Virus record (IMG/VR): IMGVR_UViG_3300011113_000396
Location: 49,453 to 113,452 of that record
Origin: a virus
Length of the DNA: 64,000 nucleotides
Direction: 5' to 3' (one strand)
Within the stretch, counting starts at the first letter, position 1, and every line of letters starts with the position of its first letter. Shown one piece after another: positions 1-64,000 of this stretch. The translations under genes were made by a program, and so were the position numbers. The notes beneath the pieces were generated by a model, which had not been told where the DNA came from, ran no database searches, and saw nothing but the letters and a program-made list of their open reading frames with translations.

Positions 1-525
1 GGTCAGAACCTCGGTGAAATGACCGATGTTGAATATTTTAAGCGTAAACTATATCAATCATTAAATATTCCTGCATCAAGATTAGCTGGCGACAACCAGT
101 TTAACATGGGTCGATCTGCTGAAATCACAAGAGATGAAGTAAAATTCTTCAAGTTCATCGAAAGAATCCGTTTACGCTTCTCGGTTCTATTCTTGAATTT
201 ACTAAAGGTACAGTTGGTTCTCAAAGGAATTATTACTGTAGAAGATTGGGATGACATGTATTCTGATATTGAGTTTGAATTCAATACAGATTCATATTTT
301 AATGATATCAAGGATGCAGAAGTTCTTGCTAGCAGATTGGATCTTGTAGCAGCCGCCGAGCAATACATTGGTAAATATTTTTCTACCGATTACATTCGTA
401 AAAATATTTTGAAGCAATCTGATGAAGAAATTGAACTCATAAATACTCAGATGCAGTTTGATATTTTGAAGATGCAACAAGCTGCGGCAGCTCAACAACA
501 GCAAATGCAACAGGAGCAACAATGA
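1..525 (+). CDS. 20: Portal vertex protein gp20, C-terminal part (5' end outside window)
   Basis: The reading frame is open from base 1, so this is the last 174 residues of a longer protein; an internal ATG at 19 is not a start. The segment GQNLGEM followed by VEYFKRKLYQSLNIPASRL is the conserved C-terminal portion of T4-type gp20, the dodecameric portal through which DNA is packaged and to which the neck attaches. The tail is rich in Gln and Ala (QMQ...AAAAQQQQ), as is common at portal C-termini. It is directly followed by core, protease, scaffold and capsid genes in T4 order, which supports the call. Its stop overlaps the next start (ATGA). Confidence 0.93.
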   Translation, partial: GQNLGEMTDVEYFKRKLYQSLNIPASRLAGDNQFNMGRSAEITRDEVKFFKFIERIRLRFSVLFLNLLKVQLVLKGIITVEDWDDMYSDIEFEFNTDSYFNDIKDAEVLASRLDLVAAAEQYIGKYFSTDYIRKNILKQSDEEIELINTQMQFDILKMQQAAAAQQQQMQQEQQ

Positions 526-923
526 AGCATAGACTAAAAAAGATTGTTTTTGAGTCCTTGGACAAGAACAAACTCCAATTTAATATTAAAAATGAGCTTT
601 CTTTTAGAGTTAGCCAATTAATAAACGAAAAAATGCTTTTTGAGCAGAACAGAATGCTACAAAAATGCACTCCAAAAGTTTCGACCGATTCTATGGTTAG
701 ATTTGTTTCTGTAATTAAGGAATCCCTACAATCCAAATATCCTATAGACATTAAATTAAACAACGGCGAAAATATAACTATTAATAGCAAAGAAGGGCAG
801 AAGTTGGCTATTTTGTTTGATAATCTAAATGAAAATAACCGTGTCAAAATGACTTCTTCGCTATTTGAGAATAGCAAAAACTACAAAAATATTTTAGATT
901 TCAGCAAAAATATAAGGAAATAA
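522..923 (+). CDS. Hypothetical protein between portal and protease; possible prohead core protein
   Basis: A 133-residue, Lys/Asn-rich, soluble protein with no membrane segment. The start overlaps the gp20 stop by 4 nt, so translation is probably coupled. In T4 the same interval (20-67-68-21) carries the small prohead core proteins gp67 and gp68; position alone suggests a role in the scaffold core. I see no motif that identifies it further. Confidence 0.6.
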   Translation: MKHRLKKIVFESLDKNKLQFNIKNELSFRVSQLINEKMLFEQNRMLQKCTPKVSTDSMVRFVSVIKESLQSKYPIDIKLNNGENITINSKEGQKLAILFDNLNENNRVKMTSSLFENSKNYKNILDFSKNIRK

Positions 924-924
924 A

Positions 925-1233
925 ATGTCATCAAAGAAAATTTTCAAACAAATCCTTGAAGAGAATGTAGTCGGAGCTAGAAACTCCGTCCGTGAAATGC
1001 TTTATTCTAAGCTAAAACAAAGACTCAATGAAAAGTATATTGAAGTATCAAGAACATATTTCAATGAAGGTAAAATGGAAGATGTTGATGGCGATGGTCA
1101 GGTCGGTAATGATACCGAAGACGCTATTGCTACCAAGTTCATGAAGATGGGAATGCCTCAAGATAAAGCAGTTGCAAAGGCAAAGAGCATAACTGCTAAA
1201 AAGGGCAGCAAAGATAAGAAGAACAAAAAATGA
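925..1233 (+). CDS. Small prohead core protein, gp67/gp68-like, with an acidic Asp-rich loop
   Basis: A 102-residue protein starting one base after the previous stop. The N-terminal half is helical (SVREMLYSKLKQRL). Residues about 53-65 carry DVDGDGQVGNDTE, with Asp at loop positions 1, 3 and 5 and Gly at 6 as in an EF-hand-type calcium loop. The C-terminus is a Lys-rich tail. Asp-rich loops of this kind occur, as I recall, in small core proteins of marine T4-like phages. Position between portal and protease supports an internal core role, where the protein would be cut by gp21 during maturation. The assignment to gp67 or gp68 is not resolved. Confidence 0.6.
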   Translation: MSSKKIFKQILEENVVGARNSVREMLYSKLKQRLNEKYIEVSRTYFNEGKMEDVDGDGQVGNDTEDAIATKFMKMGMPQDKAVAKAKSITAKKGSKDKKNKK

Positions 1234-1877
1234 AGTTAATCACCGAAACAATTGAAAATGTTCGTGTAATAACTGAAAGCGTCGATGGAAATAACAAGAA
1301 TTATTTCATCGAAGGTATCTTCATGCAAGCTGATACCAAGAATAGAAATGGTAGAACTTACCCCAAGCCTATTCTTATGAATGAAGTTAGACGTTATATC
1401 AACGAACATGTCAATAATAAGAGAGCCTTCGGTGAACTAAACCATCCAACTGGTCCTTCTGTCAATCTAGACAGAGTCTCACATCTTATCACAGAACTCC
1501 ACGAACGTGGAAATGATGTTTATGGTAAGGCTAAAATTCTTGATACCCCAACCGGAAAAATTGTTAAGAGTCTTTTAGGAGAAGGCGTTCAGCTTGGAGT
1601 TTCTTCAAGAGGAATGGGTTCTCTAAAGAAGACCAAAGAAGGTGTCAATCAAGTACAAGAAGACTTCATGCTTGCTGCGGTTGACATTGTAGCAGATCCT
1701 TCTGCTCCACATGCGTTTGTCAACGGCATAATGGAAGGTAAAGAATGGGTATGGAGTAATGGTGTTCTTAAAGAACAGACCATCTCCAACTATAAGAAAG
1801 AAATTCTAAAGACTCCAAGCAAGCAACTTCAAGAAAAAGTTCTTAAGACATTTGAACACTTTTTAAGAAATCTATGA
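1230..1877 (+). CDS. 21: Prohead core scaffold protein and maturation protease gp21
   Basis: 215 residues, close to T4 gp21 (about 212). The protease cleaves scaffold, core and capsid proteins inside the prohead. Conserved features: GRTYPKPIL near residue 41, the GELNHPT segment with the likely catalytic His72, GVSSRGMG with Ser125/126, and VDIVADPSAP with Asp152, the arrangement of peptidase family S77. The start overlaps the upstream stop by 4 nt. It sits between core proteins and scaffold gp22, exactly as in T4. Confidence 0.95.
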   Translation: MKLITETIENVRVITESVDGNNKNYFIEGIFMQADTKNRNGRTYPKPILMNEVRRYINEHVNNKRAFGELNHPTGPSVNLDRVSHLITELHERGNDVYGKAKILDTPTGKIVKSLLGEGVQLGVSSRGMGSLKKTKEGVNQVQEDFMLAAVDIVADPSAPHAFVNGIMEGKEWVWSNGVLKEQTISNYKKEILKTPSKQLQEKVLKTFEHFLRNL

Positions 1878-2365
1878 ATTACTTAGAGCAAACATATTTA
1901 AAACAAATCAATCAACTTCAAGAAGAGTTGAATGTTTTAAAACATCAAGAAAAAACATTGTCTGAACAATCTACATTTGAATCACAAGCAGATGTAGAAA
2001 CTTATGCAAAAACTGCACTCGATTCTTTAAGTCCAGAAAACTTAGTTCGTGATGCCGCAAGTGCATTAGTAGGATCAATGGCAGTTAAAAATGTATTAGG
2101 TCAAGTAAATTTAAAGCAAATTCTTCAAAAAAATATGCAAGATTTTATGAGAGGAACTTTAGAATATAGTTTAGGCGATATTGGAAATTCGCTCGCAAAT
2201 ACTTTAGTCAACGCTGCTGGTAGGAATCCTTTCCAACTTGCTAAGGCAATTAGCGTGACTCGTTACAATCCATATGCAATTTTTGATCCCACAGAAAGAA
2301 ATGATGGTACGCGAAGAGCTAATCCACAAAATATAGATTCATTGTTAGCTAATGAATCAGATTAA
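1874..2365 (+). CDS. Hypothetical head-cluster protein
   Basis: 163 residues, with an N-terminal Glu/Lys/Gln-rich helical stretch that could form a coiled coil (roughly residues 3-35) and an Ala/Gly/Leu-rich middle. The start overlaps the gp21 stop by 4 nt. It lies between protease and scaffold, a position without a counterpart in T4 itself. It is probably a head or core protein; no recognised domain. Confidence 0.55.
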   Translation: MNYLEQTYLKQINQLQEELNVLKHQEKTLSEQSTFESQADVETYAKTALDSLSPENLVRDAASALVGSMAVKNVLGQVNLKQILQKNMQDFMRGTLEYSLGDIGNSLANTLVNAAGRNPFQLAKAISVTRYNPYAIFDPTERNDGTRRANPQNIDSLLANESD

Positions 2366-2371
2366 TAAATA
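2364..2371 (+). promoter_or_regulatory. Putative late promoter (AATAAATA) before gp22
   Basis: AATAAATA is a one-base variant of the T4 late box TATAAATA recognised by gp55. It is followed by TTTAGGAG as a ribosome binding site and the gp22 start at 2386. Unlike most late boxes in this window it leaves a leader long enough for a Shine-Dalgarno site. Confidence 0.5.
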
Positions 2372-2385
2372 ATTTAGGAGAAAAT

Positions 2386-3438
2386 ATGAGAAACAGAAAA
2401 AAATATATCGAAGATGAAATTCTAAGCGAAGAGATGGAAGATGAGACTGAGGAAGAAGAAATGGATGATTCCGAGGAACAAATGGATGATGATTCCGAAG
2501 ATGAAGATACTTCTTCTAACCCCGGCAAAAAGGCAGCTGGATTCGTTGACTTTGATGTTAACGGAATGGGCAGCATGGATGCTAATGGCGGTAGAGTATT
2601 CATTCAAACAGATCCAAGAATGGATCCAAACATGGCCAATCTTGCTCCCTACAACCAAATGACTATTGCTACCCCCAAGGTATCACCTGTTCAGATGAAG
2701 GAAGCATTTGACGCAATCTTTGCGGATGCTGCTCTTTCAGAAGAAGTTGTAAACAAGCTACAGACCGTATTTGTTGCTGCACTCAACGAAAAAGTTGAAG
2801 AGCACGCTAAGAACACAACCAAGATTCTTGCCGAGCAATACGAAAAGAATCTTGAAATCATGGCAGGAACATTGGCTGAAAAGCTTGATGAGTATCTTGG
2901 CTATGTCGTTGAAGAATGGATGGACGAGAACAAGGTTGAAGTAGAACGCGGCATTAAGACTCAGGTTGCTGAAAATTTCATTCGTGGTCTAAAAAATCTA
3001 TTCGAAGCACATTACATTGATGTTCCAGAAGAGAAGTACAACCTTGTCGATGAACTATTTGAACAGAATGATGAATTGACAAGAACCATGAACAAGGTCA
3101 TTAATGAAAACATGAACCTCAAGAAGGAAAGTGTTGCCAATAAGATCTCAAGCATCTTCCTAGAAGAATGCCATGGATTAACCGATACACAAGTCGAAAA
3201 ACTAGGCTCGCTTGCTAAGGGTCTCGATTTTGATGGAGAAAATTCATTTAGAGGTAAGCTACAATCGCTCAAGGAAGCTTATTTCTTCAGAAAACAAGAA
3301 GCCAGACCAGCTCCAGTAGCTCCAGTAGCTAGTCCAGTAATGGATCTACATGAGATGGTTCAGCCGACTGCGCCAACTATAGACAATGAAACCGTCGCTC
3401 AAGTGGCTAGAGCAATGAGTAGACATATTAAGAAATAA
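2386..3438 (+). CDS. 22: Major prohead scaffold core protein gp22
   Basis: 350 residues. The N-terminus is extremely acidic (residues about 8-45 are mostly Glu/Asp/Ser). The remainder is charged and mostly helical, with long coiled-coil-like stretches around residues 120-260. Position immediately before the capsid gene and after protease gp21 matches T4 gp22, the scaffold that shapes the prohead and is degraded by gp21. A strong ribosome binding site (TAGGAG) precedes the ATG, as expected for an abundant protein. Confidence 0.85.
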   Translation: MRNRKKYIEDEILSEEMEDETEEEEMDDSEEQMDDDSEDEDTSSNPGKKAAGFVDFDVNGMGSMDANGGRVFIQTDPRMDPNMANLAPYNQMTIATPKVSPVQMKEAFDAIFADAALSEEVVNKLQTVFVAALNEKVEEHAKNTTKILAEQYEKNLEIMAGTLAEKLDEYLGYVVEEWMDENKVEVERGIKTQVAENFIRGLKNLFEAHYIDVPEEKYNLVDELFEQNDELTRTMNKVINENMNLKKESVANKISSIFLEECHGLTDTQVEKLGSLAKGLDFDGENSFRGKLQSLKEAYFFRKQEARPAPVAPVASPVMDLHEMVQPTAPTIDNETVAQVARAMSRHIKK

Positions 3439-3449
3439 TAAGGATTTAA

Positions 3450-3457
3450 CCTAAATA
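3450..3457 (+). promoter_or_regulatory. Putative late promoter (CCTAAATA) before gp23
   Basis: CCTAAATA lies 19 nt before the capsid ATG and is followed by ACAGGAG, a good ribosome binding site. It differs from TATAAATA at two positions, so the call rests on context. Confidence 0.4.
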
Positions 3458-3476
3458 ACACAGGAGAAAAATAAAA

Positions 3477-4880
3477 ATGTTCGAAGATTCAACACCGTAT
3501 GATATTTTAACTGAAAAGTGGAACCCCGTCCTAAATCACGACGCAGTTCCCGCTATTGAAGATGTATACAAGAAGAAAGTAACCGCAGTCCTTCTTGAGA
3601 ACCAAGAAGCTGCTATGCGTCAGCAGTATCTAACCGAAACTTCAGCCAATGCTATTGGTGGTGGTTTCGCTCTTAACACCAATGCCAATCCCAACACCAA
3701 TCTAGCTGGTTATGACCCAATCCTAATCAGCCTCGTTCGCCGCGCCATGCCAAACCTCATGGCCTACGACATCGCTGGTGTTCAGCCCATGACCGCTCCT
3801 ACTGGACTCATTTTTGCAATGAGATCTAAGTATGACGGTCAGGGCGGAAATGAAGCTCTATTCGCTGAACCATTTGCTAAGTTCAGCGGTTCAGGTGCAA
3901 CCTCAGCTGGTGCTGCAACTGATACAGATCCAACTGCTGGTGTAGCTCCAGTAAGTTTCTCTGGACTAACTGTTACTAAGGCTTCAATTTTTGGACATGA
4001 GTTCCAAGCATTAAACACAGCTAGAGCTGAAGGTTTAGGAGAATCTGCTTCTAATGTATTTAAAGAAATGGCATTTGCTATCGACCGTATTGCCGTAACT
4101 GCTAAGACTCGCGCTCTAAAGGCAGAGTATACCACTGAGCTTGCTCAGGACCTTAAGGCTGTTCACGGACTTGACGCTGAAACCGAACTCGCCAACATCC
4201 TAAGCACTGAAATTCTTGCTGAAATGAACCGCGAGCTTATCCGCAACATTTATCACGTTGCCAAGCTTGGTTGCCAGCAGTCAGATCTTTTCTACAAGTC
4301 ATCATCACCCGGTACTGGTGGTGCATATGACCTAGCTCTCGACTCAGACGGTCGTTGGAGCGCAGAACGCTTCCGTGGCCTCATGTTCCAGATTGAACGT
4401 GAAGCTAACCTAATTGCTAAGGACACTCGTCGCGGTAAGGGTAACTTCATCGTCTGCTCATCAGACGTTGCTTCAGCCCTCACCATGGGTGGCTTCCTCC
4501 AGTTGACCCCAGCTCCTGCTACCCAGCTTGAAGTTGATGATACTGGAAACACCTTCGCTGGTATTCTAGCTGGTAAGATGCGCGTTTACATTGACCCCTA
4601 CAGCAGCGCAACCCAGAACTTTGTCTGCGTTGGCTATAGAGGTGCAAGCCCCTACGACGCTGGTCTCTTCTACTGCCCATACGTTCCACTCCAGATGGTT
4701 CGTGCAGTCGATCCTGACACCTTCCAGCCCAAGATTGGCTTCAAGACCCGCTACGGCATGGTCCAGAACCCATTCGTCCGCGTTTCTGGTTCACCAGACG
4801 GCGCAAACATGTCCGAAGGTAAGAATCAGTACTATAGACTCTTCGCAGTCACCAACCTCCACGGTAACACTGGTAACTGA
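3477..4880 (+). CDS. 23: Major capsid protein gp23
   Basis: 467 residues (T4 gp23 is 521). It carries hallmark segments of the family, for example GLIFAMRSKYD, FKEMAFAIDRIAVTAKTRALKAEYT, and the C-terminal YFGP-equivalent segment ending in NPFVRVSG. A likely prohead protease site of the (L/I)xE type is LTE at residues 52-54, so the mature protein would begin at Thr55. The gene is visibly more GC-rich and uses more C-ending codons than its neighbours, consistent with very high expression. A strong ribosome binding site precedes it and a strong terminator follows it. Confidence 0.97.
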   Translation: MFEDSTPYDILTEKWNPVLNHDAVPAIEDVYKKKVTAVLLENQEAAMRQQYLTETSANAIGGGFALNTNANPNTNLAGYDPILISLVRRAMPNLMAYDIAGVQPMTAPTGLIFAMRSKYDGQGGNEALFAEPFAKFSGSGATSAGAATDTDPTAGVAPVSFSGLTVTKASIFGHEFQALNTARAEGLGESASNVFKEMAFAIDRIAVTAKTRALKAEYTTELAQDLKAVHGLDAETELANILSTEILAEMNRELIRNIYHVAKLGCQQSDLFYKSSSPGTGGAYDLALDSDGRWSAERFRGLMFQIEREANLIAKDTRRGKGNFIVCSSDVASALTMGGFLQLTPAPATQLEVDDTGNTFAGILAGKMRVYIDPYSSATQNFVCVGYRGASPYDAGLFYCPYVPLQMVRAVDPDTFQPKIGFKTRYGMVQNPFVRVSGSPDGANMSEGKNQYYRLFAVTNLHGNTGN

Positions 4881-4904
4881 TAAGTTTCTATAAAAGGAAA
4901 TGAG

Positions 4905-4933
4905 AAGGGAGAGGAGAAATCCTCTCCCTTTTT
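4905..4933 (+). terminator. Intrinsic terminator after the capsid gene
   Basis: A perfect 11-bp stem (AAGGGAGAGGA with its complement TCCTCTCCCTT) closes a GAAA tetraloop and runs into a T tract at 4929-4933. It separates the head cluster from the following tail-tube-like gene. Confidence 0.93.
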
Positions 4934-4936
4934 CAT

Positions 4937-4944
4937 TATACATA
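4937..4944 (+). promoter_or_regulatory. Putative late promoter TATACATA, 4 nt before the start codon
   Basis: TATACATA directly follows the capsid terminator and lies 4 nt before the ATG at 4949. It is a one-base variant of TATAAATA. The same variant with the same 4-nt spacing occurs on the other strand before the gene starting at 60417. No ribosome binding site fits in the gap, so the mRNA would be essentially leaderless. Confidence 0.6.
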
Positions 4945-4948
4945 CATT

Positions 4949-5470
4949 ATGGCGCAAGCTGATTATCCAGTTAATATTAGTCAACTTAATAGAAATTTTT
5001 ATACCTTTAAGTTGTCTAGAATACCTACTACAACCTTCTTTTTACAGAAGGTTACTTTGCCGGGTATTCTATCCCCAAATTTTGATCAGCCAACCACATT
5101 AGGTGTTCCAGTAAAAAGACCACTTGGAACCTATAATTTCGCAAATCTTGATATTGAATTTATTGTAGATGAAAATATGACTAACTGGTTGGAGATTTAT
5201 AGATGGATGAGAAATATAGGTAATCTTGATTCGGATTGCACTTATAATATTCCCGAAAATAAATTTACATCAACTGGAACTCTTATCATTCAGAAGAGTT
5301 CATATACAGCAAATATTACTACCACCTTCTTTGATATATTTCCTATATCATTGGGGGGAATTGGCTTTGATACTACACTTCCAGCATCCGAGCCAGCAAG
5401 AGTAAGTGCATCATTTGCCTATACATACTATAGCTTTAGTCCAGATCCGGGAAATACTACTTTAGATTGA
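4949..5470 (+). CDS. Tail tube protein of the gp19 / gp54-like fold
   Basis: 173 residues. The segments SRIPTTTFFLQKVTLPGI, VKRPLGTYNFANLDIEFIVDE, NWLEIYRWMRNIG and the closing VSASFAYTYYSF are typical of T4-type tail tube and tube-initiator proteins (gp19 family; gp54 has the same fold). The tube guides DNA during ejection. It has its own late-type box after a terminator, consistent with a late structural role. gp19 is the simplest assignment, but a paralogue in the tube or baseplate initiator is possible because no sheath gene is visible beside it. Confidence 0.75.
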   Translation: MAQADYPVNISQLNRNFYTFKLSRIPTTTFFLQKVTLPGILSPNFDQPTTLGVPVKRPLGTYNFANLDIEFIVDENMTNWLEIYRWMRNIGNLDSDCTYNIPENKFTSTGTLIIQKSSYTANITTTFFDIFPISLGGIGFDTTLPASEPARVSASFAYTYYSFSPDPGNTTLD

Positions 5471-5493
5471 TTTTATTTATATTTGTGTATACT
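5467..5493 (+). promoter_or_regulatory. Early-type promoter for uvsY, predicted leaderless
   Basis: TTGATT at 5467, 15-nt spacer, TATACT at 5488-5493, then exactly 6 nt to the ATG at 5500. The spacer is one short of the 16 nt seen in the other examples, so this is the weakest of the set. Confidence 0.5.
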
Positions 5494-5499
5494 TAAATT

Positions 5500-5934
5500 A
5501 TGAATTTTGATGAACTAAAAGAACAGGTCGAAAAAGATCTTAAGATCGATATCACAGAACTTGCTCAAGAATCTGTAATAACACCGCAGATTCACAACAA
5601 GTATTTGTTATTTTTCAAAAAATACAAAGAAGAACTTTCTGCCGATGAACGAACCATGAAAGTATTAAGAAAATACAAATGGCTTTATTACATGGGAAAG
5701 TTGAGCAGAGAAGAATTACAGAATCTCAAATGGGAACCATTTGAATTAAATATTCTCAAGACAGACGTAGATAAGTTCATCGAAGCTGACGATGACATTA
5801 TCAATCTTGAAGGAAAAATTGCAGAAAAGAAAGAAATGGTCAATTATCTTGATGGTGTCATTAAGATTGTAAATGGTCGCCAATGGAATATTAGATCCGC
5901 TATTGATTGGATTAAATTCACAAATGGACAATGA
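5500..5934 (+). CDS. uvsY: Recombination mediator UvsY
   Basis: 144 residues (T4 UvsY is 137). A small, charged, helical protein that binds ssDNA and loads UvsX recombinase onto gp32-covered DNA. The segments YKWLYYMGKLSREEL and FIEADDDIINLEGKI match UvsY-type proteins of T4-like phages, and the gene is followed directly by uvsW as in T4. Its last 8 nt overlap the uvsW start. Confidence 0.88.
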   Translation: MNFDELKEQVEKDLKIDITELAQESVITPQIHNKYLLFFKKYKEELSADERTMKVLRKYKWLYYMGKLSREELQNLKWEPFELNILKTDVDKFIEADDDIINLEGKIAEKKEMVNYLDGVIKIVNGRQWNIRSAIDWIKFTNGQ

Positions 5935-7417
5935 AATTAAAATAGAAGCTGTTGATGATGCATTCATCAAGATACGATGTCCAAAGGATATCGCTAAAGA
6001 GCTTAATACCTATTTTACATTCACAGTTCCTAATCACAAATACAATCCATCATTTAAAAAGAGATTATGGGATGGTAAGATTCGTCTTTATAACCTTGCT
6101 AGTCAGCGAATTTACAAGGGAATGCTTCCATATGTTAAAAAGTTCTTCGATGATCGGCATTATCCTTATAAAAATGAAATCATTGAAGACACTACTTACA
6201 TTGAAGAAGATCACATCCGCAAATTCATAACCGATTATCTTAAGGTATCAAGTGGCGGAAAAATTATAACTCCCCACGATTATCAAATTAATGCAGTAAC
6301 TCATGGAATTAGAAACAAGAGAGCATTACTTCTTTCTCCAACTGGTTCCGGCAAATCATTAATAATTTATTCATTAATTCGATACTTTATTGATAATATG
6401 CCAAAGGATAAAAGTATCTTAATTGTTGTGCCTACCACAAGTCTGGTTGCTCAATTATATAATGACTTTGCAGACTACTCTAAATTAAATGGCTGGGATG
6501 TTAAGGCAAATGTTAAAAAGATATATGCTGGGGAGTCTAAAGTTATTGACAAAAAAGTAATTATCTCTACATGGCAAAGTATCTTCAGAGAGAATGAAAA
6601 ATTTTTTGATAACTTTCATGCTGTCATAGGCGACGAATGTCATTTATTCAAAGCAAAATCTCTTTCCATGATTATGGAAAAGATGAAAAACTGCCCAGTT
6701 CGTTTTGGTCTTTCGGGAACACTTGATAACACTAAAGTTCATAAATTTATAATCGAAGGGCTATTTGGACCTCTTTATAGAGTTACTACTACTAAGTCTC
6801 TAATTGAGAAGGATGTATTAAGTAATATTAATATCAATTGCTTAATCTTTAAGTATCCTCTTGAAGAATGTAATAAGGTAAAAAGAGTAGATTACAGAGA
6901 TGAATTAGATTTTATATTTTCAAGTGAAAAAAGATACAACATGATACATCAGCTATGTAAATCCTTAAAGGGAAATACATTGGTACTTTTCAGTCATGTA
7001 GAAACGCATGGAAAAAAATTGTACGATATGATGAAGGATTTTGATAAGAGTGTTTTCTATATTTCAGGAGAAGTTCCTCTTGATGAGAGAGAATTTATAC
7101 GACAAAAGATTGATACTCTTGAAGATAGCATTCTAATAGCATCATATGGTACATGTTCTACTGGCATTAATATTAAGAACATTCATAACATTGTTTTCTC
7201 GTCCCCATCGAAATCTGTTGTTCGTGTTCTTCAGTCTATTGGCCGAGGATTGAGAAAAGCTGATAATAAAACACATATGACTTTATATGATTTGGTAGAT
7301 GATTTGAGATATAAGAAATATACAAATCATACATTCAACCATTTCATTGAACGATTGAAGATTTATGAAAATGAAAAATTTCCTTTCAAGCTCATAAATC
7401 TCAATCAAGATTCATAA
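5927..7417 (+). CDS. uvsW: RNA-DNA and DNA helicase UvsW
   Basis: 496 residues from the ATG at 5927, chosen because it overlaps the uvsY stop by 8 nt and gives the family's usual N-terminus; an upstream in-frame ATG at 5873 lies inside uvsY. A superfamily 2 helicase: Walker A SPTGSGKS near residue 140, motif II DECH near 235, motif III GLSGTL, motif VI QSIGRGLRK near 437. UvsW unwinds R-loops and branched DNA and switches replication from origin-dependent to recombination-dependent mode. Confidence 0.95.
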   Translation, partial: DNEIKIEAVDDAFIKIRCPKDIAKELNTYFTFTVPNHKYNPSFKKRLWDGKIRLYNLASQRIYKGMLPYVKKFFDDRHYPYKNEIIEDTTYIEEDHIRKFITDYLKVSSGGKIITPHDYQINAVTHGIRNKRALLLSPTGSGKSLIIYSLIRYFIDNMPKDKSILIVVPTTSLVAQLYNDFADYSKLNGWDVKANVKKIYAGESKVIDKKVIISTWQSIFRENEKFFDNFHAVIGDECHLFKAKSLSMIMEKMKNCPVRFGLSGTLDNTKVHKFIIEGLFGPLYRVTTTKSLIEKDVLSNININCLIFKYPLEECNKVKRVDYRDELDFIFSSEKRYNMIHQLCKSLKGNTLVLFSHVETHGKKLYDMMKDFDKSVFYISGEVPLDEREFIRQKIDTLEDSILIASYGTCSTGINIKNIHNIVFSSPSKSVVRVLQSIGRGLRKADNKTHMTLYDLVDDLRYKKYTNHTFNHFIERLKIYENEKFPFKLINLNQDS

Positions 7418-7420
7418 ATA
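7413..7420 (+). promoter_or_regulatory. Possible late promoter CATAAATA
   Basis: CATAAATA at the end of uvsW overlaps its stop codon and lies upstream of the next gene, which has its own GGAGG. It could be a late promoter variant or simply the sequence around the stop. Confidence 0.35.
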
Positions 7421-7435
7421 CTAATGGAGGTCATT

Positions 7436-8152
7436 ATGGATTTAGACTACAAGATCTTTAAGTTGAAAAGTGGTGAAGAAATAATTGGCTTGATCGATAG
7501 TCAGGATGATATGACCATAAAAATCAGTAGACCAATGGTGGTAAAGTCAGTTTTGATGGTTGATAAATCTGGCTATCCAAAAGAAGTTATGATTATGCGT
7601 AATTGGCTTGAATTAACAAATGAATTAGATGTTAAATTGCCAAAAGATCACATTGCAACTACTTTAAATCCTGCAAAGGAAACTGTTTTTCTATACGAAA
7701 AGCAAAAAATACGCGAGGATCAAGAATATCTCTACAAGCAAATGATGGAAGATATTACTCCTCAACTTCCAAGTGATTTAGGATTTTCTGGAATGAATCC
7801 ACAGATGATGAATATGATTCAAAAGAAAATGGAAGAAGAGCTTTTTGGCAAACAGCAAAAAAACGAAGAAGGAGATACTGCAACTCCAGAACAACCAGAA
7901 AAAAAACCAAATATGGTTGGAATGTTCTTGTTCTTTCCTCCCGATATTATTGCAGATCTGATTGACACTGGAGTTTTAGATCCTGAGATGTTTGCTGAAC
8001 TCGCTGAAGATGATGCTTTAATTCCTGAAATGGAAAGACTTTCAGAGAAAGAACTCAAAGAAATTGATTTGAGTGATTGGCCTGATGATCCAAGTAAGCT
8101 CATTCAGGATAGCTCTGAAGATAACTCTGAAGAAGACTCAGAGGATACTTAA
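7436..8152 (+). CDS. Conserved T4-like phage protein with N-terminal Sm-like region
   Basis: 238 residues from ATG 7436. That start is preferred over an in-frame ATG at 7424 because GGAGG (7426-7430) sits 5 nt before it. The N-terminus (YKIFKLKSGEEIIGLIDSQD) looks like the small beta-barrel Sm/LSm-type fold seen in short proteins of T4-like phages, a comparison made from memory. The middle is Met/Gln rich, a hydrophobic segment NMVGMFLFFPPDIIADLI follows, and the C-terminus is highly acidic. It sits between uvsW and the late sigma factor. Function unknown. Confidence 0.7.
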   Translation: MDLDYKIFKLKSGEEIIGLIDSQDDMTIKISRPMVVKSVLMVDKSGYPKEVMIMRNWLELTNELDVKLPKDHIATTLNPAKETVFLYEKQKIREDQEYLYKQMMEDITPQLPSDLGFSGMNPQMMNMIQKKMEEELFGKQQKNEEGDTATPEQPEKKPNMVGMFLFFPPDIIADLIDTGVLDPEMFAELAEDDALIPEMERLSEKELKEIDLSDWPDDPSKLIQDSSEDNSEEDSEDT

Positions 8153-8277
8153 AGTACTCTATAGTATCTAATAAGTATAATTTCCCTTGTCCATCGCGTA
8201 CACGCTCATTGTAGCAAGGAAAACAATTCTGTCAATACCCCCCTTGCTCTTATGTTATTTGGACGTATAATGTAATT
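8153..8277. other. Non-coding gap with structured sequence upstream of gp55
   Basis: 125 nt without a gene. It holds a TATAAT at 8176-8181 and an imperfect dyad (TTTCCCTTG near 8182 with CAAGGAAA near 8216) enclosing GCG-TACA-CGC. It ends in the gp55 promoter. A short early RNA is possible but there is no clear -35 for the first TATAAT and no T tract. Confidence 0.3.
8244..8271 (+). promoter_or_regulatory. Early sigma70-type promoter for gp55, predicted leaderless
   Basis: TTGCTC (8244-8249), 16-nt spacer, TATAAT (8266-8271), then exactly 6 nt to the ATG at 8278. The expected start of transcription (7 nt past the -10 box) is the A of the ATG. No ribosome binding site is present. Confidence 0.8.
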
Positions 8278-8934
8278 ATGAAGAAAACTAAACAAAAGAA
8301 GAAAAAAATCGAATTAGAAGAAGATGAAGATGATTTAGGGTTTGATGATTTTGCTATTGAAATAGAACCAGAAGTCATAAAGCCTGCCACAAAAGGACAT
8401 TACATCGATAACTCAAAGTTTAATGATGAAATGACAAAGTGGATCAAGAAAGTCAGAACGGCTGAAAAAAATGGTAAGGATAGACCTCCTGTAACTGACT
8501 ATATTGCAGAATGTTTTTTAAAAATTGCGGAACATCTGTCCTACAGACCAAATTTTATGAACTACCCCTATAGAGAAGAGATGGTGGGTGATGGAATTGA
8601 AAATTGTTTGATGTACGCACATAATTTCAACCCAGATAAGTCATCAAACCCCTTTTCTTATTTTACCCAGATTATATACTATGCATTCCTTAGACGAATA
8701 GAGAAGGAAAAGAAGCAATCGTATGTAAAGTTTAAGATAATGGAAGAAAATGCCGATGATAAATTCTATAAGTGGTTTAAGGAAAACTACTTTGAGAAGG
8801 ACGGTAAGCCAGAACTAGCTGATGTTTTTAATCTCACAGAACGAGATGTAGAAAGATTTGAAGAAAAAGCTGGTGGCGGAACCAAGAAAAAGACCAGAAA
8901 AAAGAAAAAGGTTATTAAAAGAGGTTTAATGTGA
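8278..8934 (+). CDS. 55: Late-transcription sigma factor gp55
   Basis: 218 residues (T4 gp55 is 185). The N-terminus is a basic then acidic low-complexity extension, followed by the sigma-like core: TDYIAECFLKIAEHLSYRPNF, DGIENCLMYAHNFNPDKS and SYFTQIIYYAFLRRIEKEKK, which correspond to region-2-type helices that recognise the late -10 box. The Lys-rich C-terminus may contact the sliding clamp or polymerase. It directs RNA polymerase to TATAAATA boxes, many of which are visible in this window, and is itself under an early-type promoter. Confidence 0.93.
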   Translation: MKKTKQKKKKIELEEDEDDLGFDDFAIEIEPEVIKPATKGHYIDNSKFNDEMTKWIKKVRTAEKNGKDRPPVTDYIAECFLKIAEHLSYRPNFMNYPYREEMVGDGIENCLMYAHNFNPDKSSNPFSYFTQIIYYAFLRRIEKEKKQSYVKFKIMEENADDKFYKWFKENYFEKDGKPELADVFNLTERDVERFEEKAGGGTKKKTRKKKKVIKRGLM

Positions 8935-9980
8935 AAATAGCAGTCATTAATGACACCCACTTCGGAATCAGAAATGATTCCGAATTGTTTTTAAATTACT
9001 TCATAGATTTTTTTAAAGAACAATTCTTTCCATATCTCAAAGATAATAATATCGATACGGTAATTCATCTTGGAGATTTCTTCGATAGAAGAAAATATAT
9101 CAATTTTAACACATTAAACCGAGTTACTAATGAAATCCTTGTTCCCCTGAAAGAGATGGGAATTCAAGTACATTGTCTAGTCGGTAATCACGACACTTAT
9201 TATAAAAATACTAATAGAGTAAATTCTGTATGTCAGCTACTTCCAGCGTTTGATAATATCAAAACTTATGGTGAATTCGATATTATCAATATCGATGGAA
9301 CCGAAATCGCTATGGTTCCTTGGATCAACGATTCAAATGAAAAAGATATAGTCAAGCAACTCAAGAAGTGCAAAGCAACGATTGCATGTGGCCACTTTGA
9401 ACTAACAGGATATGAAGTTCTTCGTGGTGTAAAGTTTGATGGTGGAATGTCAGATGAAGTTCTTGCCAAGTTTGAAATTGTTCTTTCTGGCCATTTTCAT
9501 CTGAAATCATCCCATAAAAATATTTACTACTTGGGTACTCAATACCAAATGCTTTTCTCCGATATTAATGAAGCAAAGGGCTTCCATGTCTTTGATCTAA
9601 AGTCTAGAGAATTGGAATATATCCAGAACAGAAATTGCATTTTTCATAGAATTTTTTACGATGACAGTGCAACACCCAAGATCGATAAGATGGATTTCTC
9701 TCAGTACGAGAATAAGCTCGTAAAGATTATAGTCCAAAGAAAAACTAATCCTGCTACTTATGAAAAGTTTATTGATGGCATCAATTCTGCAAATGCTCAT
9801 GAGATTTCTATAGTTGATGAGACATTTGTACCAGATGATTCAAACGATGTTGCTGATTTGAGTGTTGATACACTTTCATTCATCGAAAAAGAAATCGATC
9901 AATTGATTGATGTCAAAAATAAAGACGAACTCAAGAAAATGGTTCATGATATTTACTTTGAAAGTCTAGATAATGATTAA
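8931..9980 (+). CDS. 47: Recombination endonuclease subunit gp47 (Mre11-like), GTG start
   Basis: 349 residues, the usual length for gp47. Calcineurin-like phosphoesterase motifs: NDTHFG near residue 8, GDFFDRR near 49, GNHDTYY near 85 and GHFH near 187, giving the two-metal nuclease centre. With gp46 it forms the Mre11-Rad50 homologue that resects DNA ends for recombination-dependent replication. The start is GTG overlapping the gp55 stop as GTGA; there is no ATG nearby, so translation is probably coupled. Confidence 0.95.
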   Translation: MKIAVINDTHFGIRNDSELFLNYFIDFFKEQFFPYLKDNNIDTVIHLGDFFDRRKYINFNTLNRVTNEILVPLKEMGIQVHCLVGNHDTYYKNTNRVNSVCQLLPAFDNIKTYGEFDIINIDGTEIAMVPWINDSNEKDIVKQLKKCKATIACGHFELTGYEVLRGVKFDGGMSDEVLAKFEIVLSGHFHLKSSHKNIYYLGTQYQMLFSDINEAKGFHVFDLKSRELEYIQNRNCIFHRIFYDDSATPKIDKMDFSQYENKLVKIIVQRKTNPATYEKFIDGINSANAHEISIVDETFVPDDSNDVADLSVDTLSFIEKEIDQLIDVKNKDELKKMVHDIYFESLDND

Positions 9981-11682
9981 GTTTACCCAACTAAGATTCA
10001 AGAATTTTGGTTCATTCGGCAATAATTTTACTGAAATCGATTTTGGTAAAAAGGGAAATTATCTAGTTTCAGGCAAAAACGGAGATGGAAAGTCCTTTGC
10101 CTTTCTAGATGCTATTACTTTTGGTTTGTTTGGTGTTCCTTTTAGAAATATCAATATTCCACAACTAGTCAATAGTGTAAATAAGAAAAACTGTGTGGTA
10201 GAGGTAGAATTTGATATTGGGTTGACCAAATACATGGTTAGGCGTGGCCTAGCCCCCAAGATCTTTGAAATTTACAAAGATGGCAAGTTGATAGAACAAG
10301 CCGCCAAGACTAAGGAATATCAGGAATATTTGGAAAAGAATATCCTTAAAATGGGATATAAGTCTTTTACTCAGGTTGTTATTCTTGGAAAGTCTTCTTT
10401 TGTCCCGTTTATGCAACTTACTGCGGCTGACAGACGAGAAGTCATTGAAAATGTTTTGGATATCGGTATTTTTAGCTCTATGAATTTAGTATTAAAGGGC
10501 AAGATTTCTCAGCAGAAAGAGTTTATTAAGCAAAAAAAGACCGATTTATCCACAATTCAGGGCAAGGTAGATGTTTTGGATCGTAATCGCCAAGAATTGG
10601 AGAAGAAAAAGCAGGATATTGAAACTAAGCTACAAAATAGGCTTAACGAAATTGATGTTAGTATCACCCAATATAGAGATCCAATTGCCTCATTAGAGGC
10701 AGAACTAGCCGCCAAGGAGGCTGTTCTAGCCACTTTTGCCGAAACCAAGTATACGGGTATGCTTGAACTGAGGTCGAGCTTAAAAGCCAACCTAGAGTCA
10801 TTAAAGGAAGACATTCAGTTTTATCAGGAAAATGAAGTGTGTCCTGCATGTAAGCAGGCTATAACGGATAACCACAGGAACGAAATCTGTGCGACTAAGA
10901 ATACCAAAAAAGACGAAATTGATACAGCCATTCAAAAATTGAATGAGATGATCGAAGAACAAAAAAATAATGACAACTCCAAAAAGAATTTGGAAAGAGA
11001 AATATCAAATATTAAGAATGATATAAGACAAGCAAACCAAAAAATTGCCAATCTAGAAGAACAAAAGAAAATTTATGAAAAAGAAGCCAAAATTGATCTG
11101 GTGGATACTATCGAAAAAATTACAAACGACATTGCTACTTTTAAGAAGGAAGCTAAGGCACATCAACGAAGCTTGGATACACTTTACAATGAGAACGAAG
11201 ATCTAGAAATACTTTCTGGGCTTCTGAAGGATAGTGGTATTAAAACCAAAATTATTCGCCATTATCTTCCATTGATGAATCAGATTGTGAATAAGTATCT
11301 TTCCAACATGAATTTCTTCGTCCATTTTTACTTGGATGACGAATTCAAGGAAACGATCAAAAGTCGCCACCGAGATGACTTTTCCTACATGAGCTTTAGT
11401 GAAGGTGAAAAGCTTAGGATTGACTTAGCATTGCTTTTAGCATGGAGAGAAGTCGCTAAACAGAAGAATAGTGTCAGTTGTAATCTATTGATTTTGGATG
11501 AAGTATTTGATTCTTCGCTAGATTCCGTGGGTACGGATGAATTGATGAAAATCCTAAATATATTAGGTAAGGAAACTAATGTGATTGTAATCAGTCACAA
11601 AACGGATCAGCTTACCGATAAGTTTAAGTACATTTACACGCTGGAGAAGAAGAATAACTTTAGCAAAATAAGCCTTACATAA
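9973..11682 (+). CDS. 46: Recombination endonuclease subunit gp46 (Rad50-like ATPase)
   Basis: 569 residues. N-terminal Walker A GKNGDGKS near residue 36, two long coiled-coil arms around a zinc hook CPAC near residue 293, ABC signature SFSEGEKLRIDLALLL near 475 and Walker B LLILDEVFDSSLD near 507. This is the standard Rad50/SMC layout. The start overlaps gp47 by 8 nt, so the two subunits are co-translated. Confidence 0.96.
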   Translation: MIKFTQLRFKNFGSFGNNFTEIDFGKKGNYLVSGKNGDGKSFAFLDAITFGLFGVPFRNINIPQLVNSVNKKNCVVEVEFDIGLTKYMVRRGLAPKIFEIYKDGKLIEQAAKTKEYQEYLEKNILKMGYKSFTQVVILGKSSFVPFMQLTAADRREVIENVLDIGIFSSMNLVLKGKISQQKEFIKQKKTDLSTIQGKVDVLDRNRQELEKKKQDIETKLQNRLNEIDVSITQYRDPIASLEAELAAKEAVLATFAETKYTGMLELRSSLKANLESLKEDIQFYQENEVCPACKQAITDNHRNEICATKNTKKDEIDTAIQKLNEMIEEQKNNDNSKKNLEREISNIKNDIRQANQKIANLEEQKKIYEKEAKIDLVDTIEKITNDIATFKKEAKAHQRSLDTLYNENEDLEILSGLLKDSGIKTKIIRHYLPLMNQIVNKYLSNMNFFVHFYLDDEFKETIKSRHRDDFSYMSFSEGEKLRIDLALLLAWREVAKQKNSVSCNLLILDEVFDSSLDSVGTDELMKILNILGKETNVIVISHKTDQLTDKFKYIYTLEKKNNFSKISLT

Positions 11683-11985
11683 ATGTACAACTACCGAGGA
11701 AAATTTCGAATACTACAGCCAGATGGCAATATGACCGTCTATTCTCAATATGATGTTGTCGAGAAGGAAGGCAAGCATTATATGGCTGTGTTTGATACCT
11801 ATGGTTTCTCCCCCGAACACGGAGAACTTCGCGGTTGGAAAAAAATAAACGGAACTGTTCCTGTTACCAGTAGCAGTGCCCCATCCAATCCCGATGTCGG
11901 ACAGCAATGGCTCGATACTGTTTCTGGAATTCTATTCGAATATGTTGACGATGGAAATTCTAAACAGTGGTTAGCCATTAGCTAG
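11683..11985 (+). CDS. Small structural-type protein with carbohydrate-binding-like modules
   Basis: 100 residues, starting directly after the gp46 stop. The segment MTVYSQYDVVEKEGKHYMAV resembles the short chitin-binding/fibre module in which a conserved Tyr-x-x-x-x-V follows the strand. The C-terminal part GQQWLDTVSGILFEYV...KQWLAIS is a motif common near the ends of phage fibre proteins. It probably belongs to a virion fibre or decoration, although its neighbours are recombination genes. Assignment is from pattern only. Confidence 0.6.
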   Translation: MYNYRGKFRILQPDGNMTVYSQYDVVEKEGKHYMAVFDTYGFSPEHGELRGWKKINGTVPVTSSSAPSNPDVGQQWLDTVSGILFEYVDDGNSKQWLAIS

Positions 11986-11992
11986 GAGACTT

Positions 11993-12178
11993 ATGGGATA
12001 CTATTATGAAAAGAAGAAGAATAATAGTTGGAGAAGAAAATTTTACAGAGAATTGGCAAAGAAACAAAGGCGTTCTACGCGACATTATTTGAATAAACTT
12101 GTTCAAGATGTTTGCTCAGGAGCTATTGACTTTGATGAGTTCTTGGATATGATGCGTAGAAGAGGTAATATATTATGA
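11993..12178 (+). CDS. Small basic hypothetical protein
   Basis: 61 residues, Lys/Arg-rich N-terminal half (YYEKKKNNSWRRKFYRELAKKQRR) with an acidic helix after it. A good ribosome binding site (TAGGAG, 5 nt before ATG) and a 4-nt overlap with the sliding clamp gene argue that it is real. Function unknown; a nucleic acid or clamp-associated role is only a guess. Confidence 0.6.
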   Translation: MGYYYEKKKNNSWRRKFYRELAKKQRRSTRHYLNKLVQDVCSGAIDFDEFLDMMRRRGNIL

Positions 12179-12873
12179 AGACTAAAAGTGCCACTAAGCT
12201 AAGTAAAGAGACTCTGCAAATTCTGAAGAACTTTGCATCCCTCAATTCCAATCTCCTTGTCAAGCCCGGTAATCGTCTTGTTACGGTTACTCCCTACAAG
12301 AATGTGATGGCCGAAGCCATTATTCAGGAGGAGTTTGATACTGAATTCGCTATCTGGGATCTGTCCAAGTTCCTTGGCATCGTGTCGATGTTCGAAGATC
12401 CTGACTTTATTTTCCACGACAAGTATGTGGAGATTGAAGGTAGCAATCATTCTACCGTAAAGTATTTCTACTGTGATCCGAAGCTTATCACTTCTTATCC
12501 AACTAAGAATCTTGTCATGCCCCGTATTGTCCTAGAACTTGAGTTCTCGGAGCGTAAACTGACCGAACTGCAAAAGGCAGCATCGATTCTACAGATTCAG
12601 GATCTCAAGATCTTCTGTGACAGCGGTAGTATTATGGGTGAGATGTTCGATTCTAAGGACAGCACTACAAACACCTATAGCGTAGAGTTCCCATACGACG
12701 GCGAACTTGAGACTGATGAGTTTGAGTTCCACTTCAAGATTGAGAATCTGAAGTTTATTCCGGGAGCCTATAAGGCTCAATTCTCGGAAAATATTGTGTC
12801 TAAGTTTGTTTGCAATAATACTCCAATTTCTTATTGGGTTGCAATGGAACCGTCTTCCAACTACGGAAAGTAA
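12175..12873 (+). CDS. 45: Sliding clamp gp45
   Basis: 232 residues (T4 gp45 is 228). A trimeric DNA clamp that tethers polymerase and, with gp55, activates late promoters. Recognisable segments include LVKPGNRLVTVTPYKNVMAEA and FAIWDLSKFLGIVSMFEDP, with the family-typical C-terminus ISYWVAMEPSSNYGK. It is followed directly by the clamp loader genes in T4 order. GC-rich codons relative to the neighbourhood suggest high expression. Confidence 0.95.
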   Translation: MKTKSATKLSKETLQILKNFASLNSNLLVKPGNRLVTVTPYKNVMAEAIIQEEFDTEFAIWDLSKFLGIVSMFEDPDFIFHDKYVEIEGSNHSTVKYFYCDPKLITSYPTKNLVMPRIVLELEFSERKLTELQKAASILQIQDLKIFCDSGSIMGEMFDSKDSTTNTYSVEFPYDGELETDEFEFHFKIENLKFIPGAYKAQFSENIVSKFVCNNTPISYWVAMEPSSNYGK

Positions 12874-12877
12874 GTAA

Positions 12878-13825
12878 ATGAATATTGATCACTTTGTATG
12901 GGCGGAAAAATACCGCCCATCATCCATTTCTGAATGCATTCTTTCTAAGGAGAATGCAAATACATTCAATAGCATGGTGAAGCAAGGAGAGCCACAAAAT
13001 CTTATGCTATCCGGCCCAGCCGGATGCGGTAAGACTACGGTTGCTAAGGCTCTTTGCAAGGATCTTGGATGCGATTACATTCTGATCAACTGCTCTGAAG
13101 ATGGCAATATTGATACTCTTCGCACAAAGATTCGTGGATTTGCTAGCACTGTATCATTGACTAGTGCCAAGAAGGTAGTTATTCTTGATGAATTTGATTA
13201 TAGCAATGCAAATAGCATTCAACCCGCTCTGCGCGGGGCTATCGAAGAGTTTTCTTCTAATTGCAGATTCATTATGACTTGCAATTGGCCAAGTCGCATC
13301 ATTGATCCTCTTCATTCCCGGTGTACGCACATCTCATTTGTGATTCCTTATGAGGAAAGATCTACGCTTGCGACTAATATGTTTAAGCGTGTGAAGCACA
13401 TTCTTGATACCGAAAAGGTAAAGTATAACGATAGTGCTCTTGCTACTCTAGTAAACACCCATTTCCCAGACTTTAGGCGCATTATTAATGAATTGCAGAG
13501 ATATTCTGTCTCTGGCGAGATTGACGTTGGTATTCTAAGCCAATGCAAGGAGATCGATCTCAAGAAGCTGGCTGGATATATGTCCAGTAAGAATTTTGCC
13601 GAGGTTCGGAAATGGGTCGTCAACAATCTTGAGAATAACAATACAGATATTTTTCGAAGGATCTATGATAATCTGACTGATATGCTACAGCCAGCCAGCA
13701 TCCCACAAGCAGTCATGATTATTGCAGAATACCAATATAAGGCAGCATTTGTCGCAGATCAAGAGATCAATATGACTGCATTCTTGGTAGAAATCATGAT
13801 GCAATGTGAGTTTAAGAAGAAATGA
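12878..13825 (+). CDS. 44: Clamp loader ATPase subunit gp44
   Basis: 315 residues (T4 gp44 is 319). AAA+ ATPase: N-terminal VWAEKYRPSSISE, Walker A SGPAGCGKTT near residue 46, Walker B VVILDEFDY near 103, sensor TCNWPSR near 136 and the arginine-finger SRC motif near 148. Four copies with one gp62 open gp45 and place it at primer ends. Lies 4 nt after gp45. Confidence 0.96.
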   Translation: MNIDHFVWAEKYRPSSISECILSKENANTFNSMVKQGEPQNLMLSGPAGCGKTTVAKALCKDLGCDYILINCSEDGNIDTLRTKIRGFASTVSLTSAKKVVILDEFDYSNANSIQPALRGAIEEFSSNCRFIMTCNWPSRIIDPLHSRCTHISFVIPYEERSTLATNMFKRVKHILDTEKVKYNDSALATLVNTHFPDFRRIINELQRYSVSGEIDVGILSQCKEIDLKKLAGYMSSKNFAEVRKWVVNNLENNNTDIFRRIYDNLTDMLQPASIPQAVMIIAEYQYKAAFVADQEINMTAFLVEIMMQCEFKKK

Positions 13826-14193
13826 ACCTATCCAAGGTATTAGAAAGCATCAACTATACAAAGGAAGATGCCCTTGTTGACAACGACAAGGATTATGTTC
13901 CATTTGTCGTAAATAGATCATTATCATATTTCATTGATACTATAGCCTACGCCAATCAGATGAATCTATACCCTCATCTGAACAAGCGTCTTCAATATGA
14001 TTATCTTAGAAATGCTATTCGCAAGAAGCGCAGATTCAGTAAATGGGCTAAGAAAGCCGAATACGACTGCCTAGAAGCTGTGTGCTTTTACTATGGATGT
14101 TCTAAGGTAAAGGCAATAGAAATCATCAACCTACTCTCCCAAGAGCAAAAATCACATATACAGTCAGAATACGAAAAACTCCAAAAAACCTAA
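13822..14193 (+). CDS. 62: Clamp loader small subunit gp62
   Basis: 123 residues, clearly shorter than T4 gp62 (187) but similar to the short forms in marine T4-like phages. It lacks an ATPase motif, as expected. The basic helical segment NAIRKKRRFSKWAKKAEYD precedes the C-terminal helices. The start overlaps gp44 by 4 nt, giving coupled translation of the complex. Confidence 0.85.
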   Translation: MNLSKVLESINYTKEDALVDNDKDYVPFVVNRSLSYFIDTIAYANQMNLYPHLNKRLQYDYLRNAIRKKRRFSKWAKKAEYDCLEAVCFYYGCSKVKAIEIINLLSQEQKSHIQSEYEKLQKT

Positions 14194-14217
14194 ATAATTT
14201 GGTATTATGGAGTTTTT

Positions 14218-14622
14218 ATGGATAATAATGACATATTTGATGGTTTAGGTGTTGAAGTAACATTAAAAGATAAAGACGCATTCTTGAAGGTCCGAGAGAC
14301 CCTAACAAGAATCGGCGTTTCTTCCAATCCAAACAAAAAGCTATATCAATCTTGCCATATCTTGCACAAGAAGGGCAGATATGCTATAATGCATTTTAAA
14401 GAATTATTTGTTTTAGACGGATTGGATAGTGATATGGACGAAACCGACTTGGCAAGAAGAAATACTATTGTAAAGCTTCTTGTCGAATGGGGTTTAGTCG
14501 ATCCAGTAGATGAGAATAGATATAAGGGGCCTCAGCTTCCGCTGAACAAGCTCAAGATCATTCCCTTTAAGGAGAAGGGTGATTGGAATCTAGTTCCTAA
14601 GTACCATATTGGAAAGAAATAA
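14218..14622 (+). CDS. regA: Translational repressor RegA
   Basis: 134 residues (T4 RegA is 122). RNA-binding protein that represses early mRNAs by covering their start regions. Recognisable segments are VEVTLKDKDAFLKVRETLTR, QSCHILHKKGRYAIMHFKELF and RRNTIVKLLVEWGLV, and it follows gp62 as in T4. A GGAG ribosome binding site precedes the ATG. If many early mRNAs here are leaderless, RegA must bind inside the coding start or act only on led messages. Confidence 0.93.
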   Translation: MDNNDIFDGLGVEVTLKDKDAFLKVRETLTRIGVSSNPNKKLYQSCHILHKKGRYAIMHFKELFVLDGLDSDMDETDLARRNTIVKLLVEWGLVDPVDENRYKGPQLPLNKLKIIPFKEKGDWNLVPKYHIGKK

Positions 14623-14912
14623 TGAATATTGTTAATGATTATGATTTGTATGATAAAGCAAGAAATATGCTTTATGAAGGTCTTGCTAAGTACGATATCA
14701 AAAAACCAATCTTCATTTATGTTGACAATGAAATTGGCGATGCAGTCTTTAATATAAAAAAAAATAAACAGAATTTTGAATTAGCTATTATTCTTAGTAA
14801 TGAAGCTGTAAGTTTTGCTAAAGAAAATCTAATTGAAATTTTTAATAGATTTGATATGATTATTACCGATGATCCAGTAATAAGTGAATATTCATTCTTT
14901 AGTAAAAAATAA
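14622..14912 (+). CDS. Hypothetical protein
   Basis: 96 residues, AT-rich codons, one-base overlap with the regA stop (TAATG). An N-terminal helix is followed by an alternating beta-alpha pattern (KPIFIYVDNEIGDAVFNIKK, FELAIILSNEAVSF). It marks the border between replication genes and the sugar island. No family recognised. Confidence 0.5.
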   Translation: MNIVNDYDLYDKARNMLYEGLAKYDIKKPIFIYVDNEIGDAVFNIKKNKQNFELAIILSNEAVSFAKENLIEIFNRFDMIITDDPVISEYSFFSKK

Positions 14913-14918
14913 TTTATT

Positions 14919-15533
14919 ATGATACCAAAAATTATACACCAAATATGGTTGGGGGATCAATCAAAACGTCCTTCCAACCTTATAGAAACATGGAAAAGTA
15001 AAAATCCATCATGGCAACATAAATTGTGGACCGATGATAATTTACCCACATTGATATGCAAAAAACAATTTGAAGAATGTCCTTCGCTTCCCGGAAAAGC
15101 TGATATTTTAAGATATCAACTTCTTTACCAGCAAGGTGGGTTTTTTATTGATGCAGATTCTGAATGTATTAATTCTTTAGATGATTGTTTATTGAATAAT
15201 CATTGTTTTTGTTGCTGGGAAAACGAAACAGTCCGTAAAGGGCTTATGGCAAATGGATATTTAGCAGCAGAACGAGAGTGCGAATTGATGAAATTGATTA
15301 TGAATAAGATTGATTCATATCCACATATGAATTATCCTCCTCTAGCCACATGGGAAATAACGGGACCTTTATTACTAACTAATACAGCTTATCTCAATAA
15401 GTATCCAATCACAGTGTATCCTAGTTGGTATTTTATACCAAGACATTACACTGGATTGGAATATAAGGGTGATGGTAAAATATACGCAAAACAATATTGG
15501 GGAACCACTCCAAACAGTGGTTATGATTATTAA
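14919..15533 (+). CDS. Glycosyltransferase, OCH1/capsular sugar-transferase-like (GT32-type)
   Basis: 204 residues. The N-terminus IPKIIHQIWLGDQSKRPSN and the segment GKADILRYQLLYQQGGFFID with the DAD metal-binding triad directly after it are the signature of the DXD sugar-transferase family that includes yeast Och1 and bacterial capsule enzymes. It uses a nucleotide sugar, probably on a glycan under assembly. First gene of an AT-rich cluster of tightly packed, same-strand sugar genes. Confidence 0.85.
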   Translation: MIPKIIHQIWLGDQSKRPSNLIETWKSKNPSWQHKLWTDDNLPTLICKKQFEECPSLPGKADILRYQLLYQQGGFFIDADSECINSLDDCLLNNHCFCCWENETVRKGLMANGYLAAERECELMKLIMNKIDSYPHMNYPPLATWEITGPLLLTNTAYLNKYPITVYPSWYFIPRHYTGLEYKGDGKIYAKQYWGTTPNSGYDY

Positions 15534-16288
15534 TGGAAACCGTATCTATAGTTTTAAATTCATATCGAAGAACCAGATGGTTTATGGAACAATACCAAGC
15601 GATCAAAAATCAATCTGTTCCTATAAATGAAATCTATGTGTGGCAAAATAAATCTGATTCCGAGCCAATAGACGCATCATATAAAAACGATGTAATATTT
15701 GCAGACTGCAATCAAAATTTAGGTGTTTGGGCAAGATTTGCATTAGCTTTAAATTGTAGATCAGATTACATTGCAATTTTTGACGATGACACAATTCCCG
15801 GATCAAAATGGATAGAGAATTGCTTGAACACACACAAAACTCATCCCGGATTGCTTGGTACTGTTGGTGTTATATTTGGTGACAAGTATTATACTTGGAA
15901 CAAAGTGGAGCGTCTAGGTTGGTGTAACTCAAACGAAACAGTGAAACAAGTTGATATAGTAGGTCATTGTTGGTTTTTTCATAGAGATCTTCTTTCTGTT
16001 TTTTGGAGAGAACTTCCGAGCAAAAATCAAATACCAATTGTTGGCGAGGATATTCATTTTGCTAAAATGATACAAAAATATACTAATCAAGGGGTGTATG
16101 TTCCCCCCCATCCAACAAATGACAAGGAAATGTGGGGTAGTATAAAGGGAGAATCTTATGGACATAGTCAAGAGGCTATATCCATGAATTTGTATCAAGT
16201 TGGAAATATGAAACTTGCTGGTGGGCAGATGATGGCTATGGAACTTTCAAAAGCCGTTGATAATGGATTTAAATTACTAAGAGCATAA
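15533..16288 (+). CDS. GT2-like glycosyltransferase
   Basis: 251 residues. The N-terminus VSIVLNSYRRTRWFMEQYQA followed by VPINEIYVWQN and the metal-binding AIFDDDTIPG near residue 85 is the GT-A fold of family 2. The later segment VGEDIHFAKMIQKY carries the acidic ED motif. One-base overlap with the previous stop. Confidence 0.85.
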   Translation: METVSIVLNSYRRTRWFMEQYQAIKNQSVPINEIYVWQNKSDSEPIDASYKNDVIFADCNQNLGVWARFALALNCRSDYIAIFDDDTIPGSKWIENCLNTHKTHPGLLGTVGVIFGDKYYTWNKVERLGWCNSNETVKQVDIVGHCWFFHRDLLSVFWRELPSKNQIPIVGEDIHFAKMIQKYTNQGVYVPPHPTNDKEMWGSIKGESYGHSQEAISMNLYQVGNMKLAGGQMMAMELSKAVDNGFKLLRA

Positions 16289-16289
16289 G

Positions 16290-17285
16290 ATGATATCAAT
16301 TTTTTATGGAACAAGACCAGAATATATAAAACTGTATAAACTTTATACAGAAATGAAAAATAAAAATTTTAATTGTGAACTAGTAAAAGTAAATCAACAC
16401 ACTACATTAATTGAAGATTGTTTTTCCGATAGATCAGTAGATATTTTAACTACTGATAATAATAGACTGAATTCAATTATCCAACAAGCTTTAAATAGTA
16501 AATTGTTTGGCTCAGATACAACACATGTAATTGTTCAGGGAGATACTGCAACTAGTTTTGGAATAGCTTTAAATGCATTTCATAATAAAATAAAAATAAT
16601 ACACATAGAAGCTGGCTTGAGAACTTGGGATAAAGAAAATCCATATCCAGAAGAAACATATAGAAAATGCATTTCTAGTATGGCTGATGTGCATTTTTGT
16701 GTTTCAACATTAAATAAAGAATGTTTACAAAACGAAAGAGTAAACGGTAAATTATATGTTGTCGGAAATACTGTTTTGGATAATTTAGATAATGAAAATA
16801 TTTATTATGGAAATATTATTCCTATAACTCTTCATAGAAGAGAGAATAAAGATAGAATTGAAAAAGTATTAAGGGCAATAGATAATGCAGCTTTAAATTT
16901 CAATCATTTAAACTTTGTATATCTAAAACATCCATCTGTAAACATTAATAATGAATTTAAAAATATCTTTGTTATGCCACCACAAACCTATTCAAGCATG
17001 ATAAATATGTTAAAACAATCAAGGTTTGTTATAACTGATAGTGGTGGAATTCAAGAAGAAGCATCTTTCTTTAAAAAAAGAACAATAGTTGTAAGAAAAG
17101 AAACAGAAAGAAAAGAGGGTCTTGGGGTATTTTCTGTTTTGGCTTTTGAGCCAATTAGTATAATAGAATCTATTAGAGAGTTTGATGAACATTATGAAAT
17201 AAATGAACCTTGTCCATATGGCGATGGCAAAGCTGTTGAAAAAATTGTTACAGTGTTGGAGCAATATATAAATGAAATTATTTAA
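16290..17285 (+). CDS. UDP-N-acetylglucosamine 2-epimerase (WecB-type)
   Basis: 331 residues, a little shorter than the usual 360-380. Key segments are FYGTRPEYIKLYKL at the N-terminus, HVIVQGDTATSFGIAL near residue 75, HIEAGLRTWDKENPYPEE near 105 and TDSGGIQEEASFFKKRTIVVR near 245, which hold the substrate-binding and catalytic acids of the family. It interconverts UDP-GlcNAc and UDP-ManNAc, giving an activated sugar for the neighbouring transferases. Confidence 0.92.
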   Translation: MISIFYGTRPEYIKLYKLYTEMKNKNFNCELVKVNQHTTLIEDCFSDRSVDILTTDNNRLNSIIQQALNSKLFGSDTTHVIVQGDTATSFGIALNAFHNKIKIIHIEAGLRTWDKENPYPEETYRKCISSMADVHFCVSTLNKECLQNERVNGKLYVVGNTVLDNLDNENIYYGNIIPITLHRRENKDRIEKVLRAIDNAALNFNHLNFVYLKHPSVNINNEFKNIFVMPPQTYSSMINMLKQSRFVITDSGGIQEEASFFKKRTIVVRKETERKEGLGVFSVLAFEPISIIESIREFDEHYEINEPCPYGDGKAVEKIVTVLEQYINEII

Positions 17286-17967
17286 AACTGAAATTGAAAA
17301 GTTATTTACACGATTAATTTCAAGAAAACCTTTTGCATTTAGCAAATATGCAGATGGTGAATGGATGGCAATGAATCAATTTCCGGTGTTTAATGGGGAA
17401 TTTAAATCGGATTCATCGGAAAAAACCTTAAACTCAATTAAACTTTTAAAAGAATCATTTGTTTATAGAGATCCTAATTATATTGTAGGAATCAGCTGTC
17501 CATGCTGCCAAGGCCAAGCACATGAACACATGAAAAAAGTTTCTGGTCAAGATGAAGAAAATCTTACATATGCAAATATATTTGTAAATTCAAATTATCA
17601 ATATTATAAAGATAACTTTATCCCAGAGTATAAAAATTGGAATGTAAATTTAGTAGCAAATGAAAATTCTAATATAGAAAAATTACCTTTTAATATAAAA
17701 AGGTTTTATCCAATCAAAGTTAATGCTTGGGTAGAAAATCTTGATTTAATTGAAACATTAAAAGAACTTAATACCCATGATGAATTGTATTTATTCGCCG
17801 CAGGACCTTTTGGCAATATATTGACATATAAAATGTGGCAACATAATAAAAATAATACTTATATGGATATTGGTTCTACATTAAATCCTTGGCTTGGCTT
17901 TGAAGGATTTAAACGTGGTTACTTATACGGATCAGAAGATTTAAGCAAAGTTTGTATTTGGGGTTAA
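17272..17967 (+). CDS. GT-D fold glycosyltransferase, DUF1792-like
   Basis: 231 residues, overlapping the epimerase by 14 nt. The segment FAFSKYADGEWMAM near residue 23 matches the FxxxRYGDGE motif of the DUF1792 (GT-D) glucosyltransferases known from streptococcal adhesin glycosylation. The C-terminal DELYLFAAGPFGNILTY and LGFEGFKRG fit the same family. The match is from memory of the motif. GT-D enzymes add sugars to already glycosylated proteins, which would suit modification of a virion protein. Confidence 0.65.
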   Translation: MKLFKTEIEKLFTRLISRKPFAFSKYADGEWMAMNQFPVFNGEFKSDSSEKTLNSIKLLKESFVYRDPNYIVGISCPCCQGQAHEHMKKVSGQDEENLTYANIFVNSNYQYYKDNFIPEYKNWNVNLVANENSNIEKLPFNIKRFYPIKVNAWVENLDLIETLKELNTHDELYLFAAGPFGNILTYKMWQHNKNNTYMDIGSTLNPWLGFEGFKRGYLYGSEDLSKVCIWG

Positions 17968-17985
17968 ATATAAAATTAATTTATT

Positions 17986-18708
17986 ATGAATAATATTACA
18001 TTATTTACATATACACATACTAACTGTAAAGATTTGTGGCCAATATATTTTGATTTATTGGATAAACACGCTCCTTCATTTGACAGTATTGTGGCATCAA
18101 ATCAAGTTTTTAATAGCTATAAAAATCATAAATTTGTAGAATATAAAGATGAAAATTATTGCCAAGAAATTGCAAACATTGTTGAAAACAACATACAAAC
18201 AGAATATATGATTTATATGCAAGAAGATTTTTTCTTGTATGATAATATTAATACCGAAGAATTAAAATACATCACTGATTTTTTGGATGAAAATATAGTT
18301 TCGTGTGTTCGATTAATTAAATGTGGTCAAGTGACAGAAATTCCAATCAAAGAAAAAATTTATTGGATTCAAGAACCAAATACACTACACGATTCAGTAA
18401 CATCAGTATCTTTCCAACCAACTATTTGGAAAACCAAGGATTACGTTGAACTTTATAGAAATACTGCTTACACTAAATTCCAAGAAGGAATTGAGTTTGC
18501 AAAAACCATGAATAAACTTAATTATCGTGCGGCATATTACTATAACAAAGAACCCAAAAGAGGTGGTATGCATTGGGATTCTTCCATATTTCCATACATA
18601 GCAACCGCTGTTGTCAAAGGAAAATGGAATTTCAGAGAATATACATCTGAACTTGATTTAATATTAAATCAATATAAAATAGATGCTGATGTCAGGGGCA
18701 AATGTTAA
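17986..18708 (+). CDS. Probable GT-A type glycosyltransferase
   Basis: 240 residues. The N-terminus ITLFTYTHTNCKDLWPIYFD and the acidic YMIYMQEDFFLYD near residue 72 resemble the nucleotide-sugar site of GT-A enzymes with a QEDF in place of DXD. The C-terminus has a conserved-looking GGMHWDSSIFPY. No specific family named. It lies in the same-strand sugar cluster. Confidence 0.65.
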   Translation: MNNITLFTYTHTNCKDLWPIYFDLLDKHAPSFDSIVASNQVFNSYKNHKFVEYKDENYCQEIANIVENNIQTEYMIYMQEDFFLYDNINTEELKYITDFLDENIVSCVRLIKCGQVTEIPIKEKIYWIQEPNTLHDSVTSVSFQPTIWKTKDYVELYRNTAYTKFQEGIEFAKTMNKLNYRAAYYYNKEPKRGGMHWDSSIFPYIATAVVKGKWNFREYTSELDLILNQYKIDADVRGKC

Positions 18709-19508
18709 TGAATGCTGCAATTGTTTACTTAACACGACGACAAGATATAAGTTTTCTTGTTAAAAGTTTAAATTTACTCAATGTTTTTTTTATAGACAAA
18801 TTTCAATACCCAGTTATTATTTTAGAAGACGATTTAAATAATGTGGATAAAGAGCAAATAAAATTATGTTTAAATAATTTAAAAATTAAAAATTTTATTC
18901 AATTTGAAAAGATTTCATTTAGTTTACCAGAATCTTTGTCTTTGGATTCAAATCGATATAATCCACCATTAGATGGTTTTAAGATGGGATACCGAAGCAT
19001 GTGTCAGTTTTTTTCTGGAGAAATATTTAATTGTAAATTTTTAGAAAAATATGATTGGATTTGGAGATTGGATTCTGATTCTTATATATTGAAACCTATA
19101 AACTACGATCCTTTTGCATATATGAAGGAAAATAACAAAGTTTATGCTTACATATCAGAATATATGAAAGATCAACCTTATGTAGTTGAAGGTCTTTTTG
19201 AAACGACAAAGCAGTTTATTGATCAAAATAAAATTAAACCTAATTTAATTTTACAACAATCATTAATAAATGGTTGGAATTGTGAAATGTTTTACACAAA
19301 TTTTGAAATTATGAATATTAAATTTATGAAAGAATCTGGATATATTGACTATTATGAATTTTTAAATTCAACAAATAATATTTTTTATAAAAGATGGGGC
19401 GATGCTCCAATTCGCTGGCTCGGTGTAAATATGTTTGCACAAGAAAATGACATATATTGCATAAAAGACATATCATATCAACACCAACATTGGATTAAAA
19501 ACACATGA
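18702..19508 (+). CDS. GT15 (KRE2/MNT1-type) mannosyltransferase
   Basis: 268 residues. The blocks MGYRSMCQFFSGEIF and EKYDWIWRLDSDSYI (about residues 90-130), then MFYTNFEIMNIKFM and FYKRWGDAPIRWLGVNMF, and the final ISYQHQHW, follow in order the conserved blocks of glycosyltransferase family 15, the fungal Golgi alpha-1,2-mannosyltransferases that use GDP-mannose. The catalytic-region YDWIWRLDSD and the RWGDAP block are the strongest. There is no signal anchor, unlike fungal members. Its start overlaps the previous gene by 7 nt. A GDP-mannose-modifying enzyme is encoded nearby. Confidence 0.85.
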   Translation: MLMNAAIVYLTRRQDISFLVKSLNLLNVFFIDKFQYPVIILEDDLNNVDKEQIKLCLNNLKIKNFIQFEKISFSLPESLSLDSNRYNPPLDGFKMGYRSMCQFFSGEIFNCKFLEKYDWIWRLDSDSYILKPINYDPFAYMKENNKVYAYISEYMKDQPYVVEGLFETTKQFIDQNKIKPNLILQQSLINGWNCEMFYTNFEIMNIKFMKESGYIDYYEFLNSTNNIFYKRWGDAPIRWLGVNMFAQENDIYCIKDISYQHQHWIKNT

Positions 19509-20410
19509 GTTGTGTAGTTTTATGCCAGCTCGGATCAAAATGCTTTGATCCAAAATTGCAAAAATATTACGATCCTTGGGCATCACACATATGGAATGTT
19601 GCTCATCAAATAAGAAAATGGGATACTAATATTCCATTTTATTTTATAGTCGATGAACAAATTAAAAATATTTCAAACTATGAAAATTTTAATCTACTAA
19701 AAATTAATCCAGTCGAAACAAAAGATCTAGATCTGGAATTTGATCTACAAAATTTAAATTATTTTCAGTCTCATCATGATCCATTGTGGAAAAATTCTTT
19801 ACATAGATTTTTTTACATAAATTCTTTATTAAAAAATAAAAAGCTCGAAAACTGCATTACATTTGATAATGATGTTTTAGTTTATAACAATCTTACAGAG
19901 TTAAGCAATAAATTTAATGTTTTATACAAAAATTCATGTATAACACCAGTAATGTCGAATGAACTAGTATGTGGATTTTTTTGGATAAAAAATTCAAATG
20001 TTTTAAGTCGAATTAATGAAGGTTTAATTCATTATGCTAAAAATCCATTTGATCATCATCCAACCGAAATGAAAATGCTGTATATGATACAGCAATCAAA
20101 TCCAAATTTAATTGAAAATCTTCCAATTTGGCCGGATGGGAACAATTCTGAACATGCGGATTTAATTGGGGGTATCTTTGATCCATGCACGATTAGTCAA
20201 TTTCTAGCAGGCTGCAATAATGGACAACCACCCGGTACAATTCTAATGCATCATCTTCTAGGTTCGGAATTACAAAAACATAAGTACACCATACGAGAGA
20301 CAATTACAGATAATAAAAAAATATTTTACCTTATGGACAAAGAAGGTATTATGACTCGTATAAATAACTTGCATATGCACAAAAAAAGTGCTATAAAAAA
20401 CTATATTTAA
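19505..20410 (+). CDS. Probable GT-A type glycosyltransferase
   Basis: 301 residues. A DND triad in CITFDNDVLVYNNLTEL near residue 121 fits a DXD-type sugar nucleotide site, and WKNSLHRFFYINSLLKN before it is typical of the helix leading to that site. The later GCNNGQPPGTILMHH is conserved-looking but unassigned. Overlaps the GT15 gene by 4 nt. Confidence 0.65.
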   Translation: MSCVVLCQLGSKCFDPKLQKYYDPWASHIWNVAHQIRKWDTNIPFYFIVDEQIKNISNYENFNLLKINPVETKDLDLEFDLQNLNYFQSHHDPLWKNSLHRFFYINSLLKNKKLENCITFDNDVLVYNNLTELSNKFNVLYKNSCITPVMSNELVCGFFWIKNSNVLSRINEGLIHYAKNPFDHHPTEMKMLYMIQQSNPNLIENLPIWPDGNNSEHADLIGGIFDPCTISQFLAGCNNGQPPGTILMHHLLGSELQKHKYTIRETITDNKKIFYLMDKEGIMTRINNLHMHKKSAIKNYI

Positions 20411-20412
20411 AA

Positions 20413-21174
20413 ATGAATTCTATATGTATCACAACTTTTTGTAATAAAAATTTCTTAAGTAGAACCGAAGAAACAATTCGGCAATTGAGAACAAATGGAA
20501 AATATTCGGGAACTATTGTCTTATTGGTGGGAGATGATCTAAAATATTATAAAAATAATGATTCTAATTTAATAGTAAAATATTTTCCAACAATCGACAG
20601 ATCTAAAGTATTACAACAACTTAATGGCGTTTCAACTTCTGATGGGAGAGATTTAAACAAACCTTTTCAATGGCATAAAATTTATACCTTCCATGATTAT
20701 TTTCGCCAATGGAATAGCTGCATGTTGATTGATGGTGGAATGAAAATATACAACCCAATACAAAAAATGCTGGATTTAGATTGTAGAAATACTTTTTTGG
20801 CTCACTGCGATGGCTATCCAACATATGAGTGGAAATTATCAGGACAATTTGAATCAGAGCGATTTAAACATCTTTATAAAGAATTGTCTTCTTTGTACGA
20901 TTTAAACATAGATTATTTTCAAACAGGAATGTATTTATTTGATACTTCTCTAATAGAAGATCAGACAATAAATCGGCTGTTGGAATTGGGAAACCGTTAC
21001 ATTAATACTAGAACAAATGAACAGGCAATAATGAATTTGTTATTTAATTGTGAAAAACAAGTATGGAAACAGATTCAAATAAAAGATGACCAATTGCATT
21101 ATTATGATTGTATGGAACGAAATGGGTTAAACTGTAAAAATTACATAATGTTGAAGATGCCACAGACTTTATAA
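20413..21174 (+). CDS. Probable glycosyltransferase, GT8-like, atypical acidic motif
   Basis: 253 residues. SICITTFCNKNFLSRTEETI and YSGTIVLLVGDDL resemble the start of a GT-A enzyme of the GT8 type. The usual DXD position reads MLIDGGMKIY, with a single Asp, so metal binding may differ or activity may be lost. The segment YFQTGMYLFDTSL near residue 172 fits the acceptor-loop NxGvmlfd region. Starts 2 nt after the previous stop. Confidence 0.6.
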   Translation: MNSICITTFCNKNFLSRTEETIRQLRTNGKYSGTIVLLVGDDLKYYKNNDSNLIVKYFPTIDRSKVLQQLNGVSTSDGRDLNKPFQWHKIYTFHDYFRQWNSCMLIDGGMKIYNPIQKMLDLDCRNTFLAHCDGYPTYEWKLSGQFESERFKHLYKELSSLYDLNIDYFQTGMYLFDTSLIEDQTINRLLELGNRYINTRTNEQAIMNLLFNCEKQVWKQIQIKDDQLHYYDCMERNGLNCKNYIMLKMPQTL

Positions 21175-21175
21175 T

Positions 21176-21943
21176 ATGAATTACATTCAAGGTGAAAAAT
21201 TTATTTGTTTGGCTGATGGAATACAGATTCATTACCAAGACACAGAAAATGTAGATCGTTTTTTTGAAAATGAGGCACCAAACTATCCATTCATTTTAAT
21301 AAGTCATAATGGAGATGGTGCAGTCCGGATGGAACGAGACTCGGCTTATGATGCAAGTTTGTCTAAAGCACCACCAACTTTAATAAAGTGGTTTGCGCAA
21401 AATGTTTGCGTAAGAGATTCCAGAATGCAATCTATTCCAATAGGATTGGAAAATTCTAAATGGTTTCCAGAATTACAAAAGATAGAAAAATTAAAACAAA
21501 TAATCAAAAATAATAAATGCAGATACAATAAAATTTATTGCAATTTTAATATCGAAACAAATCCAACAGAAAGAATAAAAGCACATGCAATCGCATCTAA
21601 TCTTTCTTATTGCACGACGAATTTAGGAAAAAATGGATTTGGTTATAATGAATATGTTTCAAACTTATATCATCATGATTTTGTATTGTGTCCTGCTGGT
21701 AATGGAGAGGACACACATAGGTTATGGGAAACTCTTTATATTGGATCTATTCCTATTGTAAAGAGATCCATAAATACAATGTATTACACAGACTTGCCTA
21801 TTTGTTATGTCGATGATTGGGAAGAAATCAAGAATGAAAAATTTTTAAATGACGAATATGAAAGAATTTTAGATAATAATTCTTGGAATATGGATAAATT
21901 AAATTTTAATTATTGGTCTAATTTTATACTTAAGGCGAAATAA
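21176..21943 (+). CDS. Exostosin-like glycosyltransferase (GT47-type C-terminal block)
   Basis: 255 residues. The C-terminal block FVLCPAGNGEDTHRLWETLYIGSIPIV near residues 182-208 is the exostosin signature (P.G.G..S.R..EAL..G.IPV), here with THRLWET. The N-terminal half holds a Rossmann-like pattern (PFILISHNGDGAV). Probably a GT-B enzyme adding a sugar to the shared glycan. One-base gap from the previous gene. Confidence 0.75.
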   Translation: MNYIQGEKFICLADGIQIHYQDTENVDRFFENEAPNYPFILISHNGDGAVRMERDSAYDASLSKAPPTLIKWFAQNVCVRDSRMQSIPIGLENSKWFPELQKIEKLKQIIKNNKCRYNKIYCNFNIETNPTERIKAHAIASNLSYCTTNLGKNGFGYNEYVSNLYHHDFVLCPAGNGEDTHRLWETLYIGSIPIVKRSINTMYYTDLPICYVDDWEEIKNEKFLNDEYERILDNNSWNMDKLNFNYWSNFILKAK

Positions 21944-22033
21944 ATGCTTAATAATGAGGAAATAGAAGAAATTTTTAATAAATTTGTTAAAATAAATTAT
22001 ACTCATGAGTACGACACACGATATCACAAATAA
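21944..22033 (+). CDS. Very short ORF (29 aa), possibly a gene remnant
   Basis: ATG directly after the exostosin-like stop opens a 29-codon frame beginning MLNNEEIEEIFNKF and ending in TAA at 22033. It fills an otherwise empty 103-nt gap in a cluster where other genes nearly touch. It could be a small peptide, but a truncated relic of a lost gene is as likely. Confidence 0.25.
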   Translation: MLNNEEIEEIFNKFVKINYTHEYDTRYHK

Positions 22034-22046
22034 AAAAGGTCTAAAA

Positions 22047-22676
22047 ATGAAAAGAACTGAACAATTAGTAAATATATTAGAAGATTCCGATAAAAATTAT
22101 TTATTTTCTAAATTACCTGAATCTATTTTTAAAATTCAAGGCATGTCTGGAAAATATTTTAAAAATGTTTTAAACAATATTTTATCTAACACCTTTATTA
22201 AAGAATATCTTGAAATAGGCGTATGGAAAGGTTCAACCTGTGTTGCAGGATTGTATGAAAATCAAAATAGATTAAATTACCATATTATTGATAATTTTTG
22301 TTCTTTCGGTGGACCAAAAGAAGAATTTGAAAAAAATTTTCAAACATTTTTGAATAAACCGTCAAATATAATTGATGCAGATTGTTTTTCAATTAAACCA
22401 AGTGAGCATGGAATAAAAAATATAGATGTGTATTTTTTTGATGGTCCACATGAAAAAATAGATCAATATAATGCTCTCAAATATTATTATGAATATTTAA
22501 ACGAATCATTTATTTTTATTGTAGATGATTGGAATTGGGAAATGGTTAGACAAGGCACATGGGATGCTATTAAAGATTTAAATTTAAATGTTCATAAAAA
22601 TATAGAACATTTTACCGAAACACAGGATTCAAATACTTGGTGGAACGGGTGCAGTTTTTTTGTTTTGGAAAAATAA
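22047..22676 (+). CDS. Class I SAM-dependent methyltransferase-like protein
   Basis: 209 residues from ATG 22047, chosen because AAAAGGT lies 6 nt before it; an in-frame ATG at 22005 gives 14 extra, poorly conserved-looking residues. The segment YLEIGVWKGSTCVAGL is the glycine-rich motif I and IDVYFFDGPHEKIDQYNAL and FIFIVDDWNW follow in the order of methyltransferase family 24. Likely methylates a sugar or other small group in the glycan made by the cluster. Confidence 0.75.
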   Translation: MKRTEQLVNILEDSDKNYLFSKLPESIFKIQGMSGKYFKNVLNNILSNTFIKEYLEIGVWKGSTCVAGLYENQNRLNYHIIDNFCSFGGPKEEFEKNFQTFLNKPSNIIDADCFSIKPSEHGIKNIDVYFFDGPHEKIDQYNALKYYYEYLNESFIFIVDDWNWEMVRQGTWDAIKDLNLNVHKNIEHFTETQDSNTWWNGCSFFVLEK

Positions 22677-22678
22677 AC

Positions 22679-23350
22679 ATGAACTTAGATATTTCAAATA
22701 TTTTTATTTATATTATTCATTATAAAGGCGCAGTTGACAGAAAAACATATTTATCTGAATGGTTAGATCGCAACAGCTTAAAAGCAACATGGATGACAGA
22801 TCCAGATCGTAACGATCTTACACAAGAAGTAATATCGCAATATTATAATCAACATTGTACAAAAGAATGGTCTGATTATCCTCATCTCAATAGATCTTTG
22901 ACCAAAGGCGAAATAGCATGTTCCATTGCCCACTTGAATGTTTATAAGGATGCAATAGAAAAAAATTATTCTAATATATTAGTTTTAGAAGATGACTGTA
23001 CATTCGTACCAAATTTTATTTTAAAGTTTAATAAATTGATGGAAAAAATTCCAGATGATTATGACGTTATCTCTTTAGGATCATGTTGTAATTTAAAACA
23101 CGAAAAAGCCCATCTAGTAACAGAACCAACTTTATTTAAAAAAATACCGCCAGTTGGCAGATGTGCTTTTTCAAACCTTTTAAGTTTAAAAGGTTGTAAA
23201 AAAATCGTTGAAAGATGCATTCCATTTAGTTATCCAATGGATTGGCAAGCATTTGTGATAGCATCACAACATAATGAAGATCCGTTCAATTTTTATTGGG
23301 TAGAACCACCTATAACGATAGATGGTCAAAGTCCAACCACAGTAGGATAA
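22679..23350 (+). CDS. Glycosyltransferase family 25 (LPS-type galactosyl/glucosyltransferase)
   Basis: 223 residues from ATG 22679. The N-terminus FIYIIHYKGAVDRKTYL, the segment LTKGEIACSIAHLNVYKDAI and NILVLEDDCTFVPNF near residue 100 are the classic GT25 blocks (Lpt6/LgtB family and collagen glycosyltransferases). PDDYDVISLGSCC and the PMDWQAF block follow. GT25 members also glycosylate collagen hydroxylysine in animals, and a collagen-like protein is encoded about 4 kb downstream, but a functional link is only speculation. Confidence 0.88.
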   Translation: MNLDISNIFIYIIHYKGAVDRKTYLSEWLDRNSLKATWMTDPDRNDLTQEVISQYYNQHCTKEWSDYPHLNRSLTKGEIACSIAHLNVYKDAIEKNYSNILVLEDDCTFVPNFILKFNKLMEKIPDDYDVISLGSCCNLKHEKAHLVTEPTLFKKIPPVGRCAFSNLLSLKGCKKIVERCIPFSYPMDWQAFVIASQHNEDPFNFYWVEPPITIDGQSPTTVG

Positions 23351-23352
23351 AT

Positions 23353-23940
23353 ATGAACCAAAATTACTTAACTAATTTAATCGAAGATTGTTTATATGGC
23401 AAAACTGATATAAGCCAACATAGGCTGTTCTTATTTTCATTGGTGTGTGCAATGAAACCAAAAAAAATATTAGAACTTGGCGTCAGGGGTGGCCACTCAA
23501 CGAGTGCGTTGTTATATGCATGTGACCTCATTGATTCGCAGCTAACATCGGTCGATATATCAGACCACCATTTTAGTTGTCCCGAGGAATTGAAGCATAG
23601 GTGGTGGTTTACAAAAAGTGATGCAATAAAATTTTTAGAAACAACTTCCGAAACATATGATATGATTTTTATAGATGATTGGCACGCCGAGGAACACGTT
23701 TACAAAGAATTGACTTTACTAAAAGATAAAGTAAAGCCAAATAATCTTATATTACTTCATGATCTCATGCATAGTTTTTCCCATCCAAACTATACAACAC
23801 AGGTTTATCCGTCAGGGCATGAATTTGAGGGATTAGGTCCCTATGGTGGCGTTCTTAAATTTGTTAAAGAAAATGTAAATTTTGAGTTTGCCACCGTACC
23901 CACTAATCACGGAATGACCATTTTGAGAAAAACAATATGA
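23353..23940 (+). CDS. Class I SAM-dependent methyltransferase (family 24-like)
   Basis: 195 residues from ATG 23353. ILELGVRGGHSTSALLYA is motif I, LTSVDISDHHF motif II, and TYDMIFIDDWHAEEHVYKEL with NLILLHDLMHSF complete the family 24 layout, which includes sugar and rhamnosyl O-methyltransferases and some cephalosporin hydroxylase-like proteins. Lies 2 nt after the GT25 gene. Confidence 0.8.
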   Translation: MNQNYLTNLIEDCLYGKTDISQHRLFLFSLVCAMKPKKILELGVRGGHSTSALLYACDLIDSQLTSVDISDHHFSCPEELKHRWWFTKSDAIKFLETTSETYDMIFIDDWHAEEHVYKELTLLKDKVKPNNLILLHDLMHSFSHPNYTTQVYPSGHEFEGLGPYGGVLKFVKENVNFEFATVPTNHGMTILRKTI

Positions 23941-24764
23941 GACATTTAATATTAGGTTCAAGTGGACAGATAGGCTCACATTTAGTTCCTTATTTAAAAA
24001 CTAAAAACATTCAATCTATTGAATTTGACCTTGTCAACTCACCGTATCAAGATCTTAGAATAAATAATAATACTTTTCTTGAAAAATGTATAGATGAATC
24101 GGATTTTGTATATTTTTTGGCTTTTGATGTTGGTGGCTCACGATATCTCAAAACCTATCAAAATAGCTATTCTTTTATAGAAAATAATACAAAGTTGATG
24201 GACCAAACATTTGGGTTATTGAAAAAATACAATAAGCCGTTTCTATTTACTTCCTCACAAATGTCAAATATGGACTATTCACCATACGGAACATTAAAAC
24301 GATTGGGTGAATACTATACAAATTCTTTAAATGGTTTAGTTGTTAAATTTTGGAATGTATATGGGATTGAACATGACGAAAATAAATCTCATGTGATAAC
24401 TGATTTTATTAAAAAAGCATTAAAAAATAAAAAAATAGACATGCTTACTGATGGTTCGGAGGAAAGACAATTTTTATACGCTGATGATTGCTCTGAGTGT
24501 CTTTTGACTTTGTCTCAAAAGCTTAATATTTTGGATAGAACAAAAGAATATCACATTACAAATTTTAAATGGTCAAAAGTTATTGATGTGGCTAAAATTA
24601 TTCAAAAAAATATCGATTGCGATATTGTACCAGCAACAACAAAAGACTCAATTCAATTGAATAAAAAAAATGAACCGGATACACACATATTGCAATATTG
24701 GAAACCAAGAACCACGTTAGAAGAAGGTATAAATAAAATGTGTTTTTATTATAAGAAATTGTGA
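23937..24764 (+). CDS. NAD-dependent epimerase/dehydratase (extended SDR)
   Basis: 275 residues. N-terminal GSSGQIGSHL is the Rossmann GxxGxxG; the active-site Tyr-x-x-x-Lys is YGTLK near residue 122, with Ser in FTSSQMS before it. The segment GSEERQFLYADDCSE near residue 178 is typical of nucleotide-sugar SDRs. The exact substrate is not evident. Overlaps the methyltransferase by 4 nt. Confidence 0.85.
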   Translation: MRHLILGSSGQIGSHLVPYLKTKNIQSIEFDLVNSPYQDLRINNNTFLEKCIDESDFVYFLAFDVGGSRYLKTYQNSYSFIENNTKLMDQTFGLLKKYNKPFLFTSSQMSNMDYSPYGTLKRLGEYYTNSLNGLVVKFWNVYGIEHDENKSHVITDFIKKALKNKKIDMLTDGSEERQFLYADDCSECLLTLSQKLNILDRTKEYHITNFKWSKVIDVAKIIQKNIDCDIVPATTKDSIQLNKKNEPDTHILQYWKPRTTLEEGINKMCFYYKKL

Positions 24765-24776
24765 AAGGAATAAAAA

Positions 24777-25754
24777 ATGAAAAAAGCTCTTGTGCTGGGT
24801 GCTGGTGGATTTATCGGAGGTCATTTAGTAACTCGTCTAAAGAATGAAGGCTATTGGGTTCGTGGCGTTGATATAAAAGAACACGAATACAAAAAAACAG
24901 ATGCGGATGAGTTTTTTGTATTGGATCTGAGGATTCAAGAAAATGTTGCAAAATCACTTGCACTCACAAGTAATTCTGGATTTGATGAAATATATCAGTT
25001 AGCCGCAGATATGGGTGGTGCTGGTTACATTTTTACCGGTGATCACGATGCAGATGTTATGCACAATTCAGCGTTGATTAATTTGCACGTTACACAGGAA
25101 GCAATAAAATATGCTAAACTACCTAAAGTATTCTATTCATCTTCAGCATGCATGTATCCAGAATACAATCAACTAGATCCAGATAATCCAAAATGCTCAG
25201 AGGATTCTGCATACCCTGCTGCCCCCGATAGTGAATATGGCTGGGAAAAATTATTCAGCGAACGGTTATATTTGGCATATAATCGAAATTATGGTCTTCC
25301 TGTTCGTATTGGTCGTTTTCACAATATTTTTGGTCCATATGGATCATGGAATAATGGTAAGGAAAAAGCTCCAGCCGCAATATGCAGAAAAGTTGCTTTT
25401 TCTGAAAATGGTACAATAGAAATTTGGGGCGATGGAAAGCAAACAAGATCGTTTTTATATATCGATGATTGTGTAGAAATAGTAAGACGATTTATGGAAT
25501 CAGATTTTAATGGTCCTATGAATATAGGTTCAGAAGAAATGATATCTATAAATGGTTTAGCTGAATTAGTAATGCATTTGGCAAATAAAAAATTAATAAT
25601 CAAAAATATTTCTGGCCCTCAAGGAGTGCGTGGAAGAAATTCAGACAACAAATTGATGCGCGATAAACTTAATTGGGAACCAAATCAACCATTATCCATC
25701 GGTTTAAAGAAAACTTATGACTGGATTTATAGCTTAAAAACTTGTCAATATTAA
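24777..25754 (+). CDS. GDP-mannose 3,5-epimerase-like nucleotide-sugar epimerase
   Basis: 325 residues. GAGGFIGGHLV is the NAD site; AADMGGAGYI near residue 78, SSSACMYPEYNQ near 123 and the catalytic SEYGWEKLFSE near 154 are hallmark segments of GDP-mannose 3,5-epimerase, the plant-type enzyme making GDP-L-galactose or GDP-L-gulose. IGRFHNIFGPYG and DGKQTRSFLYIDDC complete the match. It would supply an unusual GDP sugar to the cluster, perhaps to the GT15 enzyme's pathway. A ribosome binding site (AAAGGA) precedes the start. Confidence 0.88.
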   Translation: MKKALVLGAGGFIGGHLVTRLKNEGYWVRGVDIKEHEYKKTDADEFFVLDLRIQENVAKSLALTSNSGFDEIYQLAADMGGAGYIFTGDHDADVMHNSALINLHVTQEAIKYAKLPKVFYSSSACMYPEYNQLDPDNPKCSEDSAYPAAPDSEYGWEKLFSERLYLAYNRNYGLPVRIGRFHNIFGPYGSWNNGKEKAPAAICRKVAFSENGTIEIWGDGKQTRSFLYIDDCVEIVRRFMESDFNGPMNIGSEEMISINGLAELVMHLANKKLIIKNISGPQGVRGRNSDNKLMRDKLNWEPNQPLSIGLKKTYDWIYSLKTCQY

Positions 25755-25769
25755 ATTAATTGGTATAAT
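25742..25769 (+). promoter_or_regulatory. Early sigma70-type promoter, predicted leaderless
   Basis: TTGTCA (25742-25747), 16-nt spacer, TATAAT (25764-25769), 6 nt, ATG at 25776. This separates the following gene from the sugar cluster, which has no comparable promoter. Confidence 0.8.
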
Positions 25770-25775
25770 AAAATT

Positions 25776-27005
25776 ATGAACCCTACAATAACATTATGCA
25801 TGATCGTTAAAAATGAATCCGCAGTGATTCTCCAGTGCCTTGAATCGATGTACAAGTATGTTGATCGATACGACATCACGGATACTGGTTCTACTGACGG
25901 AACCCAAGACATTATCCGCAAGTTCTTTGCAGAAAAGGGAATCCCCGGTGAGATCTACCAGTCAGATTGGAAGGGATTCGGTGACCATGCTGGCCGCATT
26001 GGTTCTAGAACCGAGGCTTTCCGAAACTGCGACGGCAAGGCTGACTATGTTTGGGTAATTGATGCAGATGATTATCTTGAAGGCGATTTCAAGTATCCCC
26101 CAAACATGAATGCTGCGGCCTATGCTCTTACATTTAAGAGAGATGATTTCACTTGGTGGAGAACTCAGATCTTCAAGAATGAACTTCTTTGGAGATATGT
26201 TGGTGTTCTTCATGAATATCCAGATACTGATAAGAAGCCATATGCTGTTGAAAAGATTCATGGCAATTATCATGTCACAGCCAGAACTGCTGGATTCGAA
26301 AGAAACGCAAACAAAACACTTGTTGAAAAGTATTCCAAGGATGCAGAAACCCTTGTCAAGGCTCTGGAAGAAGATCCAACGAATGTTCGATATATGTTCT
26401 ATCTTGGACAAAGCTATTTTGATTCGCAGCAATGGGGAAAGGCTGAAGATGCTTACCTAAAGCGTTCCAAGATGGGTGATTGGGGTGAAGAAGTATTCTT
26501 TTCTCTTTACCGAGCGGCAATCTGCAAGATTCTACAAGCAAAGGCATGGCCAGAAATTTATGATGCCTTCCTTAACGCTTACGAATCACGCCCAACAAGA
26601 GCAGAACCATTATATCAACTCGCTAGGCTAAATCGCCTACATAATAGACCAAGAACAGGATTTATCTATGCACAAATGGCAGCACAAATTCCATACCCTC
26701 AAGAAGACCTTCTTTTCGTTGATCACGGTATTTACAAGTGGGGTATTTTGGACGAAATTTCGTCAACTGCTTGGTATGCGGGTAAGCCCCACATCGGCTT
26801 TGAAGCCAGCCGCGTGCTGCTGCAAGAGAAAAGGTTGCCGCAAGACCAAACAGACAGAGTCACGAAGAACTTCTTAACTTATAAGGATCTGCTAGAAAAA
26901 CTCCACACTCAGCAGCAGATGAATGTGGAAGCAGAAAAGGAGAAGGCAAAGCAACAAAAGAAACAGCAGAAAAAGATGAAAAGGATGCAAAAGTTAAGAA
27001 GGTGA
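25776..27005 (+). CDS. GT2 glycosyltransferase with TPR-like C-terminal region
   Basis: 409 residues. N-terminal GT-A domain: [32 protein letters not shown] and the metal site [12 protein letters not shown] near residue 93. From about residue 190 there are TPR-like helices ([28 protein letters not shown] is longer than needed; the pattern repeats at about 195-225 and 260-300), and the C-terminus is a Lys/Gln tail. This SunS-like fusion is common in T4-like phages. Its own early promoter and richer GC content set it apart from the AT-rich island upstream. Confidence 0.88.
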
Positions 27006-27006
27006 C

Positions 27007-28734
27007 ATGAAATTCTCAGATATCTTTAAAAAAGAACAAAAAATAAATCTTGCTGGCCTAACCAAGCAAGATGTTCTTTTATTAAAAGAAGATATTTCAG
27101 AATTTAAGACTGGTACTAAGTTTACTGTCAATCCCAAAAACAAGAGTGATAAGTCCGTAGAAATAGGCGATGGTCTTACCGAATTGCATCTAGTTGATGA
27201 AAAAGGTAAAACTGTCCTATTTTCGGGAAATTACTCAAAAATTGCGTCATTATTCACAATTTTAGAGGAAAAGACCCCCGAACCACAAATCATAGTTGTA
27301 GAAAAAACTATTGTCAATGAGATAAAAAAGAAACAAGTAATAGAAGGCAAAGAAGGTCCGATAGGGCCACAAGGCCCAAGAGGTGATATTGGAGCCAGAG
27401 GGGAACTAGGACCTGTTGGGGCTAAGGGAGAGCGCGGAGAACAGGGTGAGGTGGGCGAACAGGGTCCACAGGGCATTGCTGGCCCAATCGGGCCTAAAGG
27501 TCCAGTAGGACCGCAGGGGCCAAAGGGAGACAAGGGAGATAAAGGCGATCAGGGAGTTCCCGGAGAACGAGGTCCTATAGGCCCAGAAGGTCCAAAGGGA
27601 GATCGCGGAGAAGCTGGAGAGCCGGGACTTGATGGATTGCAGGGAGAACGAGGGCTAATTGGTCCGCAGGGTCCAAAGGGAGATATGGGAGAACCGGGTC
27701 TTCCCGGACCAAGAGGCCTAATGGGTCCACAAGGACCAAAGGGAGAGCGCGGAGAACCCGGAGAACAGGGTCCAGAAGGTCCTCAAGGTCCAATAGGACA
27801 AGACGGCCTTCCCGGTGAAAAGGGCGACAAGGGCGATCCCGGTGTCGTTTCTGCCAGTTTTCCATTAATCTACGACAAAAAATCGGCAAATCTAAGTTTT
27901 GACACTAAATTTTTGGACGATAAGATCACCAAGATAGCTGTAGATCCACTTTTGGCTAGCGGTGGCAGTGGTCTGGGTGTCAAAGAAAACGGATCAATAC
28001 TTGTCAAAACGGGTGTTGATTATTTGGATTTTAGAGGTTCTATTGATCTTACCAGACAAGGTAGAACTGTTATCGTTACAGGAACATCTTCAGGATCTGG
28101 TACTGGCATAACTGGCCCTACAGGTCCAACTGGTCCAGCGGGTGCAACTGGTGCTGACGGATCGATTGGTCCTGTGGGTCCGACTGGTGTTACGGGAGTT
28201 ACTGGTGCTGATGGTTCAATTGGCCCTATTGGTCCAACAGGTGCTACAGGCGTTACAGGAGCAGACGGTTCAATCGGCCCTATTGGTCCAACAGGTGCAA
28301 CTGGAGTTACTGGTCCTATTGGACCTACTGGAGCTACAGGACCATCTGGTATAACCAATATTAATGGTATTACTTTATCCCCTGTAACTATAAGAGATGG
28401 AACTGGAATTTTAATAGCAAATAATATTCCAAATAGAGAAATAAGTATTGAAAACGCTTGGGGAGAATTAGCAGATTCGAATTCAACCCTTGAACCGTAT
28501 ATTTTAGTTAGTTTAAATGGATTAATAGGTGCTCCATCATTATTTGCCGGAACAGGAATAACTCTCTCTGTCGGAACTCAAGGTATTACAATTTCATCCA
28601 CTTTACCCAAGTTCACGGAAGGGACAACTGCCCCAGCAAATCCAATTGCAGGAGATAGGTGGTACAATACAGACGATGGTGTGATATACACATCAGTTAC
28701 TAAATCAGGATCACAAATTTGGATAGTTGGATGA
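27007..28734 (+). CDS. Collagen-like fibre protein
   Basis: 575 residues. A charged N-terminal domain (to about residue 112) is followed by an unbroken Gly-X-Y region to about residue 280 rich in Pro, Lys and Glu ([16 protein letters not shown]), then a globular link. A second Gly-X-Y block of the bacterial GPTGATG type spans about residues 367-450, and a C-terminal domain ends in [15 protein letters not shown], a common fibre-tip motif. Such proteins form trimeric rods on phage tails or heads. Lies one base after the previous stop, with no late box of its own visible. Confidence 0.88.
27346..27846 (+). repeat. Gly-X-Y collagen repeat block 1
   Basis: About 55 consecutive Gly-X-Y triplets with charged X/Y residues. 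The DNA is a 9-bp-periodic GGN pattern. Antisense proline-rich ORFs over this block are artefacts of the repeat. Confidence 0.9.
28106..28350 (+). repeat. Gly-X-Y collagen repeat block 2 (GPTGATG type)
   Basis: About 27 triplets in near-identical 36-45 bp units ([17 protein letters not shown]). Thr-rich bacterial-type collagen; Thr may carry O-linked sugars. Confidence 0.85.
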
Positions 28735-28735
28735 G

Positions 28736-28743
28736 GATAAATA
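28736..28743 (+). promoter_or_regulatory. Late promoter GATAAATA, 4 nt before start
   Basis: GATAAATA followed by GAGT and the ATG at 28748. Predicted start of transcription is at or within 1-2 nt of the start codon. Confidence 0.6.
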
Positions 28744-28747
28744 GAGT

Positions 28748-31303
28748 ATGCCGATAAATTTTCCCAATTCACCAAGCATTGGAGCTACCTACGACTACGA
28801 AGGTATTCATTATATTTACAATGGTATAGGCTGGGTCAACAAAAGCATTTTTGGTATTTCAGCTGGAACTAATATTAGCTTTACTAATTATAATGGCACT
28901 GGTCCTCTAATTATTTCAGCGATAGATACTACTGGTATAACCAGCGCAGTAACATCATTCAATGGTAAAACAGGTGCGGTTCAGGGAGTATCTAGTTTTG
29001 CTGGGCTAACAGGAACAGTTGGTTCTGGAATAACCACAAACGGAATTTTATATTTTGATGGTTCTGACGTTCAAGGATCAGCACTCCTGACATTTAATGG
29101 TTCTGATATAGTTCTTGATACATCTGGTCATTTTGATGGGAATATACTTGGTAGATCTGAAGTCTATATTAAAGCAGATGAAGCAATAAACGAAGGAGAT
29201 CCAGTTTATGTTACTGGTTCTGTTGGTGCGTCTGAGCGATTGACTGTTGCAAAAGCCGATTCAGCAATTTCTGCAAAAATGCCTGCTGCTGGTATAGCCG
29301 CTCAAAGTTTAGCTTCGAATGGTGAAGGAGTAATGATTATTAATGGCTGGGTCCGGAATTACGATACGACGGGGCTAACAGCAAATCAAATACTATTTGT
29401 TGCTTCTGGTGGTGGTTTGACCGCTACAAGACCAACATCTGCTGGAGTATTGGTTCAGAACATAGCAAGAGTTGGCAGACCAAACCACGCAAACGGCTCA
29501 ATCATTGTAACTGGAGCAAGTAGAGCAAATGATGTACCAAACACTATTCGCGTATATCAGTACATTGAGATGCCAGATGGATTTACGTTCAATACTGTTG
29601 TTTCTAGTTTCAATGGAAACACGGGAGCTGTTCAAGGAATATCAGCAGCTGTTGCGGGATCTGGTATCAGTGTTTCTGGTGCTACTGGATCTGTTACTAT
29701 TACCAATACTGGTGTCTTGAGTTTTAATGGTAATACTGGAGCAATCCAAGGTGTATCTTCCATCAATGGAGCAACTGGTGCAATTACAAGTGTTGCGTTT
29801 ACAAATGCAGCACAGACTTTTAGTGCTTTACAGAGTTTTAGTTCTGGTATTTCTGCTAGTAGTGGGATTACTTTTGGAAATAATTTAACAATTAAAACTG
29901 GATCAGGGGATTTAACGATTGGTTCTAATTCAGGACCATTAAATACTCTTGTAATTGGGAATGCATCGTTAGCATCAAATAATACTATAGCTAACTCTAT
30001 TATCATTGGCAAAAATGCAATGTCATCTTCTGGTGTAAATTCTGCTGATTCTTTTGCAATAGGTTTAGGAGCGTTGAATTCCAATGATGCTACTTCAAAT
30101 TTTGGTATTGGGGTAGCAGCAGGATATAGCACTACTTTAGGTGGTGAAAATTTCTTTATTGGAAATAATGCTGGTTATGATTGTGTTGAAGGTTCTGGAA
30201 ATGTCGCCATAGGTCCAGCAGTATTACAAAATATTAATAATGGAACAGAAAATACAGGTATTGGATATTCGTGTTTATTTAGTTCTGTTGACACTAATTT
30301 CAATACTGCTGTTGGATCTGCTTCTTTACAAAATACATCATCTGGATCCGAAAATACTGCTATCGGATATGCATCTTTAGCAACTAACCTTACAGGAGCA
30401 GGAAACGTAGCACTTGGATATAATGCTGGTTTATATAGAGGCACAGCATCATTATCAAGAACTACTGGTACTGGTGGAATTTATATTGGATATCAAGCAA
30501 GAGCATCAGCTAATGCAATGACCGATGAAATCGTCATCGGTAGAAATGCAGTTGGTCTTGGATCAAATACAGCAGTCATTGGTGCAACTGCACAATCATC
30601 TGCCACGATTTATGGAGTAATGAATCTTCCGGGTGGATTGAGTGCTTCTGGTGGAATTACTTTCAATAGTAACATACAAATCAATAATAAAGCAATTCTT
30701 GGATCTGCTGCTTTAGGAGCAGCAACTCCCGGTTGTATTGAATTTGATGGAAATGTGGTTTATGCAGGAACTACCGCTGGTAGAGGAGTTGTAAGTACTC
30801 AACAAATATCAGTAATGACTGCGGCTACTAAATCTTTATTAAATGCTACGGGAGATCAAAATATTTTTGATACTCCACAAGATGTAATAACATTGGCTGC
30901 AAATACGACATATCAGATTGAAGGTTATATTCTCCTTTCAACAGGTACAACTACCCTTAGACATTTATCTTTGAGATTTACTCAAGGTATTGTTGCTAAT
31001 CCTCCAACAATACATTTTGCGACAATAGGCGTTCCTACCACTAGTGGCGGAGCAGTAAGAGCACAAGACACAGCATTCTTCAACACTACCACTGGAGGAG
31101 TGATCACCCAAACTACTTTTAATACTAATAGCTACAATGTATTTATTAGAGGTTTAATAAAAACTGTAGATTCTGTTACTATAACACCACAAATAGCATT
31201 CAGTGCAGCACCGGGAGTCACAAATACTGTTAATTTCGGTACATATATTTCATTCATTCCGATTGGAAATGGATCGATGGCATCTGTAGGGCCTTGGGCA
31301 TAA
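28748..31303 (+). CDS. Large tail-fibre-like adhesin with YadA-head-like repeats
   Basis: 851 residues. The N-terminal part has a motif shared with the fibre upstream (GATYDYEGIHYIYNGIGWV), which may be the attachment or trimer-nucleating segment. Three copies of a SFNGxTGAxQGxS unit occur at about residues 69, 280 and 315. Residues about 395-600 form left-handed beta-roll repeats (NTAIGYASL, NVAIGPAVL, NTGIGYSCL) like the head of YadA-type trimeric adhesins. The C-terminal 200 residues form a separate beta-rich domain. Likely a receptor-binding or host-contact fibre. A late box lies just before the start. Confidence 0.85.
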   Translation: MPINFPNSPSIGATYDYEGIHYIYNGIGWVNKSIFGISAGTNISFTNYNGTGPLIISAIDTTGITSAVTSFNGKTGAVQGVSSFAGLTGTVGSGITTNGILYFDGSDVQGSALLTFNGSDIVLDTSGHFDGNILGRSEVYIKADEAINEGDPVYVTGSVGASERLTVAKADSAISAKMPAAGIAAQSLASNGEGVMIINGWVRNYDTTGLTANQILFVASGGGLTATRPTSAGVLVQNIARVGRPNHANGSIIVTGASRANDVPNTIRVYQYIEMPDGFTFNTVVSSFNGNTGAVQGISAAVAGSGISVSGATGSVTITNTGVLSFNGNTGAIQGVSSINGATGAITSVAFTNAAQTFSALQSFSSGISASSGITFGNNLTIKTGSGDLTIGSNSGPLNTLVIGNASLASNNTIANSIIIGKNAMSSSGVNSADSFAIGLGALNSNDATSNFGIGVAAGYSTTLGGENFFIGNNAGYDCVEGSGNVAIGPAVLQNINNGTENTGIGYSCLFSSVDTNFNTAVGSASLQNTSSGSENTAIGYASLATNLTGAGNVALGYNAGLYRGTASLSRTTGTGGIYIGYQARASANAMTDEIVIGRNAVGLGSNTAVIGATAQSSATIYGVMNLPGGLSASGGITFNSNIQINNKAILGSAALGAATPGCIEFDGNVVYAGTTAGRGVVSTQQISVMTAATKSLLNATGDQNIFDTPQDVITLAANTTYQIEGYILLSTGTTTLRHLSLRFTQGIVANPPTIHFATIGVPTTSGGAVRAQDTAFFNTTTGGVITQTTFNTNSYNVFIRGLIKTVDSVTITPQIAFSAAPGVTNTVNFGTYISFIPIGNGSMASVGPWA

Positions 31304-31315
31304 TAGGAGATTAAT

Positions 31316-31615
31316 ATGGCATTAATAAAATCATTTCAAGCAGTCAATGGCAACACATACACTTATTGGAGAATCGAAAAAATAGATCTTCAGCCAAAGC
31401 AAAACATTTGTGTAATTCGTGCTGTGGGTTACGCAGATCAAGCAGCAAGCACACAAGAAATGGCTCAAAGATATAACAAAATATTTGCAGTTGGTGATGA
31501 TTACTCTACTTACTTTGATTATTCTATACTTGATATGTTAGGAGAAAATCAGACACATCAAGCATATGAATTCTTAAAAACTCAATCATTCTTTTCCGGT
31601 TCTACAAACGCATAA
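31316..31615 (+). CDS. Small fibre-cluster protein
   Basis: 99 residues, beta-rich (NTYTYWRIEKIDLQPKQNICVIRAVGY), with a helical C-terminal half. Ribosome binding site AGGAG precedes it. Found between the large fibre and another small structural protein, so probably a virion component. No family recognised. Confidence 0.6.
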   Translation: MALIKSFQAVNGNTYTYWRIEKIDLQPKQNICVIRAVGYADQAASTQEMAQRYNKIFAVGDDYSTYFDYSILDMLGENQTHQAYEFLKTQSFFSGSTNA

Positions 31616-31621
31616 TAAATA
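31614..31621 (+). promoter_or_regulatory. Late promoter AATAAATA, 5 nt before start
   Basis: AATAAATA overlapping the previous stop, then ATCAT and the ATG at 31627. The same 5-nt geometry is found before the late genes starting at 48995, 55546 and 57631. Confidence 0.55.
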
Positions 31622-31626
31622 ATCAT

Positions 31627-32067
31627 ATGCCAGCAGGAAGATATGACATCATCGCAGAACAAGGAGCCTCCTTCAAGATCCAATTTGATTATTTGTATGC
31701 TGGAGTCGGAGGAACTGGAATAAGCTTGAGTAATTATACTTGCAGAATGCAAGTTAGAAAGTCTGCGTTAGACGAAAAAATTCTAATGGATCTTTCTATT
31801 TCTGGATTGACTTATGGCGGAACTACTGGTTTTTATCAACCCGGAGTCATAACTGGATCTACAGGAGTTGGTGGAATTACTCTTAATAGAGATATAAATG
31901 GTTCTGTTAAGAATGGCGGTATTTTGATAACAGCATCTTCTACTGTAACTAAATCGTTACCAGTAGGAAGACATCATTATGATCTTGAATTGACTAATAC
32001 TGTCTCTGGTGATGTTTTAAGATTACTTGAAGGTACATTCGAAGTTAATAGAGAGGTAACACGATAA
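31627..32067 (+). CDS. Small virion structural protein
   Basis: 146 residues, beta-sandwich-like. GASFKIQFDYLYAG, YTCRMQVRKSALDEK and the C-terminal HYDLELTNTVSGDVLRLLEG match a pattern I know from short phage tail proteins that follow fibre genes. Probably a fibre or baseplate-associated Ig-like protein. Its stop overlaps the next start (TAATG). Confidence 0.65.
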   Translation: MPAGRYDIIAEQGASFKIQFDYLYAGVGGTGISLSNYTCRMQVRKSALDEKILMDLSISGLTYGGTTGFYQPGVITGSTGVGGITLNRDINGSVKNGGILITASSTVTKSLPVGRHHYDLELTNTVSGDVLRLLEGTFEVNREVTR

Positions 32068-32219
32068 TGCAGCTTGTTAATCTATACGGAGACATGGCAA
32101 GTACGGTATTGGTGGTAACTCCCACAAATTATTCTGCTGTAATAAAAGTAAACTATCCAGATTATCTAAATTATGCTACAGTACTAGTACCCGGACCATT
32201 CCTCTCCGATACAATTTAA
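32067..32219 (+). CDS. Small hypothetical protein (50 aa)
   Basis: 50 codons starting in the TAATG overlap with the previous stop. Sequence begins MQLVNLYGDMASTVLVV and ends LVPGPFLSDTI. Coupled start and lack of any other gene in the interval support it. Probably translated with the structural protein before it. Confidence 0.55.
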   Translation: MQLVNLYGDMASTVLVVTPTNYSAVIKVNYPDYLNYATVLVPGPFLSDTI

Positions 32220-32223
32220 TTTC

Positions 32224-32251
32224 TTGACTTTTACGCAATTTAGTGTAAACT
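32224..32251 (+). promoter_or_regulatory. Early sigma70-type promoter for dUTPase, predicted leaderless
   Basis: TTGACT (32224-32229), 16-nt spacer, TAAACT (32246-32251), 6 nt, ATG at 32258. Confidence 0.78.
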
Positions 32252-32257
32252 TTTACT

Positions 32258-32764
32258 ATGGAATCACTAGGAATTTATAAGCTTCATCCGACAGTACAAT
32301 CACCAAGTCTTCAAACAGATAATTCGGCCTGTGCTGATGTATTTGCATTCATTCAAGGCAAAGAAATTACTGTTTATGATCGATACAACAGCAAGAGTAC
32401 CATCAAGACTGATGCGAATTCTGTTTCGATTCGAATCGGACCAAAGGAAAGAATTCTAGTTCCTACAGGAATCATTCTAGACATTCCAAAGCACTTCTCA
32501 GTGCGTATGCACCCTCGCTCTGGTCTTGCGATCAAGAAGGGCCTTGCTCTAGTCAACTGTGAAGGCGTAATCGACTCTGACTATGTGGAAGAACTCATGA
32601 TTCCATTGGTCAACACAAGCGATATTTCGTATGATATCGGTCATCAAGAACGAGTTGCCCAAATGGAACTTGTTCGTACTGAACATTTTGTTTATAATCA
32701 CATTTTTGAAAGACCTACACAGAAAACAAATAGAAGCGGTGGCTTCGGGAGCACAGGAGAATAG
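32258..32764 (+). CDS. dut: dUTP diphosphatase (trimeric dUTPase)
   Basis: 168 residues. Motifs in order: motif 1 SACADVFAF, motif 2 MHPRSGLAIKKG, motif 3 VNCEGVIDSDYVEEL with the catalytic Asp, motif 4 GHQERVAQMEL and motif 5 RSGGFGSTGE at the C-terminus. It hydrolyses dUTP to dUMP, protecting DNA from uracil and feeding the ThyX encoded about 9 kb away. Confidence 0.95.
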   Translation: MESLGIYKLHPTVQSPSLQTDNSACADVFAFIQGKEITVYDRYNSKSTIKTDANSVSIRIGPKERILVPTGIILDIPKHFSVRMHPRSGLAIKKGLALVNCEGVIDSDYVEELMIPLVNTSDISYDIGHQERVAQMELVRTEHFVYNHIFERPTQKTNRSGGFGSTGE

Positions 32765-32776
32765 TTGTCGAATATT

Positions 32777-32795
32777 CTAACTAATATATAGTTAG
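32777..32795 (+). other. Perfect inverted repeat abutting the HNH start codon
   Basis: CTAACTA-ATATA-TAGTTAG: 7-bp arms and a 5-nt loop, ending at the base before ATG 32796. An RNA hairpin here would occlude the ribosome entry site. T4 homing endonuclease genes are known to use such hairpins to block early translation. Confidence 0.6.
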
Positions 32796-33389
32796 ATGAA
32801 AAAAAGAATACAATCAAGAGTTTACAGAAAAATATACGAAAACTATTATGGGGTAAAAATTCCTAAAGGAATGCATATACACCATATAGACGGAAATAGA
32901 GAAAACAACGATCCTTTAAATTTAAAGTTGTTAACTCCAAAAGAACATTTTGCTATACATTTAGAACAAGGCGATCCTATTTGTCAACATGGAAAATTTT
33001 TACAAGGAGCATCTGAAGCGGGTAAAAAAGGAGGAAGATCTACCTCGTTAAAAAAAGTAAAATGTTGTGCTGATAATATGAAAAAAAATAGAAGAGCCGA
33101 TTTAGGAGCAAAAGCTTCTGTGGAGGCAAGAAAAAAAGCAAAAACATTTTTCTTTTCCGAAGACTATCAAAAACAACTCCAAAAAAGATTAAAAGAACAA
33201 AAAATTGGACCCTATTCAGATGAACATAAAGAAATGGTAAGCAAATTAGGTAAATCAAAAGGAAAAAAACCAATTTACGGAGATAAAACATGGGTTAGTT
33301 CTTACGAAGCTTCCGTAGAAACTAAGTTACCAGCAAGTACAATTAGATATCGTTGTAGAAATAATATTAAAGGATGGAGATATGAATAA
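32796..33389 (+). CDS. HNH homing endonuclease (free-standing)
   Basis: 197 residues. HNH core MHIHHIDGNRENNDPLNLKLL near residue 27 with the following HFAIHLEQ. The middle is Lys/Gly-rich (GKKGGRSTSLKKVK), typical of phage homing enzymes. The C-terminus TWVSSYEASVETKLPASTIRYR is a NUMOD1-like helix-turn-helix for target DNA binding. It lies between dUTPase and the Nmad1-like gene, whose start it overlaps by 8 nt. Confidence 0.88.
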   Translation: MKKRIQSRVYRKIYENYYGVKIPKGMHIHHIDGNRENNDPLNLKLLTPKEHFAIHLEQGDPICQHGKFLQGASEAGKKGGRSTSLKKVKCCADNMKKNRRADLGAKASVEARKKAKTFFFSEDYQKQLQKRLKEQKIGPYSDEHKEMVSKLGKSKGKKPIYGDKTWVSSYEASVETKLPASTIRYRCRNNIKGWRYE

Positions 33390-33705
33390 TATGAATAGAG
33401 AAGAACTTTTTAAGCATCATAGCGAATTATGTGAGAAAGCATTTGATATTCTTGTTGCAAAAAATAACGATTATGCTTCAGGAAAAGATCCCTTTTCCAA
33501 TTTCAGAAAAGGTGAAATATTTAATCTATGTTCGACGGAAGTTGGTATTCTTTTAAGAATTACTGATAAGATGTCTCGTTTATCTACATTTGCCAAAGAA
33601 GGAAAACTTTCCGTAGAAAACGAAGGTTATCAGGACGCAATTCTAGACATCATGAACTATTGCGTTCTATTTTCGGCTTATGTAAAGTCTAAGGATGATG
33701 CTTGA
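33382..33705 (+). CDS. Nucleotide modification associated domain 1 (DUF1599)-like protein
   Basis: 107 residues. KNNDYASGKDPFSNFRKGE near residue 27, RITDKMSRLSTFAKEGKLS near 60 and EGYQDAILDIMNYCVLF near 82 match the Nmad1 (DUF1599) family. These are small all-alpha proteins related to MazG-like folds and linked in the literature to modified-nucleotide pathways in phages. Neighbouring dUTPase fits nucleotide metabolism. The start is within the 3' end of the HNH gene and has its own GGAG. Confidence 0.8.
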   Translation: MNNMNREELFKHHSELCEKAFDILVAKNNDYASGKDPFSNFRKGEIFNLCSTEVGILLRITDKMSRLSTFAKEGKLSVENEGYQDAILDIMNYCVLFSAYVKSKDDA

Positions 33706-33729
33706 TTTGTGATCAACTGCCAGTATAAT
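33702..33729 (+). promoter_or_regulatory. Early sigma70-type promoter for DNA polymerase, predicted leaderless
   Basis: TTGATT (33702-33707), 16-nt spacer, TATAAT (33724-33729), 6 nt, ATG at 33736. The position of the promoter excludes the in-frame GTG at 33709 as the start. Confidence 0.82.
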
Positions 33730-33735
33730 TCACAC

Positions 33736-36285
33736 ATGAACTTTTACACATGTGTTGAGATTCGTGGCAACAAGATTCTTTATAGAGGGGTGGAAGATGG
33801 GAGTCGGGTCTGTAGGGAAATTCCTTACAGGCCCACTCTTTATTCTTATACCCACAAACCATCCGATTGGAAGACTCTTGATGGTAGGGCTGTAGAGCCA
33901 ATCAAGCCCGGTACAATCACAGAGACTAGAGACTTTCTAGATCAGTACGCCAATATTTCTGGTTTCTCTATCTTTGGGCAAACTGACTTCATCTACCAGT
34001 TTATTGGTGAAGAATTTCCCAATGACATTGATTATAAGGTAGATCAAATTGTTACTGCCTTTATTGATATTGAAACCAAGTGTGAGGCTGGGTTTCCGAA
34101 CATTGAAACTGCCAATGAACAGGTGATTGCGATCACCGTGCGGATCAAGAACAAGTCTTATGTCTATGGCTTAGGTACTTTCCACATTGACAATCCGAAT
34201 GTTAGCTGTCATCAGTATGACAACGAAAATCAAATGCTTAAGGACTTTATTGAGTTCTGGGAGCAGCAAAAGCCTGACATTGTAACTGGATGGAACGTCA
34301 GATTCTTCGATATTCCATATCTTTATAATCGAATTTCTTACCTGTTTGGAGAAGATACGGCCAATCGCCTATCTCCTTGGAAGAAAGTAATTAAGAAGAA
34401 GATCGACACCAAGTCATCTCGCGGAGAGCAAACCGCCTGTGATATTATTGGCGTATCTACTCTAGACTACTACGAGTTGTATAAGAAGTTTACTTACACC
34501 AATCAGGAATCTTACCGATTGGATTATATTGCTTCTGTTGAACTCGGTGAAAAGAAACTGTCTTATGATGAATATGACAGCCTGAGAGAATTCTACAAGC
34601 AGGACTTCAATAAGTTCATTCACTATAACTTCCATGACGTAGAACTGGTCTTCAAATTGGATCAGAAGATGAAGTTGATTGAACTTGTTCTTGCTGTTGC
34701 ATATTCAGCAAAGGTGAATCACGAAGATGTTTATAGCCAAGTTAGGACTTGGGACACCATCATTTACCACGAACTCAGTAAGAAGAATATTGTTATTCCT
34801 CCAAAGAAGGAAGCAATTAAAGAGGCACAATATGCTGGGGCGTATGTAAAGGATCCAATTGTAGGGATGCATGAATGGGTAGTTTCATTTGACTTGAACA
34901 GTCTGTACCCACACTTGATCATGCAATATAACATCTCTCCAGAGACAAAGGCGGACTGTGGATCTTTGTTTGGCCGTGGTGTTGTAACCCCAGATATGAT
35001 TTTGGATGATACCAACGATGCCAAGAAATTCACAGGACTTGCGAAGAAAGAAAACGTAAGTCTCGCCGCCAATGGTGTAGCATTTACCAAGAAGTTTCAG
35101 GGCTTTCTACCGAAGCTTATGGAGCAGATGTACGAAGAGCGAAGCCTGTACAAGAAGAAGATGATTGAGGCTCAGAAGACTCTTGAAAAGCTAGATCCTG
35201 ATGCTCCGCAGAGCGTTAAGGAAGAGCTTGAATTCTTGATTGCCAAGTACAATAATTTCCAGATGGCGCGTAAGATTCAGTTGAACTCTGCTTACGGTGC
35301 GATTGGAAACGAATACTTTCGGTACTATGACGAAGCCAACGCGGAAGCAATTACTATTTCAGGACAGCTTTCCATTCGCTGGATTCAGGGTAAGATCAAT
35401 GTCTTGCTAAATGGAATGCTTAAGACTGATGACGATTATGTGATCGCAAGCGATACTGATTCAGTATATGTGAACATGGGTCCTATTGTTGACAAGTTCT
35501 GCGAAGGAAAGACCAAGGAACAGACAGTAGATTTCTTGGACAAGTCTTGCAAGGAACTGGTCGAGCCTTTCATCAAGAAGTGCTACGAAGAACTCGCCAA
35601 CAAGATGAATGCTTATGGAAATAAAATGAGCATGAAGCGAGAATCTATCGCGTCGAAGGGTATTTGGACAGCCAAGAAGCGATATGTGCTCCTAGTACAC
35701 GATTCAGAAGGTGTTAGATACGCAAAGCCCAAGATTAAGATCATGGGCATTGAAACTACTCGTTCATCCACACCACAAGTAGTCCGCGATGAACTGAAGA
35801 AGTGTATTGAAATCATTATGTTGCTCGACAACAATACTCTGCTCAATTATATCGATGAATTTAGGAAGCGATTCAAGAAGCTTCCGGCTGAGGATGTTGC
35901 ATTCCCCAGATCAGTCAATGGTATGAAAGACTATACTGATTCCCTGAATATCTACAAGAAGGGAACCCCCATTGCCGTTAAGGGAGCACTGATTTACAAC
36001 CATTATATCAAGAAGAACAAACTGGAGAAAAAGTATCAGTTGATTCGTGATGCTGACAAGATTAAGTTTGTATATCTAAAGACTCCGAATCCGATTGCTG
36101 GTTGCTTTGGCAAGGATCAGGTTATCTCCTTCTATTCGTCTTTGCCGAAAGAACTTGATTTATCGTCTTATATCGACTATGATACTCAGTTTGAGAAAGC
36201 GTTCTTGGATCCACTCAAGAGCATAATCGAAGCTATCGGGTGGAAGACAGAAAACAGAAATACTCTGGAGTCATTATTTGCATAA
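33736..36285 (+). CDS. 43: DNA polymerase gp43 (family B)
   Basis: 849 residues (T4 gp43 is 898). Start set at ATG 33736, 6 nt from a -10 box. Exonuclease motifs FIDIETKCE near residue 110, GWNVRFFDIPYL near 190 and NFHDVELVFKLD near 297. Polymerase motifs SFDLNSLYPHLIMQYN near 385, KIQLNSAYGAIGN near 513 and ASDTDSVYV near 571. It is the replicative polymerase with proofreading and appears uninterrupted. Confidence 0.97.
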   Translation: MNFYTCVEIRGNKILYRGVEDGSRVCREIPYRPTLYSYTHKPSDWKTLDGRAVEPIKPGTITETRDFLDQYANISGFSIFGQTDFIYQFIGEEFPNDIDYKVDQIVTAFIDIETKCEAGFPNIETANEQVIAITVRIKNKSYVYGLGTFHIDNPNVSCHQYDNENQMLKDFIEFWEQQKPDIVTGWNVRFFDIPYLYNRISYLFGEDTANRLSPWKKVIKKKIDTKSSRGEQTACDIIGVSTLDYYELYKKFTYTNQESYRLDYIASVELGEKKLSYDEYDSLREFYKQDFNKFIHYNFHDVELVFKLDQKMKLIELVLAVAYSAKVNHEDVYSQVRTWDTIIYHELSKKNIVIPPKKEAIKEAQYAGAYVKDPIVGMHEWVVSFDLNSLYPHLIMQYNISPETKADCGSLFGRGVVTPDMILDDTNDAKKFTGLAKKENVSLAANGVAFTKKFQGFLPKLMEQMYEERSLYKKKMIEAQKTLEKLDPDAPQSVKEELEFLIAKYNNFQMARKIQLNSAYGAIGNEYFRYYDEANAEAITISGQLSIRWIQGKINVLLNGMLKTDDDYVIASDTDSVYVNMGPIVDKFCEGKTKEQTVDFLDKSCKELVEPFIKKCYEELANKMNAYGNKMSMKRESIASKGIWTAKKRYVLLVHDSEGVRYAKPKIKIMGIETTRSSTPQVVRDELKKCIEIIMLLDNNTLLNYIDEFRKRFKKLPAEDVAFPRSVNGMKDYTDSLNIYKKGTPIAVKGALIYNHYIKKNKLEKKYQLIRDADKIKFVYLKTPNPIAGCFGKDQVISFYSSLPKELDLSSYIDYDTQFEKAFLDPLKSIIEAIGWKTENRNTLESLFA

Positions 36286-36328
36286 TCTAAACATTAGTCA
36301 ATTTTATTGCTTTCTTCGTAAGGAACAT

Positions 36329-36895
36329 ATGTACCAGCACCAAGACCATATTGGTGAATTTGATAAGGTAATGGTATTTGGAATTCAATCTTGCTCAGGA
36401 AGCGCGATGACTTTCCATGTCATGACTGACTATGGATTGGTTAGAAGTAGAGTCCCAATCCACATGTTGTGCTGGAAACAAGATGCACCTCCTATGCCTC
36501 TGGATTATCTACAGCTGTGGGATTGCTTTCATGAAAATGTTTCTGTTGTAGAATATGATGCTTTATTTGATACAAGAGCAAAGGTTATTCTGAAAGATAA
36601 GTCAGAGCATTGGGGGGAATACGTTATGACATTTGATTGGTATCGAAATTCTTATTCCGATGAACCATCTCAGTATAAATGTCTTCATATGATTGCTTTG
36701 GACAATGGCAACTACACTCTACAACCAAATAATAGAATCTATTGGAAGAATATGTCATTTGTAACTAAACCTTTTCCTACAAACCCGGATTTCAAGGTTG
36801 ACAACAAGAGTTGGAGATGCGAGGGAGAAAGTGATCGCTGGATCATTGACGGACACGACGATAATTACTATTATGATATCAAGGAGAATAAATAA
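36329..36895 (+). CDS. Conserved T4-like phage protein between polymerase and UvsX
   Basis: 188 residues from ATG 36329, which has AAGGA 5 nt before it; the frame extends upstream to 36278 but only with TTG. The sequence is aromatic and Trp/Tyr/His-rich ([31 protein letters not shown]). I recall an unnamed protein of this kind in the same place in marine T4-like phages. Function unknown. Confidence 0.7.
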
Positions 36896-37800
36896 TGGAT
36901 TTTTTAAAGGAAATGATTAATGCGTCTGGTAACAAATTTGCTAGCAAAGTCGAAGACGGTCTTGACGGATCTGATGTTGGTGGGTATGTTGATACTGGGT
37001 CTTATGCTTTTAATGCTCTTCTTTCTGGCAGTCTTTTTGACGGTTTACCTAATAACAAGATTACCTGTTTGGCTGGTGAGTCTGCTACTGGCAAGACTTA
37101 CTTCAGCCTTGGTATCGTTGCACAGTTTCTTGCAGCCAACCCCGAAGGCGTAGTACTATACTTTGATACCGAACAGGCAGTAACTAGCGACATGTTTACA
37201 GAGCGCGGTGTGGATCCTACTCGCGTTGCTGTTTTCCCAGTAGAAACAGTTGAAGAGTTCCGCCACCAGTGCCTGACAATCGTTGACAAGGTTCTTGCGA
37301 CAGACGAATCTGAGCGCAAGCCGATGATGATTGTCCTTGACTCACTGGGCATGTTGAGCACTGCCAAGGAAATGAATGATGTCGCTGAAGGTAAGAATAC
37401 CCGCGACATGACACGCGCACAAGTCATCAAGGGAACCTTCCGTGTTCTTACGCTGAAGCTTGGCAAGGCCAAGATTCCCATGGTTATGACAAACCATACT
37501 TATGATGTCGTTGGTTGCCTATCAGACGATGTCAATGTCCTAATGGAAGATGGAACGGTGAAGAATATCTCTGATGTTGTGGTTGGAGACAGAGTGGAAA
37601 CAATGGGCGGATCATCCTCAGTTACCAAACTATTTTCGTATGATGTGAATGAAGTTATTGAAGTTGAACTAAGTGATGGTACAACTTTCTTTGCTACCCC
37701 AAATCACAAGTTTATGACAAGAGATGGTTCTTGGAAACCTATCTCAGACATCGGGGAGGGTGAGGATATTCTTGCTGTCGAGGAGTTTGCGAAGTCGTGA
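36895..37800 (+). CDS. uvsX: UvsX recombinase N-terminal part fused to N-half of split intein
   Basis: 301 residues: UvsX residues 1-207, then 94 residues of intein. UvsX part: Walker [10 protein letters not shown] near residue 62, ATPase [11 protein letters not shown] near 91, Walker [12 protein letters not shown] near 143 and TNHTYDVVG before the break. Intein part: Cys208 starts block A ([13 protein letters not shown]), and block [15 protein letters not shown] has the TxxH motif. The frame then ends in TGA. It needs the product of the ORF at 38416 to be spliced into active recombinase, the RecA-like strand-exchange protein. AAGGAG precedes the start. Confidence 0.95.
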
Positions 37801-38535
37801 ATAAGGAATACCAATACTCTTCGCTGCCCATCGAATGCTTGGATATGAAACTCCATTCACGACAACTTCCTTTGATCTTGGATCACATAGGGACTTCTTT
37901 AGTTTGTATGAATCTGATGTTACCGATTCCTTCCATTTTGTGGAGTTTCGTCTACCTTCAGATAATGCCTCTCCATCGTAGTTTTTTCGCAAAATGTCGG
38001 GGTCTATTGTCTTATATGTTCTACGACCTTCTGCATATGCTTGCTTCAAAGAAATGGATCTTTTGGTACGGGATTGTTCTGAATGGATTTTTCCCTTCAG
38101 AGAATCTGAAATGTTTTTCTTCCAATCAACCGAAGAGTCAGATTTTATGAACTTTTGGAATCCATCTTTGGCTAGTTCTATTCGTGTCACTTCTGCTTCT
38201 TCGGTCTTTCCGGAAAGCATTTTCCAAGCCACAAAGTCTTCTTGTTTGCCGTGTTTCTCATATAGGAGTCTGTGTGCTTCTGCGTGTTCTTTAACAGAAA
38301 GAAGAACAAGATTTGATGGGTCATCAGTTCCACCCATGTGTCTTGGTATTATATGATGTTTATGTTTTAAATTAATTTGCATTACCCCATATGTATGGTT
38401 TAGGAGATTTAAACAATGAGTATTCTACAAATAGTAAAAAAGACGGTACACACTAATCGTCCAACCAAGGTTTATGATTTTACTGTCGAAAACGACCACC
38501 ACTATATTCTTTCCAACGGAGTTATTTCCCACAAC
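37516..38535 (+). mobile_element. Fractured-gene insertion in uvsX: IntN, antisense HNH gene, IntC
   Basis: IntN codons 37516-37797, stop at 37800, HNH gene on the minus strand 37744-38382, IntC codons 38416-38535. Joined exteins read NHTYDVVG then [10 protein letters not shown], matching an uninterrupted UvsX. Cys1, block-B His, terminal His-Asn and Ser+1 are all present, so splicing in trans should work. Confidence 0.93.
37744..38382 (-). CDS. HNH homing endonuclease inside fractured uvsX, antisense
   Basis: 212 residues. HNH core [19 protein letters not shown] near residue 5, then [18 protein letters not shown]. The C-terminus [20 protein letters not shown] followed by [11 protein letters not shown] is a NUMOD1-like DNA-binding helix-turn-helix. 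Its last 57 nt are antisense to the end of IntN, so the two genes converge and overlap, and it diverges from IntC. GGGG just before the ATG is the only ribosome binding candidate; no clear promoter. Confidence 0.9.
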
Positions 38536-38925
38536 TCTTATGTTCCAATGAAAGAACTAGGTGGTGGATCTGGTCTAAAATATGCGGCTTCTACTATCGT
38601 AACATTGTCCAAGAAGAAGGACAAGCAGGATGATGAAGTTGTAGGTAATATCATTACTTGCAAGCTTTACAAGAGCCGACTAACCAAGGAAAACAAGATC
38701 GTTCAGGTTCAACTGAATTTCGATAGCGGTCTGAACCGTTACTACGGTCTTGTTGACCTTGCCTTGGATTACGGTATCTTCAAGAAGAACTCTACCAAGA
38801 TTGAGCTTCCTGATGGTACAAAGGTGTTTGAGAAGCATATCAACGAAGAACCTGAGAAGTATTTCACTCAGGAGATTCTAAAGCAAATTGATGAGCGCGT
38901 TCAGGAGGATTTCAAGTATGGCTGA
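38416..38925 (+). CDS. uvsX: C-half of split intein fused to UvsX C-terminal part
   Basis: 169 residues: a 40-residue IntC, then 129 residues of UvsX. IntC has block [18 protein letters not shown] and block G GVISHN, with Ser41 as the +1 nucleophile. The extein [20 protein letters not shown] with [12 protein letters not shown] completes the recombinase, giving a spliced protein of 336 residues. A strong TAGGAG 9 nt before the ATG gives independent translation. Confidence 0.95.
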
Positions 38926-39190
38926 TGTATTATTCTGTGACGGACATGACAATGCATTTATGGGTCTTATGTGGAGATTCGGACATACTGCTCCAATCGC
39001 TGCATATAGTAGACCAACAATAATAAAGAATCTAATGTCAGAAGGTATGACCCACGATGATGCTGAAGAATTTTTTGAATTCAATATAATCGGTGCATGG
39101 GTTGGAGAGGGTACTCCATGTTTCATTGAAACTATAGGAATTGATGAGGCAAAAGAAGTTGTAAAGGACTACAGCGATGAAGAAGTATAA
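38918..39190 (+). CDS. Small hypothetical protein after UvsX
   Basis: 90 residues from ATG 38918, overlapping the UvsX C-part stop by 8 nt, with AGGAGG 10 nt upstream. [21 protein letters not shown] suggests an Asp-Gly-His-Asp active or binding loop near residue 8. A related short protein next to uvsX is familiar from T4-like marine phages. Function unknown. Confidence 0.65.
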
Positions 39191-39485
39191 CTTACGCCCC
39201 GACATGAATGCGGAGACCATGCCATTAGAAGTTGCTGATGGTAAATTTAAAGGTTACGTCTTCACTCTTGGTAAAATTCACATCAAGGAAGACAATGACC
39301 AGTTGCTTTTGGACTTCACTTATGATATTCTAGAGGGAGATATCACAGGCATTCCAAAGAAAGAATTTGATGTCATTGTAGGTGATATTGTTGTCCAATT
39401 ACTTGAGGAAGAAGAAGCCCGTATAGGCAAGGAGCCAATTGATGTCGATGGAGAAAATTATATTGAAGAATCTAGCGACGAATGA
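39177..39485 (+). CDS. Small acidic hypothetical protein before gp41
   Basis: 102 residues, beta-rich N-terminal part (KGYVFTLGKIHIKEDNDQLLLDF) and an acidic C-terminus. Overlaps both neighbours (14 nt upstream, 44 nt into gp41). The conserved position between uvsX and gp41 suggests a replication-accessory role, not proven. Confidence 0.65.
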   Translation: MKKYNLRPDMNAETMPLEVADGKFKGYVFTLGKIHIKEDNDQLLLDFTYDILEGDITGIPKKEFDVIVGDIVVQLLEEEEARIGKEPIDVDGENYIEESSDE

Positions 39486-40836
39486 GACTTACGCCAGAAA
39501 GGTTCATCCGTTCCTCAAGCAAGAATATTTTGGCAGCACTACTACAAAGACTGTCTTTGATCTAATCAATAACTTCATTTCGAAGTACAATAGCCTCCCC
39601 TCAAGGGAGGCTATGATTATTTCTCTTAACGAGATGGACATTGTTTCCGAGGATCAATACAAGGAAACACATGAATGTATCGAAGAAATTTTTTCTAATT
39701 CTGAGTCAAGTGAACTTACTTGGCTCGTAGAACAAACTGAAAACCATGTTAAGGACAAGGCTGTTTACAACGCAATCATGGATTCAATTCATATCATTGA
39801 AGGTAAGTCCAAGACATACACAAAGAACGCCATTCCTAGTATTCTTTCTAATGCATTGTCAGTATCCTTTGATAATCATATCGGCCACGATTATATTGAT
39901 GATGCAGAGCGACGATTTGCCTTCTACCACCAAGTAGAAAAGCGGGTTCCATTTGATCTTGAGTTTTTCAATGCCATTACTGGTGGTGGTGTGCCATCCA
40001 AAACACTTAATATTGTCATGGCGGGTACAGGTGTAGGTAAATCACTATTCCTTTGCCATCACGCAGCCAATTGCTTGATGCAGAATCTAAATGTACTTTA
40101 CATTACATGCGAAATGGCTGAAGAGCGGATTGCAGAACGCATTGACGCAAATCTACTGGATATCACGATTGACGATCTCAAGACCCTGCCTAAGTCCATC
40201 TACGACAAGAAGATTGCAGATCTTCAATCTACGATCAAGTCCAAACTTATTGTCAAGGAATATCCAACAGCATCAGCATCAGTCACTAACTTCAAACATC
40301 TACTGGATGAATTGAAGATTAAAAAGCGATTTGTGCCTGATGTTATTTTCATTGATTATTTGAATATCTGTGCATCTGCTCGGCTCAAGGCTGGTGCGAA
40401 TGTGGGTAGCTATTACTACATTAAGGCTATTGCCGAAGAGATTCGTGGGTTGGCAGTGGAATACAATGTGCCAATCTTCTCTGCTACCCAAGTCAATCGT
40501 TCGGGATTTGCCAATAGTGATTTTGGTCTTGAGGACACATCTGAATCATTCGGTCTACCAGCAACTGCGGATTTCTTTGTTGCACTTATCGCCACGGAAG
40601 AACTCGATGAACTTGACCAAATTATGGTCAAGCAGTTGAAGAATCGCTATAATAGCGCAACGGTAAACAAGAAGTTCGTCCTTGGCATCAATCGGGCAAA
40701 GATGAAGCTCTTTGATGTCAAGCGCGAAGAACAGCAGAATATTTCTGAGTCAAATCAGAACAATCCTCATGGGTATGGGGATGGATTTGACGGTAAGAAG
40801 TTTAGCCGTGACTTTAGCGACTGGACGATTGAATGA
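39442..40836 (+). CDS. 41: Replicative DNA helicase gp41 (DnaB-like)
   Basis: 464 residues (T4 gp41 is 475). Start at ATG 39442, 7 nt after AGGAG; a TTG at 39439 is a poorer choice. RecA-type core: Walker A MAGTGVGKSLF near residue 193, VLYITCEMAEERIAERID near 221, Walker B DVIFIDYLNIC near 305 and the glutamine switch SATQVNRSGFANSDF near 346. It forms the hexamer driving the fork together with primase gp61. No intein here, although gp41 is a known split-intein host in related phages. Confidence 0.95.
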   Translation: MSMEKIILKNLATNETYARKVHPFLKQEYFGSTTTKTVFDLINNFISKYNSLPSREAMIISLNEMDIVSEDQYKETHECIEEIFSNSESSELTWLVEQTENHVKDKAVYNAIMDSIHIIEGKSKTYTKNAIPSILSNALSVSFDNHIGHDYIDDAERRFAFYHQVEKRVPFDLEFFNAITGGGVPSKTLNIVMAGTGVGKSLFLCHHAANCLMQNLNVLYITCEMAEERIAERIDANLLDITIDDLKTLPKSIYDKKIADLQSTIKSKLIVKEYPTASASVTNFKHLLDELKIKKRFVPDVIFIDYLNICASARLKAGANVGSYYYIKAIAEEIRGLAVEYNVPIFSATQVNRSGFANSDFGLEDTSESFGLPATADFFVALIATEELDELDQIMVKQLKNRYNSATVNKKFVLGINRAKMKLFDVKREEQQNISESNQNNPHGYGDGFDGKKFSRDFSDWTIE

Positions 40837-41840
40837 GCGCATACATTGACAAGATGTTCATTAACATGGTTTCCGACAACCTGAAAAGGTTTAAATGGAA
40901 GAAAGACAATCTTGCTAATTGTCGCTGTCCATTCTGCGGAGATTCCAAGAAGCGTAAGAACATTGCCCGGGGGTATTTCTACCAAAAGGGCAATGATTTC
41001 TTTTTCCGTTGCCATAACTGTGGATACGGCACTAATCTTTACAATTTCTTGGACAACATGAACCCAAATCTTGCCAAAGAATACGCTTTGCGTAGATTTA
41101 CCTGTGGAGAAAATGGAAGATCCAATTACAAGAAACCAAAGAATGAAGAACTTTTTACCCCAAGCAAGAAAGTTGCTATATTCGAAAAGCCGATCAATAG
41201 CGTCAATGTTTGTGACCTTAGTCCTGATGATAAAGTCGTTCAGTATCTTGAAAGTCGTAAGATTCCCGATGAATCGCTGTGCTATTTTTATTACACCGAG
41301 GACTTCTCACAACTCGCCAAATACTTTGATCCCGAGCACAATCTCAAACCAGAGCCGAGACTCGTCATTCCATTCTATAATGACTCAAAGGAACTCATTG
41401 GAGTCCAAGGTCGTGCGTTGGAAGCAGATTCCAAAATCCGCTATATTACTCTCAAGAAGGATTCGGTGGAGAAATTATGGTATGGACTTTGGAGAGTGAA
41501 TCCAGAGGAACCAATCTATATCACAGAAGGACCGATTGACAGCATCTTCCTACCTAACTCTCTTGCAATGGTTGGTGCTGCTGGGGACATGAAGCTTCCT
41601 GAGAAGATTGCAAAGAGTGAGGTAATCTATGTCTTTGATAACGAGAAGCGCAACAAACAGATATGTGCGTTTATGGAAACTGTCATTGAGAAAGGCCATA
41701 AGATTCTTATTTGGCCAGATGTTAAGGTCAAGGATATTAACGACTATGTTCTTGCGTTTGGTGATCCGATGGCTATGATACGCTCCAATACGCATTCAGG
41801 TCTTGAAGCAAAATTGAGGTTTATGAAATGGAAAAAGTAA
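40833..41840 (+). CDS. 61: DNA primase gp61
   Basis: 335 residues (T4 gp61 is 342). N-terminal zinc-binding region with CRCPFCGDSKKRKN near residue 30 and RCHNCGYG near 58. Toprim core with YITEGPIDSIFL near 231 and VIYVFDNEKRN near 264. It makes RNA primers with gp41. Overlaps gp41 by 4 nt. Confidence 0.94.
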   Translation: MSAYIDKMFINMVSDNLKRFKWKKDNLANCRCPFCGDSKKRKNIARGYFYQKGNDFFFRCHNCGYGTNLYNFLDNMNPNLAKEYALRRFTCGENGRSNYKKPKNEELFTPSKKVAIFEKPINSVNVCDLSPDDKVVQYLESRKIPDESLCYFYYTEDFSQLAKYFDPEHNLKPEPRLVIPFYNDSKELIGVQGRALEADSKIRYITLKKDSVEKLWYGLWRVNPEEPIYITEGPIDSIFLPNSLAMVGAAGDMKLPEKIAKSEVIYVFDNEKRNKQICAFMETVIEKGHKILIWPDVKVKDINDYVLAFGDPMAMIRSNTHSGLEAKLRFMKWKK

Positions 41841-42532
41841 ATGTACTTGATAAGGGTTTCGTTCGACTCATTGAAGTGATGGGTTCTGATTTGACTGTTG
41901 TAAATGCGGCCAGAGTCTCGTTCCACAAGGAATCATCTTGGGACGGAGAACAGCACTGGACCGGATCAATTACTGGTAAGACCCTACCAGACAAGGACAA
42001 GAAGCTTATTTCGTATCTGGCCAAGCACAAGCATTGGACCCCCTTTGCCCATCCCCAGATCATGCTCCATATCAAGGCCCCTATTTCGATTCGTACTCAG
42101 CTTTTTAAGCACAAGGTCGGATTCGTTGAAAATGAAATTTCTCGTCGGTATGTAACCGAAGAACCCGAAATTTACACTCCAAAATGGCGCACAAAGCCCA
42201 CAAATGGGGCCAAACAGGGGTCAGAAGACTTTCTTACCAATGAAGACACACTAGCGGCTGCTGAGGCCATGTATTTTGAGGTGGCTAGCGATGCCCTAAA
42301 GACCTACCAATGGCTCATTGGGGCGGGAATTGCCCCAGAACAGGCTCGGTTTGCCCTACCACAGGGTACATACACCGAATGGTACTGGACGGGTTCTCTG
42401 GCCGCTTATGCCCGTGTTTTTAAGCAAAGAATTGACCCCCACGCTCAATGGGAGGTTCGGGAATACGCAAATGCCATGGGTAGTCTAATTCAACCTAATT
42501 TCCCAGTCTGTTGGGCAGAACTTACCAAGTAA
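41828..42532 (+). CDS. thyX: FAD-dependent thymidylate synthase ThyX
   Basis: 234 residues. The signature segment RTQLFKHKVGFVENEISRRY near residue 92 is the ThyX motif (RHRxxSxNExSxRY) with Lys in place of the second Arg and Gly-Phe replacing the Ser position. LPQGTYTEWYWTGSL near 178 and the QWEVREYANAM segment near 212 complete the flavin and dUMP sites. It makes dTMP from dUMP using FADH2. Overlaps gp61 by 13 nt. Confidence 0.93.
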   Translation: MEKVNVLDKGFVRLIEVMGSDLTVVNAARVSFHKESSWDGEQHWTGSITGKTLPDKDKKLISYLAKHKHWTPFAHPQIMLHIKAPISIRTQLFKHKVGFVENEISRRYVTEEPEIYTPKWRTKPTNGAKQGSEDFLTNEDTLAAAEAMYFEVASDALKTYQWLIGAGIAPEQARFALPQGTYTEWYWTGSLAAYARVFKQRIDPHAQWEVREYANAMGSLIQPNFPVCWAELTK

Positions 42533-42586
42533 ATATTGACTAAATACCCAACACGGCTAGAATGCCACAACAATAAGGAAAATTTA

Positions 42587-44350
42587 ATGCAATTACCGAC
42601 CCCATACCAGAGTTTTATCCATTCTTCGCGTTATGCTCGTTGGATAGAGGCAGAATCGCGCAGAGAATCGTGGTCAGAGACTGTTTCTCGTTATTTTAAT
42701 TTCTTCGAAGAACATTTGAAGAATAACTGCAACTACAAACTTCCCAAGGAACTACGAAAGGAACTTGAAGCTGCCGTGCTCAATCTAGAAGTCATGCCAT
42801 CCATGCGTTGTCTCATGACCGCAGGAGAGGCACTTGAGCGCGATCATGTGGCTGGATATAATTGCTCATACGTTTCTACAAACAAAGTTCGTTCTTTTGA
42901 TGAAATTTTATATATCCTTATGTGCGGAACCGGTGTCGGGTTTTCCGTAGAAAGGGAATTCGTTGAAAAACTTCCTACTATTGCTGAAGAATTTACAGAT
43001 AGCGATTCACTCATTGTGGTTGAAGATTCTAAGATCGGTTGGGCTAAAGCCTACAAAGAACTATTCTCGCTACTTATTGGTGGTCAGATACCGCGATGGG
43101 ACATTTCAAAAATTCGCCCTGCGGGAGCGAGACTTAAGACCTTTGGTGGACGAGCGTCAGGACCTGAACCTCTGGAAGACCTTTTCCGCTTTACCGTTGA
43201 AACCTTCCGTAAGGCAGCTGGTCGTAAACTCACGACGGTCGAATGCCACGATATCGTATGCAAAATTGCTGAAATCGTCGTTGTAGGTGGCGTTCGTCGT
43301 TCTGCTCTCATCTCTCTATCGTCACTTGACGATGACCGTATGCGTAATGCAAAGAGCGGTGCATGGTGGGAGAACAATGGTCAACGCGCACTAGCAAACA
43401 ACTCTGCCTCATACAAGAGCAAGCCAGACATGGAAACCTTCATGGACGAATGGGTTGCACTTGTCAAGAGCAAGAGCGGTGAGCGTGGTATCTTCAATCG
43501 TCAGGCCGCAAAGAACCAGATCAAGCGTCTTGGTGATCGTCGCAATCCAAACTATGACTTCGGAACCAATCCTTGCTCAGAAATTATTTTGCGTGATCGT
43601 GAGTTCTGCAACCTATCTGAAGTCGTGATTCGTGCTGACGATACTCCAGATACTCTTGCTCGTAAGGTTCGTCTTGCTACCATTCTTGGTACATTCCAGT
43701 CAACTCTTACAAAGTTCCGCTACCTGTCAAGCGATTGGCAGAAGAACTGTGAAGAAGAGCGTCTGCTTGGTGTGTCTCTGACTGGTATCATGGATAACGA
43801 GATCACTAATGGTCGTGCGGGTGATCTACCAGATCTACTTGAGCATCTACGCCATGTCGCGGTGGATACTAACAAGGAGTATGCTCATAAGCTAAAAATC
43901 AACGAGTCTGCTGCAATCACTTGCGTCAAACCTTCAGGGTGTGGAACTTTAGACACTAAAATTAAAACTACAAATGGTATTATGTCATTTGCTGAGATAT
44001 TTGAATTCTGTGGAAAAGATCCAGAAAATCTATTAGAGGGATCGTGGGTACAACCACCTGTTGAATTGTTTGTATATGATCAAAACGACGATCTAAGAAA
44101 GGTTACAAATCTCTATGTAAAGGGTATGTCACCCGTATTTGAGATTGAAGATGAACACGGTAATGTTTATAAATTTTCACCAGAACATAAATTACTGACC
44201 AATAATGGTTGGAAGTGTATGCGAGAATTAACTACAGATGACTACATCATGTCATTTGATCCTCTTGAAAATCTTAAAACACTATATACTAGTGGTGTAT
44301 TAAACCAAGAGGAAGTTAATGAATCGAAAGAAAATAAGACGTTATTATAA
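42587..44350 (+). CDS. nrdJ: Class II (B12-dependent) ribonucleotide reductase N-part fused to N-half of split intein
   Basis: 587 residues from ATG 42587 (AAGGAAA upstream): 451 residues of NrdJ, then 136 of intein. NrdJ part: MCGTGVGFSVEREFVEKLP near residue 110, GGVRRSALISLSSLDDD near 225, the active-site NPCSEIILRDREFCNLSEVV near 320 and the break after ITCVKPSG. Intein: Cys452 starts block A (CGTLDTKIKTTNG) and block B is FSPEHKLLTNNGW with ExxH-type His. The frame ends 31 nt inside the downstream HNH gene. It converts ribonucleoside triphosphates to deoxy forms only after trans-splicing. Confidence 0.95.
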   Translation: MQLPTPYQSFIHSSRYARWIEAESRRESWSETVSRYFNFFEEHLKNNCNYKLPKELRKELEAAVLNLEVMPSMRCLMTAGEALERDHVAGYNCSYVSTNKVRSFDEILYILMCGTGVGFSVEREFVEKLPTIAEEFTDSDSLIVVEDSKIGWAKAYKELFSLLIGGQIPRWDISKIRPAGARLKTFGGRASGPEPLEDLFRFTVETFRKAAGRKLTTVECHDIVCKIAEIVVVGGVRRSALISLSSLDDDRMRNAKSGAWWENNGQRALANNSASYKSKPDMETFMDEWVALVKSKSGERGIFNRQAAKNQIKRLGDRRNPNYDFGTNPCSEIILRDREFCNLSEVVIRADDTPDTLARKVRLATILGTFQSTLTKFRYLSSDWQKNCEEERLLGVSLTGIMDNEITNGRAGDLPDLLEHLRHVAVDTNKEYAHKLKINESAAITCVKPSGCGTLDTKIKTTNGIMSFAEIFEFCGKDPENLLEGSWVQPPVELFVYDQNDDLRKVTNLYVKGMSPVFEIEDEHGNVYKFSPEHKLLTNNGWKCMRELTTDDYIMSFDPLENLKTLYTSGVLNQEEVNESKENKTLL

Positions 44351-45042
44351 GGAAAATAAAGGACCAATACCAAAAGGATATGAAATACATCACATAATTC
44401 CTCTTTACGAGGGAGGATCAAATGATATTTCAAATCTAATAGCACTTTCATTTGAAGATCATAAAAAAATACACCATGAAAGATATTTAAAAAATGGTAA
44501 TGTTAGAGATTTGATGGCTAGTAAAATTGGAATATCATCTTCTCAACTAAAACTAGAAAAATGTAGATTGGGTGGTAAAAAAGGCGCAGAAACGCAAATA
44601 AAAAATAAAATTGGAATTCACTCTCAAACAAAAGAAGAAAGATTGATATTAGCGTCCAAGGGTGGTAAACGAGGAGCATTTACTCAATCGAAATGGCAAT
44701 CTGAATTTGGAAAACGGGGTGGAATCAAAAATAAAGGTTTTGTTTGGTTGACTAATGGTATTGATAATATTAAATATACAAAAAAACAACAACAATTAAA
44801 AAGCATAAAACAGTTCATTGAAGAAAATAAAGACTATAGAATAGGAAGAACAGAACCTAAACTCATCTGTTCTGTGTGTGGAAAACAATTAAACGCAAGA
44901 GCAATCGGAAGATTTCATAACGAAAGGTGTAAACATGGTAAAAATAAAATCAATTAAAAAACTTTCACCCGAATTTATGGTCGATATAGAGGTAGAGGGT
45001 ACTCACTCATATCAACTATCCAACGGATGGATTTCTCACAAT
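43940..45042 (+). mobile_element. Fractured-gene insertion in nrdJ: IntN, HNH gene, IntC
   Basis: IntN codons 43940-44347, HNH gene 44319-44957 on the same strand, IntC codons 44935-45042. Joined exteins read ITCVKPSG then TVSQLVDAASG, which matches uninterrupted class II reductases. Cys1, block-B His, His-Asn end and Thr+1 are present. HNH overlaps IntN by 32 nt and IntC by 23 nt. Confidence 0.93.
44319..44957 (+). CDS. HNH homing endonuclease inside fractured nrdJ
   Basis: 212 residues. HNH core YEIHHIIPLYEGGSNDISN near residue 21. Gly/Lys motifs GGKKGAETQIKNK and FGKRGGIKNKGFVWLTNG are typical of this phage homing group. The C-terminus LICSVCGKQLNARAIGRFH with NERC after it is a zinc finger also common there. 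GAGG 6 nt before the ATG. Same size as the uvsX HNH gene, but the sequence differs apart from the core. Confidence 0.92.
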   Translation: MNRKKIRRYYKENKGPIPKGYEIHHIIPLYEGGSNDISNLIALSFEDHKKIHHERYLKNGNVRDLMASKIGISSSQLKLEKCRLGGKKGAETQIKNKIGIHSQTKEERLILASKGGKRGAFTQSKWQSEFGKRGGIKNKGFVWLTNGIDNIKYTKKQQQLKSIKQFIEENKDYRIGRTEPKLICSVCGKQLNARAIGRFHNERCKHGKNKIN

Positions 45043-45612
45043 ACAGTTTCGCAACTTGTGGATGCTGCTTCGGGTATTCATGCTCGTCACGCTAGTTATT
45101 ACATTCGTCGTGTTCGCGCTGACCGTAAGGACCCAATCTGCCAGTTTATGATTGACAAGGGATTCCCTGCCGAGCCATGCGTAATGAAGCCAAACCATAC
45201 TATGGTCTTCTCATTCCCCATGAAGTCTCCTGAACATTGCATTACTCGTAATGACATGACCGCTCTTGAGCAGTTGCAACTCTGGCTAACATATCAACAG
45301 TACTGGTGCGAACATAAGCCAAGCGTTACCATCACTGTTCGTGATGAGGAGTGGATGGAAGTCGGGGCGTGGGTATATTCTCACTTCGATGAGATCAGCG
45401 GTATTTCGTTCCTTCCGCACTCAGATCATACTTATCGTCAGGCTCCCTATGAAGATTGCACTAGAGAGCAATACGAGGCACTTTTGAATAAGATTCCATC
45501 AACAGTGGATTGGTCAGAACTGTCTAAGTATGAAAAGGAAGACAACACCACTGGCACACAAACATTCAGTTGCACTGCTGGCTCATGTGAGCTAGTAGAT
45601 TTGACTAAATAA
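44935..45612 (+). CDS. nrdJ: C-half of split intein fused to class II RNR C-terminal part
   Basis: 225 residues: a 36-residue IntC (FMVDIEVEGTHSYQLSNG as block F, WISHN as block G), then 189 residues of NrdJ starting at Thr37. The extein has TVSQLVDAASGIHARHASYY near the junction and ends in TFSCTAGSCELVDLTK, the Cys-rich C-terminal tail that re-reduces the active site. The spliced reductase is 640 residues. AAAGGTG near the start gives its own ribosome binding site. Confidence 0.95.
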   Translation: MVKIKSIKKLSPEFMVDIEVEGTHSYQLSNGWISHNTVSQLVDAASGIHARHASYYIRRVRADRKDPICQFMIDKGFPAEPCVMKPNHTMVFSFPMKSPEHCITRNDMTALEQLQLWLTYQQYWCEHKPSVTITVRDEEWMEVGAWVYSHFDEISGISFLPHSDHTYRQAPYEDCTREQYEALLNKIPSTVDWSELSKYEKEDNTTGTQTFSCTAGSCELVDLTK

Positions 45613-45636
45613 ATTACAATTTAATATTACGCACTG

Positions 45637-45672
45637 GCGACCCTATCGGTAAAACGATAGGGTCGCTTTTTT
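45637..45672 (+). terminator. Intrinsic terminator after nrdJ
   Basis: Perfect 12-bp stem GCGACCCTATCG / CGATAGGGTCGC, 6-nt loop GTAAAA, and six T. It ends the long replication and nucleotide-metabolism block. Confidence 0.95.
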
Positions 45673-45673
45673 G

Positions 45674-45681
45674 CCTAAATA
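45674..45681 (+). promoter_or_regulatory. Possible late promoter CCTAAATA, 4 nt before start
   Basis: CCTAAATA follows the terminator by one base and lies 4 nt before ATG 45686. It has no stop codon function here, so the TAAATA is not explained by coding constraints. No ribosome binding site is present. Confidence 0.5.
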
Positions 45682-45685
45682 GTAT

Positions 45686-46246
45686 ATGATTGTAGCCGGA
45701 ATTGATTATTCTTTAACGTGTCCGTGCATTTGCATCTATAATGACTTCAATAAAAAGAAGGTATTTAAATTTGAAGATTGCATGTTTTTCTTTTTGACAG
45801 ACATCAAAAAATACGCTGATGTATTTTATAATAACATTCGCGGCGAGCTTTTTCCAAAATACGATAGCAGTTGCCAGAGGTACGATAGCATTTCAGATTG
45901 GGCGGTTGATTTGTTAATTGGATGTGATATGGTTGCAATTGAAGATTATGCTTATAATGCTAAAGGAAGAGTATTTCATATAGCAGAAAATACTGGTATA
46001 TTGAAATATAAACTGTATCAAAAAGCCATTCCAATCGAAGTTGTACAGCCTACCGTTGTTAAGAAGTTCGCAACAGGTAAAGGTAACTCAGATAAGAATA
46101 ACATGTACAAGTTCTTTTTAATGGAAACGGCTGCTGATATCAAAGGAATCATTACTCCCGGAAAAGACGAATCGACCAATCCGGTTAGTGATGTGGTCGA
46201 TTCGTATTATATCTGTAAGCACTTATATAAAAGTATGATTACCTAA
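45686..46246 (+). CDS. RuvC-like Holliday junction resolvase (RNase H fold)
   Basis: 186 residues. N-terminal strand VAGIDYSLTCPCICIY with the first catalytic Asp7, MVAIEDYAYNAKGRVF near residue 92 with the second acid, and SDVVDSYYICKHL near residue 170 with the final Asp pair position. This is the RuvC/A22-type nuclease layout. It may replace T4 endonuclease VII (gp49) for resolving branched DNA before packaging, in keeping with a late-type box. Its 3' end overlaps the convergent minus-strand gene by 8 nt. Confidence 0.8.
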   Translation: MIVAGIDYSLTCPCICIYNDFNKKKVFKFEDCMFFFLTDIKKYADVFYNNIRGELFPKYDSSCQRYDSISDWAVDLLIGCDMVAIEDYAYNAKGRVFHIAENTGILKYKLYQKAIPIEVVQPTVVKKFATGKGNSDKNNMYKFFLMETAADIKGIITPGKDESTNPVSDVVDSYYICKHLYKSMIT

Positions 46247-48995
46247 CCGTTGGTGGGTTAATCGGTGAAGGTGGAACGACTGGTGATGAAGGCTTTATCT
46301 GAGCTTTCTCTAATTGTTCTCTAGCTGCTTTCTGCATAGCTTCTAAGTATGCTAATCTCGCTCTACCAGCAATTATGGCTGATTTTTGTATGTCAGTTTC
46401 TGATGTTAGTTCTCTACCTAAAAGACCAGCTTCTTCTAATTCATCGTAAAACTGTTTCTGGTATGAAGTTAAATCACCTGATGGTCTTACTTGAGCTGGC
46501 ATTTTTGGTTGTTTTAGTAATCTTTCTGTATCAGCTCTCAATCGATCTTGCTGTTCTTTTGAAAGATTTTTAGCTGATTCGTAGAATTCTTTCAAACTAC
46601 CTTGCATTTTTGGAGGTTGGAACATAGATCCTATGAGATGTACGCCAGCTTCAGCAGCTGTTGGAATTGCTAATGCTGCTGCTGCCATTTTAGGATATAA
46701 CCCCGGCATTCTAGCTAGTTGCTGCGATGCTCTAATAGAAAATGGAGTTGCTGCCATACCAACTCCAGCACCGACTAAATTGGTTGTAGCTGATGTGTCA
46801 GTACCAAGTCCTTTAGAAATAAAATCTATTGCCAATCCCTGAGCCGCGCTAGGCAACCCGCCTCTTAATATATTACCTTTAAATGTACCTCCACGCTCCA
46901 TCATACTTGCTAAAGTACCAGCAGTTCCATATGAAGTAGCACTTTGAGCTACATCTCTAACAGCTTGGTTTGGGCTATTTGGATCGAATCCAAATATGGA
47001 CCATTCCCCCACTTTCTCCATAGCGTAATCTGATCCTAGATTTGCACCTACAATCTTAGCAACGTCAAATACACCTTTACCAACTTTTAAGAGTTTTGCA
47101 TCTCTTTTATATGCAGAAGTTATTTCAGGTGCTTCTCCATACAACTCTCTTGCTCTAGCTAACAATTCAGCGTGTTCTGGGGTTGCTGCTGGAGCATCTA
47201 ATTTCATTTCTTTGCCCAATGGAGAAAGAGGTCTTGCAGAATCAGCAAAGGCAAATCTACCAGCAGATCTGTCAAATCTTAAAACCCCAGAATCAATCAT
47301 TTCTTCAACTGATAATGCTCTTGTTAAAGTACCTTGTGCAGCACTTGTCTCAAGAGTTGTAATTGTGGCTGGTCTTACCCTCCATTTATTTTGAGCAACA
47401 TCAAATTCATAACCCGATCCAATTTGAGAAAGTTGTCTTACTTGCTGAAGTGGAGTAAGCTCAGTCGATCCCCTTACTCTTTTGACTTTATATTCATTCT
47501 TGGCAGGATCATATTCAAATTCTGCATTAAAATATTCTTTTTCATCTAGAATTCCTAATGCTTCTTTTTGTCTCTCTCTGATGACAGCAGGATCGGTTGA
47601 TTTATAAGTAGTATCTAAATCAGCAAAAGTTTTCAAAAGTGGTGATGATCCAGTTTCATTGAATTGCAACTGATCAATCATTTTTCTTCTTACAACATCA
47701 GCAGCTGCTTCTGCTGGATCACCCATTAGAGCGGGTCTGCCTTGTCTAGCAATATCTGGATCTAATAATTTTGGATTTCCAAATTGCCGTGCAAGTTGAG
47801 TGACATCACCATATGCAGCATCAAAAATTGGCTCAAGTACTTGTCTTATCTTTGCCTTTTTATGTGCTTTGTAAATTTCTTGCATCTCTCTAAATTGACT
47901 GTCAGCCAAAGCCCTAATTCTAGGATCGATAGCTGTTCCCGGTCTAACCTGAGCTAAACCAGCTGCATCTACATCTTGTACAACGAATCCAGCCTGTTTA
48001 AGTTGATCTTCTAATTGTCTATATCTTTCGTACATAGATCCCGATGCGGGTGCTTTAGCCCTTTTACCACCGGGAATCGGATCTATTCCAGCTTCAACCC
48101 TAAAGTCCTTTTTCATAGAATCGGCGTTGATATATCGATCTACTGAAATAGCTTTTGGCTGTTGAATATCACCCTGAGAAGTTTTATATCGATCAGATAT
48201 TCTACCTTCATCGCGGGGTTCTATAATGCCACTAATCAATTGATCAAGTTGATATTCTCTATTTGCTGATCTGCGAGCCTTTAATTGATCCTTATATTTT
48301 GCAACTTCAGTTTTTAATTGTTTATCTTTGCCTGTATCTGGTAAGGATGCTAATACATCATCTAAAAATGAATCATCTAGCAAGTCAGGATTTATTGCTG
48401 CTGCCTGACGCATATAATTATCTGGATCTGTAAATTTTAAATTTTCTCCTGCGATTTGTTCAATACTTTCACCAGCTTTTAGTTGAGCTTTAGCCGCACT
48501 TGCTTTTGGTGGAGTCTTTGCTCTTGATCTTTTATCAAATTCAAGTTTTGAAGCCAAGACTAAAGGAGTTAATTGAGCCATTTCTTTTTCAATATACATG
48601 TCCTTTCGACCAGTGTCTTCAGCCGCAGCCACTTGTGTTCTCAAATTATTGATTAATAGCTCTTCGCCGCGAGTTAGTTCTCCGGGAAGGGGTGGTGCGC
48701 CATCATAAGGAGTACCCAATCCAATCGCATATGCACGTTTAGCTCTTCCCTCATCAGCATACATGTTGAGGAGATCTTCTTCAATTTCAGCCTGTTCTTT
48801 CGCGGCAAGAATATCTTTTCTTGCCTTTTCTAGTTGCACACTTCGTTCTTGAGTCTGTTGTGCTGCTCTGGGATCAAGCAATGGATTTGGCCTACCACCA
48901 GAACCAGTTAGCATAGCTTCTTGCTCTGTAAGCAAGGATCTTCTTTTTGTGAGTATAGCAGCGTTAATTAAAGAACGATGTGATTTATAATCCAT
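46239..48995 (-). CDS. Large late protein, probably virion-associated, unidentified
   Basis: 918 residues. The N-terminal two thirds are charged, rich in Lys, Arg, Gln and Ala with many helical heptad-like stretches. About residues 660-800 are Gly/Ala-rich and weakly hydrophobic (LVGAGVGMAATPFSI, YPKMAAAALAIPTAAEAG), and the C-terminus is Pro-rich. A perfect TATAAATA ends 5 nt before its ATG, so it is a late gene. Size, charge and an Ala/Gly-rich region would suit an internal head or ejected protein; I recognise no domain. Confidence 0.75.
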   Translation of the reverse strand: MDYKSHRSLINAAILTKRRSLLTEQEAMLTGSGGRPNPLLDPRAAQQTQERSVQLEKARKDILAAKEQAEIEEDLLNMYADEGRAKRAYAIGLGTPYDGAPPLPGELTRGEELLINNLRTQVAAAEDTGRKDMYIEKEMAQLTPLVLASKLEFDKRSRAKTPPKASAAKAQLKAGESIEQIAGENLKFTDPDNYMRQAAAINPDLLDDSFLDDVLASLPDTGKDKQLKTEVAKYKDQLKARRSANREYQLDQLISGIIEPRDEGRISDRYKTSQGDIQQPKAISVDRYINADSMKKDFRVEAGIDPIPGGKRAKAPASGSMYERYRQLEDQLKQAGFVVQDVDAAGLAQVRPGTAIDPRIRALADSQFREMQEIYKAHKKAKIRQVLEPIFDAAYGDVTQLARQFGNPKLLDPDIARQGRPALMGDPAEAAADVVRRKMIDQLQFNETGSSPLLKTFADLDTTYKSTDPAVIRERQKEALGILDEKEYFNAEFEYDPAKNEYKVKRVRGSTELTPLQQVRQLSQIGSGYEFDVAQNKWRVRPATITTLETSAAQGTLTRALSVEEMIDSGVLRFDRSAGRFAFADSARPLSPLGKEMKLDAPAATPEHAELLARARELYGEAPEITSAYKRDAKLLKVGKGVFDVAKIVGANLGSDYAMEKVGEWSIFGFDPNSPNQAVRDVAQSATSYGTAGTLASMMERGGTFKGNILRGGLPSAAQGLAIDFISKGLGTDTSATTNLVGAGVGMAATPFSIRASQQLARMPGLYPKMAAAALAIPTAAEAGVHLIGSMFQPPKMQGSLKEFYESAKNLSKEQQDRLRADTERLLKQPKMPAQVRPSGDLTSYQKQFYDELEEAGLLGRELTSETDIQKSAIIAGRARLAYLEAMQKAAREQLEKAQIKPSSPVVPPSPINPPTVR

Positions 48996-49000
48996 ACTAG

Positions 49001-49008
49001 TATTTATA
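49001..49008 (-). promoter_or_regulatory. Late promoter TATAAATA, 5 nt before start
   Basis: Exact T4 late consensus on the minus strand, then CTAGT and the ATG at 48995. In T4 the box spans -13 to -6, which would place +1 on the A of this ATG. Confidence 0.85.
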
Positions 49009-49534
49009 CTTTTCTACGCTTTTTTCTACGAAGCATAGTAAGTTTGTTTCTAGCAGGAACGGCTATTTCATCTGTTTCTGGGGGATATCCTAATCCCTGA
49101 ATACCACCCCCACTAACTGAGTTTGCTGGTACTCCACCACCTTCACCTTCTTCTTTCAATAAGGCTCTGATGGAAATATTTTTCTTCATAAATGTATCCT
49201 CAAGAAGATACATCGCGTCATCGTTAGTTAGATTGTAATTTTTTGATTCTGCAAGGAATAGATTAAGAAGGGATAAGAAATTCCCATACTGGGCTTGAAA
49301 TTTTGGATCGGGGACCATGTCAAAATAATATTTAATCTTTACTATAATCACCTCCAGAGGATCAGCATTTTTTTCATCAATAGCAACTTCTGGGGGTATT
49401 AAAAAGTTTCCATCGTTGTCTATGATACCTTTGCGGTAAAGATCTAATGATGTGTAATCTGAATTGATCATCTGCACGAATTTGTACATCGTGAACGGAC
49501 GAACATACGCACTTGCTGACATATAATTACTCAT
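49004..49534 (-). CDS. Conserved phage structural-type protein
   Basis: 176 residues. Begins SNYMSASAYVRPFTMYKFVQMI; the middle has NADPLEVIIVKIKYYFDMVPD; the C-terminus is Gly-rich then strongly basic (KLTMLRRKKRRKV). The following late promoter lies within its last codons. Overlaps the upstream gene by 8 nt. Probably a virion component; family unknown to me. Confidence 0.65.
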   Translation of the reverse strand: MSNYMSASAYVRPFTMYKFVQMINSDYTSLDLYRKGIIDNDGNFLIPPEVAIDEKNADPLEVIIVKIKYYFDMVPDPKFQAQYGNFLSLLNLFLAESKNYNLTNDDAMYLLEDTFMKKNISIRALLKEEGEGGGVPANSVSGGGIQGLGYPPETDEIAVPARNKLTMLRRKKRRKV

Positions 49535-49910
49535 TTGTTTTAAGCAACCTGTCTATTCTTGGGTCTGTTGGAATGGTTTGAATATTTACTTCTGAAATAA
49601 ATTTTGGGAGTAAATCGAGATCTACTAAAAAACTTTTAAGGAATGAATGATATTTTTTATCCAATTTAAAAAAGAGCATCTTGGCGGATGGCTCTTTTCC
49701 AAATACATTTGATAAAATGATAAGGTGATTTCTTATGAGGGTAATCTTGAGTTCTTTTTCAAATTCGAATTTACCAAATAATCTTTTAATGTACTTAATT
49801 CTTCGCAAATCATCAAAGAACTCGTCTTTGCTGATGCATGATGGGTTATTATATTTTTCTTTAGCGTATTGCTCAAAATTTATTTGATTGAGCACTTCAC
49901 CATCATGCAT
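49527..49910 (-). CDS. Conserved small phage protein
   Basis: 127 residues from ATG 49910, which overlaps the upstream stop by 8 nt; the frame extends further upstream but inside that gene, so a start at 49937 is the alternative. Segments NFEQYAKEKYNNPSC, DEFFDDLRRIKYIKRLFGKF and IRNHLIILSNVFGKEPSAKM are familiar from unnamed proteins in marine T4-like phages. All-helical, no catalytic motif. Confidence 0.7.
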   Translation of the reverse strand: MHDGEVLNQINFEQYAKEKYNNPSCISKDEFFDDLRRIKYIKRLFGKFEFEKELKITLIRNHLIILSNVFGKEPSAKMLFFKLDKKYHSFLKSFLVDLDLLPKFISEVNIQTIPTDPRIDRLLKTNE

Positions 49911-50388
49911 TGGGTGCGAGGAAGATATCAAGGACATAAAGTTTTCTCTTATTCTTCGAAACATTAATATGAAGATCCATACCCACGCCACCATTGAATT
50001 CCTTGATACCATCGGTCATTAAGAATCCATCTTTGAGAAGATCATGCTCAGGTGAGGTTCCAAATGTTCCACCATATCTTGTAATTGGGAAAACATTTTC
50101 ACCAACATTTAGTGGAGTCTGCATGGTAAAGTTAAAATCAATACCTACAAGATTCAATTTTGCTCTTAGAAGAGCGATTGCACCCTTTGGATCAATATAG
50201 TCTCTTGATCCGAAAGCATTGAGGAACGCATTTACTCTTTCAAATTGTTCCCCGTTTTCAATTCTAAAGGCTCCAAAATCTGAAACGGCAGATCTTGTGG
50301 TTCTTGTGGGTTCGCCGGGTTGACCGAGGCCACCAGCGAAATAGTCTTCGTTTTCGAAAAGTTTTTGTGTTAGATCTTTAAATTTCAT
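49903..50388 (-). CDS. Conserved small phage protein, structural-type
   Basis: 161 residues. N-terminal MKFKDLTQKLFENEDYFAGG, then a beta-rich region ending in MDLHINVSKNKRKLYVLDIF. It starts in a 4-nt overlap with the intein-containing gene and sits in a coupled operon. Role unknown, likely head or neck associated. Confidence 0.65.
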   Translation of the reverse strand: MKFKDLTQKLFENEDYFAGGLGQPGEPTRTTRSAVSDFGAFRIENGEQFERVNAFLNAFGSRDYIDPKGAIALLRAKLNLVGIDFNFTMQTPLNVGENVFPITRYGGTFGTSPEHDLLKDGFLMTDGIKEFNGGVGMDLHINVSKNKRKLYVLDIFLAPNA

Positions 50389-52511
50389 TTCTTGAATTCC
50401 TCAAATATTCCCTTCAGATAATTGATCCTCATATTCTGAGGTTCCATATCCTTTACCTTCTTAGTATTTATCATTTGATGAATCATATCACCGGGAGTTT
50501 CTTCGATTTTTGTGCCTTTATTGATCTTGAATTGATATTCGTTCATTGCTTCGGTGTCATCTGGAGATGAATCGCAACCGCATCCTTCAACGGCTTCTGA
50601 AATCTTTCTCCATCCTCCACCCTTCTTTTTGTAGCACTTTGCAGCCCAAGCATTGGCATAGGCTGAATTTCCTGTTATGGTTACAAATCCATTTTGAATC
50701 ATAACCCATGTATTATTTTCAGTCTCGGGACACCATACTTCTTCAGTACCAGCATCTTCAATTATTAGATTTTGGGTATTGTGTGTTTTCTTATTTCTAA
50801 TGATTGTAGCGGCCTTCATTTCTGGATATTTGTCAGAGAAAGAAACATGATAACCATTTAAGGATGCTGCGAGAATAGCAGCGTAGAAATGATCTTCGTT
50901 CTTCTGGCTAAAACCAAATGTATGACGTTTTTCTATCTTTGTGCTGATTCCCTGATCGTGGCCATCATAAACAATTGCACTGGCCAAAAATATTTCTCTT
51001 TGTTCTTTGGACATAGAAAGAACTTTTTCTGTCCATGAGTTTTTCTTTGACCAATTTTCTAAAATTAAATCAGAAGAATTGTTAAGTTCTGAGCAACAAA
51101 CTAGTTGCATGTGCTTATTGATGTCCTTAGTTTCCACCAAACCAGTATTTTGATAGTCAGAACCACTCTTAACTACCCATTTGTGATTAGGGGTACATTT
51201 TATCTTAAATCCGGTTGCTTTGCCCATCTCAACAATAGGAGCATCATCAAAATGATGTAGATTAAGTATTGGTTTCCATTCAAGTTCATCATTTTGAATA
51301 TTGTATGATAAAATTTCATCTCCAATCACAAGATTGTGGTAGCTTTCTGGTCCATTTCTAGTAATCGCTAGAGAATCCATTGTAACACATGGATATACAT
51401 CAAACTTTTGTTTAGCTTGAGCAATGCAAGCACTCCACTTTTTCTTATCTGTTGGAGAGTTCTTTTCCAAAAGAACTCCATATGAAAGAGCTTCTTCCGA
51501 AAGAAGAGAAGAAACGCTTCTCTTGCTCCAGAATCTACAAGCCCAGTATCTAGCCTTCCAGATGGGACCGGGATTATCGCAATTGTGGCGTGCGCGGAAG
51601 TTCTTTCTTCTGGCTGGATTATCTCTTTTGATTTCCATGTTTGGATCGCCAAACTCAACCTTTACGACATTTCCCTTGTCGTTCTTGACATAGACCTTAT
51701 ACTTCTTGACATCGCCACGCATTGGCTTATTTAGTTTGACTTTTTTGCCTTTGTGTTCGGCAGCTTCTTCAAGGAAACCCCAGCTATTTTCTTGGAAGTA
51801 CTTATTTTCTGATTCAAAGAAGACGGCAACAATTTCATCGCCAGAGCATTCTTCGATTGTTTCAAGGCCGCGATCAAGCCCCATGGATTCAACAATCAAC
51901 TTCAAAGTGCCATCCCGGTGATAAGATATTTCTTGGACTTCTACGGGAGTGGTTGCATTCTTGTAATAAACATCCCCCACATTCAGCTGTCTGGCAAGCT
52001 TGCCAACAGAGTGAATTACGACTCCGACTGGAGTTTTCATTTCGACAATCTTCTTGTCCATTTCACAGGGAGGAGTCTTATATTTTTTGTTTCTTTTTGA
52101 GATATCCATAGATTGACCGGGTGTGTTGGCTTTCGTCTTTTTATTTATGTCCATTAATTCGTCTGGAATTATTGTTTCTTCGTTCATCTTCTTTTTCTTT
52201 GCTGCCCCGGTCTCGACATAGACAGGCTTTCGGCCTTTACCGCCTTCGCCTTTTTCGTCATATCCAGCCTTTTTCTGAGCTTTTCTTTTTCTTTTGACAA
52301 ACGACGAAATACCTTTTTTACCTAATTTGTTTGCTTTTTGTTTTGATAAACAAGCAGAATAGGCCTCACCTTCCTTGGCATCTCCGCATTTACCGACTCT
52401 TTTTCCCGATGAGTCATATCTGTCCCAGCCGGGTTCTGAATTGGCAGATTCGTCGTGAAACCATTTGCCCAAACCAGAATCTTTATATACCTCATCGAGT
52501 TTATTTTTCAT
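50385..52511 (-). CDS. DUF5872-type phage protein interrupted by a contiguous intein
   Basis: 708 residues as translated: 374 of N-extein, a 241-residue intein, and 93 of C-extein, so 467 after splicing. N-terminus GLGKWFHDESANSEPGWDRY and GEAYSACLSKQKA match DUF5872. The middle has VKKYKVYVKNDKGNVVKVEF and FRARHNCDNPGP, conserved in T4-like phages. The C-extein joins QKFDVYP to SAYANAWAAKCYKKKGG. Intein: Cys375, TPNH block B, C-terminal NTWVMIQNGFVTITGN and Ser+1. Small charged protein, probably involved in head or DNA-end functions; role unknown. Confidence 0.85.
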   Translation of the reverse strand: MKNKLDEVYKDSGLGKWFHDESANSEPGWDRYDSSGKRVGKCGDAKEGEAYSACLSKQKANKLGKKGISSFVKRKRKAQKKAGYDEKGEGGKGRKPVYVETGAAKKKKMNEETIIPDELMDINKKTKANTPGQSMDISKRNKKYKTPPCEMDKKIVEMKTPVGVVIHSVGKLARQLNVGDVYYKNATTPVEVQEISYHRDGTLKLIVESMGLDRGLETIEECSGDEIVAVFFESENKYFQENSWGFLEEAAEHKGKKVKLNKPMRGDVKKYKVYVKNDKGNVVKVEFGDPNMEIKRDNPARRKNFRARHNCDNPGPIWKARYWACRFWSKRSVSSLLSEEALSYGVLLEKNSPTDKKKWSACIAQAKQKFDVYPCVTMDSLAITRNGPESYHNLVIGDEILSYNIQNDELEWKPILNLHHFDDAPIVEMGKATGFKIKCTPNHKWVVKSGSDYQNTGLVETKDINKHMQLVCCSELNNSSDLILENWSKKNSWTEKVLSMSKEQREIFLASAIVYDGHDQGISTKIEKRHTFGFSQKNEDHFYAAILAASLNGYHVSFSDKYPEMKAATIIRNKKTHNTQNLIIEDAGTEEVWCPETENNTWVMIQNGFVTITGNSAYANAWAAKCYKKKGGGWRKISEAVEGCGCDSSPDDTEAMNEYQFKINKGTKIEETPGDMIHQMINTKKVKDMEPQNMRINYLKGIFEEFKK
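50667..51389 (-). mobile_element. Contiguous intein with reduced endonuclease region
   Basis: Residues 375-615 of the host protein. 241 residues is longer than a mini-intein (about 135-150) but shorter than a typical LAGLIDADG intein. The insert holds REIFLASAIVYDGHDQGIST followed by FSQKNEDHFYAAILAASLNG, which looks like a single degenerate LAGLIDADG helix and half-domain. Splicing residues are intact (Cys1, TPNH, Gly-Asn end, Ser+1); homing activity is probably lost. Confidence 0.88.
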
Positions 52512-53130
52512 CGGTTGCTTTCTGCTGTAATAGACTGACTTCTATGGAATCCTTAGCTCTTTCTAGTGCCTTTTTGCAGGATTCTATATCTATAGTTTCA
52601 AATGTCACCCTATTGCACCATTGAACCATGATATATCCTGTAATCTTACCTTTATTTTTGATTGTGGTAGTCATGTAGGCTTCGACATTATCAGTTTCAA
52701 GTATTTGGCGAAATATGCTAGCTTTGAGTTGGCCTAGCTTTCTAATAACAATATTTTCTGATATTAATGATTGAACATGTTCAATGAACATGGAAATCAA
52801 TACTTCTCTCATCTTGGTGTATTGTGCGCTTACTCCGCTGTGAAGAGATTCGTGAGTCATTGACAATTTCTTCATTGAAATACCATCAATGAAATATTCA
52901 CCATTATGAAATTGAACCAGCTGTGTTCTGGCTGCGTCACACTCAAGTCTTAATTCAGTTAAAGCTTCGTGAATATCGCTGTGAGTTTTCCAGTATTCGA
53001 TATTATAGGCTTCTTTTCTTTTCTTTTTCCAACGAAAAAAATATACCAATGCTCCTGCAATAGTAGCACCCAGTGCCGTTCCTAGTTCCAGATAATTATT
53101 TGGCATCAAGGTGTTTATGTCCAATTGCAT
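52501..53130 (-). CDS. Membrane-anchored protein with GAF-like cytoplasmic region
   Basis: 209 residues. One N-terminal membrane segment (LELGTALGATIAGALVYFF, residues about 14-32) followed by a basic stop-transfer KKKRKEAY. The soluble part has ARTQLVQFHNGEYFIDGISM near residue 70 and ITGYIMVQWCN near 163, which suggest a GAF-type fold. AAAGGA lies 6 nt before the ATG. It starts inside the end of the 816-residue gene. Could act at the host membrane; function unknown. Confidence 0.65.
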   Translation of the reverse strand: MQLDINTLMPNNYLELGTALGATIAGALVYFFRWKKKRKEAYNIEYWKTHSDIHEALTELRLECDAARTQLVQFHNGEYFIDGISMKKLSMTHESLHSGVSAQYTKMREVLISMFIEHVQSLISENIVIRKLGQLKASIFRQILETDNVEAYMTTTIKNKGKITGYIMVQWCNRVTFETIDIESCKKALERAKDSIEVSLLQQKATDEK

Positions 53131-55546
53131 TTAGTATCCTTTTAATATCCTGCCCCGGAGTATTTAGTAGATAATTAAGAAGCAATTCTTTAGTGCCTTC
53201 ATCTCCAGCACCATGCTCTTCATAAGTCATTCCCTTGTATTTCTTGTTGTTGCTTCTGTTTGTTGATTTATCTTGAACTCTTAGATTCTTTTCAGAGTTA
53301 TTCATAGGATTGCCGTCTTTATGATCGACATCCTTACCATCGCCCTTTTTTACTCTTCCCTGACGAGCGAGTTTTCTTCTGGCAGTAACTCTCTTTGCTC
53401 TTCTCTTGATTTGTTCTGGCTTACCGTGGTATTCACGATATTCCTTCTTATAATCACGATCACGCTTTTCTTCCGTGATTGATTCTGGGGCATTGTTGTA
53501 AGTGTATGCCAGAGCCAAAGCAACTAGAGTTTCAGGATCAAGCTGTTTCTTGGACTTCTTGAGATTGATAAATTGTTTTCTATTGATGAGTTTTTGTTCA
53601 AGTAGTTTAGCAAATGGTTTATCTGAATTGATAAGAATCTGTTCAGCCACATCCATATAGTGTCCGAGGGAATCAAACTCAATTTGCTCTTCGCTGCTTC
53701 GAACAACTGGAATGGTAATTTCTTTACCATTGACTCTAATGATATTGTTCTTTGAAACAAACTTCTTAAGATCTTTAACCTTTAGCATTGGGTTAAAGCA
53801 GAGCATCGATTCAAAATCATATGATTCAAGCATAAGTGAAAGAAGGAATCTAACCGGATCTTTCATTACATCTGCTGTCTTATAAACTAAAGATTTCATC
53901 AATGTCTTTTCATTGACCTCTGGCATTTCTTCTTCAAAAAGCTTTCTCTTAAACTTCTTAAATTTGATCTTAGAAAGCCCAGCCAATTCGGTGAGAAGCG
54001 CATCGTCAATCGCATAGATGCCATTATCACGAACAATGTGTGTGGCATTAGCTATTGGATTCTGATCTTGTCCAGATAAGTAAGCTCCAATCAAAGCCTT
54101 TTTAGCTTCGATATTTACTGGATTTTTCTTTTTGTTTATATCTTGGATGAATAGTGGAATGAGCTGTTCCATCTGCTGTTTGAATACTTCAAGAGAAGCT
54201 TGTGGCAACACCATACCGTTTTCATCTAGAACTTTTTTCTTTGCTACCAACTCAGTCAAATTTTTCTTTACCTTGTTATTGATATTTGGATCATTCATCA
54301 AGGCTTCGTATTGGGTGGAGTTGAATAGTGTCTTTCCGAATTGAGATGCAATAGTTTGAAATCCCTGAGCTAATGTAGGAGTGATCTGCATCTGGCTCAA
54401 ATCCATGGTGCTAAACAGATTGAAAATCATCATCTTCTGAGCATCATAATTTTCATCTTTGGGAGCAATGAAAATCTTATTTTGATTTACAATCGGATTG
54501 ATTCTCTTATCACTGGTAAACAACTTCGCAGTTGGCTGACTTCCGTCCATGTTGAAAACAGCAGTCTCATAGAAATGATTCAATACTGTTCCGTCTAGAG
54601 TGTTCATCTTTTCCAGAAGCTTCTTGGCTAACAAGAATGCTTCCTTAGTAAATCTTGAGAATTTACCTCCCATGAATGTGAGAGTGTAGTTGAGTTCTTG
54701 TCCAGAAGCACCGGATGCTATTCTGGACAATACAATCATTGCACGAACAACTTGCTCGCTAAGTGAAATTTTGCGGCCAGTTTCATCTTCGTCTGTAATG
54801 AGTATTCCAAAGTTCTTAAGATTATCTAAAGATAGCTTTGAAAGTGTATCTTTGTAGTTAAGTTTTGAACGCAATGGCATGAAGATGCTCATAGCCATCA
54901 TGTGCTGCTGGGCAATGAACATTGGGTCATTAGGATTTACTTCTTGCTGTGGCTCGCCACCTTCCTCTTGGGGCTGATCTTCTGGAGCTTCTTCCTCTCC
55001 CTCAGCCTCAAGTAGATCGCGCTCTGCACGTTTTCTCTTCTTCTCAAAGTCCTTGTCATCTTTATACATCTGCATGGACATTCTTAATTCTTTTCTAAAA
55101 TCATCAAATCCACGGAACATATCCCTTCTCTTTCGGGTTTTTCCTGATTGATTAGAAATTTCGTTTAAAAGATTAAGAATTTGATCATCGATACTTTCAT
55201 CCATATAGACCCTCTGGTTTGATGCTATGTCCAATGCTTTAGCCTGACCTCTTTCCCGAGCCTGTCGGGCTAGAAGTTCTTTACGGTCGTTTGTTAGATC
55301 GATTTGATCACGACGCTCTCTAGCGGCAAGTTGTTTTCTCTCTCCCCGCGAGGCCTTTTTATTCTTAAGAATGCGTCTTCTTCTTTTGTATTCTAGAGCT
55401 TCGCGTTTTCTTCTGGCGGAAATTACTCGTCTTTCCACTCTCGATTGAAGAATTTCATTGCGGAGATATGTACCCTCATCAAGGCTCATGCCTTGGCTAC
55501 GGGCAAATTTAATAAAGGTAGGTAAATCGAACCAACTGTCGTTCAT
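53096..55546 (-). CDS. Large late protein with C-terminal HNH-like domain
   Basis: 816 residues from ATG 55546, 5 nt after TATAAATA. Residues about 30-110 are extremely Arg/Lys-rich helices; 170-205 are acidic with Gln and Pro; 210-640 are mostly helical. The C-terminus carries RRAKRVTARRKLARQG, then KKGDGKDVDHKDGNPMNNSEKNL, an HNH-like pattern (DVDHKDGNPxNNxxxNL) seen near the ends of several T4-like structural proteins. Whether this end is nuclease-active is unclear. Probably a virion protein. Confidence 0.75.
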   Translation of the reverse strand: MNDSWFDLPTFIKFARSQGMSLDEGTYLRNEILQSRVERRVISARRKREALEYKRRRRILKNKKASRGERKQLAARERRDQIDLTNDRKELLARQARERGQAKALDIASNQRVYMDESIDDQILNLLNEISNQSGKTRKRRDMFRGFDDFRKELRMSMQMYKDDKDFEKKRKRAERDLLEAEGEEEAPEDQPQEEGGEPQQEVNPNDPMFIAQQHMMAMSIFMPLRSKLNYKDTLSKLSLDNLKNFGILITDEDETGRKISLSEQVVRAMIVLSRIASGASGQELNYTLTFMGGKFSRFTKEAFLLAKKLLEKMNTLDGTVLNHFYETAVFNMDGSQPTAKLFTSDKRINPIVNQNKIFIAPKDENYDAQKMMIFNLFSTMDLSQMQITPTLAQGFQTIASQFGKTLFNSTQYEALMNDPNINNKVKKNLTELVAKKKVLDENGMVLPQASLEVFKQQMEQLIPLFIQDINKKKNPVNIEAKKALIGAYLSGQDQNPIANATHIVRDNGIYAIDDALLTELAGLSKIKFKKFKRKLFEEEMPEVNEKTLMKSLVYKTADVMKDPVRFLLSLMLESYDFESMLCFNPMLKVKDLKKFVSKNNIIRVNGKEITIPVVRSSEEQIEFDSLGHYMDVAEQILINSDKPFAKLLEQKLINRKQFINLKKSKKQLDPETLVALALAYTYNNAPESITEEKRDRDYKKEYREYHGKPEQIKRRAKRVTARRKLARQGRVKKGDGKDVDHKDGNPMNNSEKNLRVQDKSTNRSNNKKYKGMTYEEHGAGDEGTKELLLNYLLNTPGQDIKRILNAIGHKHLDAK

Positions 55547-55551
55547 CAAAG

Positions 55552-55559
55552 TATTTATA
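55552..55559 (-). promoter_or_regulatory. Late promoter TATAAATA, 5 nt before start
   Basis: Exact late consensus, then CTTTG and ATG at 55546. Heads the coupled minus-strand block down to 49004. Confidence 0.85.
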
Positions 55560-55567
55560 ACGACAGT

Positions 55568-55966
55568 CTATTCCTCTTTTCGGACGAACTTGAAGCCTTT
55601 ATAAGACTTTCTCTTGCCTATGACTAAGTCATACATCGCAGACCGATTTAGGTCGTTCTCTTGGCAATACTGATACAAGTTTTCAATTTCAACTTCTTTG
55701 CCTTCTTTGATGTAAATAAAACACCTTTTCTTGTCAATTTTTATGACTGGTTCTGGCATTTTGAAGTTTTTAAATTCCTCTGAAAGTTCATACGGAACAG
55801 TATTTGATTCTTCAATCCATTTCCAATGCTTATCTACCTTAACAAAACAGCCGCCATGCTTTCTTGTAAAGGTCTTTCTGTGGTAATCGGATCTGGCATC
55901 TTCATTCATTCTGACCCATAAACGACTATTTCTTATATTCACTTGATCAGTTTCACTTAGACTCAT
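55568..55966 (-). CDS. Hypothetical protein with NUMOD1-like C-terminal region
   Basis: 132 residues. The N-terminal half is Trp/Arg-rich (NSRLWVRMNEDARSDYH). The C-terminal part VEIENLYQYCQENDLNRSAM and GKRKSYKGFKFVRK resembles the small helix-turn-helix that homing enzymes use to hold their target. There is no nuclease core, so it may be a relic of a homing gene or a phage regulator. It overlaps the upstream exonuclease by 14 nt. Confidence 0.6.
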   Translation of the reverse strand: MSLSETDQVNIRNSRLWVRMNEDARSDYHRKTFTRKHGGCFVKVDKHWKWIEESNTVPYELSEEFKNFKMPEPVIKIDKKRCFIYIKEGKEVEIENLYQYCQENDLNRSAMYDLVIGKRKSYKGFKFVRKEE

Positions 55967-56630
55967 TGAACTTTTCCTTGTATTTCTGTATCACATCAAA
56001 TAGTTTTCCAACGTATTTGATTGGCTTGTCGATGAATTCTTGAACAGAGCCGTCTTCGCATGTAATGAGGATGACAATGTTTTCAATCTTTTCATTGAAT
56101 CTTTCCTCCCAGAGAAGAGCATATGCAGTTGCTTGAAGCTTATAGTTTTCAATATCTTCTTCGCGCTTTCTGTTCGTACTTCCCTTGAAGTCAATAATGC
56201 TCTTTACTCCGTTATAGTCAGCAACGCAGTCTACTCGACCAGCGAGACCGACCTTTGCGCCCCATAGAGGGTATTCAAGTGCATGTACGTTATCTATAGT
56301 GTCTAATTTGTCCTGTACTTGCTTGAAAAGTTCGTACTGATCTGGCATCAATGAATTTTTTTCAATCTGTTCATTGAGCAAATAATTTTCAATTAGTTTG
56401 TGTAGGTTAGTACCTCGTTGGCAAACTCTTTGAGATTCTTTTGGATTATCTCTTCGCCACTTCTTGAAGAATTCGTTCTTTTCCCAGCCTACGACTGTAG
56501 TTACACTAGGAAACTTTCCACCCGGACAGACATAGACTCGTCTACCGTCTTCGGTGATTTGTTGTACTTGATCTTCTTGGAGTTTAGGAAGATGATTAAA
56601 TGATTTGGTATTGATATATTCAGATAGCAT
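55953..56630 (-). CDS. PD-(D/E)XK exonuclease
   Basis: 225 residues. GGKFPSVTTVVGWEKNEFFKKW near residue 38 and GTNLHKLIENYLL near 74 contain the N-terminal helix with its conserved His. GLAGRVDCVADYNG followed by KSIIDFKGSTNRK near residues 128-152 is the catalytic D-x(n)-DxK core, and IENYKLQATAYALLWEE holds the QxxxY motif, as in Cas4/RecB-type nucleases of T4-like phages. It starts in a TAATG overlap with the preceding gene. Likely DNA end processing. Confidence 0.88.
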   Translation of the reverse strand: MLSEYINTKSFNHLPKLQEDQVQQITEDGRRVYVCPGGKFPSVTTVVGWEKNEFFKKWRRDNPKESQRVCQRGTNLHKLIENYLLNEQIEKNSLMPDQYELFKQVQDKLDTIDNVHALEYPLWGAKVGLAGRVDCVADYNGVKSIIDFKGSTNRKREEDIENYKLQATAYALLWEERFNEKIENIVILITCEDGSVQEFIDKPIKYVGKLFDVIQKYKEKFNESK

Positions 56631-57631
56631 TACATAATTTCGGATACACTTGTCACATCACGAATAGGACCAATGTCTTTGGTTTGCATTAAAAATGAAC
56701 CGTCATTTGATTTGGACTGTATTATACCACTAATGAGGTTTGATGCAGATACTAAATCCTCTTCATATGCTTTAAATTCTTCGGCAGGAGCCTCAGTTCC
56801 AGTTTTAGTGGCCTCAGCTTGGCCGGTCATTTGAGCCTCATCTTGCGACATAAGATATCCACCAACACCCAATGCAGTGGCGGCACCTAGAGCAAATGGC
56901 TTAACATTTGATTGTGGTTCGATATAATCTGATGCAGAACTTGTTTGGGCTGAAGCTGCCTTTTTAGTTTGTTGTGGTTCAACGTAAATATAATCTTGTC
57001 TTGGTGACGTTGGCACTGCTCTTGTTTCTGGTGCCATTTTAGCCATGCTTGGATCATAAATGTTTACGCTTGGATCAGATACTCCAATTTTTTTTAGATA
57101 TGGTGAGACATCTAAATCGGAAGCACCGCGTCCGATTGCCTTAGAAATTGCACCAGCTAATCCCTCATTTAAAAGTTTAGATCTTTCAATTCTAAGAGTG
57201 AATTCTCTTACACTAAAATCTTCTTTGAGGCCACTCTTTGGCTTCTTATCATAATTCTTGGTTTGTTTATTTCTAGTCTCAATAAACTTTTTGATTTGAG
57301 TAGTTACGTCTTTGTTTGATCTTTCGTCAATGACTCTAAAGTTTTTAGCACCGTGAATAACATCAAGAAGACCTTTTTGTGAAGAAGCGGTTCTTATTTT
57401 CGTCCCTGTCGATGTCCTGATTTCGACTCGGTATTTGCCTCTTTTGATAACTTCTTCTTTTCTTTTGTCTTTCGGTTTTCCATAATTATCTTCTTCAAAT
57501 AATTCAATAAAGCGAAACTTCTCTTCAAGAGACATCTTACCAGAAGCCTGCTCGACCTCCGAAAGAATCTCTTGAAGTTCCTGTTCGTTATTTTTGATTG
57601 CGTCTTCGAAAAGTTTAGTTAGCTTCTTCAT
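56630..57631 (-). CDS. Late hypothetical protein, basic then Ala/Thr-rich
   Basis: 333 residues from ATG 57631, chosen because a perfect TATAAATA ends 5 nt before it; the frame is open upstream to an ATG at 57679 that the promoter would exclude. The N-terminus KKLTKLFEDAIKNNEQELQE is helical; residues about 60-140 are strongly basic; 225-250 hold a short hydrophobic segment (FALGAATALGVGGYLM). Probably structural; no family. Confidence 0.65.
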   Translation of the reverse strand: MKKLTKLFEDAIKNNEQELQEILSEVEQASGKMSLEEKFRFIELFEEDNYGKPKDKRKEEVIKRGKYRVEIRTSTGTKIRTASSQKGLLDVIHGAKNFRVIDERSNKDVTTQIKKFIETRNKQTKNYDKKPKSGLKEDFSVREFTLRIERSKLLNEGLAGAISKAIGRGASDLDVSPYLKKIGVSDPSVNIYDPSMAKMAPETRAVPTSPRQDYIYVEPQQTKKAASAQTSSASDYIEPQSNVKPFALGAATALGVGGYLMSQDEAQMTGQAEATKTGTEAPAEEFKAYEEDLVSASNLISGIIQSKSNDGSFLMQTKDIGPIRDVTSVSEIM

Positions 57632-57636
57632 ATTTG

Positions 57637-57644
57637 TATTTATA
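57637..57644 (-). promoter_or_regulatory. Late promoter TATAAATA, 5 nt before start
   Basis: Exact late consensus, then CAAAT and the ATG at 57631. Confidence 0.85.
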
Positions 57645-57650
57645 AATGGA

Positions 57651-57950
57651 TTACTTCCATCTAGTACCGCGCATATCACTAGCCCGGTCTAATTTTCTCT
57701 TTGCATATTCAGGCATATTTTGCTTCATACGACTCATGAGTTCGCTCCATCTACCACCAGATGCCTTGTCTGGGGTCAGAGTAGTATCAGCACTCAGGCC
57801 GGGAGTAACATCTTTCCAACTCTTTACAACACATTTTGATTTGCCACATGATGGGCATTTTTCTTTAGTTGGCTTATCTCTTTCGGCCATTGTATGAACT
57901 TCTTCAAAATAATGTTCACATTCAGTACATTCATATCCGTAATTTGGCAT
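57651..57950 (-). CDS. FmdB-family zinc ribbon protein
   Basis: 99 residues. MPNYGYECTECEHYFEEVHTM and CPSCGKSKC form the classic FmdB regulator-type zinc ribbon with two CxxC knuckles. The rest is a charged tail. AAGGA precedes the start, right after the HNH stop, so the two are co-transcribed. Often a small regulatory or accessory protein; role here unknown. Confidence 0.85.
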   Translation of the reverse strand: MPNYGYECTECEHYFEEVHTMAERDKPTKEKCPSCGKSKCVVKSWKDVTPGLSADTTLTPDKASGGRWSELMSRMKQNMPEYAKRKLDRASDMRGTRWK

Positions 57951-57951
57951 G

Positions 57952-58479
57952 TCAATTCCTTAAAAATTTCTTCCATTCTTGATTGTGATATATGTATTCG
58001 CGCAATCCGAGAATACTTACAAATGGGGGCTTGGGTTTCTTTTCTAGATTAAGACCCGATTCTTTGAGTGGCTTGTTTGCTTTTTTCAAATTGCAGCAGT
58101 GGCATGATGTCACCAGATTTTCCCATGTGGATCCGCCACCCTTTGACTTAGGAACAACATGGTCAAGTGTTGCATTCTTATCATCAAGATCTTTCTTGCA
58201 ATACTGGCAAGTGTATTGATCCCGAAGGAATATGTTTTTCCGCGTGGGAGGAATCCTTCTAAATGGCACACGCACGAATGTTTTTAAGATGATTGTCTTA
58301 GGCAATTTAACGACTTGCTCTGAGGTCTTAATCTCATAAAAATCATTGCTGTAATTCAAGGCTTTTCCATTGTTTAGAAGCTTAACAGCCTTGATCCAAT
58401 CAACAATGTTGAGTATTTCCTCTGATGCATTTAGCAGAAGAACTTTACGAATCATTCGTGAATATTTAGGTTTACTCAT
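57952..58479 (-). CDS. HNH endonuclease, McrA-like
   Basis: 175 residues. A basic N-terminal region leads to NIFLRDQYTCQYCKKDL, TLDHVVPKSKGGGSTWENLV and TSCHCCNLKKANK near residues 82-135, a complete HNH with CxxC zinc pairs (CxxC-DHVxP-N-CxxC). The wide family is found in many bacteria and phages. It has its own early promoter. It could be a defence, homing or DNA-processing enzyme. Confidence 0.92.
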   Translation of the reverse strand: MSKPKYSRMIRKVLLLNASEEILNIVDWIKAVKLLNNGKALNYSNDFYEIKTSEQVVKLPKTIILKTFVRVPFRRIPPTRKNIFLRDQYTCQYCKKDLDDKNATLDHVVPKSKGGGSTWENLVTSCHCCNLKKANKPLKESGLNLEKKPKPPFVSILGLREYIYHNQEWKKFLRN

Positions 58480-58485
58480 TTTTTC

Positions 58486-58513
58486 ATTATAAAGATATTC
58501 ACTTTTAAATCAA
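58486..58513 (-). promoter_or_regulatory. Early sigma70-type promoter for the HNH gene, predicted leaderless
   Basis: Read on the minus strand: TTGATT (58513-58508), 16-nt spacer, TATAAT (58491-58486), 6 nt, ATG at 58479. This is the only clear minus-strand example of the exact early geometry. Confidence 0.82.
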
Positions 58514-58515
58514 GA

Positions 58516-60417
58516 TTACTTGCCCAAACCTATTGATTTCAATTGAAGTTCCGTTAGATCTCGATCAGACATCTTGACAGCATCAATTCCTGCAATTCCT
58601 GTTTGCATTTGGAACTGTCCTGCAAAAGAAGCATCAGCAGCTAGTCTTCTTCTTAGCATGTCTGCCTGATATCTTTTGTTTGATGGCTCGTTCCAATAAT
58701 TAAACATTTGCTCTTCCTGTGAAGGTGCTCTTGTTCTGCCCTCAGCATATTTCTTTTCAGCAGCTCGTAGTCCTTTGGCTAGCTGACCACCTCGTTCAAT
58801 GTCTGTTGATGGAGGCCCAACTTCTGGGGCTGTAGATCCAGCTTCAGTGTATTCATATTTTTTTGCAATAGTATCTGCACCAACATAAGGGTCATATTCT
58901 GTTCCTTTGAATGTTGATTTAAATTGTTTCTTTTTTGATGCAATTTCTTCTCTTGCGAGTTTATTTGCAAATCCTTTAGCAAATCCTTCAGGATTTTTTT
59001 CAAATGCTTTCTTTTGTCCTTCTGTAAATCTATCTGAATATTTTCCACCCAATACATCTTGGAAATATTGTTCTTTATTTACACCAGTCTCAGAATATTC
59101 TCTGGCAGCTCTGGCAAAGATATTGCCATATGCAGTAACTCTTTTATCCTCTGGAACATCCGCTAGGCTAGTGATGCCATACTTTTGCGCTGCTCTTTGC
59201 AATGCTTTTTGTTCAGCACTTTCTCCACCAAATGATTTGATGTTTTCATATCTAAATGCTTTTAGTTTTCTTTGTGCGTTTAAAAGATCTTCAAGAGATT
59301 TAGCTGATGCAGTATCAGCTGTTGTCTTTTGCTTTAACCAATCAGTTGTGGTAACATCATCATTAATCCCGAATACTCTTTCTCTTGGTGTTAGTTTTCT
59401 TGGGAATCTTTTTTGCATCTCCGCATCGATTTCTGCTTCAGTTGGCTCATAATCCATAGCCTGCTTTACTTTTGCAGATCTTGCTTGCCCAAGGAATCCA
59501 CCAAATATATCTGGATTTTTTCTAGCCAATTCCAATTGTTCTTCTCTTGATAATGTTCTATCTCCTTGGGTTGCATCATAATCTTGTGCAGAAGTTTTTT
59601 TGATGTTTCTAGAAGCCGCAGCACCTTTTAGTGCTTTGGTTAAATCTTTACCAAGACCGGAAAATACATCTGAAACATTTGCAATATCTTGTTTCACATC
59701 TCTTTGAGTAGCATCTCGGTCAGACGCTTCAGTTGGTTTCATATAACCTTCTGGGGGATATGCATCTGGAGAAACTACTGGAGTATCATAAGATCTATTT
59801 GGATTAAGAATTCTTCTATCTGAATTAGCTTGCAGATATGCCTGAATATCGTTTAATCCTTCATAATCTTGCACAGGAATGTCTGAGTCTTCTGGATCCT
59901 CATCTTCTTGAGGAGGTCTTGCTATTAGTTCAGGAATAGCAGGAGGTGCTTTTTGGGTGTCAGCCTTTGCTTGTCGAGGTGCATCAAATTCCGGTCTATC
60001 AAATATTCCAGCTGGAGCCTTGTCCAAGACATCGTTTGCACCCCGAACAAATTTTTCAACTGCCTGTTGAATCAAAGCTTGATATTTGTCATCAGACATC
60101 AATTGGGGCATACCGATATATTCTCCTGCATCAACAAATCCAGATTTGCCAAAATCCTGATACATGGTATCCTCTGGCTCTATAAATCTTGAGCCAGTTG
60201 GTTCCGAGTCAAGGTTTTTTCTTGCTTTAGCAATAAGTTCTTGAAATTTTCTATTACGCTCAAGGGCTTGGTTTACTAAACCTCGCTCAAGTTCAATCTC
60301 AGACTGAATACTGTCTTTAAATTTTTGCTTAGAACTTTTTTGGCCTAAGCTAGATAATGGTTGACTGTCTTCGTAAGGATTTCTCAAATCTTGATCGGTT
60401 GGTATTTGTCTTGGCAT
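58516..60417 (-). CDS. Large late protein, unidentified
   Basis: 633 residues, hydrophilic, with many Gln, Lys and Ala. The N-terminus is charged (residues about 25-65 helical); a Pro/Asp/Glu-rich stretch lies near 150-190; several repeated short motifs (AQDYDATQGD, MDYEPTEAE) occur in the middle. The gene has a late-type TATACATA box 4 nt before the start. Probably structural; no family. Confidence 0.65.
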   Translation of the reverse strand: MPRQIPTDQDLRNPYEDSQPLSSLGQKSSKQKFKDSIQSEIELERGLVNQALERNRKFQELIAKARKNLDSEPTGSRFIEPEDTMYQDFGKSGFVDAGEYIGMPQLMSDDKYQALIQQAVEKFVRGANDVLDKAPAGIFDRPEFDAPRQAKADTQKAPPAIPELIARPPQEDEDPEDSDIPVQDYEGLNDIQAYLQANSDRRILNPNRSYDTPVVSPDAYPPEGYMKPTEASDRDATQRDVKQDIANVSDVFSGLGKDLTKALKGAAASRNIKKTSAQDYDATQGDRTLSREEQLELARKNPDIFGGFLGQARSAKVKQAMDYEPTEAEIDAEMQKRFPRKLTPRERVFGINDDVTTTDWLKQKTTADTASAKSLEDLLNAQRKLKAFRYENIKSFGGESAEQKALQRAAQKYGITSLADVPEDKRVTAYGNIFARAAREYSETGVNKEQYFQDVLGGKYSDRFTEGQKKAFEKNPEGFAKGFANKLAREEIASKKKQFKSTFKGTEYDPYVGADTIAKKYEYTEAGSTAPEVGPPSTDIERGGQLAKGLRAAEKKYAEGRTRAPSQEEQMFNYWNEPSNKRYQADMLRRRLAADASFAGQFQMQTGIAGIDAVKMSDRDLTELQLKSIGLGK

Positions 60418-60421
60418 ACTT

Positions 60422-60429
60422 TATGTATA
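60422..60429 (-). promoter_or_regulatory. Late promoter variant TATACATA, 4 nt before start
   Basis: Same variant and same 4-nt distance as before the tail-tube-like gene on the other strand (4937-4944). Confidence 0.6.
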
Positions 60430-60443
60430 TACCGAATTTAGTT

Positions 60444-60451
60444 TATATATA
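60444..60451 (+). promoter_or_regulatory. Possible divergent late promoter TATATATA
   Basis: TATATATA lies 7 nt before ATG 60459. The 41-nt gap between the two divergent genes must hold promoters for both. Weaker match than its partner. Confidence 0.35.
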
Positions 60452-60458
60452 GTATGAT

Positions 60459-61490
60459 ATGATAAACCACACCTACTTAAGAAATAAAATCGCTGATCTC
60501 CAAGAACAAATCAACCGTCAAAGAATCATCAATCACAGATTGATGAGTTTGATGGAAAATACACAATATGTCGATGAACAGGGAAATCCTGTAGAGGTCG
60601 ATGAAAAGCTATTACAAAGTGATTATAGGGACGGAAGTCTTATTTTTAATGGTATTAAAGTTAAAAAGGTTGAGTCACAAACATCAGCATTTCCAGAAAA
60701 TAAAACTAGATTTCCAGACCCTTCAAATCAGAAGCCATCAGACACCAAGGGACCAGATAAGCCATCAACTCCAGAAGTACCACAGCCAAATGTAGATCCA
60801 AGTGGTTTAGCAAATCAGGCTGGCCCCGGTGCTGCTGCTATGGCAAATCAACTGGCTCAAGCGGGAGTAGGTGCTGGTGGTCAACCTAGCCAATCGGGTG
60901 GTGTAAATCTAAACTTTGCAAACATGTTTGCAGGACAATTCGCAAAGGGTCCAGTAAATGTTGGTGGTAATCAGCAAGTTTCATCTGGCTCAGGTGCTCA
61001 GACTATGAATTTTGGCACAATGGCTAGTGGAAATGCAGTAGTGGCTGGTGGTGGAATTTCAAATAGTAATATAGTAAGTGGAAATTCAAATAGCAATACC
61101 GCTATTGGTAGCAAAGTAGCCAGCGGTCTAGGAAAAATTGATTCTGGAAATACTTCAACTACAAGTACTACCACAAATACAAATTCTGGAAATACTACAA
61201 ATACAAATTCTGGAAATACTACAACTAATAGAAATGTCGCTATTGGTGGCAGTAGCATAGGCGTTAACACTAAACCAGCACCCACAAAGTCTCGGACACC
61301 ACCCTACGCAAGTGATGATATGGAATCTAGAAGAGTTCAGCCGGGGTATGGTGCTTATAGTGCTTCTAATAATAAAAATAAACCCCAAAAAGTTGCCGCA
61401 AATGAAAATTTCCAACTCAAAGTAAATAAAACTTTGAATGAAATGAATCGTCTGTTCGGACGCAAAGACGGTGGCCTCAGAAAATCTTGA
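60459..61490 (+). CDS. Low-complexity Gly/Asn/Ser/Thr-rich protein
   Basis: 343 residues. Residues 1-35 form a helical segment (RNKIADLQEQINRQRIINH). Residues 80-125 are Pro-rich; 125-280 are Gly/Asn/Ser/Thr-rich with a 24-bp tandem repeat (61173-61220, unit TNTNSGNT). The C-terminus (NKTLNEMNRLFGR) is helical again. This layout suits a structural linker or fibre-like protein. No family. Confidence 0.6.
   Translation: MINHTYLRNKIADLQEQINRQRIINHRLMSLMENTQYVDEQGNPVEVDEKLLQSDYRDGSLIFNGIKVKKVESQTSAFPENKTRFPDPSNQKPSDTKGPDKPSTPEVPQPNVDPSGLANQAGPGAAAMANQLAQAGVGAGGQPSQSGGVNLNFANMFAGQFAKGPVNVGGNQQVSSGSGAQTMNFGTMASGNAVVAGGGISNSNIVSGNSNSNTAIGSKVASGLGKIDSGNTSTTSTTTNTNSGNTTNTNSGNTTTNRNVAIGGSSIGVNTKPAPTKSRTPPYASDDMESRRVQPGYGAYSASNNKNKPQKVAANENFQLKVNKTLNEMNRLFGRKDGGLRKS
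61173..61220 (+). repeat. 24-bp tandem repeat, two exact copies
   Basis: Two exact consecutive 24-bp units at 61173-61196 and 61197-61220, each encoding 8 residues of the low-complexity region. Confidence 0.9.
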
Positions 61491-61498
61491 AATAGCTA

Positions 61499-61526
61499 TT
61501 GACTTGGGGGAGGTTTGTGCTAAAGT
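61499..61526 (+). promoter_or_regulatory. Early sigma70-type promoter, predicted leaderless
   Basis: TTGACT (61499-61504), 16-nt spacer, TAAAGT (61521-61526), 6 nt, ATG at 61533. The spacer and the first codons carry a dyad (next entry). Confidence 0.75.
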
Positions 61527-61553
61527 ATTTGTATGCACAACCTCCCCTTTAGC
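61507..61553. other. Dyad overlapping promoter and start codon, possible operator
   Basis: GGGGAGGTTTGTGC (61507-61520) faces GCACAACCTCCCC (61535-61547) with one extra T in the left arm. A second pairing, GCTAAAG (61519-61525) with CTTTAGC (61547-61553), overlaps it. The -10 box and ATG lie in the centre. Confidence 0.6.
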
Positions 61554-61751
61554 ATTCGCGTCCGTGGTACGATTGAAAGCCTTAAGAACGAGATGGAGAT
61601 GACCAAGGGAACTGAAGAGTTTCTTGATTGGAGTCCACTCATCAAGTGTTTACAAGAAGCACTAACCGAAAACACTGAACCTGAGCAGATTGATGAATTC
61701 AATCAACCTGTTCAATTGGAAGAAGACTTTGAAGATTGTGAGGCATGGTAA
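61533..61751 (+). CDS. Small acidic early protein
   Basis: 72 residues: a basic N-terminal half (FSIRVRGTIESLKNEMEM) and a strongly acidic C-terminus (PEQIDEFNQPVQLEEDFED). Under an early promoter with a dyad, so it may be regulated. TAATG coupling to the next gene. Function unknown. Confidence 0.6.
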   Translation: MHNLPFSIRVRGTIESLKNEMEMTKGTEEFLDWSPLIKCLQEALTENTEPEQIDEFNQPVQLEEDFEDCEAW

Positions 61752-61858
61752 TGATGGATCACATCGATTATTTGTATTGGTTGGAACTTAGTTGGGATAT
61801 GAATCAGGATACTGGATCTAACGAACCGCAAGAGGAGAACAATGTTCAAGAAAAGTGA
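61751..61858 (+). CDS. Very small protein (35 aa)
   Basis: ATG in the TAATG overlap with the gene before; ends in TGA at 61858 inside the next gene. Starts MMDHIDYLYWLELSW. Coupling on both sides supports translation. Confidence 0.5.
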   Translation: MMDHIDYLYWLELSWDMNQDTGSNEPQEENNVQEK

Positions 61859-62003
61859 TTTTAGAGGTTCCCGTGGGGAACAACGTAACAAGAAGCGTAA
61901 GAAGTGGGACCACAAGCCTTTCAAGCGTCCCAAGGATGACAAGGGTAGCAATCAACGCTTCGACTGGAACAACCAGAACAATCAAAACGACGGATTCAAC
62001 TAA
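61842..62003 (+). CDS. Small highly basic protein (53 aa)
   Basis: Starts after GAGGAGAAC. Sequence MFKKSDFRGSRGEQRNKKRK then aromatic/basic (HKPFKRPKDDKG) and an Asn/Gln-rich end. Likely RNA or DNA binding. Its last 8 nt overlap the convergent metallopeptidase-like gene. Confidence 0.6.
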   Translation: MFKKSDFRGSRGEQRNKKRKKWDHKPFKRPKDDKGSNQRFDWNNQNNQNDGFN

Positions 62004-62613
62004 ACGCTCTGTTTAGTTCATCCATGACTAGTTTGGGAACTACGAGGTGACTCTTCACCTTGAAGTTCCCTGCTAGCAATTTCAATAGTTTATTTGATTT
62101 GTAAACATCAAATTTCATTTTCAGGCAATATGATTCCATCCACATATGATGGAGATACACATAAAGGTTCGCCTTTTTGATGTACATATCTTTATTGAAT
62201 GAAATGCCCCATTTTTCAAGAAGCTTTACTGTGCGTCGTTCACAGTCTCTTTCATTTTCAGCAACCATTCGGAAAGCATTTCTGATTTGTTTTCCGGTCC
62301 AGTTTTTGTTGACAAACCCAACAGAGACATTATTTACAATGTCCTGAGCCTCATCAAGCTTTTTTGTAAACTGCTCTGGTTGGTCAAGCCATTGTAGAAA
62401 ATGGCAGTATTCGTGTGCCAGTACATAGATCCATGTCTGGCCTCTTTTTGCTACACGAATTTTTCTTTCTTTTTTAGTTCTGCCGTAGATGAAATACCCA
62501 TCACATCTGGCATTTCCGACATTGACTTTTTTGCCTCTTCCAAGGGTTAAGGAGAATCCATATTCTCCAAGATGCTTGCGAATGTGTTTGACAAACTCGG
62601 CTTCTTTTGTCAT
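61996..62613 (-). CDS. Zn-metallopeptidase-like protein (HExxH)
   Basis: 205 residues from ATG 62613 (GAGGTG upstream; a GTG at 62619 is possible). WIYVLAHEYCHFLQWLD near residue 63 has the HExxH zinc site, and ENERDCERRTVKLL near 120 provides a candidate third ligand Glu. Small phage zincins of this kind are unassigned; SprT-like or a protease for host remodelling are possible. Confidence 0.75.
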   Translation of the reverse strand: MTKEAEFVKHIRKHLGEYGFSLTLGRGKKVNVGNARCDGYFIYGRTKKERKIRVAKRGQTWIYVLAHEYCHFLQWLDQPEQFTKKLDEAQDIVNNVSVGFVNKNWTGKQIRNAFRMVAENERDCERRTVKLLEKWGISFNKDMYIKKANLYVYLHHMWMESYCLKMKFDVYKSNKLLKLLAGNFKVKSHLVVPKLVMDELNRAFS

Positions 62614-62622
62614 AGGCACCTC

Positions 62623-62650
62623 ATTATATTTAGTATATCAGATATCCCAA
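62623..62650 (-). promoter_or_regulatory. Early-type promoter for the metallopeptidase-like gene
   Basis: TTGGGA, 16-nt spacer and TATAAT on the minus strand, but 9 nt to the ATG with GAGGTG between. This one leaves a short leader with a ribosome binding site. Confidence 0.55.
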
Positions 62651-62663
62651 AAAAACCCAGTAA

Positions 62664-62671
62664 TATAAATA
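62664..62671 (+). promoter_or_regulatory. Late promoter TATAAATA with led mRNA
   Basis: Exact late consensus, 15 nt before the ATG at 62687, with GTAGGAG between. A late gene with a conventional leader, in contrast with most others here. Confidence 0.8.
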
Positions 62672-62686
62672 AAGTAGGAGTATATT

Positions 62687-63121
62687 ATGCCTACTGAACT
62701 TATTTCTTTAATCGGCGGGTCGTTGACTGGATTTCTTTTTAAGTTCATGGCTCAGAAAAGCCAAGATCAAAAAGAAATTTTTGAGCGTCTAATTGCTGCA
62801 AATAAACAAACTACAGAGAATCAAGACAAGGCAGCACAGAGAGTTCCTATAGACATCGGAAAGGGTGTGCGTCAATTAATTGTATTGACCATGCTGTTCG
62901 GTACAATCGCAGCACCATTCATACTCCCATTCTTCGGTGTTCCAACATTCGTAGAAGTTGATACCACCAATCCAGAGGGTTTGTTTGGATTGATTCCAGA
63001 AACAAGCAAGAAATATTTTGTTGAAGTAAATGGCTTCCTCTATACTTCAGAGAATAGACAAATTTTAGTTTCAATTGTTGGATTCTATTTCGGCACAGCC
63101 GCAGCAGGGAGAAAGTCATGA
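62687..63121 (+). CDS. Late membrane protein, possible holin-type
   Basis: 144 residues with three hydrophobic segments: residues about 4-20 (LISLIGGSLTGFLFKFM), 66-86 (LIVLTMLFGTIAAPFILPFFG) and 126-138 (ILVSIVGFYFGTAAA). A hydrophilic helix lies between the first two. Strong ribosome binding site under a perfect late promoter. Followed in a 4-nt overlap by a small lipoprotein, so a lysis role is conceivable; not recognised as a named family. Confidence 0.6.
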   Translation: MPTELISLIGGSLTGFLFKFMAQKSQDQKEIFERLIAANKQTTENQDKAAQRVPIDIGKGVRQLIVLTMLFGTIAAPFILPFFGVPTFVEVDTTNPEGLFGLIPETSKKYFVEVNGFLYTSENRQILVSIVGFYFGTAAAGRKS

Positions 63122-63369
63122 GATACACCAAACTAATTGCGATTGCTTTACTTCTTTCCCTGTTAGTCGCCGCTGGATGCAAATGCGTTGGCCCAGAGAT
63201 TGTACCCGACAACACTGGTGACAGCGTAGTAATGATGTCACTTAAATCACAGATTGAAAAGAATCAGAAGATAGAACAAAATTGGTCATGGATTGTTTGG
63301 TATATTCCTGTTCTATTCTTAGTGGTTGCATGGGGCTACAAAGAGTTCTTCACTAAAAAGAAGAACTGA
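63118..63369 (+). CDS. Small lipoprotein with C-terminal membrane segment
   Basis: 83 residues. Signal peptide with lipobox LVAAGC (Cys20), and a second hydrophobic segment WSWIVWYIPVLFLVVAWGY near residues 57-75 with a basic end. Lipidation at the N-terminus plus a membrane segment would bring two membranes or leaflets together, as in unimolecular spanin-type proteins, although the order differs in detail from classic ones. Confidence 0.6.
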   Translation: MRYTKLIAIALLLSLLVAAGCKCVGPEIVPDNTGDSVVMMSLKSQIEKNQKIEQNWSWIVWYIPVLFLVVAWGYKEFFTKKKN

Positions 63370-63372
63370 CTA

Positions 63373-63400
63373 TTGACATCGTCTATTGGTTGGCTATAAT
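63373..63400 (+). promoter_or_regulatory. Early sigma70-type promoter for tRNA-Lys
   Basis: TTGACA (63373-63378), 16-nt spacer, TATAAT (63395-63400). Predicted start near 63407, a few bases before the mature 5' end at 63411. Confidence 0.88.
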
Positions 63401-63410
63401 ACCCGAGTAA

Positions 63411-63484
63411 GCCTCCGTAGCTCAGTTGGTAGCAGCATTTGACTTTTAATCAATAGGTCGTAGGTTCGAATCCTACCGGAGGCA
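63411..63484 (+). tRNA. tRNA-Lys (anticodon UUU)
   Basis: Acceptor stem GCCTCCG/CGGAGGC is perfect, T arm GTAGG-TTCGAAT-CCTAC is canonical, anticodon loop CTTTTAA gives UUU. The D stem has a C-C mismatch at its end and the anticodon stem a T-T at its top. A73 follows; CCA is not encoded. AAA codons are frequent in this AT-rich genome. Confidence 0.92.
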
Positions 63485-63487
63485 TTG

Positions 63488-63844
63488 ATGTGTAAGTGTA
63501 AATTTTGCAACAAGACTTTCAATACACATAAAGAATCCAACGCAAGTATCTGTGGATCATGTAGTGTGTCCAAGCGTAGATGGATCTCTAAAATTGCTTT
63601 AGTAAAACAATTAGGTGGAAAATGTAGCAAATGTGGTTTTGCTGGTCATCCCAGTGCATTACATTTCCATCATGTAGATCCAAAAGAAAAGAACTACTCC
63701 ATAAACAGTAATAAATTAATCGCAAAAGATAGATTGAATGAAGTAAAGAAATGCATTCTTCTTTGCGCTAACTGTCATTCAATTCAACATGCAAATAATG
63801 ATTTGCTTAAGTCGTTTGGTCTTCTTAATGAAGATTGGCTTTGA
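63488..63844 (+). CDS. HNH endonuclease directly after tRNA-Lys
   Basis: 118 residues from ATG 63488, 3 nt past the tRNA. CKCKFCNKTFN and CGSCS at the N-terminus, then GGKCSKCGFAGHPSALHFHH and DPKEKN with CILLCANCHSIQHA near residue 85: two zinc CxxC pairs and the HNH core (HxHHxDP ... NCHS). A free-standing homing-type enzyme, co-transcribed with the tRNA. Confidence 0.9.
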   Translation: MCKCKFCNKTFNTHKESNASICGSCSVSKRRWISKIALVKQLGGKCSKCGFAGHPSALHFHHVDPKEKNYSINSNKLIAKDRLNEVKKCILLCANCHSIQHANNDLLKSFGLLNEDWL

Positions 63845-63868
63845 CTTTCGACAGAATCGTGATATATT
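63841..63868 (+). promoter_or_regulatory. Early sigma70-type promoter, predicted leaderless
   Basis: TTGACT (63841-63846, containing the HNH stop codon), 16-nt spacer, TATATT (63863-63868), 6 nt, ATG at 63875. Confidence 0.8.
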
Positions 63869-63874
63869 ATCATC

Positions 63875-64000
63875 ATGAGCGAAGAACTCACACAATTGGA
63901 GCAAGAACTTCTGGAGATGCTTGACAAGCAAGCACACACAGAACTCATGCTTGGTGAAAAGATCAACAGCACTCTGCTCAACAAGGCAATTGAAATGATT
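63875..64000 (+). CDS. Hypothetical protein, cut by the window end
   Basis: 42 residues visible (SEELTQLEQELLEMLDKQ), acidic and helical. Start supported by the promoter 6 nt upstream. Continues past the right edge. Confidence 0.6.
   Translation, partial: MSEELTQLEQELLEMLDKQAHTELMLGEKINSTLLNKAIEMI

Follow-up and report, generated by a model that had tools for sequence, protein, structure and literature searches.

The window, the stretch of 64,000 nucleotides analysed here, comprises bases 49453-113452 of the 113-kb virus record IMGVR_UViG_3300011113_000396. The major capsid protein of this record is ~56% identical to homologues of T4-like cyanophages and pelagiphages, and the carrier is an uncultured T4-like phage. 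An open frame on the minus strand encodes a 708-aa precursor (Table 1), and the same frame is present in a contig that is 99.99% identical (L003/L105). Precursor residues 375-615 start with Cys, end with TITGN and are followed by Ser at +1, and their removal gives a joined protein of 467 aa. A sequence-only reading had described a 241-residue intein at 50667-51389, splitting KFDVYP/SAYANAWA in a non-enzymatic, DUF5872-type protein. The length, the coordinates and both junctions proved exact, and the host protein is without a recognisable enzyme domain. The family assignment held in part: neither the precursor nor the joined 467-aa protein matched DUF5872, and the joined 48-aa extein motif (E=0.0018, 19.3 bits) and a relative, L126 (26.9 bits), both scored below the gathering cut-off of PF19197 (27.5). 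A sub-threshold relation therefore stands, membership above the cut-off does not, and by its sequence the extein motif is DUF5872-like only.

Table 1. Features of the intein-containing gene, in window positions
Feature	Position	Strand	Evidence or remark
Intein-containing precursor gene, 708 aa	50385..52511	(-)	Open frame; same frame in L003/L105
N-extein, 374 aa, ends ...KFDVYP	51390..52511	(-)	Mosaic
Intein, 241 aa, Cys1 to Asn241	50667..51389	(-)	Homologues with and without insert; AF2; PDB fold matches
Cys1, intein N-terminal residue (block A)	51387..51389	(-)	Invariant in 40 members
Block B, T66-P-N-H69-K-W71	51177..51194	(-)	T66, H69, W71 invariant in 40 members
Single-repeat LAGLIDADG-fold domain, residues 112-210	50760..51056	(-)	AF2, Foldseek, omega
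LAGLIDADG-type helix FLASAIVYDG, residues 134-143, putative catalytic Asp142	50961..50990	(-)	Y141, D142, G143 invariant 39/39
Gln162-Lys163, end of second strand of half-domain	50901..50906	(-)	Invariant 39/39
Block F, VWCPETENNTW, residues 218-228	50706..50738	(-)	V218-P221, T223, T227, W228 invariant in 40 members
Block G, GFVTITGN, residues 234-241	50667..50690	(-)	T239, G240, N241 invariant in 40 members
C-extein, 93 aa, begins SAYANAWA, stop codon included	50385..50666	(-)	Ser at +1

The N-extein contains a phrog_7595 module and a weak DUF5754-like match. Relatives carrying the same intein have quite different extein surroundings (e.g. DUF5661 in L011), which indicates that the intein targets a short motif that recurs in many mosaic phage proteins; no second copy of the motif was found in the 113-kb record. 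Its closed form occurs in the cultured Synechococcus phage S-BM3, in the gene directly after the terminase small subunit, and in phage DSL-LC04, where it forms a stand-alone 62-aa protein encoded in the head-gene region. Judged by its neighbours, the host protein probably has a late or virion-associated role.

The window is rich in homing-type nucleases. In a fractured UvsX/RecA-like gene (36895-38925), an N-intein half closes the N-terminal ORF (36895-37800, +), the opposite strand holds an HNH ORF (37744-38382, -), and the next ORF (38416-38925, +) opens with a C-intein half. Pfam supported RecA, the intein halves and HNH at this locus, which resembles the split-intein "fractured genes" reportedly described by Dassa et al. 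in 2009. A second fractured gene (42536-45612) encodes ribonucleotide reductase: an N-intein half ends 42536-44350, an HNH ORF (44319-44957) overlaps both neighbours, and a C-intein half (..GWISHN/TVSQLVDAASG) opens 44935-45612. Free-standing HNH genes lie at 32796-33389 (PF13392, E=3.6e-13) and 57952-58479 (PF14279, E=8.1e-15). By ORF translations only, a long run of glycosyltransferase-, nucleotide-sugar- and methyltransferase-like ORFs (14919-27005) precedes collagen-like repeat proteins at 27007-28734. A single tRNA gene, tRNA-Lys (TTT), was found in the window (63411-63484), and a small Cys-rich ORF of HNH-like look (63485-63844) comes directly after it.

The intein scored 22.4 bits against Pfam Intein_splicing (PF14890; E=1.2e-4, curated cut-off 35.8) and 19.1 bits against NCBIfam TIGR01445 (E=0.002, cut-off 24.5); the family is divergent from both models. 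Because these scores were weak, homologues were used as the main test of intein identity. Environmental viral contigs were scanned with the joined 48-aa motif, which gave at least 596 relatives, and 80 empty-site loci were kept. The results showed that the motif was closed exactly at the junction in 80/80 kept loci (KFDVYPSAYANAWA in 69, close variants in 11). An AlphaFold2 model of the intein, built with 40 family members in the alignment, reached a mean pLDDT of 94.3 and revealed an intein fold into which one alpha-beta-beta-alpha-beta-beta unit is inserted. Foldseek matched this model to PI-SceI, TliVMA, PhoVMA and the class 3 intein AceL NrdHF, and the best PDB matches were endonuclease-bearing inteins (E down to 1.9e-9). 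Two of the checks proposed with the sequence-only reading, intein-free homologues uninterrupted at the same junction and structure prediction of the insert, thus came out in favour of an intein.

Splicing blocks A, B, F and G, Cys1 and the terminal Asn are present and invariant in the family (40 members), and Ser is found at +1 in the listed complete members of both insertion sites described below. Taken together, the sequence evidence and the predicted model indicate that the insert is an intein with a Hint/intein fold. A native domain of the protein would be compatible with a Pfam score below the curated cut-off; this candidate was ruled out by the 80 homologues closed at the exact junction, and the terminal Asn, the +1 Ser, the four intact invariant splicing blocks and the predicted fold likewise speak against it, so that we give it almost no credence.

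Block B was recognised by its published motif definition (PMC7891396, PMC3196547). W71 (B:12), C220 (F:4) and T239 (G:5) form a WCT triplet that is invariant in 40 members and whose occurrence together with Cys1 the earlier reading had overlooked. The WCT triplet is the signature of class 3 inteins (PMC7891396, PMC5050341, PMC3196547). Class 3 inteins are defined by having no N-terminal nucleophile, whereas Cys1 was found in 40/40 members, and we therefore regard the family as class 3-like and do not file it as class 3. At the penultimate position Gly replaces His, as it does in the mycobacteriophage RDF intein (PMC5050341). Self-excision with extein ligation is predicted. Proline at -1 is unusual for efficient splicing, and in site 1 it may slow the first splicing step.

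The inserted unit was also modelled alone. AlphaFold2 of the 99-residue domain returned an alpha-beta-beta-alpha-beta-beta arrangement (pLDDT 91.7), which Foldseek aligned to the halves of PI-SceI over 74-84 columns (probability 0.93-1.00, TM 0.47-0.60), with weaker matches to I-DmoI, I-SceI, I-CvuI and I-Vdi141I. The E-values were modest (best 0.009) because the domain is small, and none of the LAGLIDADG sequence models matched the half-domain. In the intein model the helix spans residues 128-142. Alignment to two-repeat relatives (phiWec187 DNA polymerase, GMA3 terminase, Lahirium portal and L164) showed that the first repeat is absent and the second kept, in agreement with the earlier proposal that the endonuclease region has shrunk and keeps one LAGLIDADG-type helix. 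According to the model, the endonuclease part is about half the usual size and has one LAGLIDADG repeat; the retained unit (~97 aa) is short compared to known one-repeat enzymes (~150 residues). W119, R131, Y141, D142, G143, Q162, K163 and H167 were identical in 39/39 members that keep the domain. The LAGLIDADG aspartate is D142, and by motif Q162 resembles the catalytic Gln47 of I-CreI.

The intein search gave 14 family loci and the family-profile search 60, with insertions at two sites. Site 1 is typically KFDVYP/SAYAN[AG]WA, and site 2 lies 4 codons further into a related motif, RY.VWPSAYA/SGALVKCRKVGA. The tree separates the inteins by site, those of each site lying together on one side of a branch (support values 91 and 98). 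The two sites have a DNA core in common, GT.T..CC....GC.TA.GC, which could serve as a shared recognition sequence. For the allele census, junction-pattern scans, which beyond Cys1 (site 1) or Cys-Val (site 2) are independent of intein type, were united with the aligned family. The census comprised 51 distinct complete alleles, which share ancestry and are not independent events: 46 were one-repeat and 5 were endonuclease-free mini-inteins. Site 1 contributed 30 (26 one-repeat; 4 mini-inteins of 138 aa, L181, L184, L199 and L204) and site 2 contributed 21 (20 one-repeat; 1 of 168 aa, L162/L215). No two-repeat allele was found among the 51 at either site; the count may have missed alleles truncated at a contig end or bounded by different junction codons. 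The four 138-aa mini-inteins form a separate clade, and the mini-inteins at both sites look unlike the one-repeat form and keep Cys1 and the WCT triplet. Since the splicing motifs persist in these mini-inteins, the splicing fold does not require the half-domain, and this speaks for mobility as the reason for its retention. Among bacterial genomes, the relatives amounted to one weak partial match in a Neisseriaceae MAG (25% over 91 aa).

Among 16 pairs of >85% identity, the dN/dS of the half-domain was 0.02-0.11 (median 0.050), no higher than that of the splicing part in the same close pairs (median 0.068). The half-domain is under strong purifying selection. The window intein and the L004 intein share 98% aa identity (dS 0.22), whereas the N-exteins of the two carriers share 64% and the C-exteins 42%, and the dS of the exteins and most neighbouring genes ranged from 1.4 to saturation (one weakly aligned gene further off: 1.14). 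Nucleotide identity falls within ~60 bases of the intein junctions. An intein dS of 0.22 between flanks near or at saturation indicates that the intein moved recently. Three carriers have intein-free relatives with 73-84% identical exteins. The sequence-only reading had regarded the intein as caught during loss of its homing enzyme; this finds no support in the one-repeat form of 46/51 alleles at two sites, the omega of 0.05, the invariant catalytic-type residues and the recent transfer. Decay as the best reading was rejected on omega and the invariant residues, and the half-size form looks like a working compact mobile element, not a decaying one.

We consider it fairly probable that the locus holds a splicing intein with a one-repeat LAGLIDADG endonuclease whose half-domain is kept by selection for homing. 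The precursor would splice, releasing the intein and restoring the 467-residue protein; the free intein would most likely cut intein-free PSAYA-motif genes of co-infecting phages, and recombination and repair would then copy the intein into the cut gene. DNA cleavage by the half-domain is predicted, and the recent transfer and patchy occupancy are only indirect signs of site-specific cleavage and homing; ordinary recombination between phages, with no cut involved, could also account for the transfer. With one repeat per chain, two chains would have to act per cut, possibly as a homodimer of excised inteins. Homodimeric LAGLIDADG enzymes act on symmetric targets (PMC13405050), and the symmetry of the insertion site is weak, 5-37% of random coding windows being as good; because of this, dimerisation is the weakest step of the argument. 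A more elaborate version, in which a stable lineage uses the one-repeat enzyme as a homodimer, splices by a mixed class 1/3 route and has sister clades at two PSAYA points through the shared DNA core, is put forward tentatively.

An alternative, suggested by the missing repeat, is an endonuclease that has already lost its activity and is disappearing, with the single helix as the remnant of a two-repeat enzyme. One repeat is indeed absent relative to two-repeat relatives, the endonuclease-free mini-inteins at both sites reveal that complete loss happens, and a degenerated endonuclease is known from the intein PhoVMA (PMC8966425). However, degenerated PhoVMA has lost active-site residues (PMC8966425), whereas the half-domain is under strong purifying selection with D142 and Q162-K163 invariant; the recent transfer and the one-repeat form in two site-specific clades also count against ongoing loss, which we judge unlikely. 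Somewhat less likely still is a mutualism in which the half-domain no longer cuts and is kept to stabilise or assist splicing, as has been suggested for some endonuclease domains (PMC8966425). Such a role would explain the purifying selection without nuclease activity, but the mini-inteins of 138 aa (site 1) and 168 aa (site 2) keep all splicing motifs although the half-domain is absent, the invariance is concentrated at positions expected for catalysis, and mutualism alone does not explain the recent transfer.

Spread by ordinary homologous recombination or by a trans-acting endonuclease, and not by the intein's own domain, is improbable. T4-like phages recombine readily and several HNH nucleases are encoded in the window, which both count for this explanation. 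Nevertheless, the highly similar tract is the intein plus ~60 bases on each side, extein similarity beyond it is low, and the purifying selection on the half-domain would be left unexplained.

To our knowledge, the described LAGLIDADG endonucleases of inteins are two-repeat single chains, and smaller ones have usually been read as decay. If selection for homing does maintain the half-domain, then an endonuclease can be halved and still drive spread, here in a one-repeat lineage whose sisters at the same site have no endonuclease. The intein would also be a compact natural splicing-plus-cutting module, and the family would allow a direct test of Cys1 versus the internal Cys as the start of splicing. 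In addition, these inteins have settled outside replication genes, in a phage motif that is short and widespread. The literature searched (open-licence papers only, and hence weak evidence of absence) held no description of one-repeat LAGLIDADG inteins and no example of an intein-embedded homodimeric one-repeat LAGLIDADG endonuclease.

Among annotated inteins, the closest relative, with 34% identity, lies in DNA polymerase I of the Escherichia phages phi92 / PaulScherrer (Justusliebigvirus; 245 aa, MZ501100). It resembles the window intein in size class, one LAGLIDADG repeat, a WCT triplet with Cys1 and an ITITGN end, and differs in its host, a DNA polymerase, and in its unrelated insertion site. 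The best viral structure match, the Klebsiella phage ZCKP1 intein, is the same intein as the phi92-type, which is annotated; the literature searched held no study of its endonuclease. Class 3 inteins (e.g. MP-Be DnaB, MchDnaB1, AceL NrdHF; PMC3196547, PMC7664689, PMC7891396) share the WCT triplet and the phage setting. As defined they are without Cys1, which is invariant in the window family. Mixed class 1/3 signatures were reportedly noted by Tori and Perler in 2011 in Catera Gp206 and JS614 TOPRIM. Homodimeric endonucleases of the I-CreI / I-CvuI type also have one repeat per chain, and I-CvuI and I-Vdi141I were among the weak fold matches, but these enzymes are ~150 residues long, are encoded by introns as free proteins and have symmetric targets (PMC13405050, PMC3943268). 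In PI-SceI, TliVMA and the phiWec187 DNA polymerase intein, a LAGLIDADG-fold domain is inserted at the same place in the intein fold; they carry two repeats in one chain, the first of which the window intein is without. Closely related coliphages differ in the intein of DNA polymerase I: PaulScherrer (L002) has a one-repeat intein of 245 aa, and phiWec187 (L102) has a two-repeat intein of 324 aa at another site of the protein. These phages offer a cultured system for the question of one versus two repeats.
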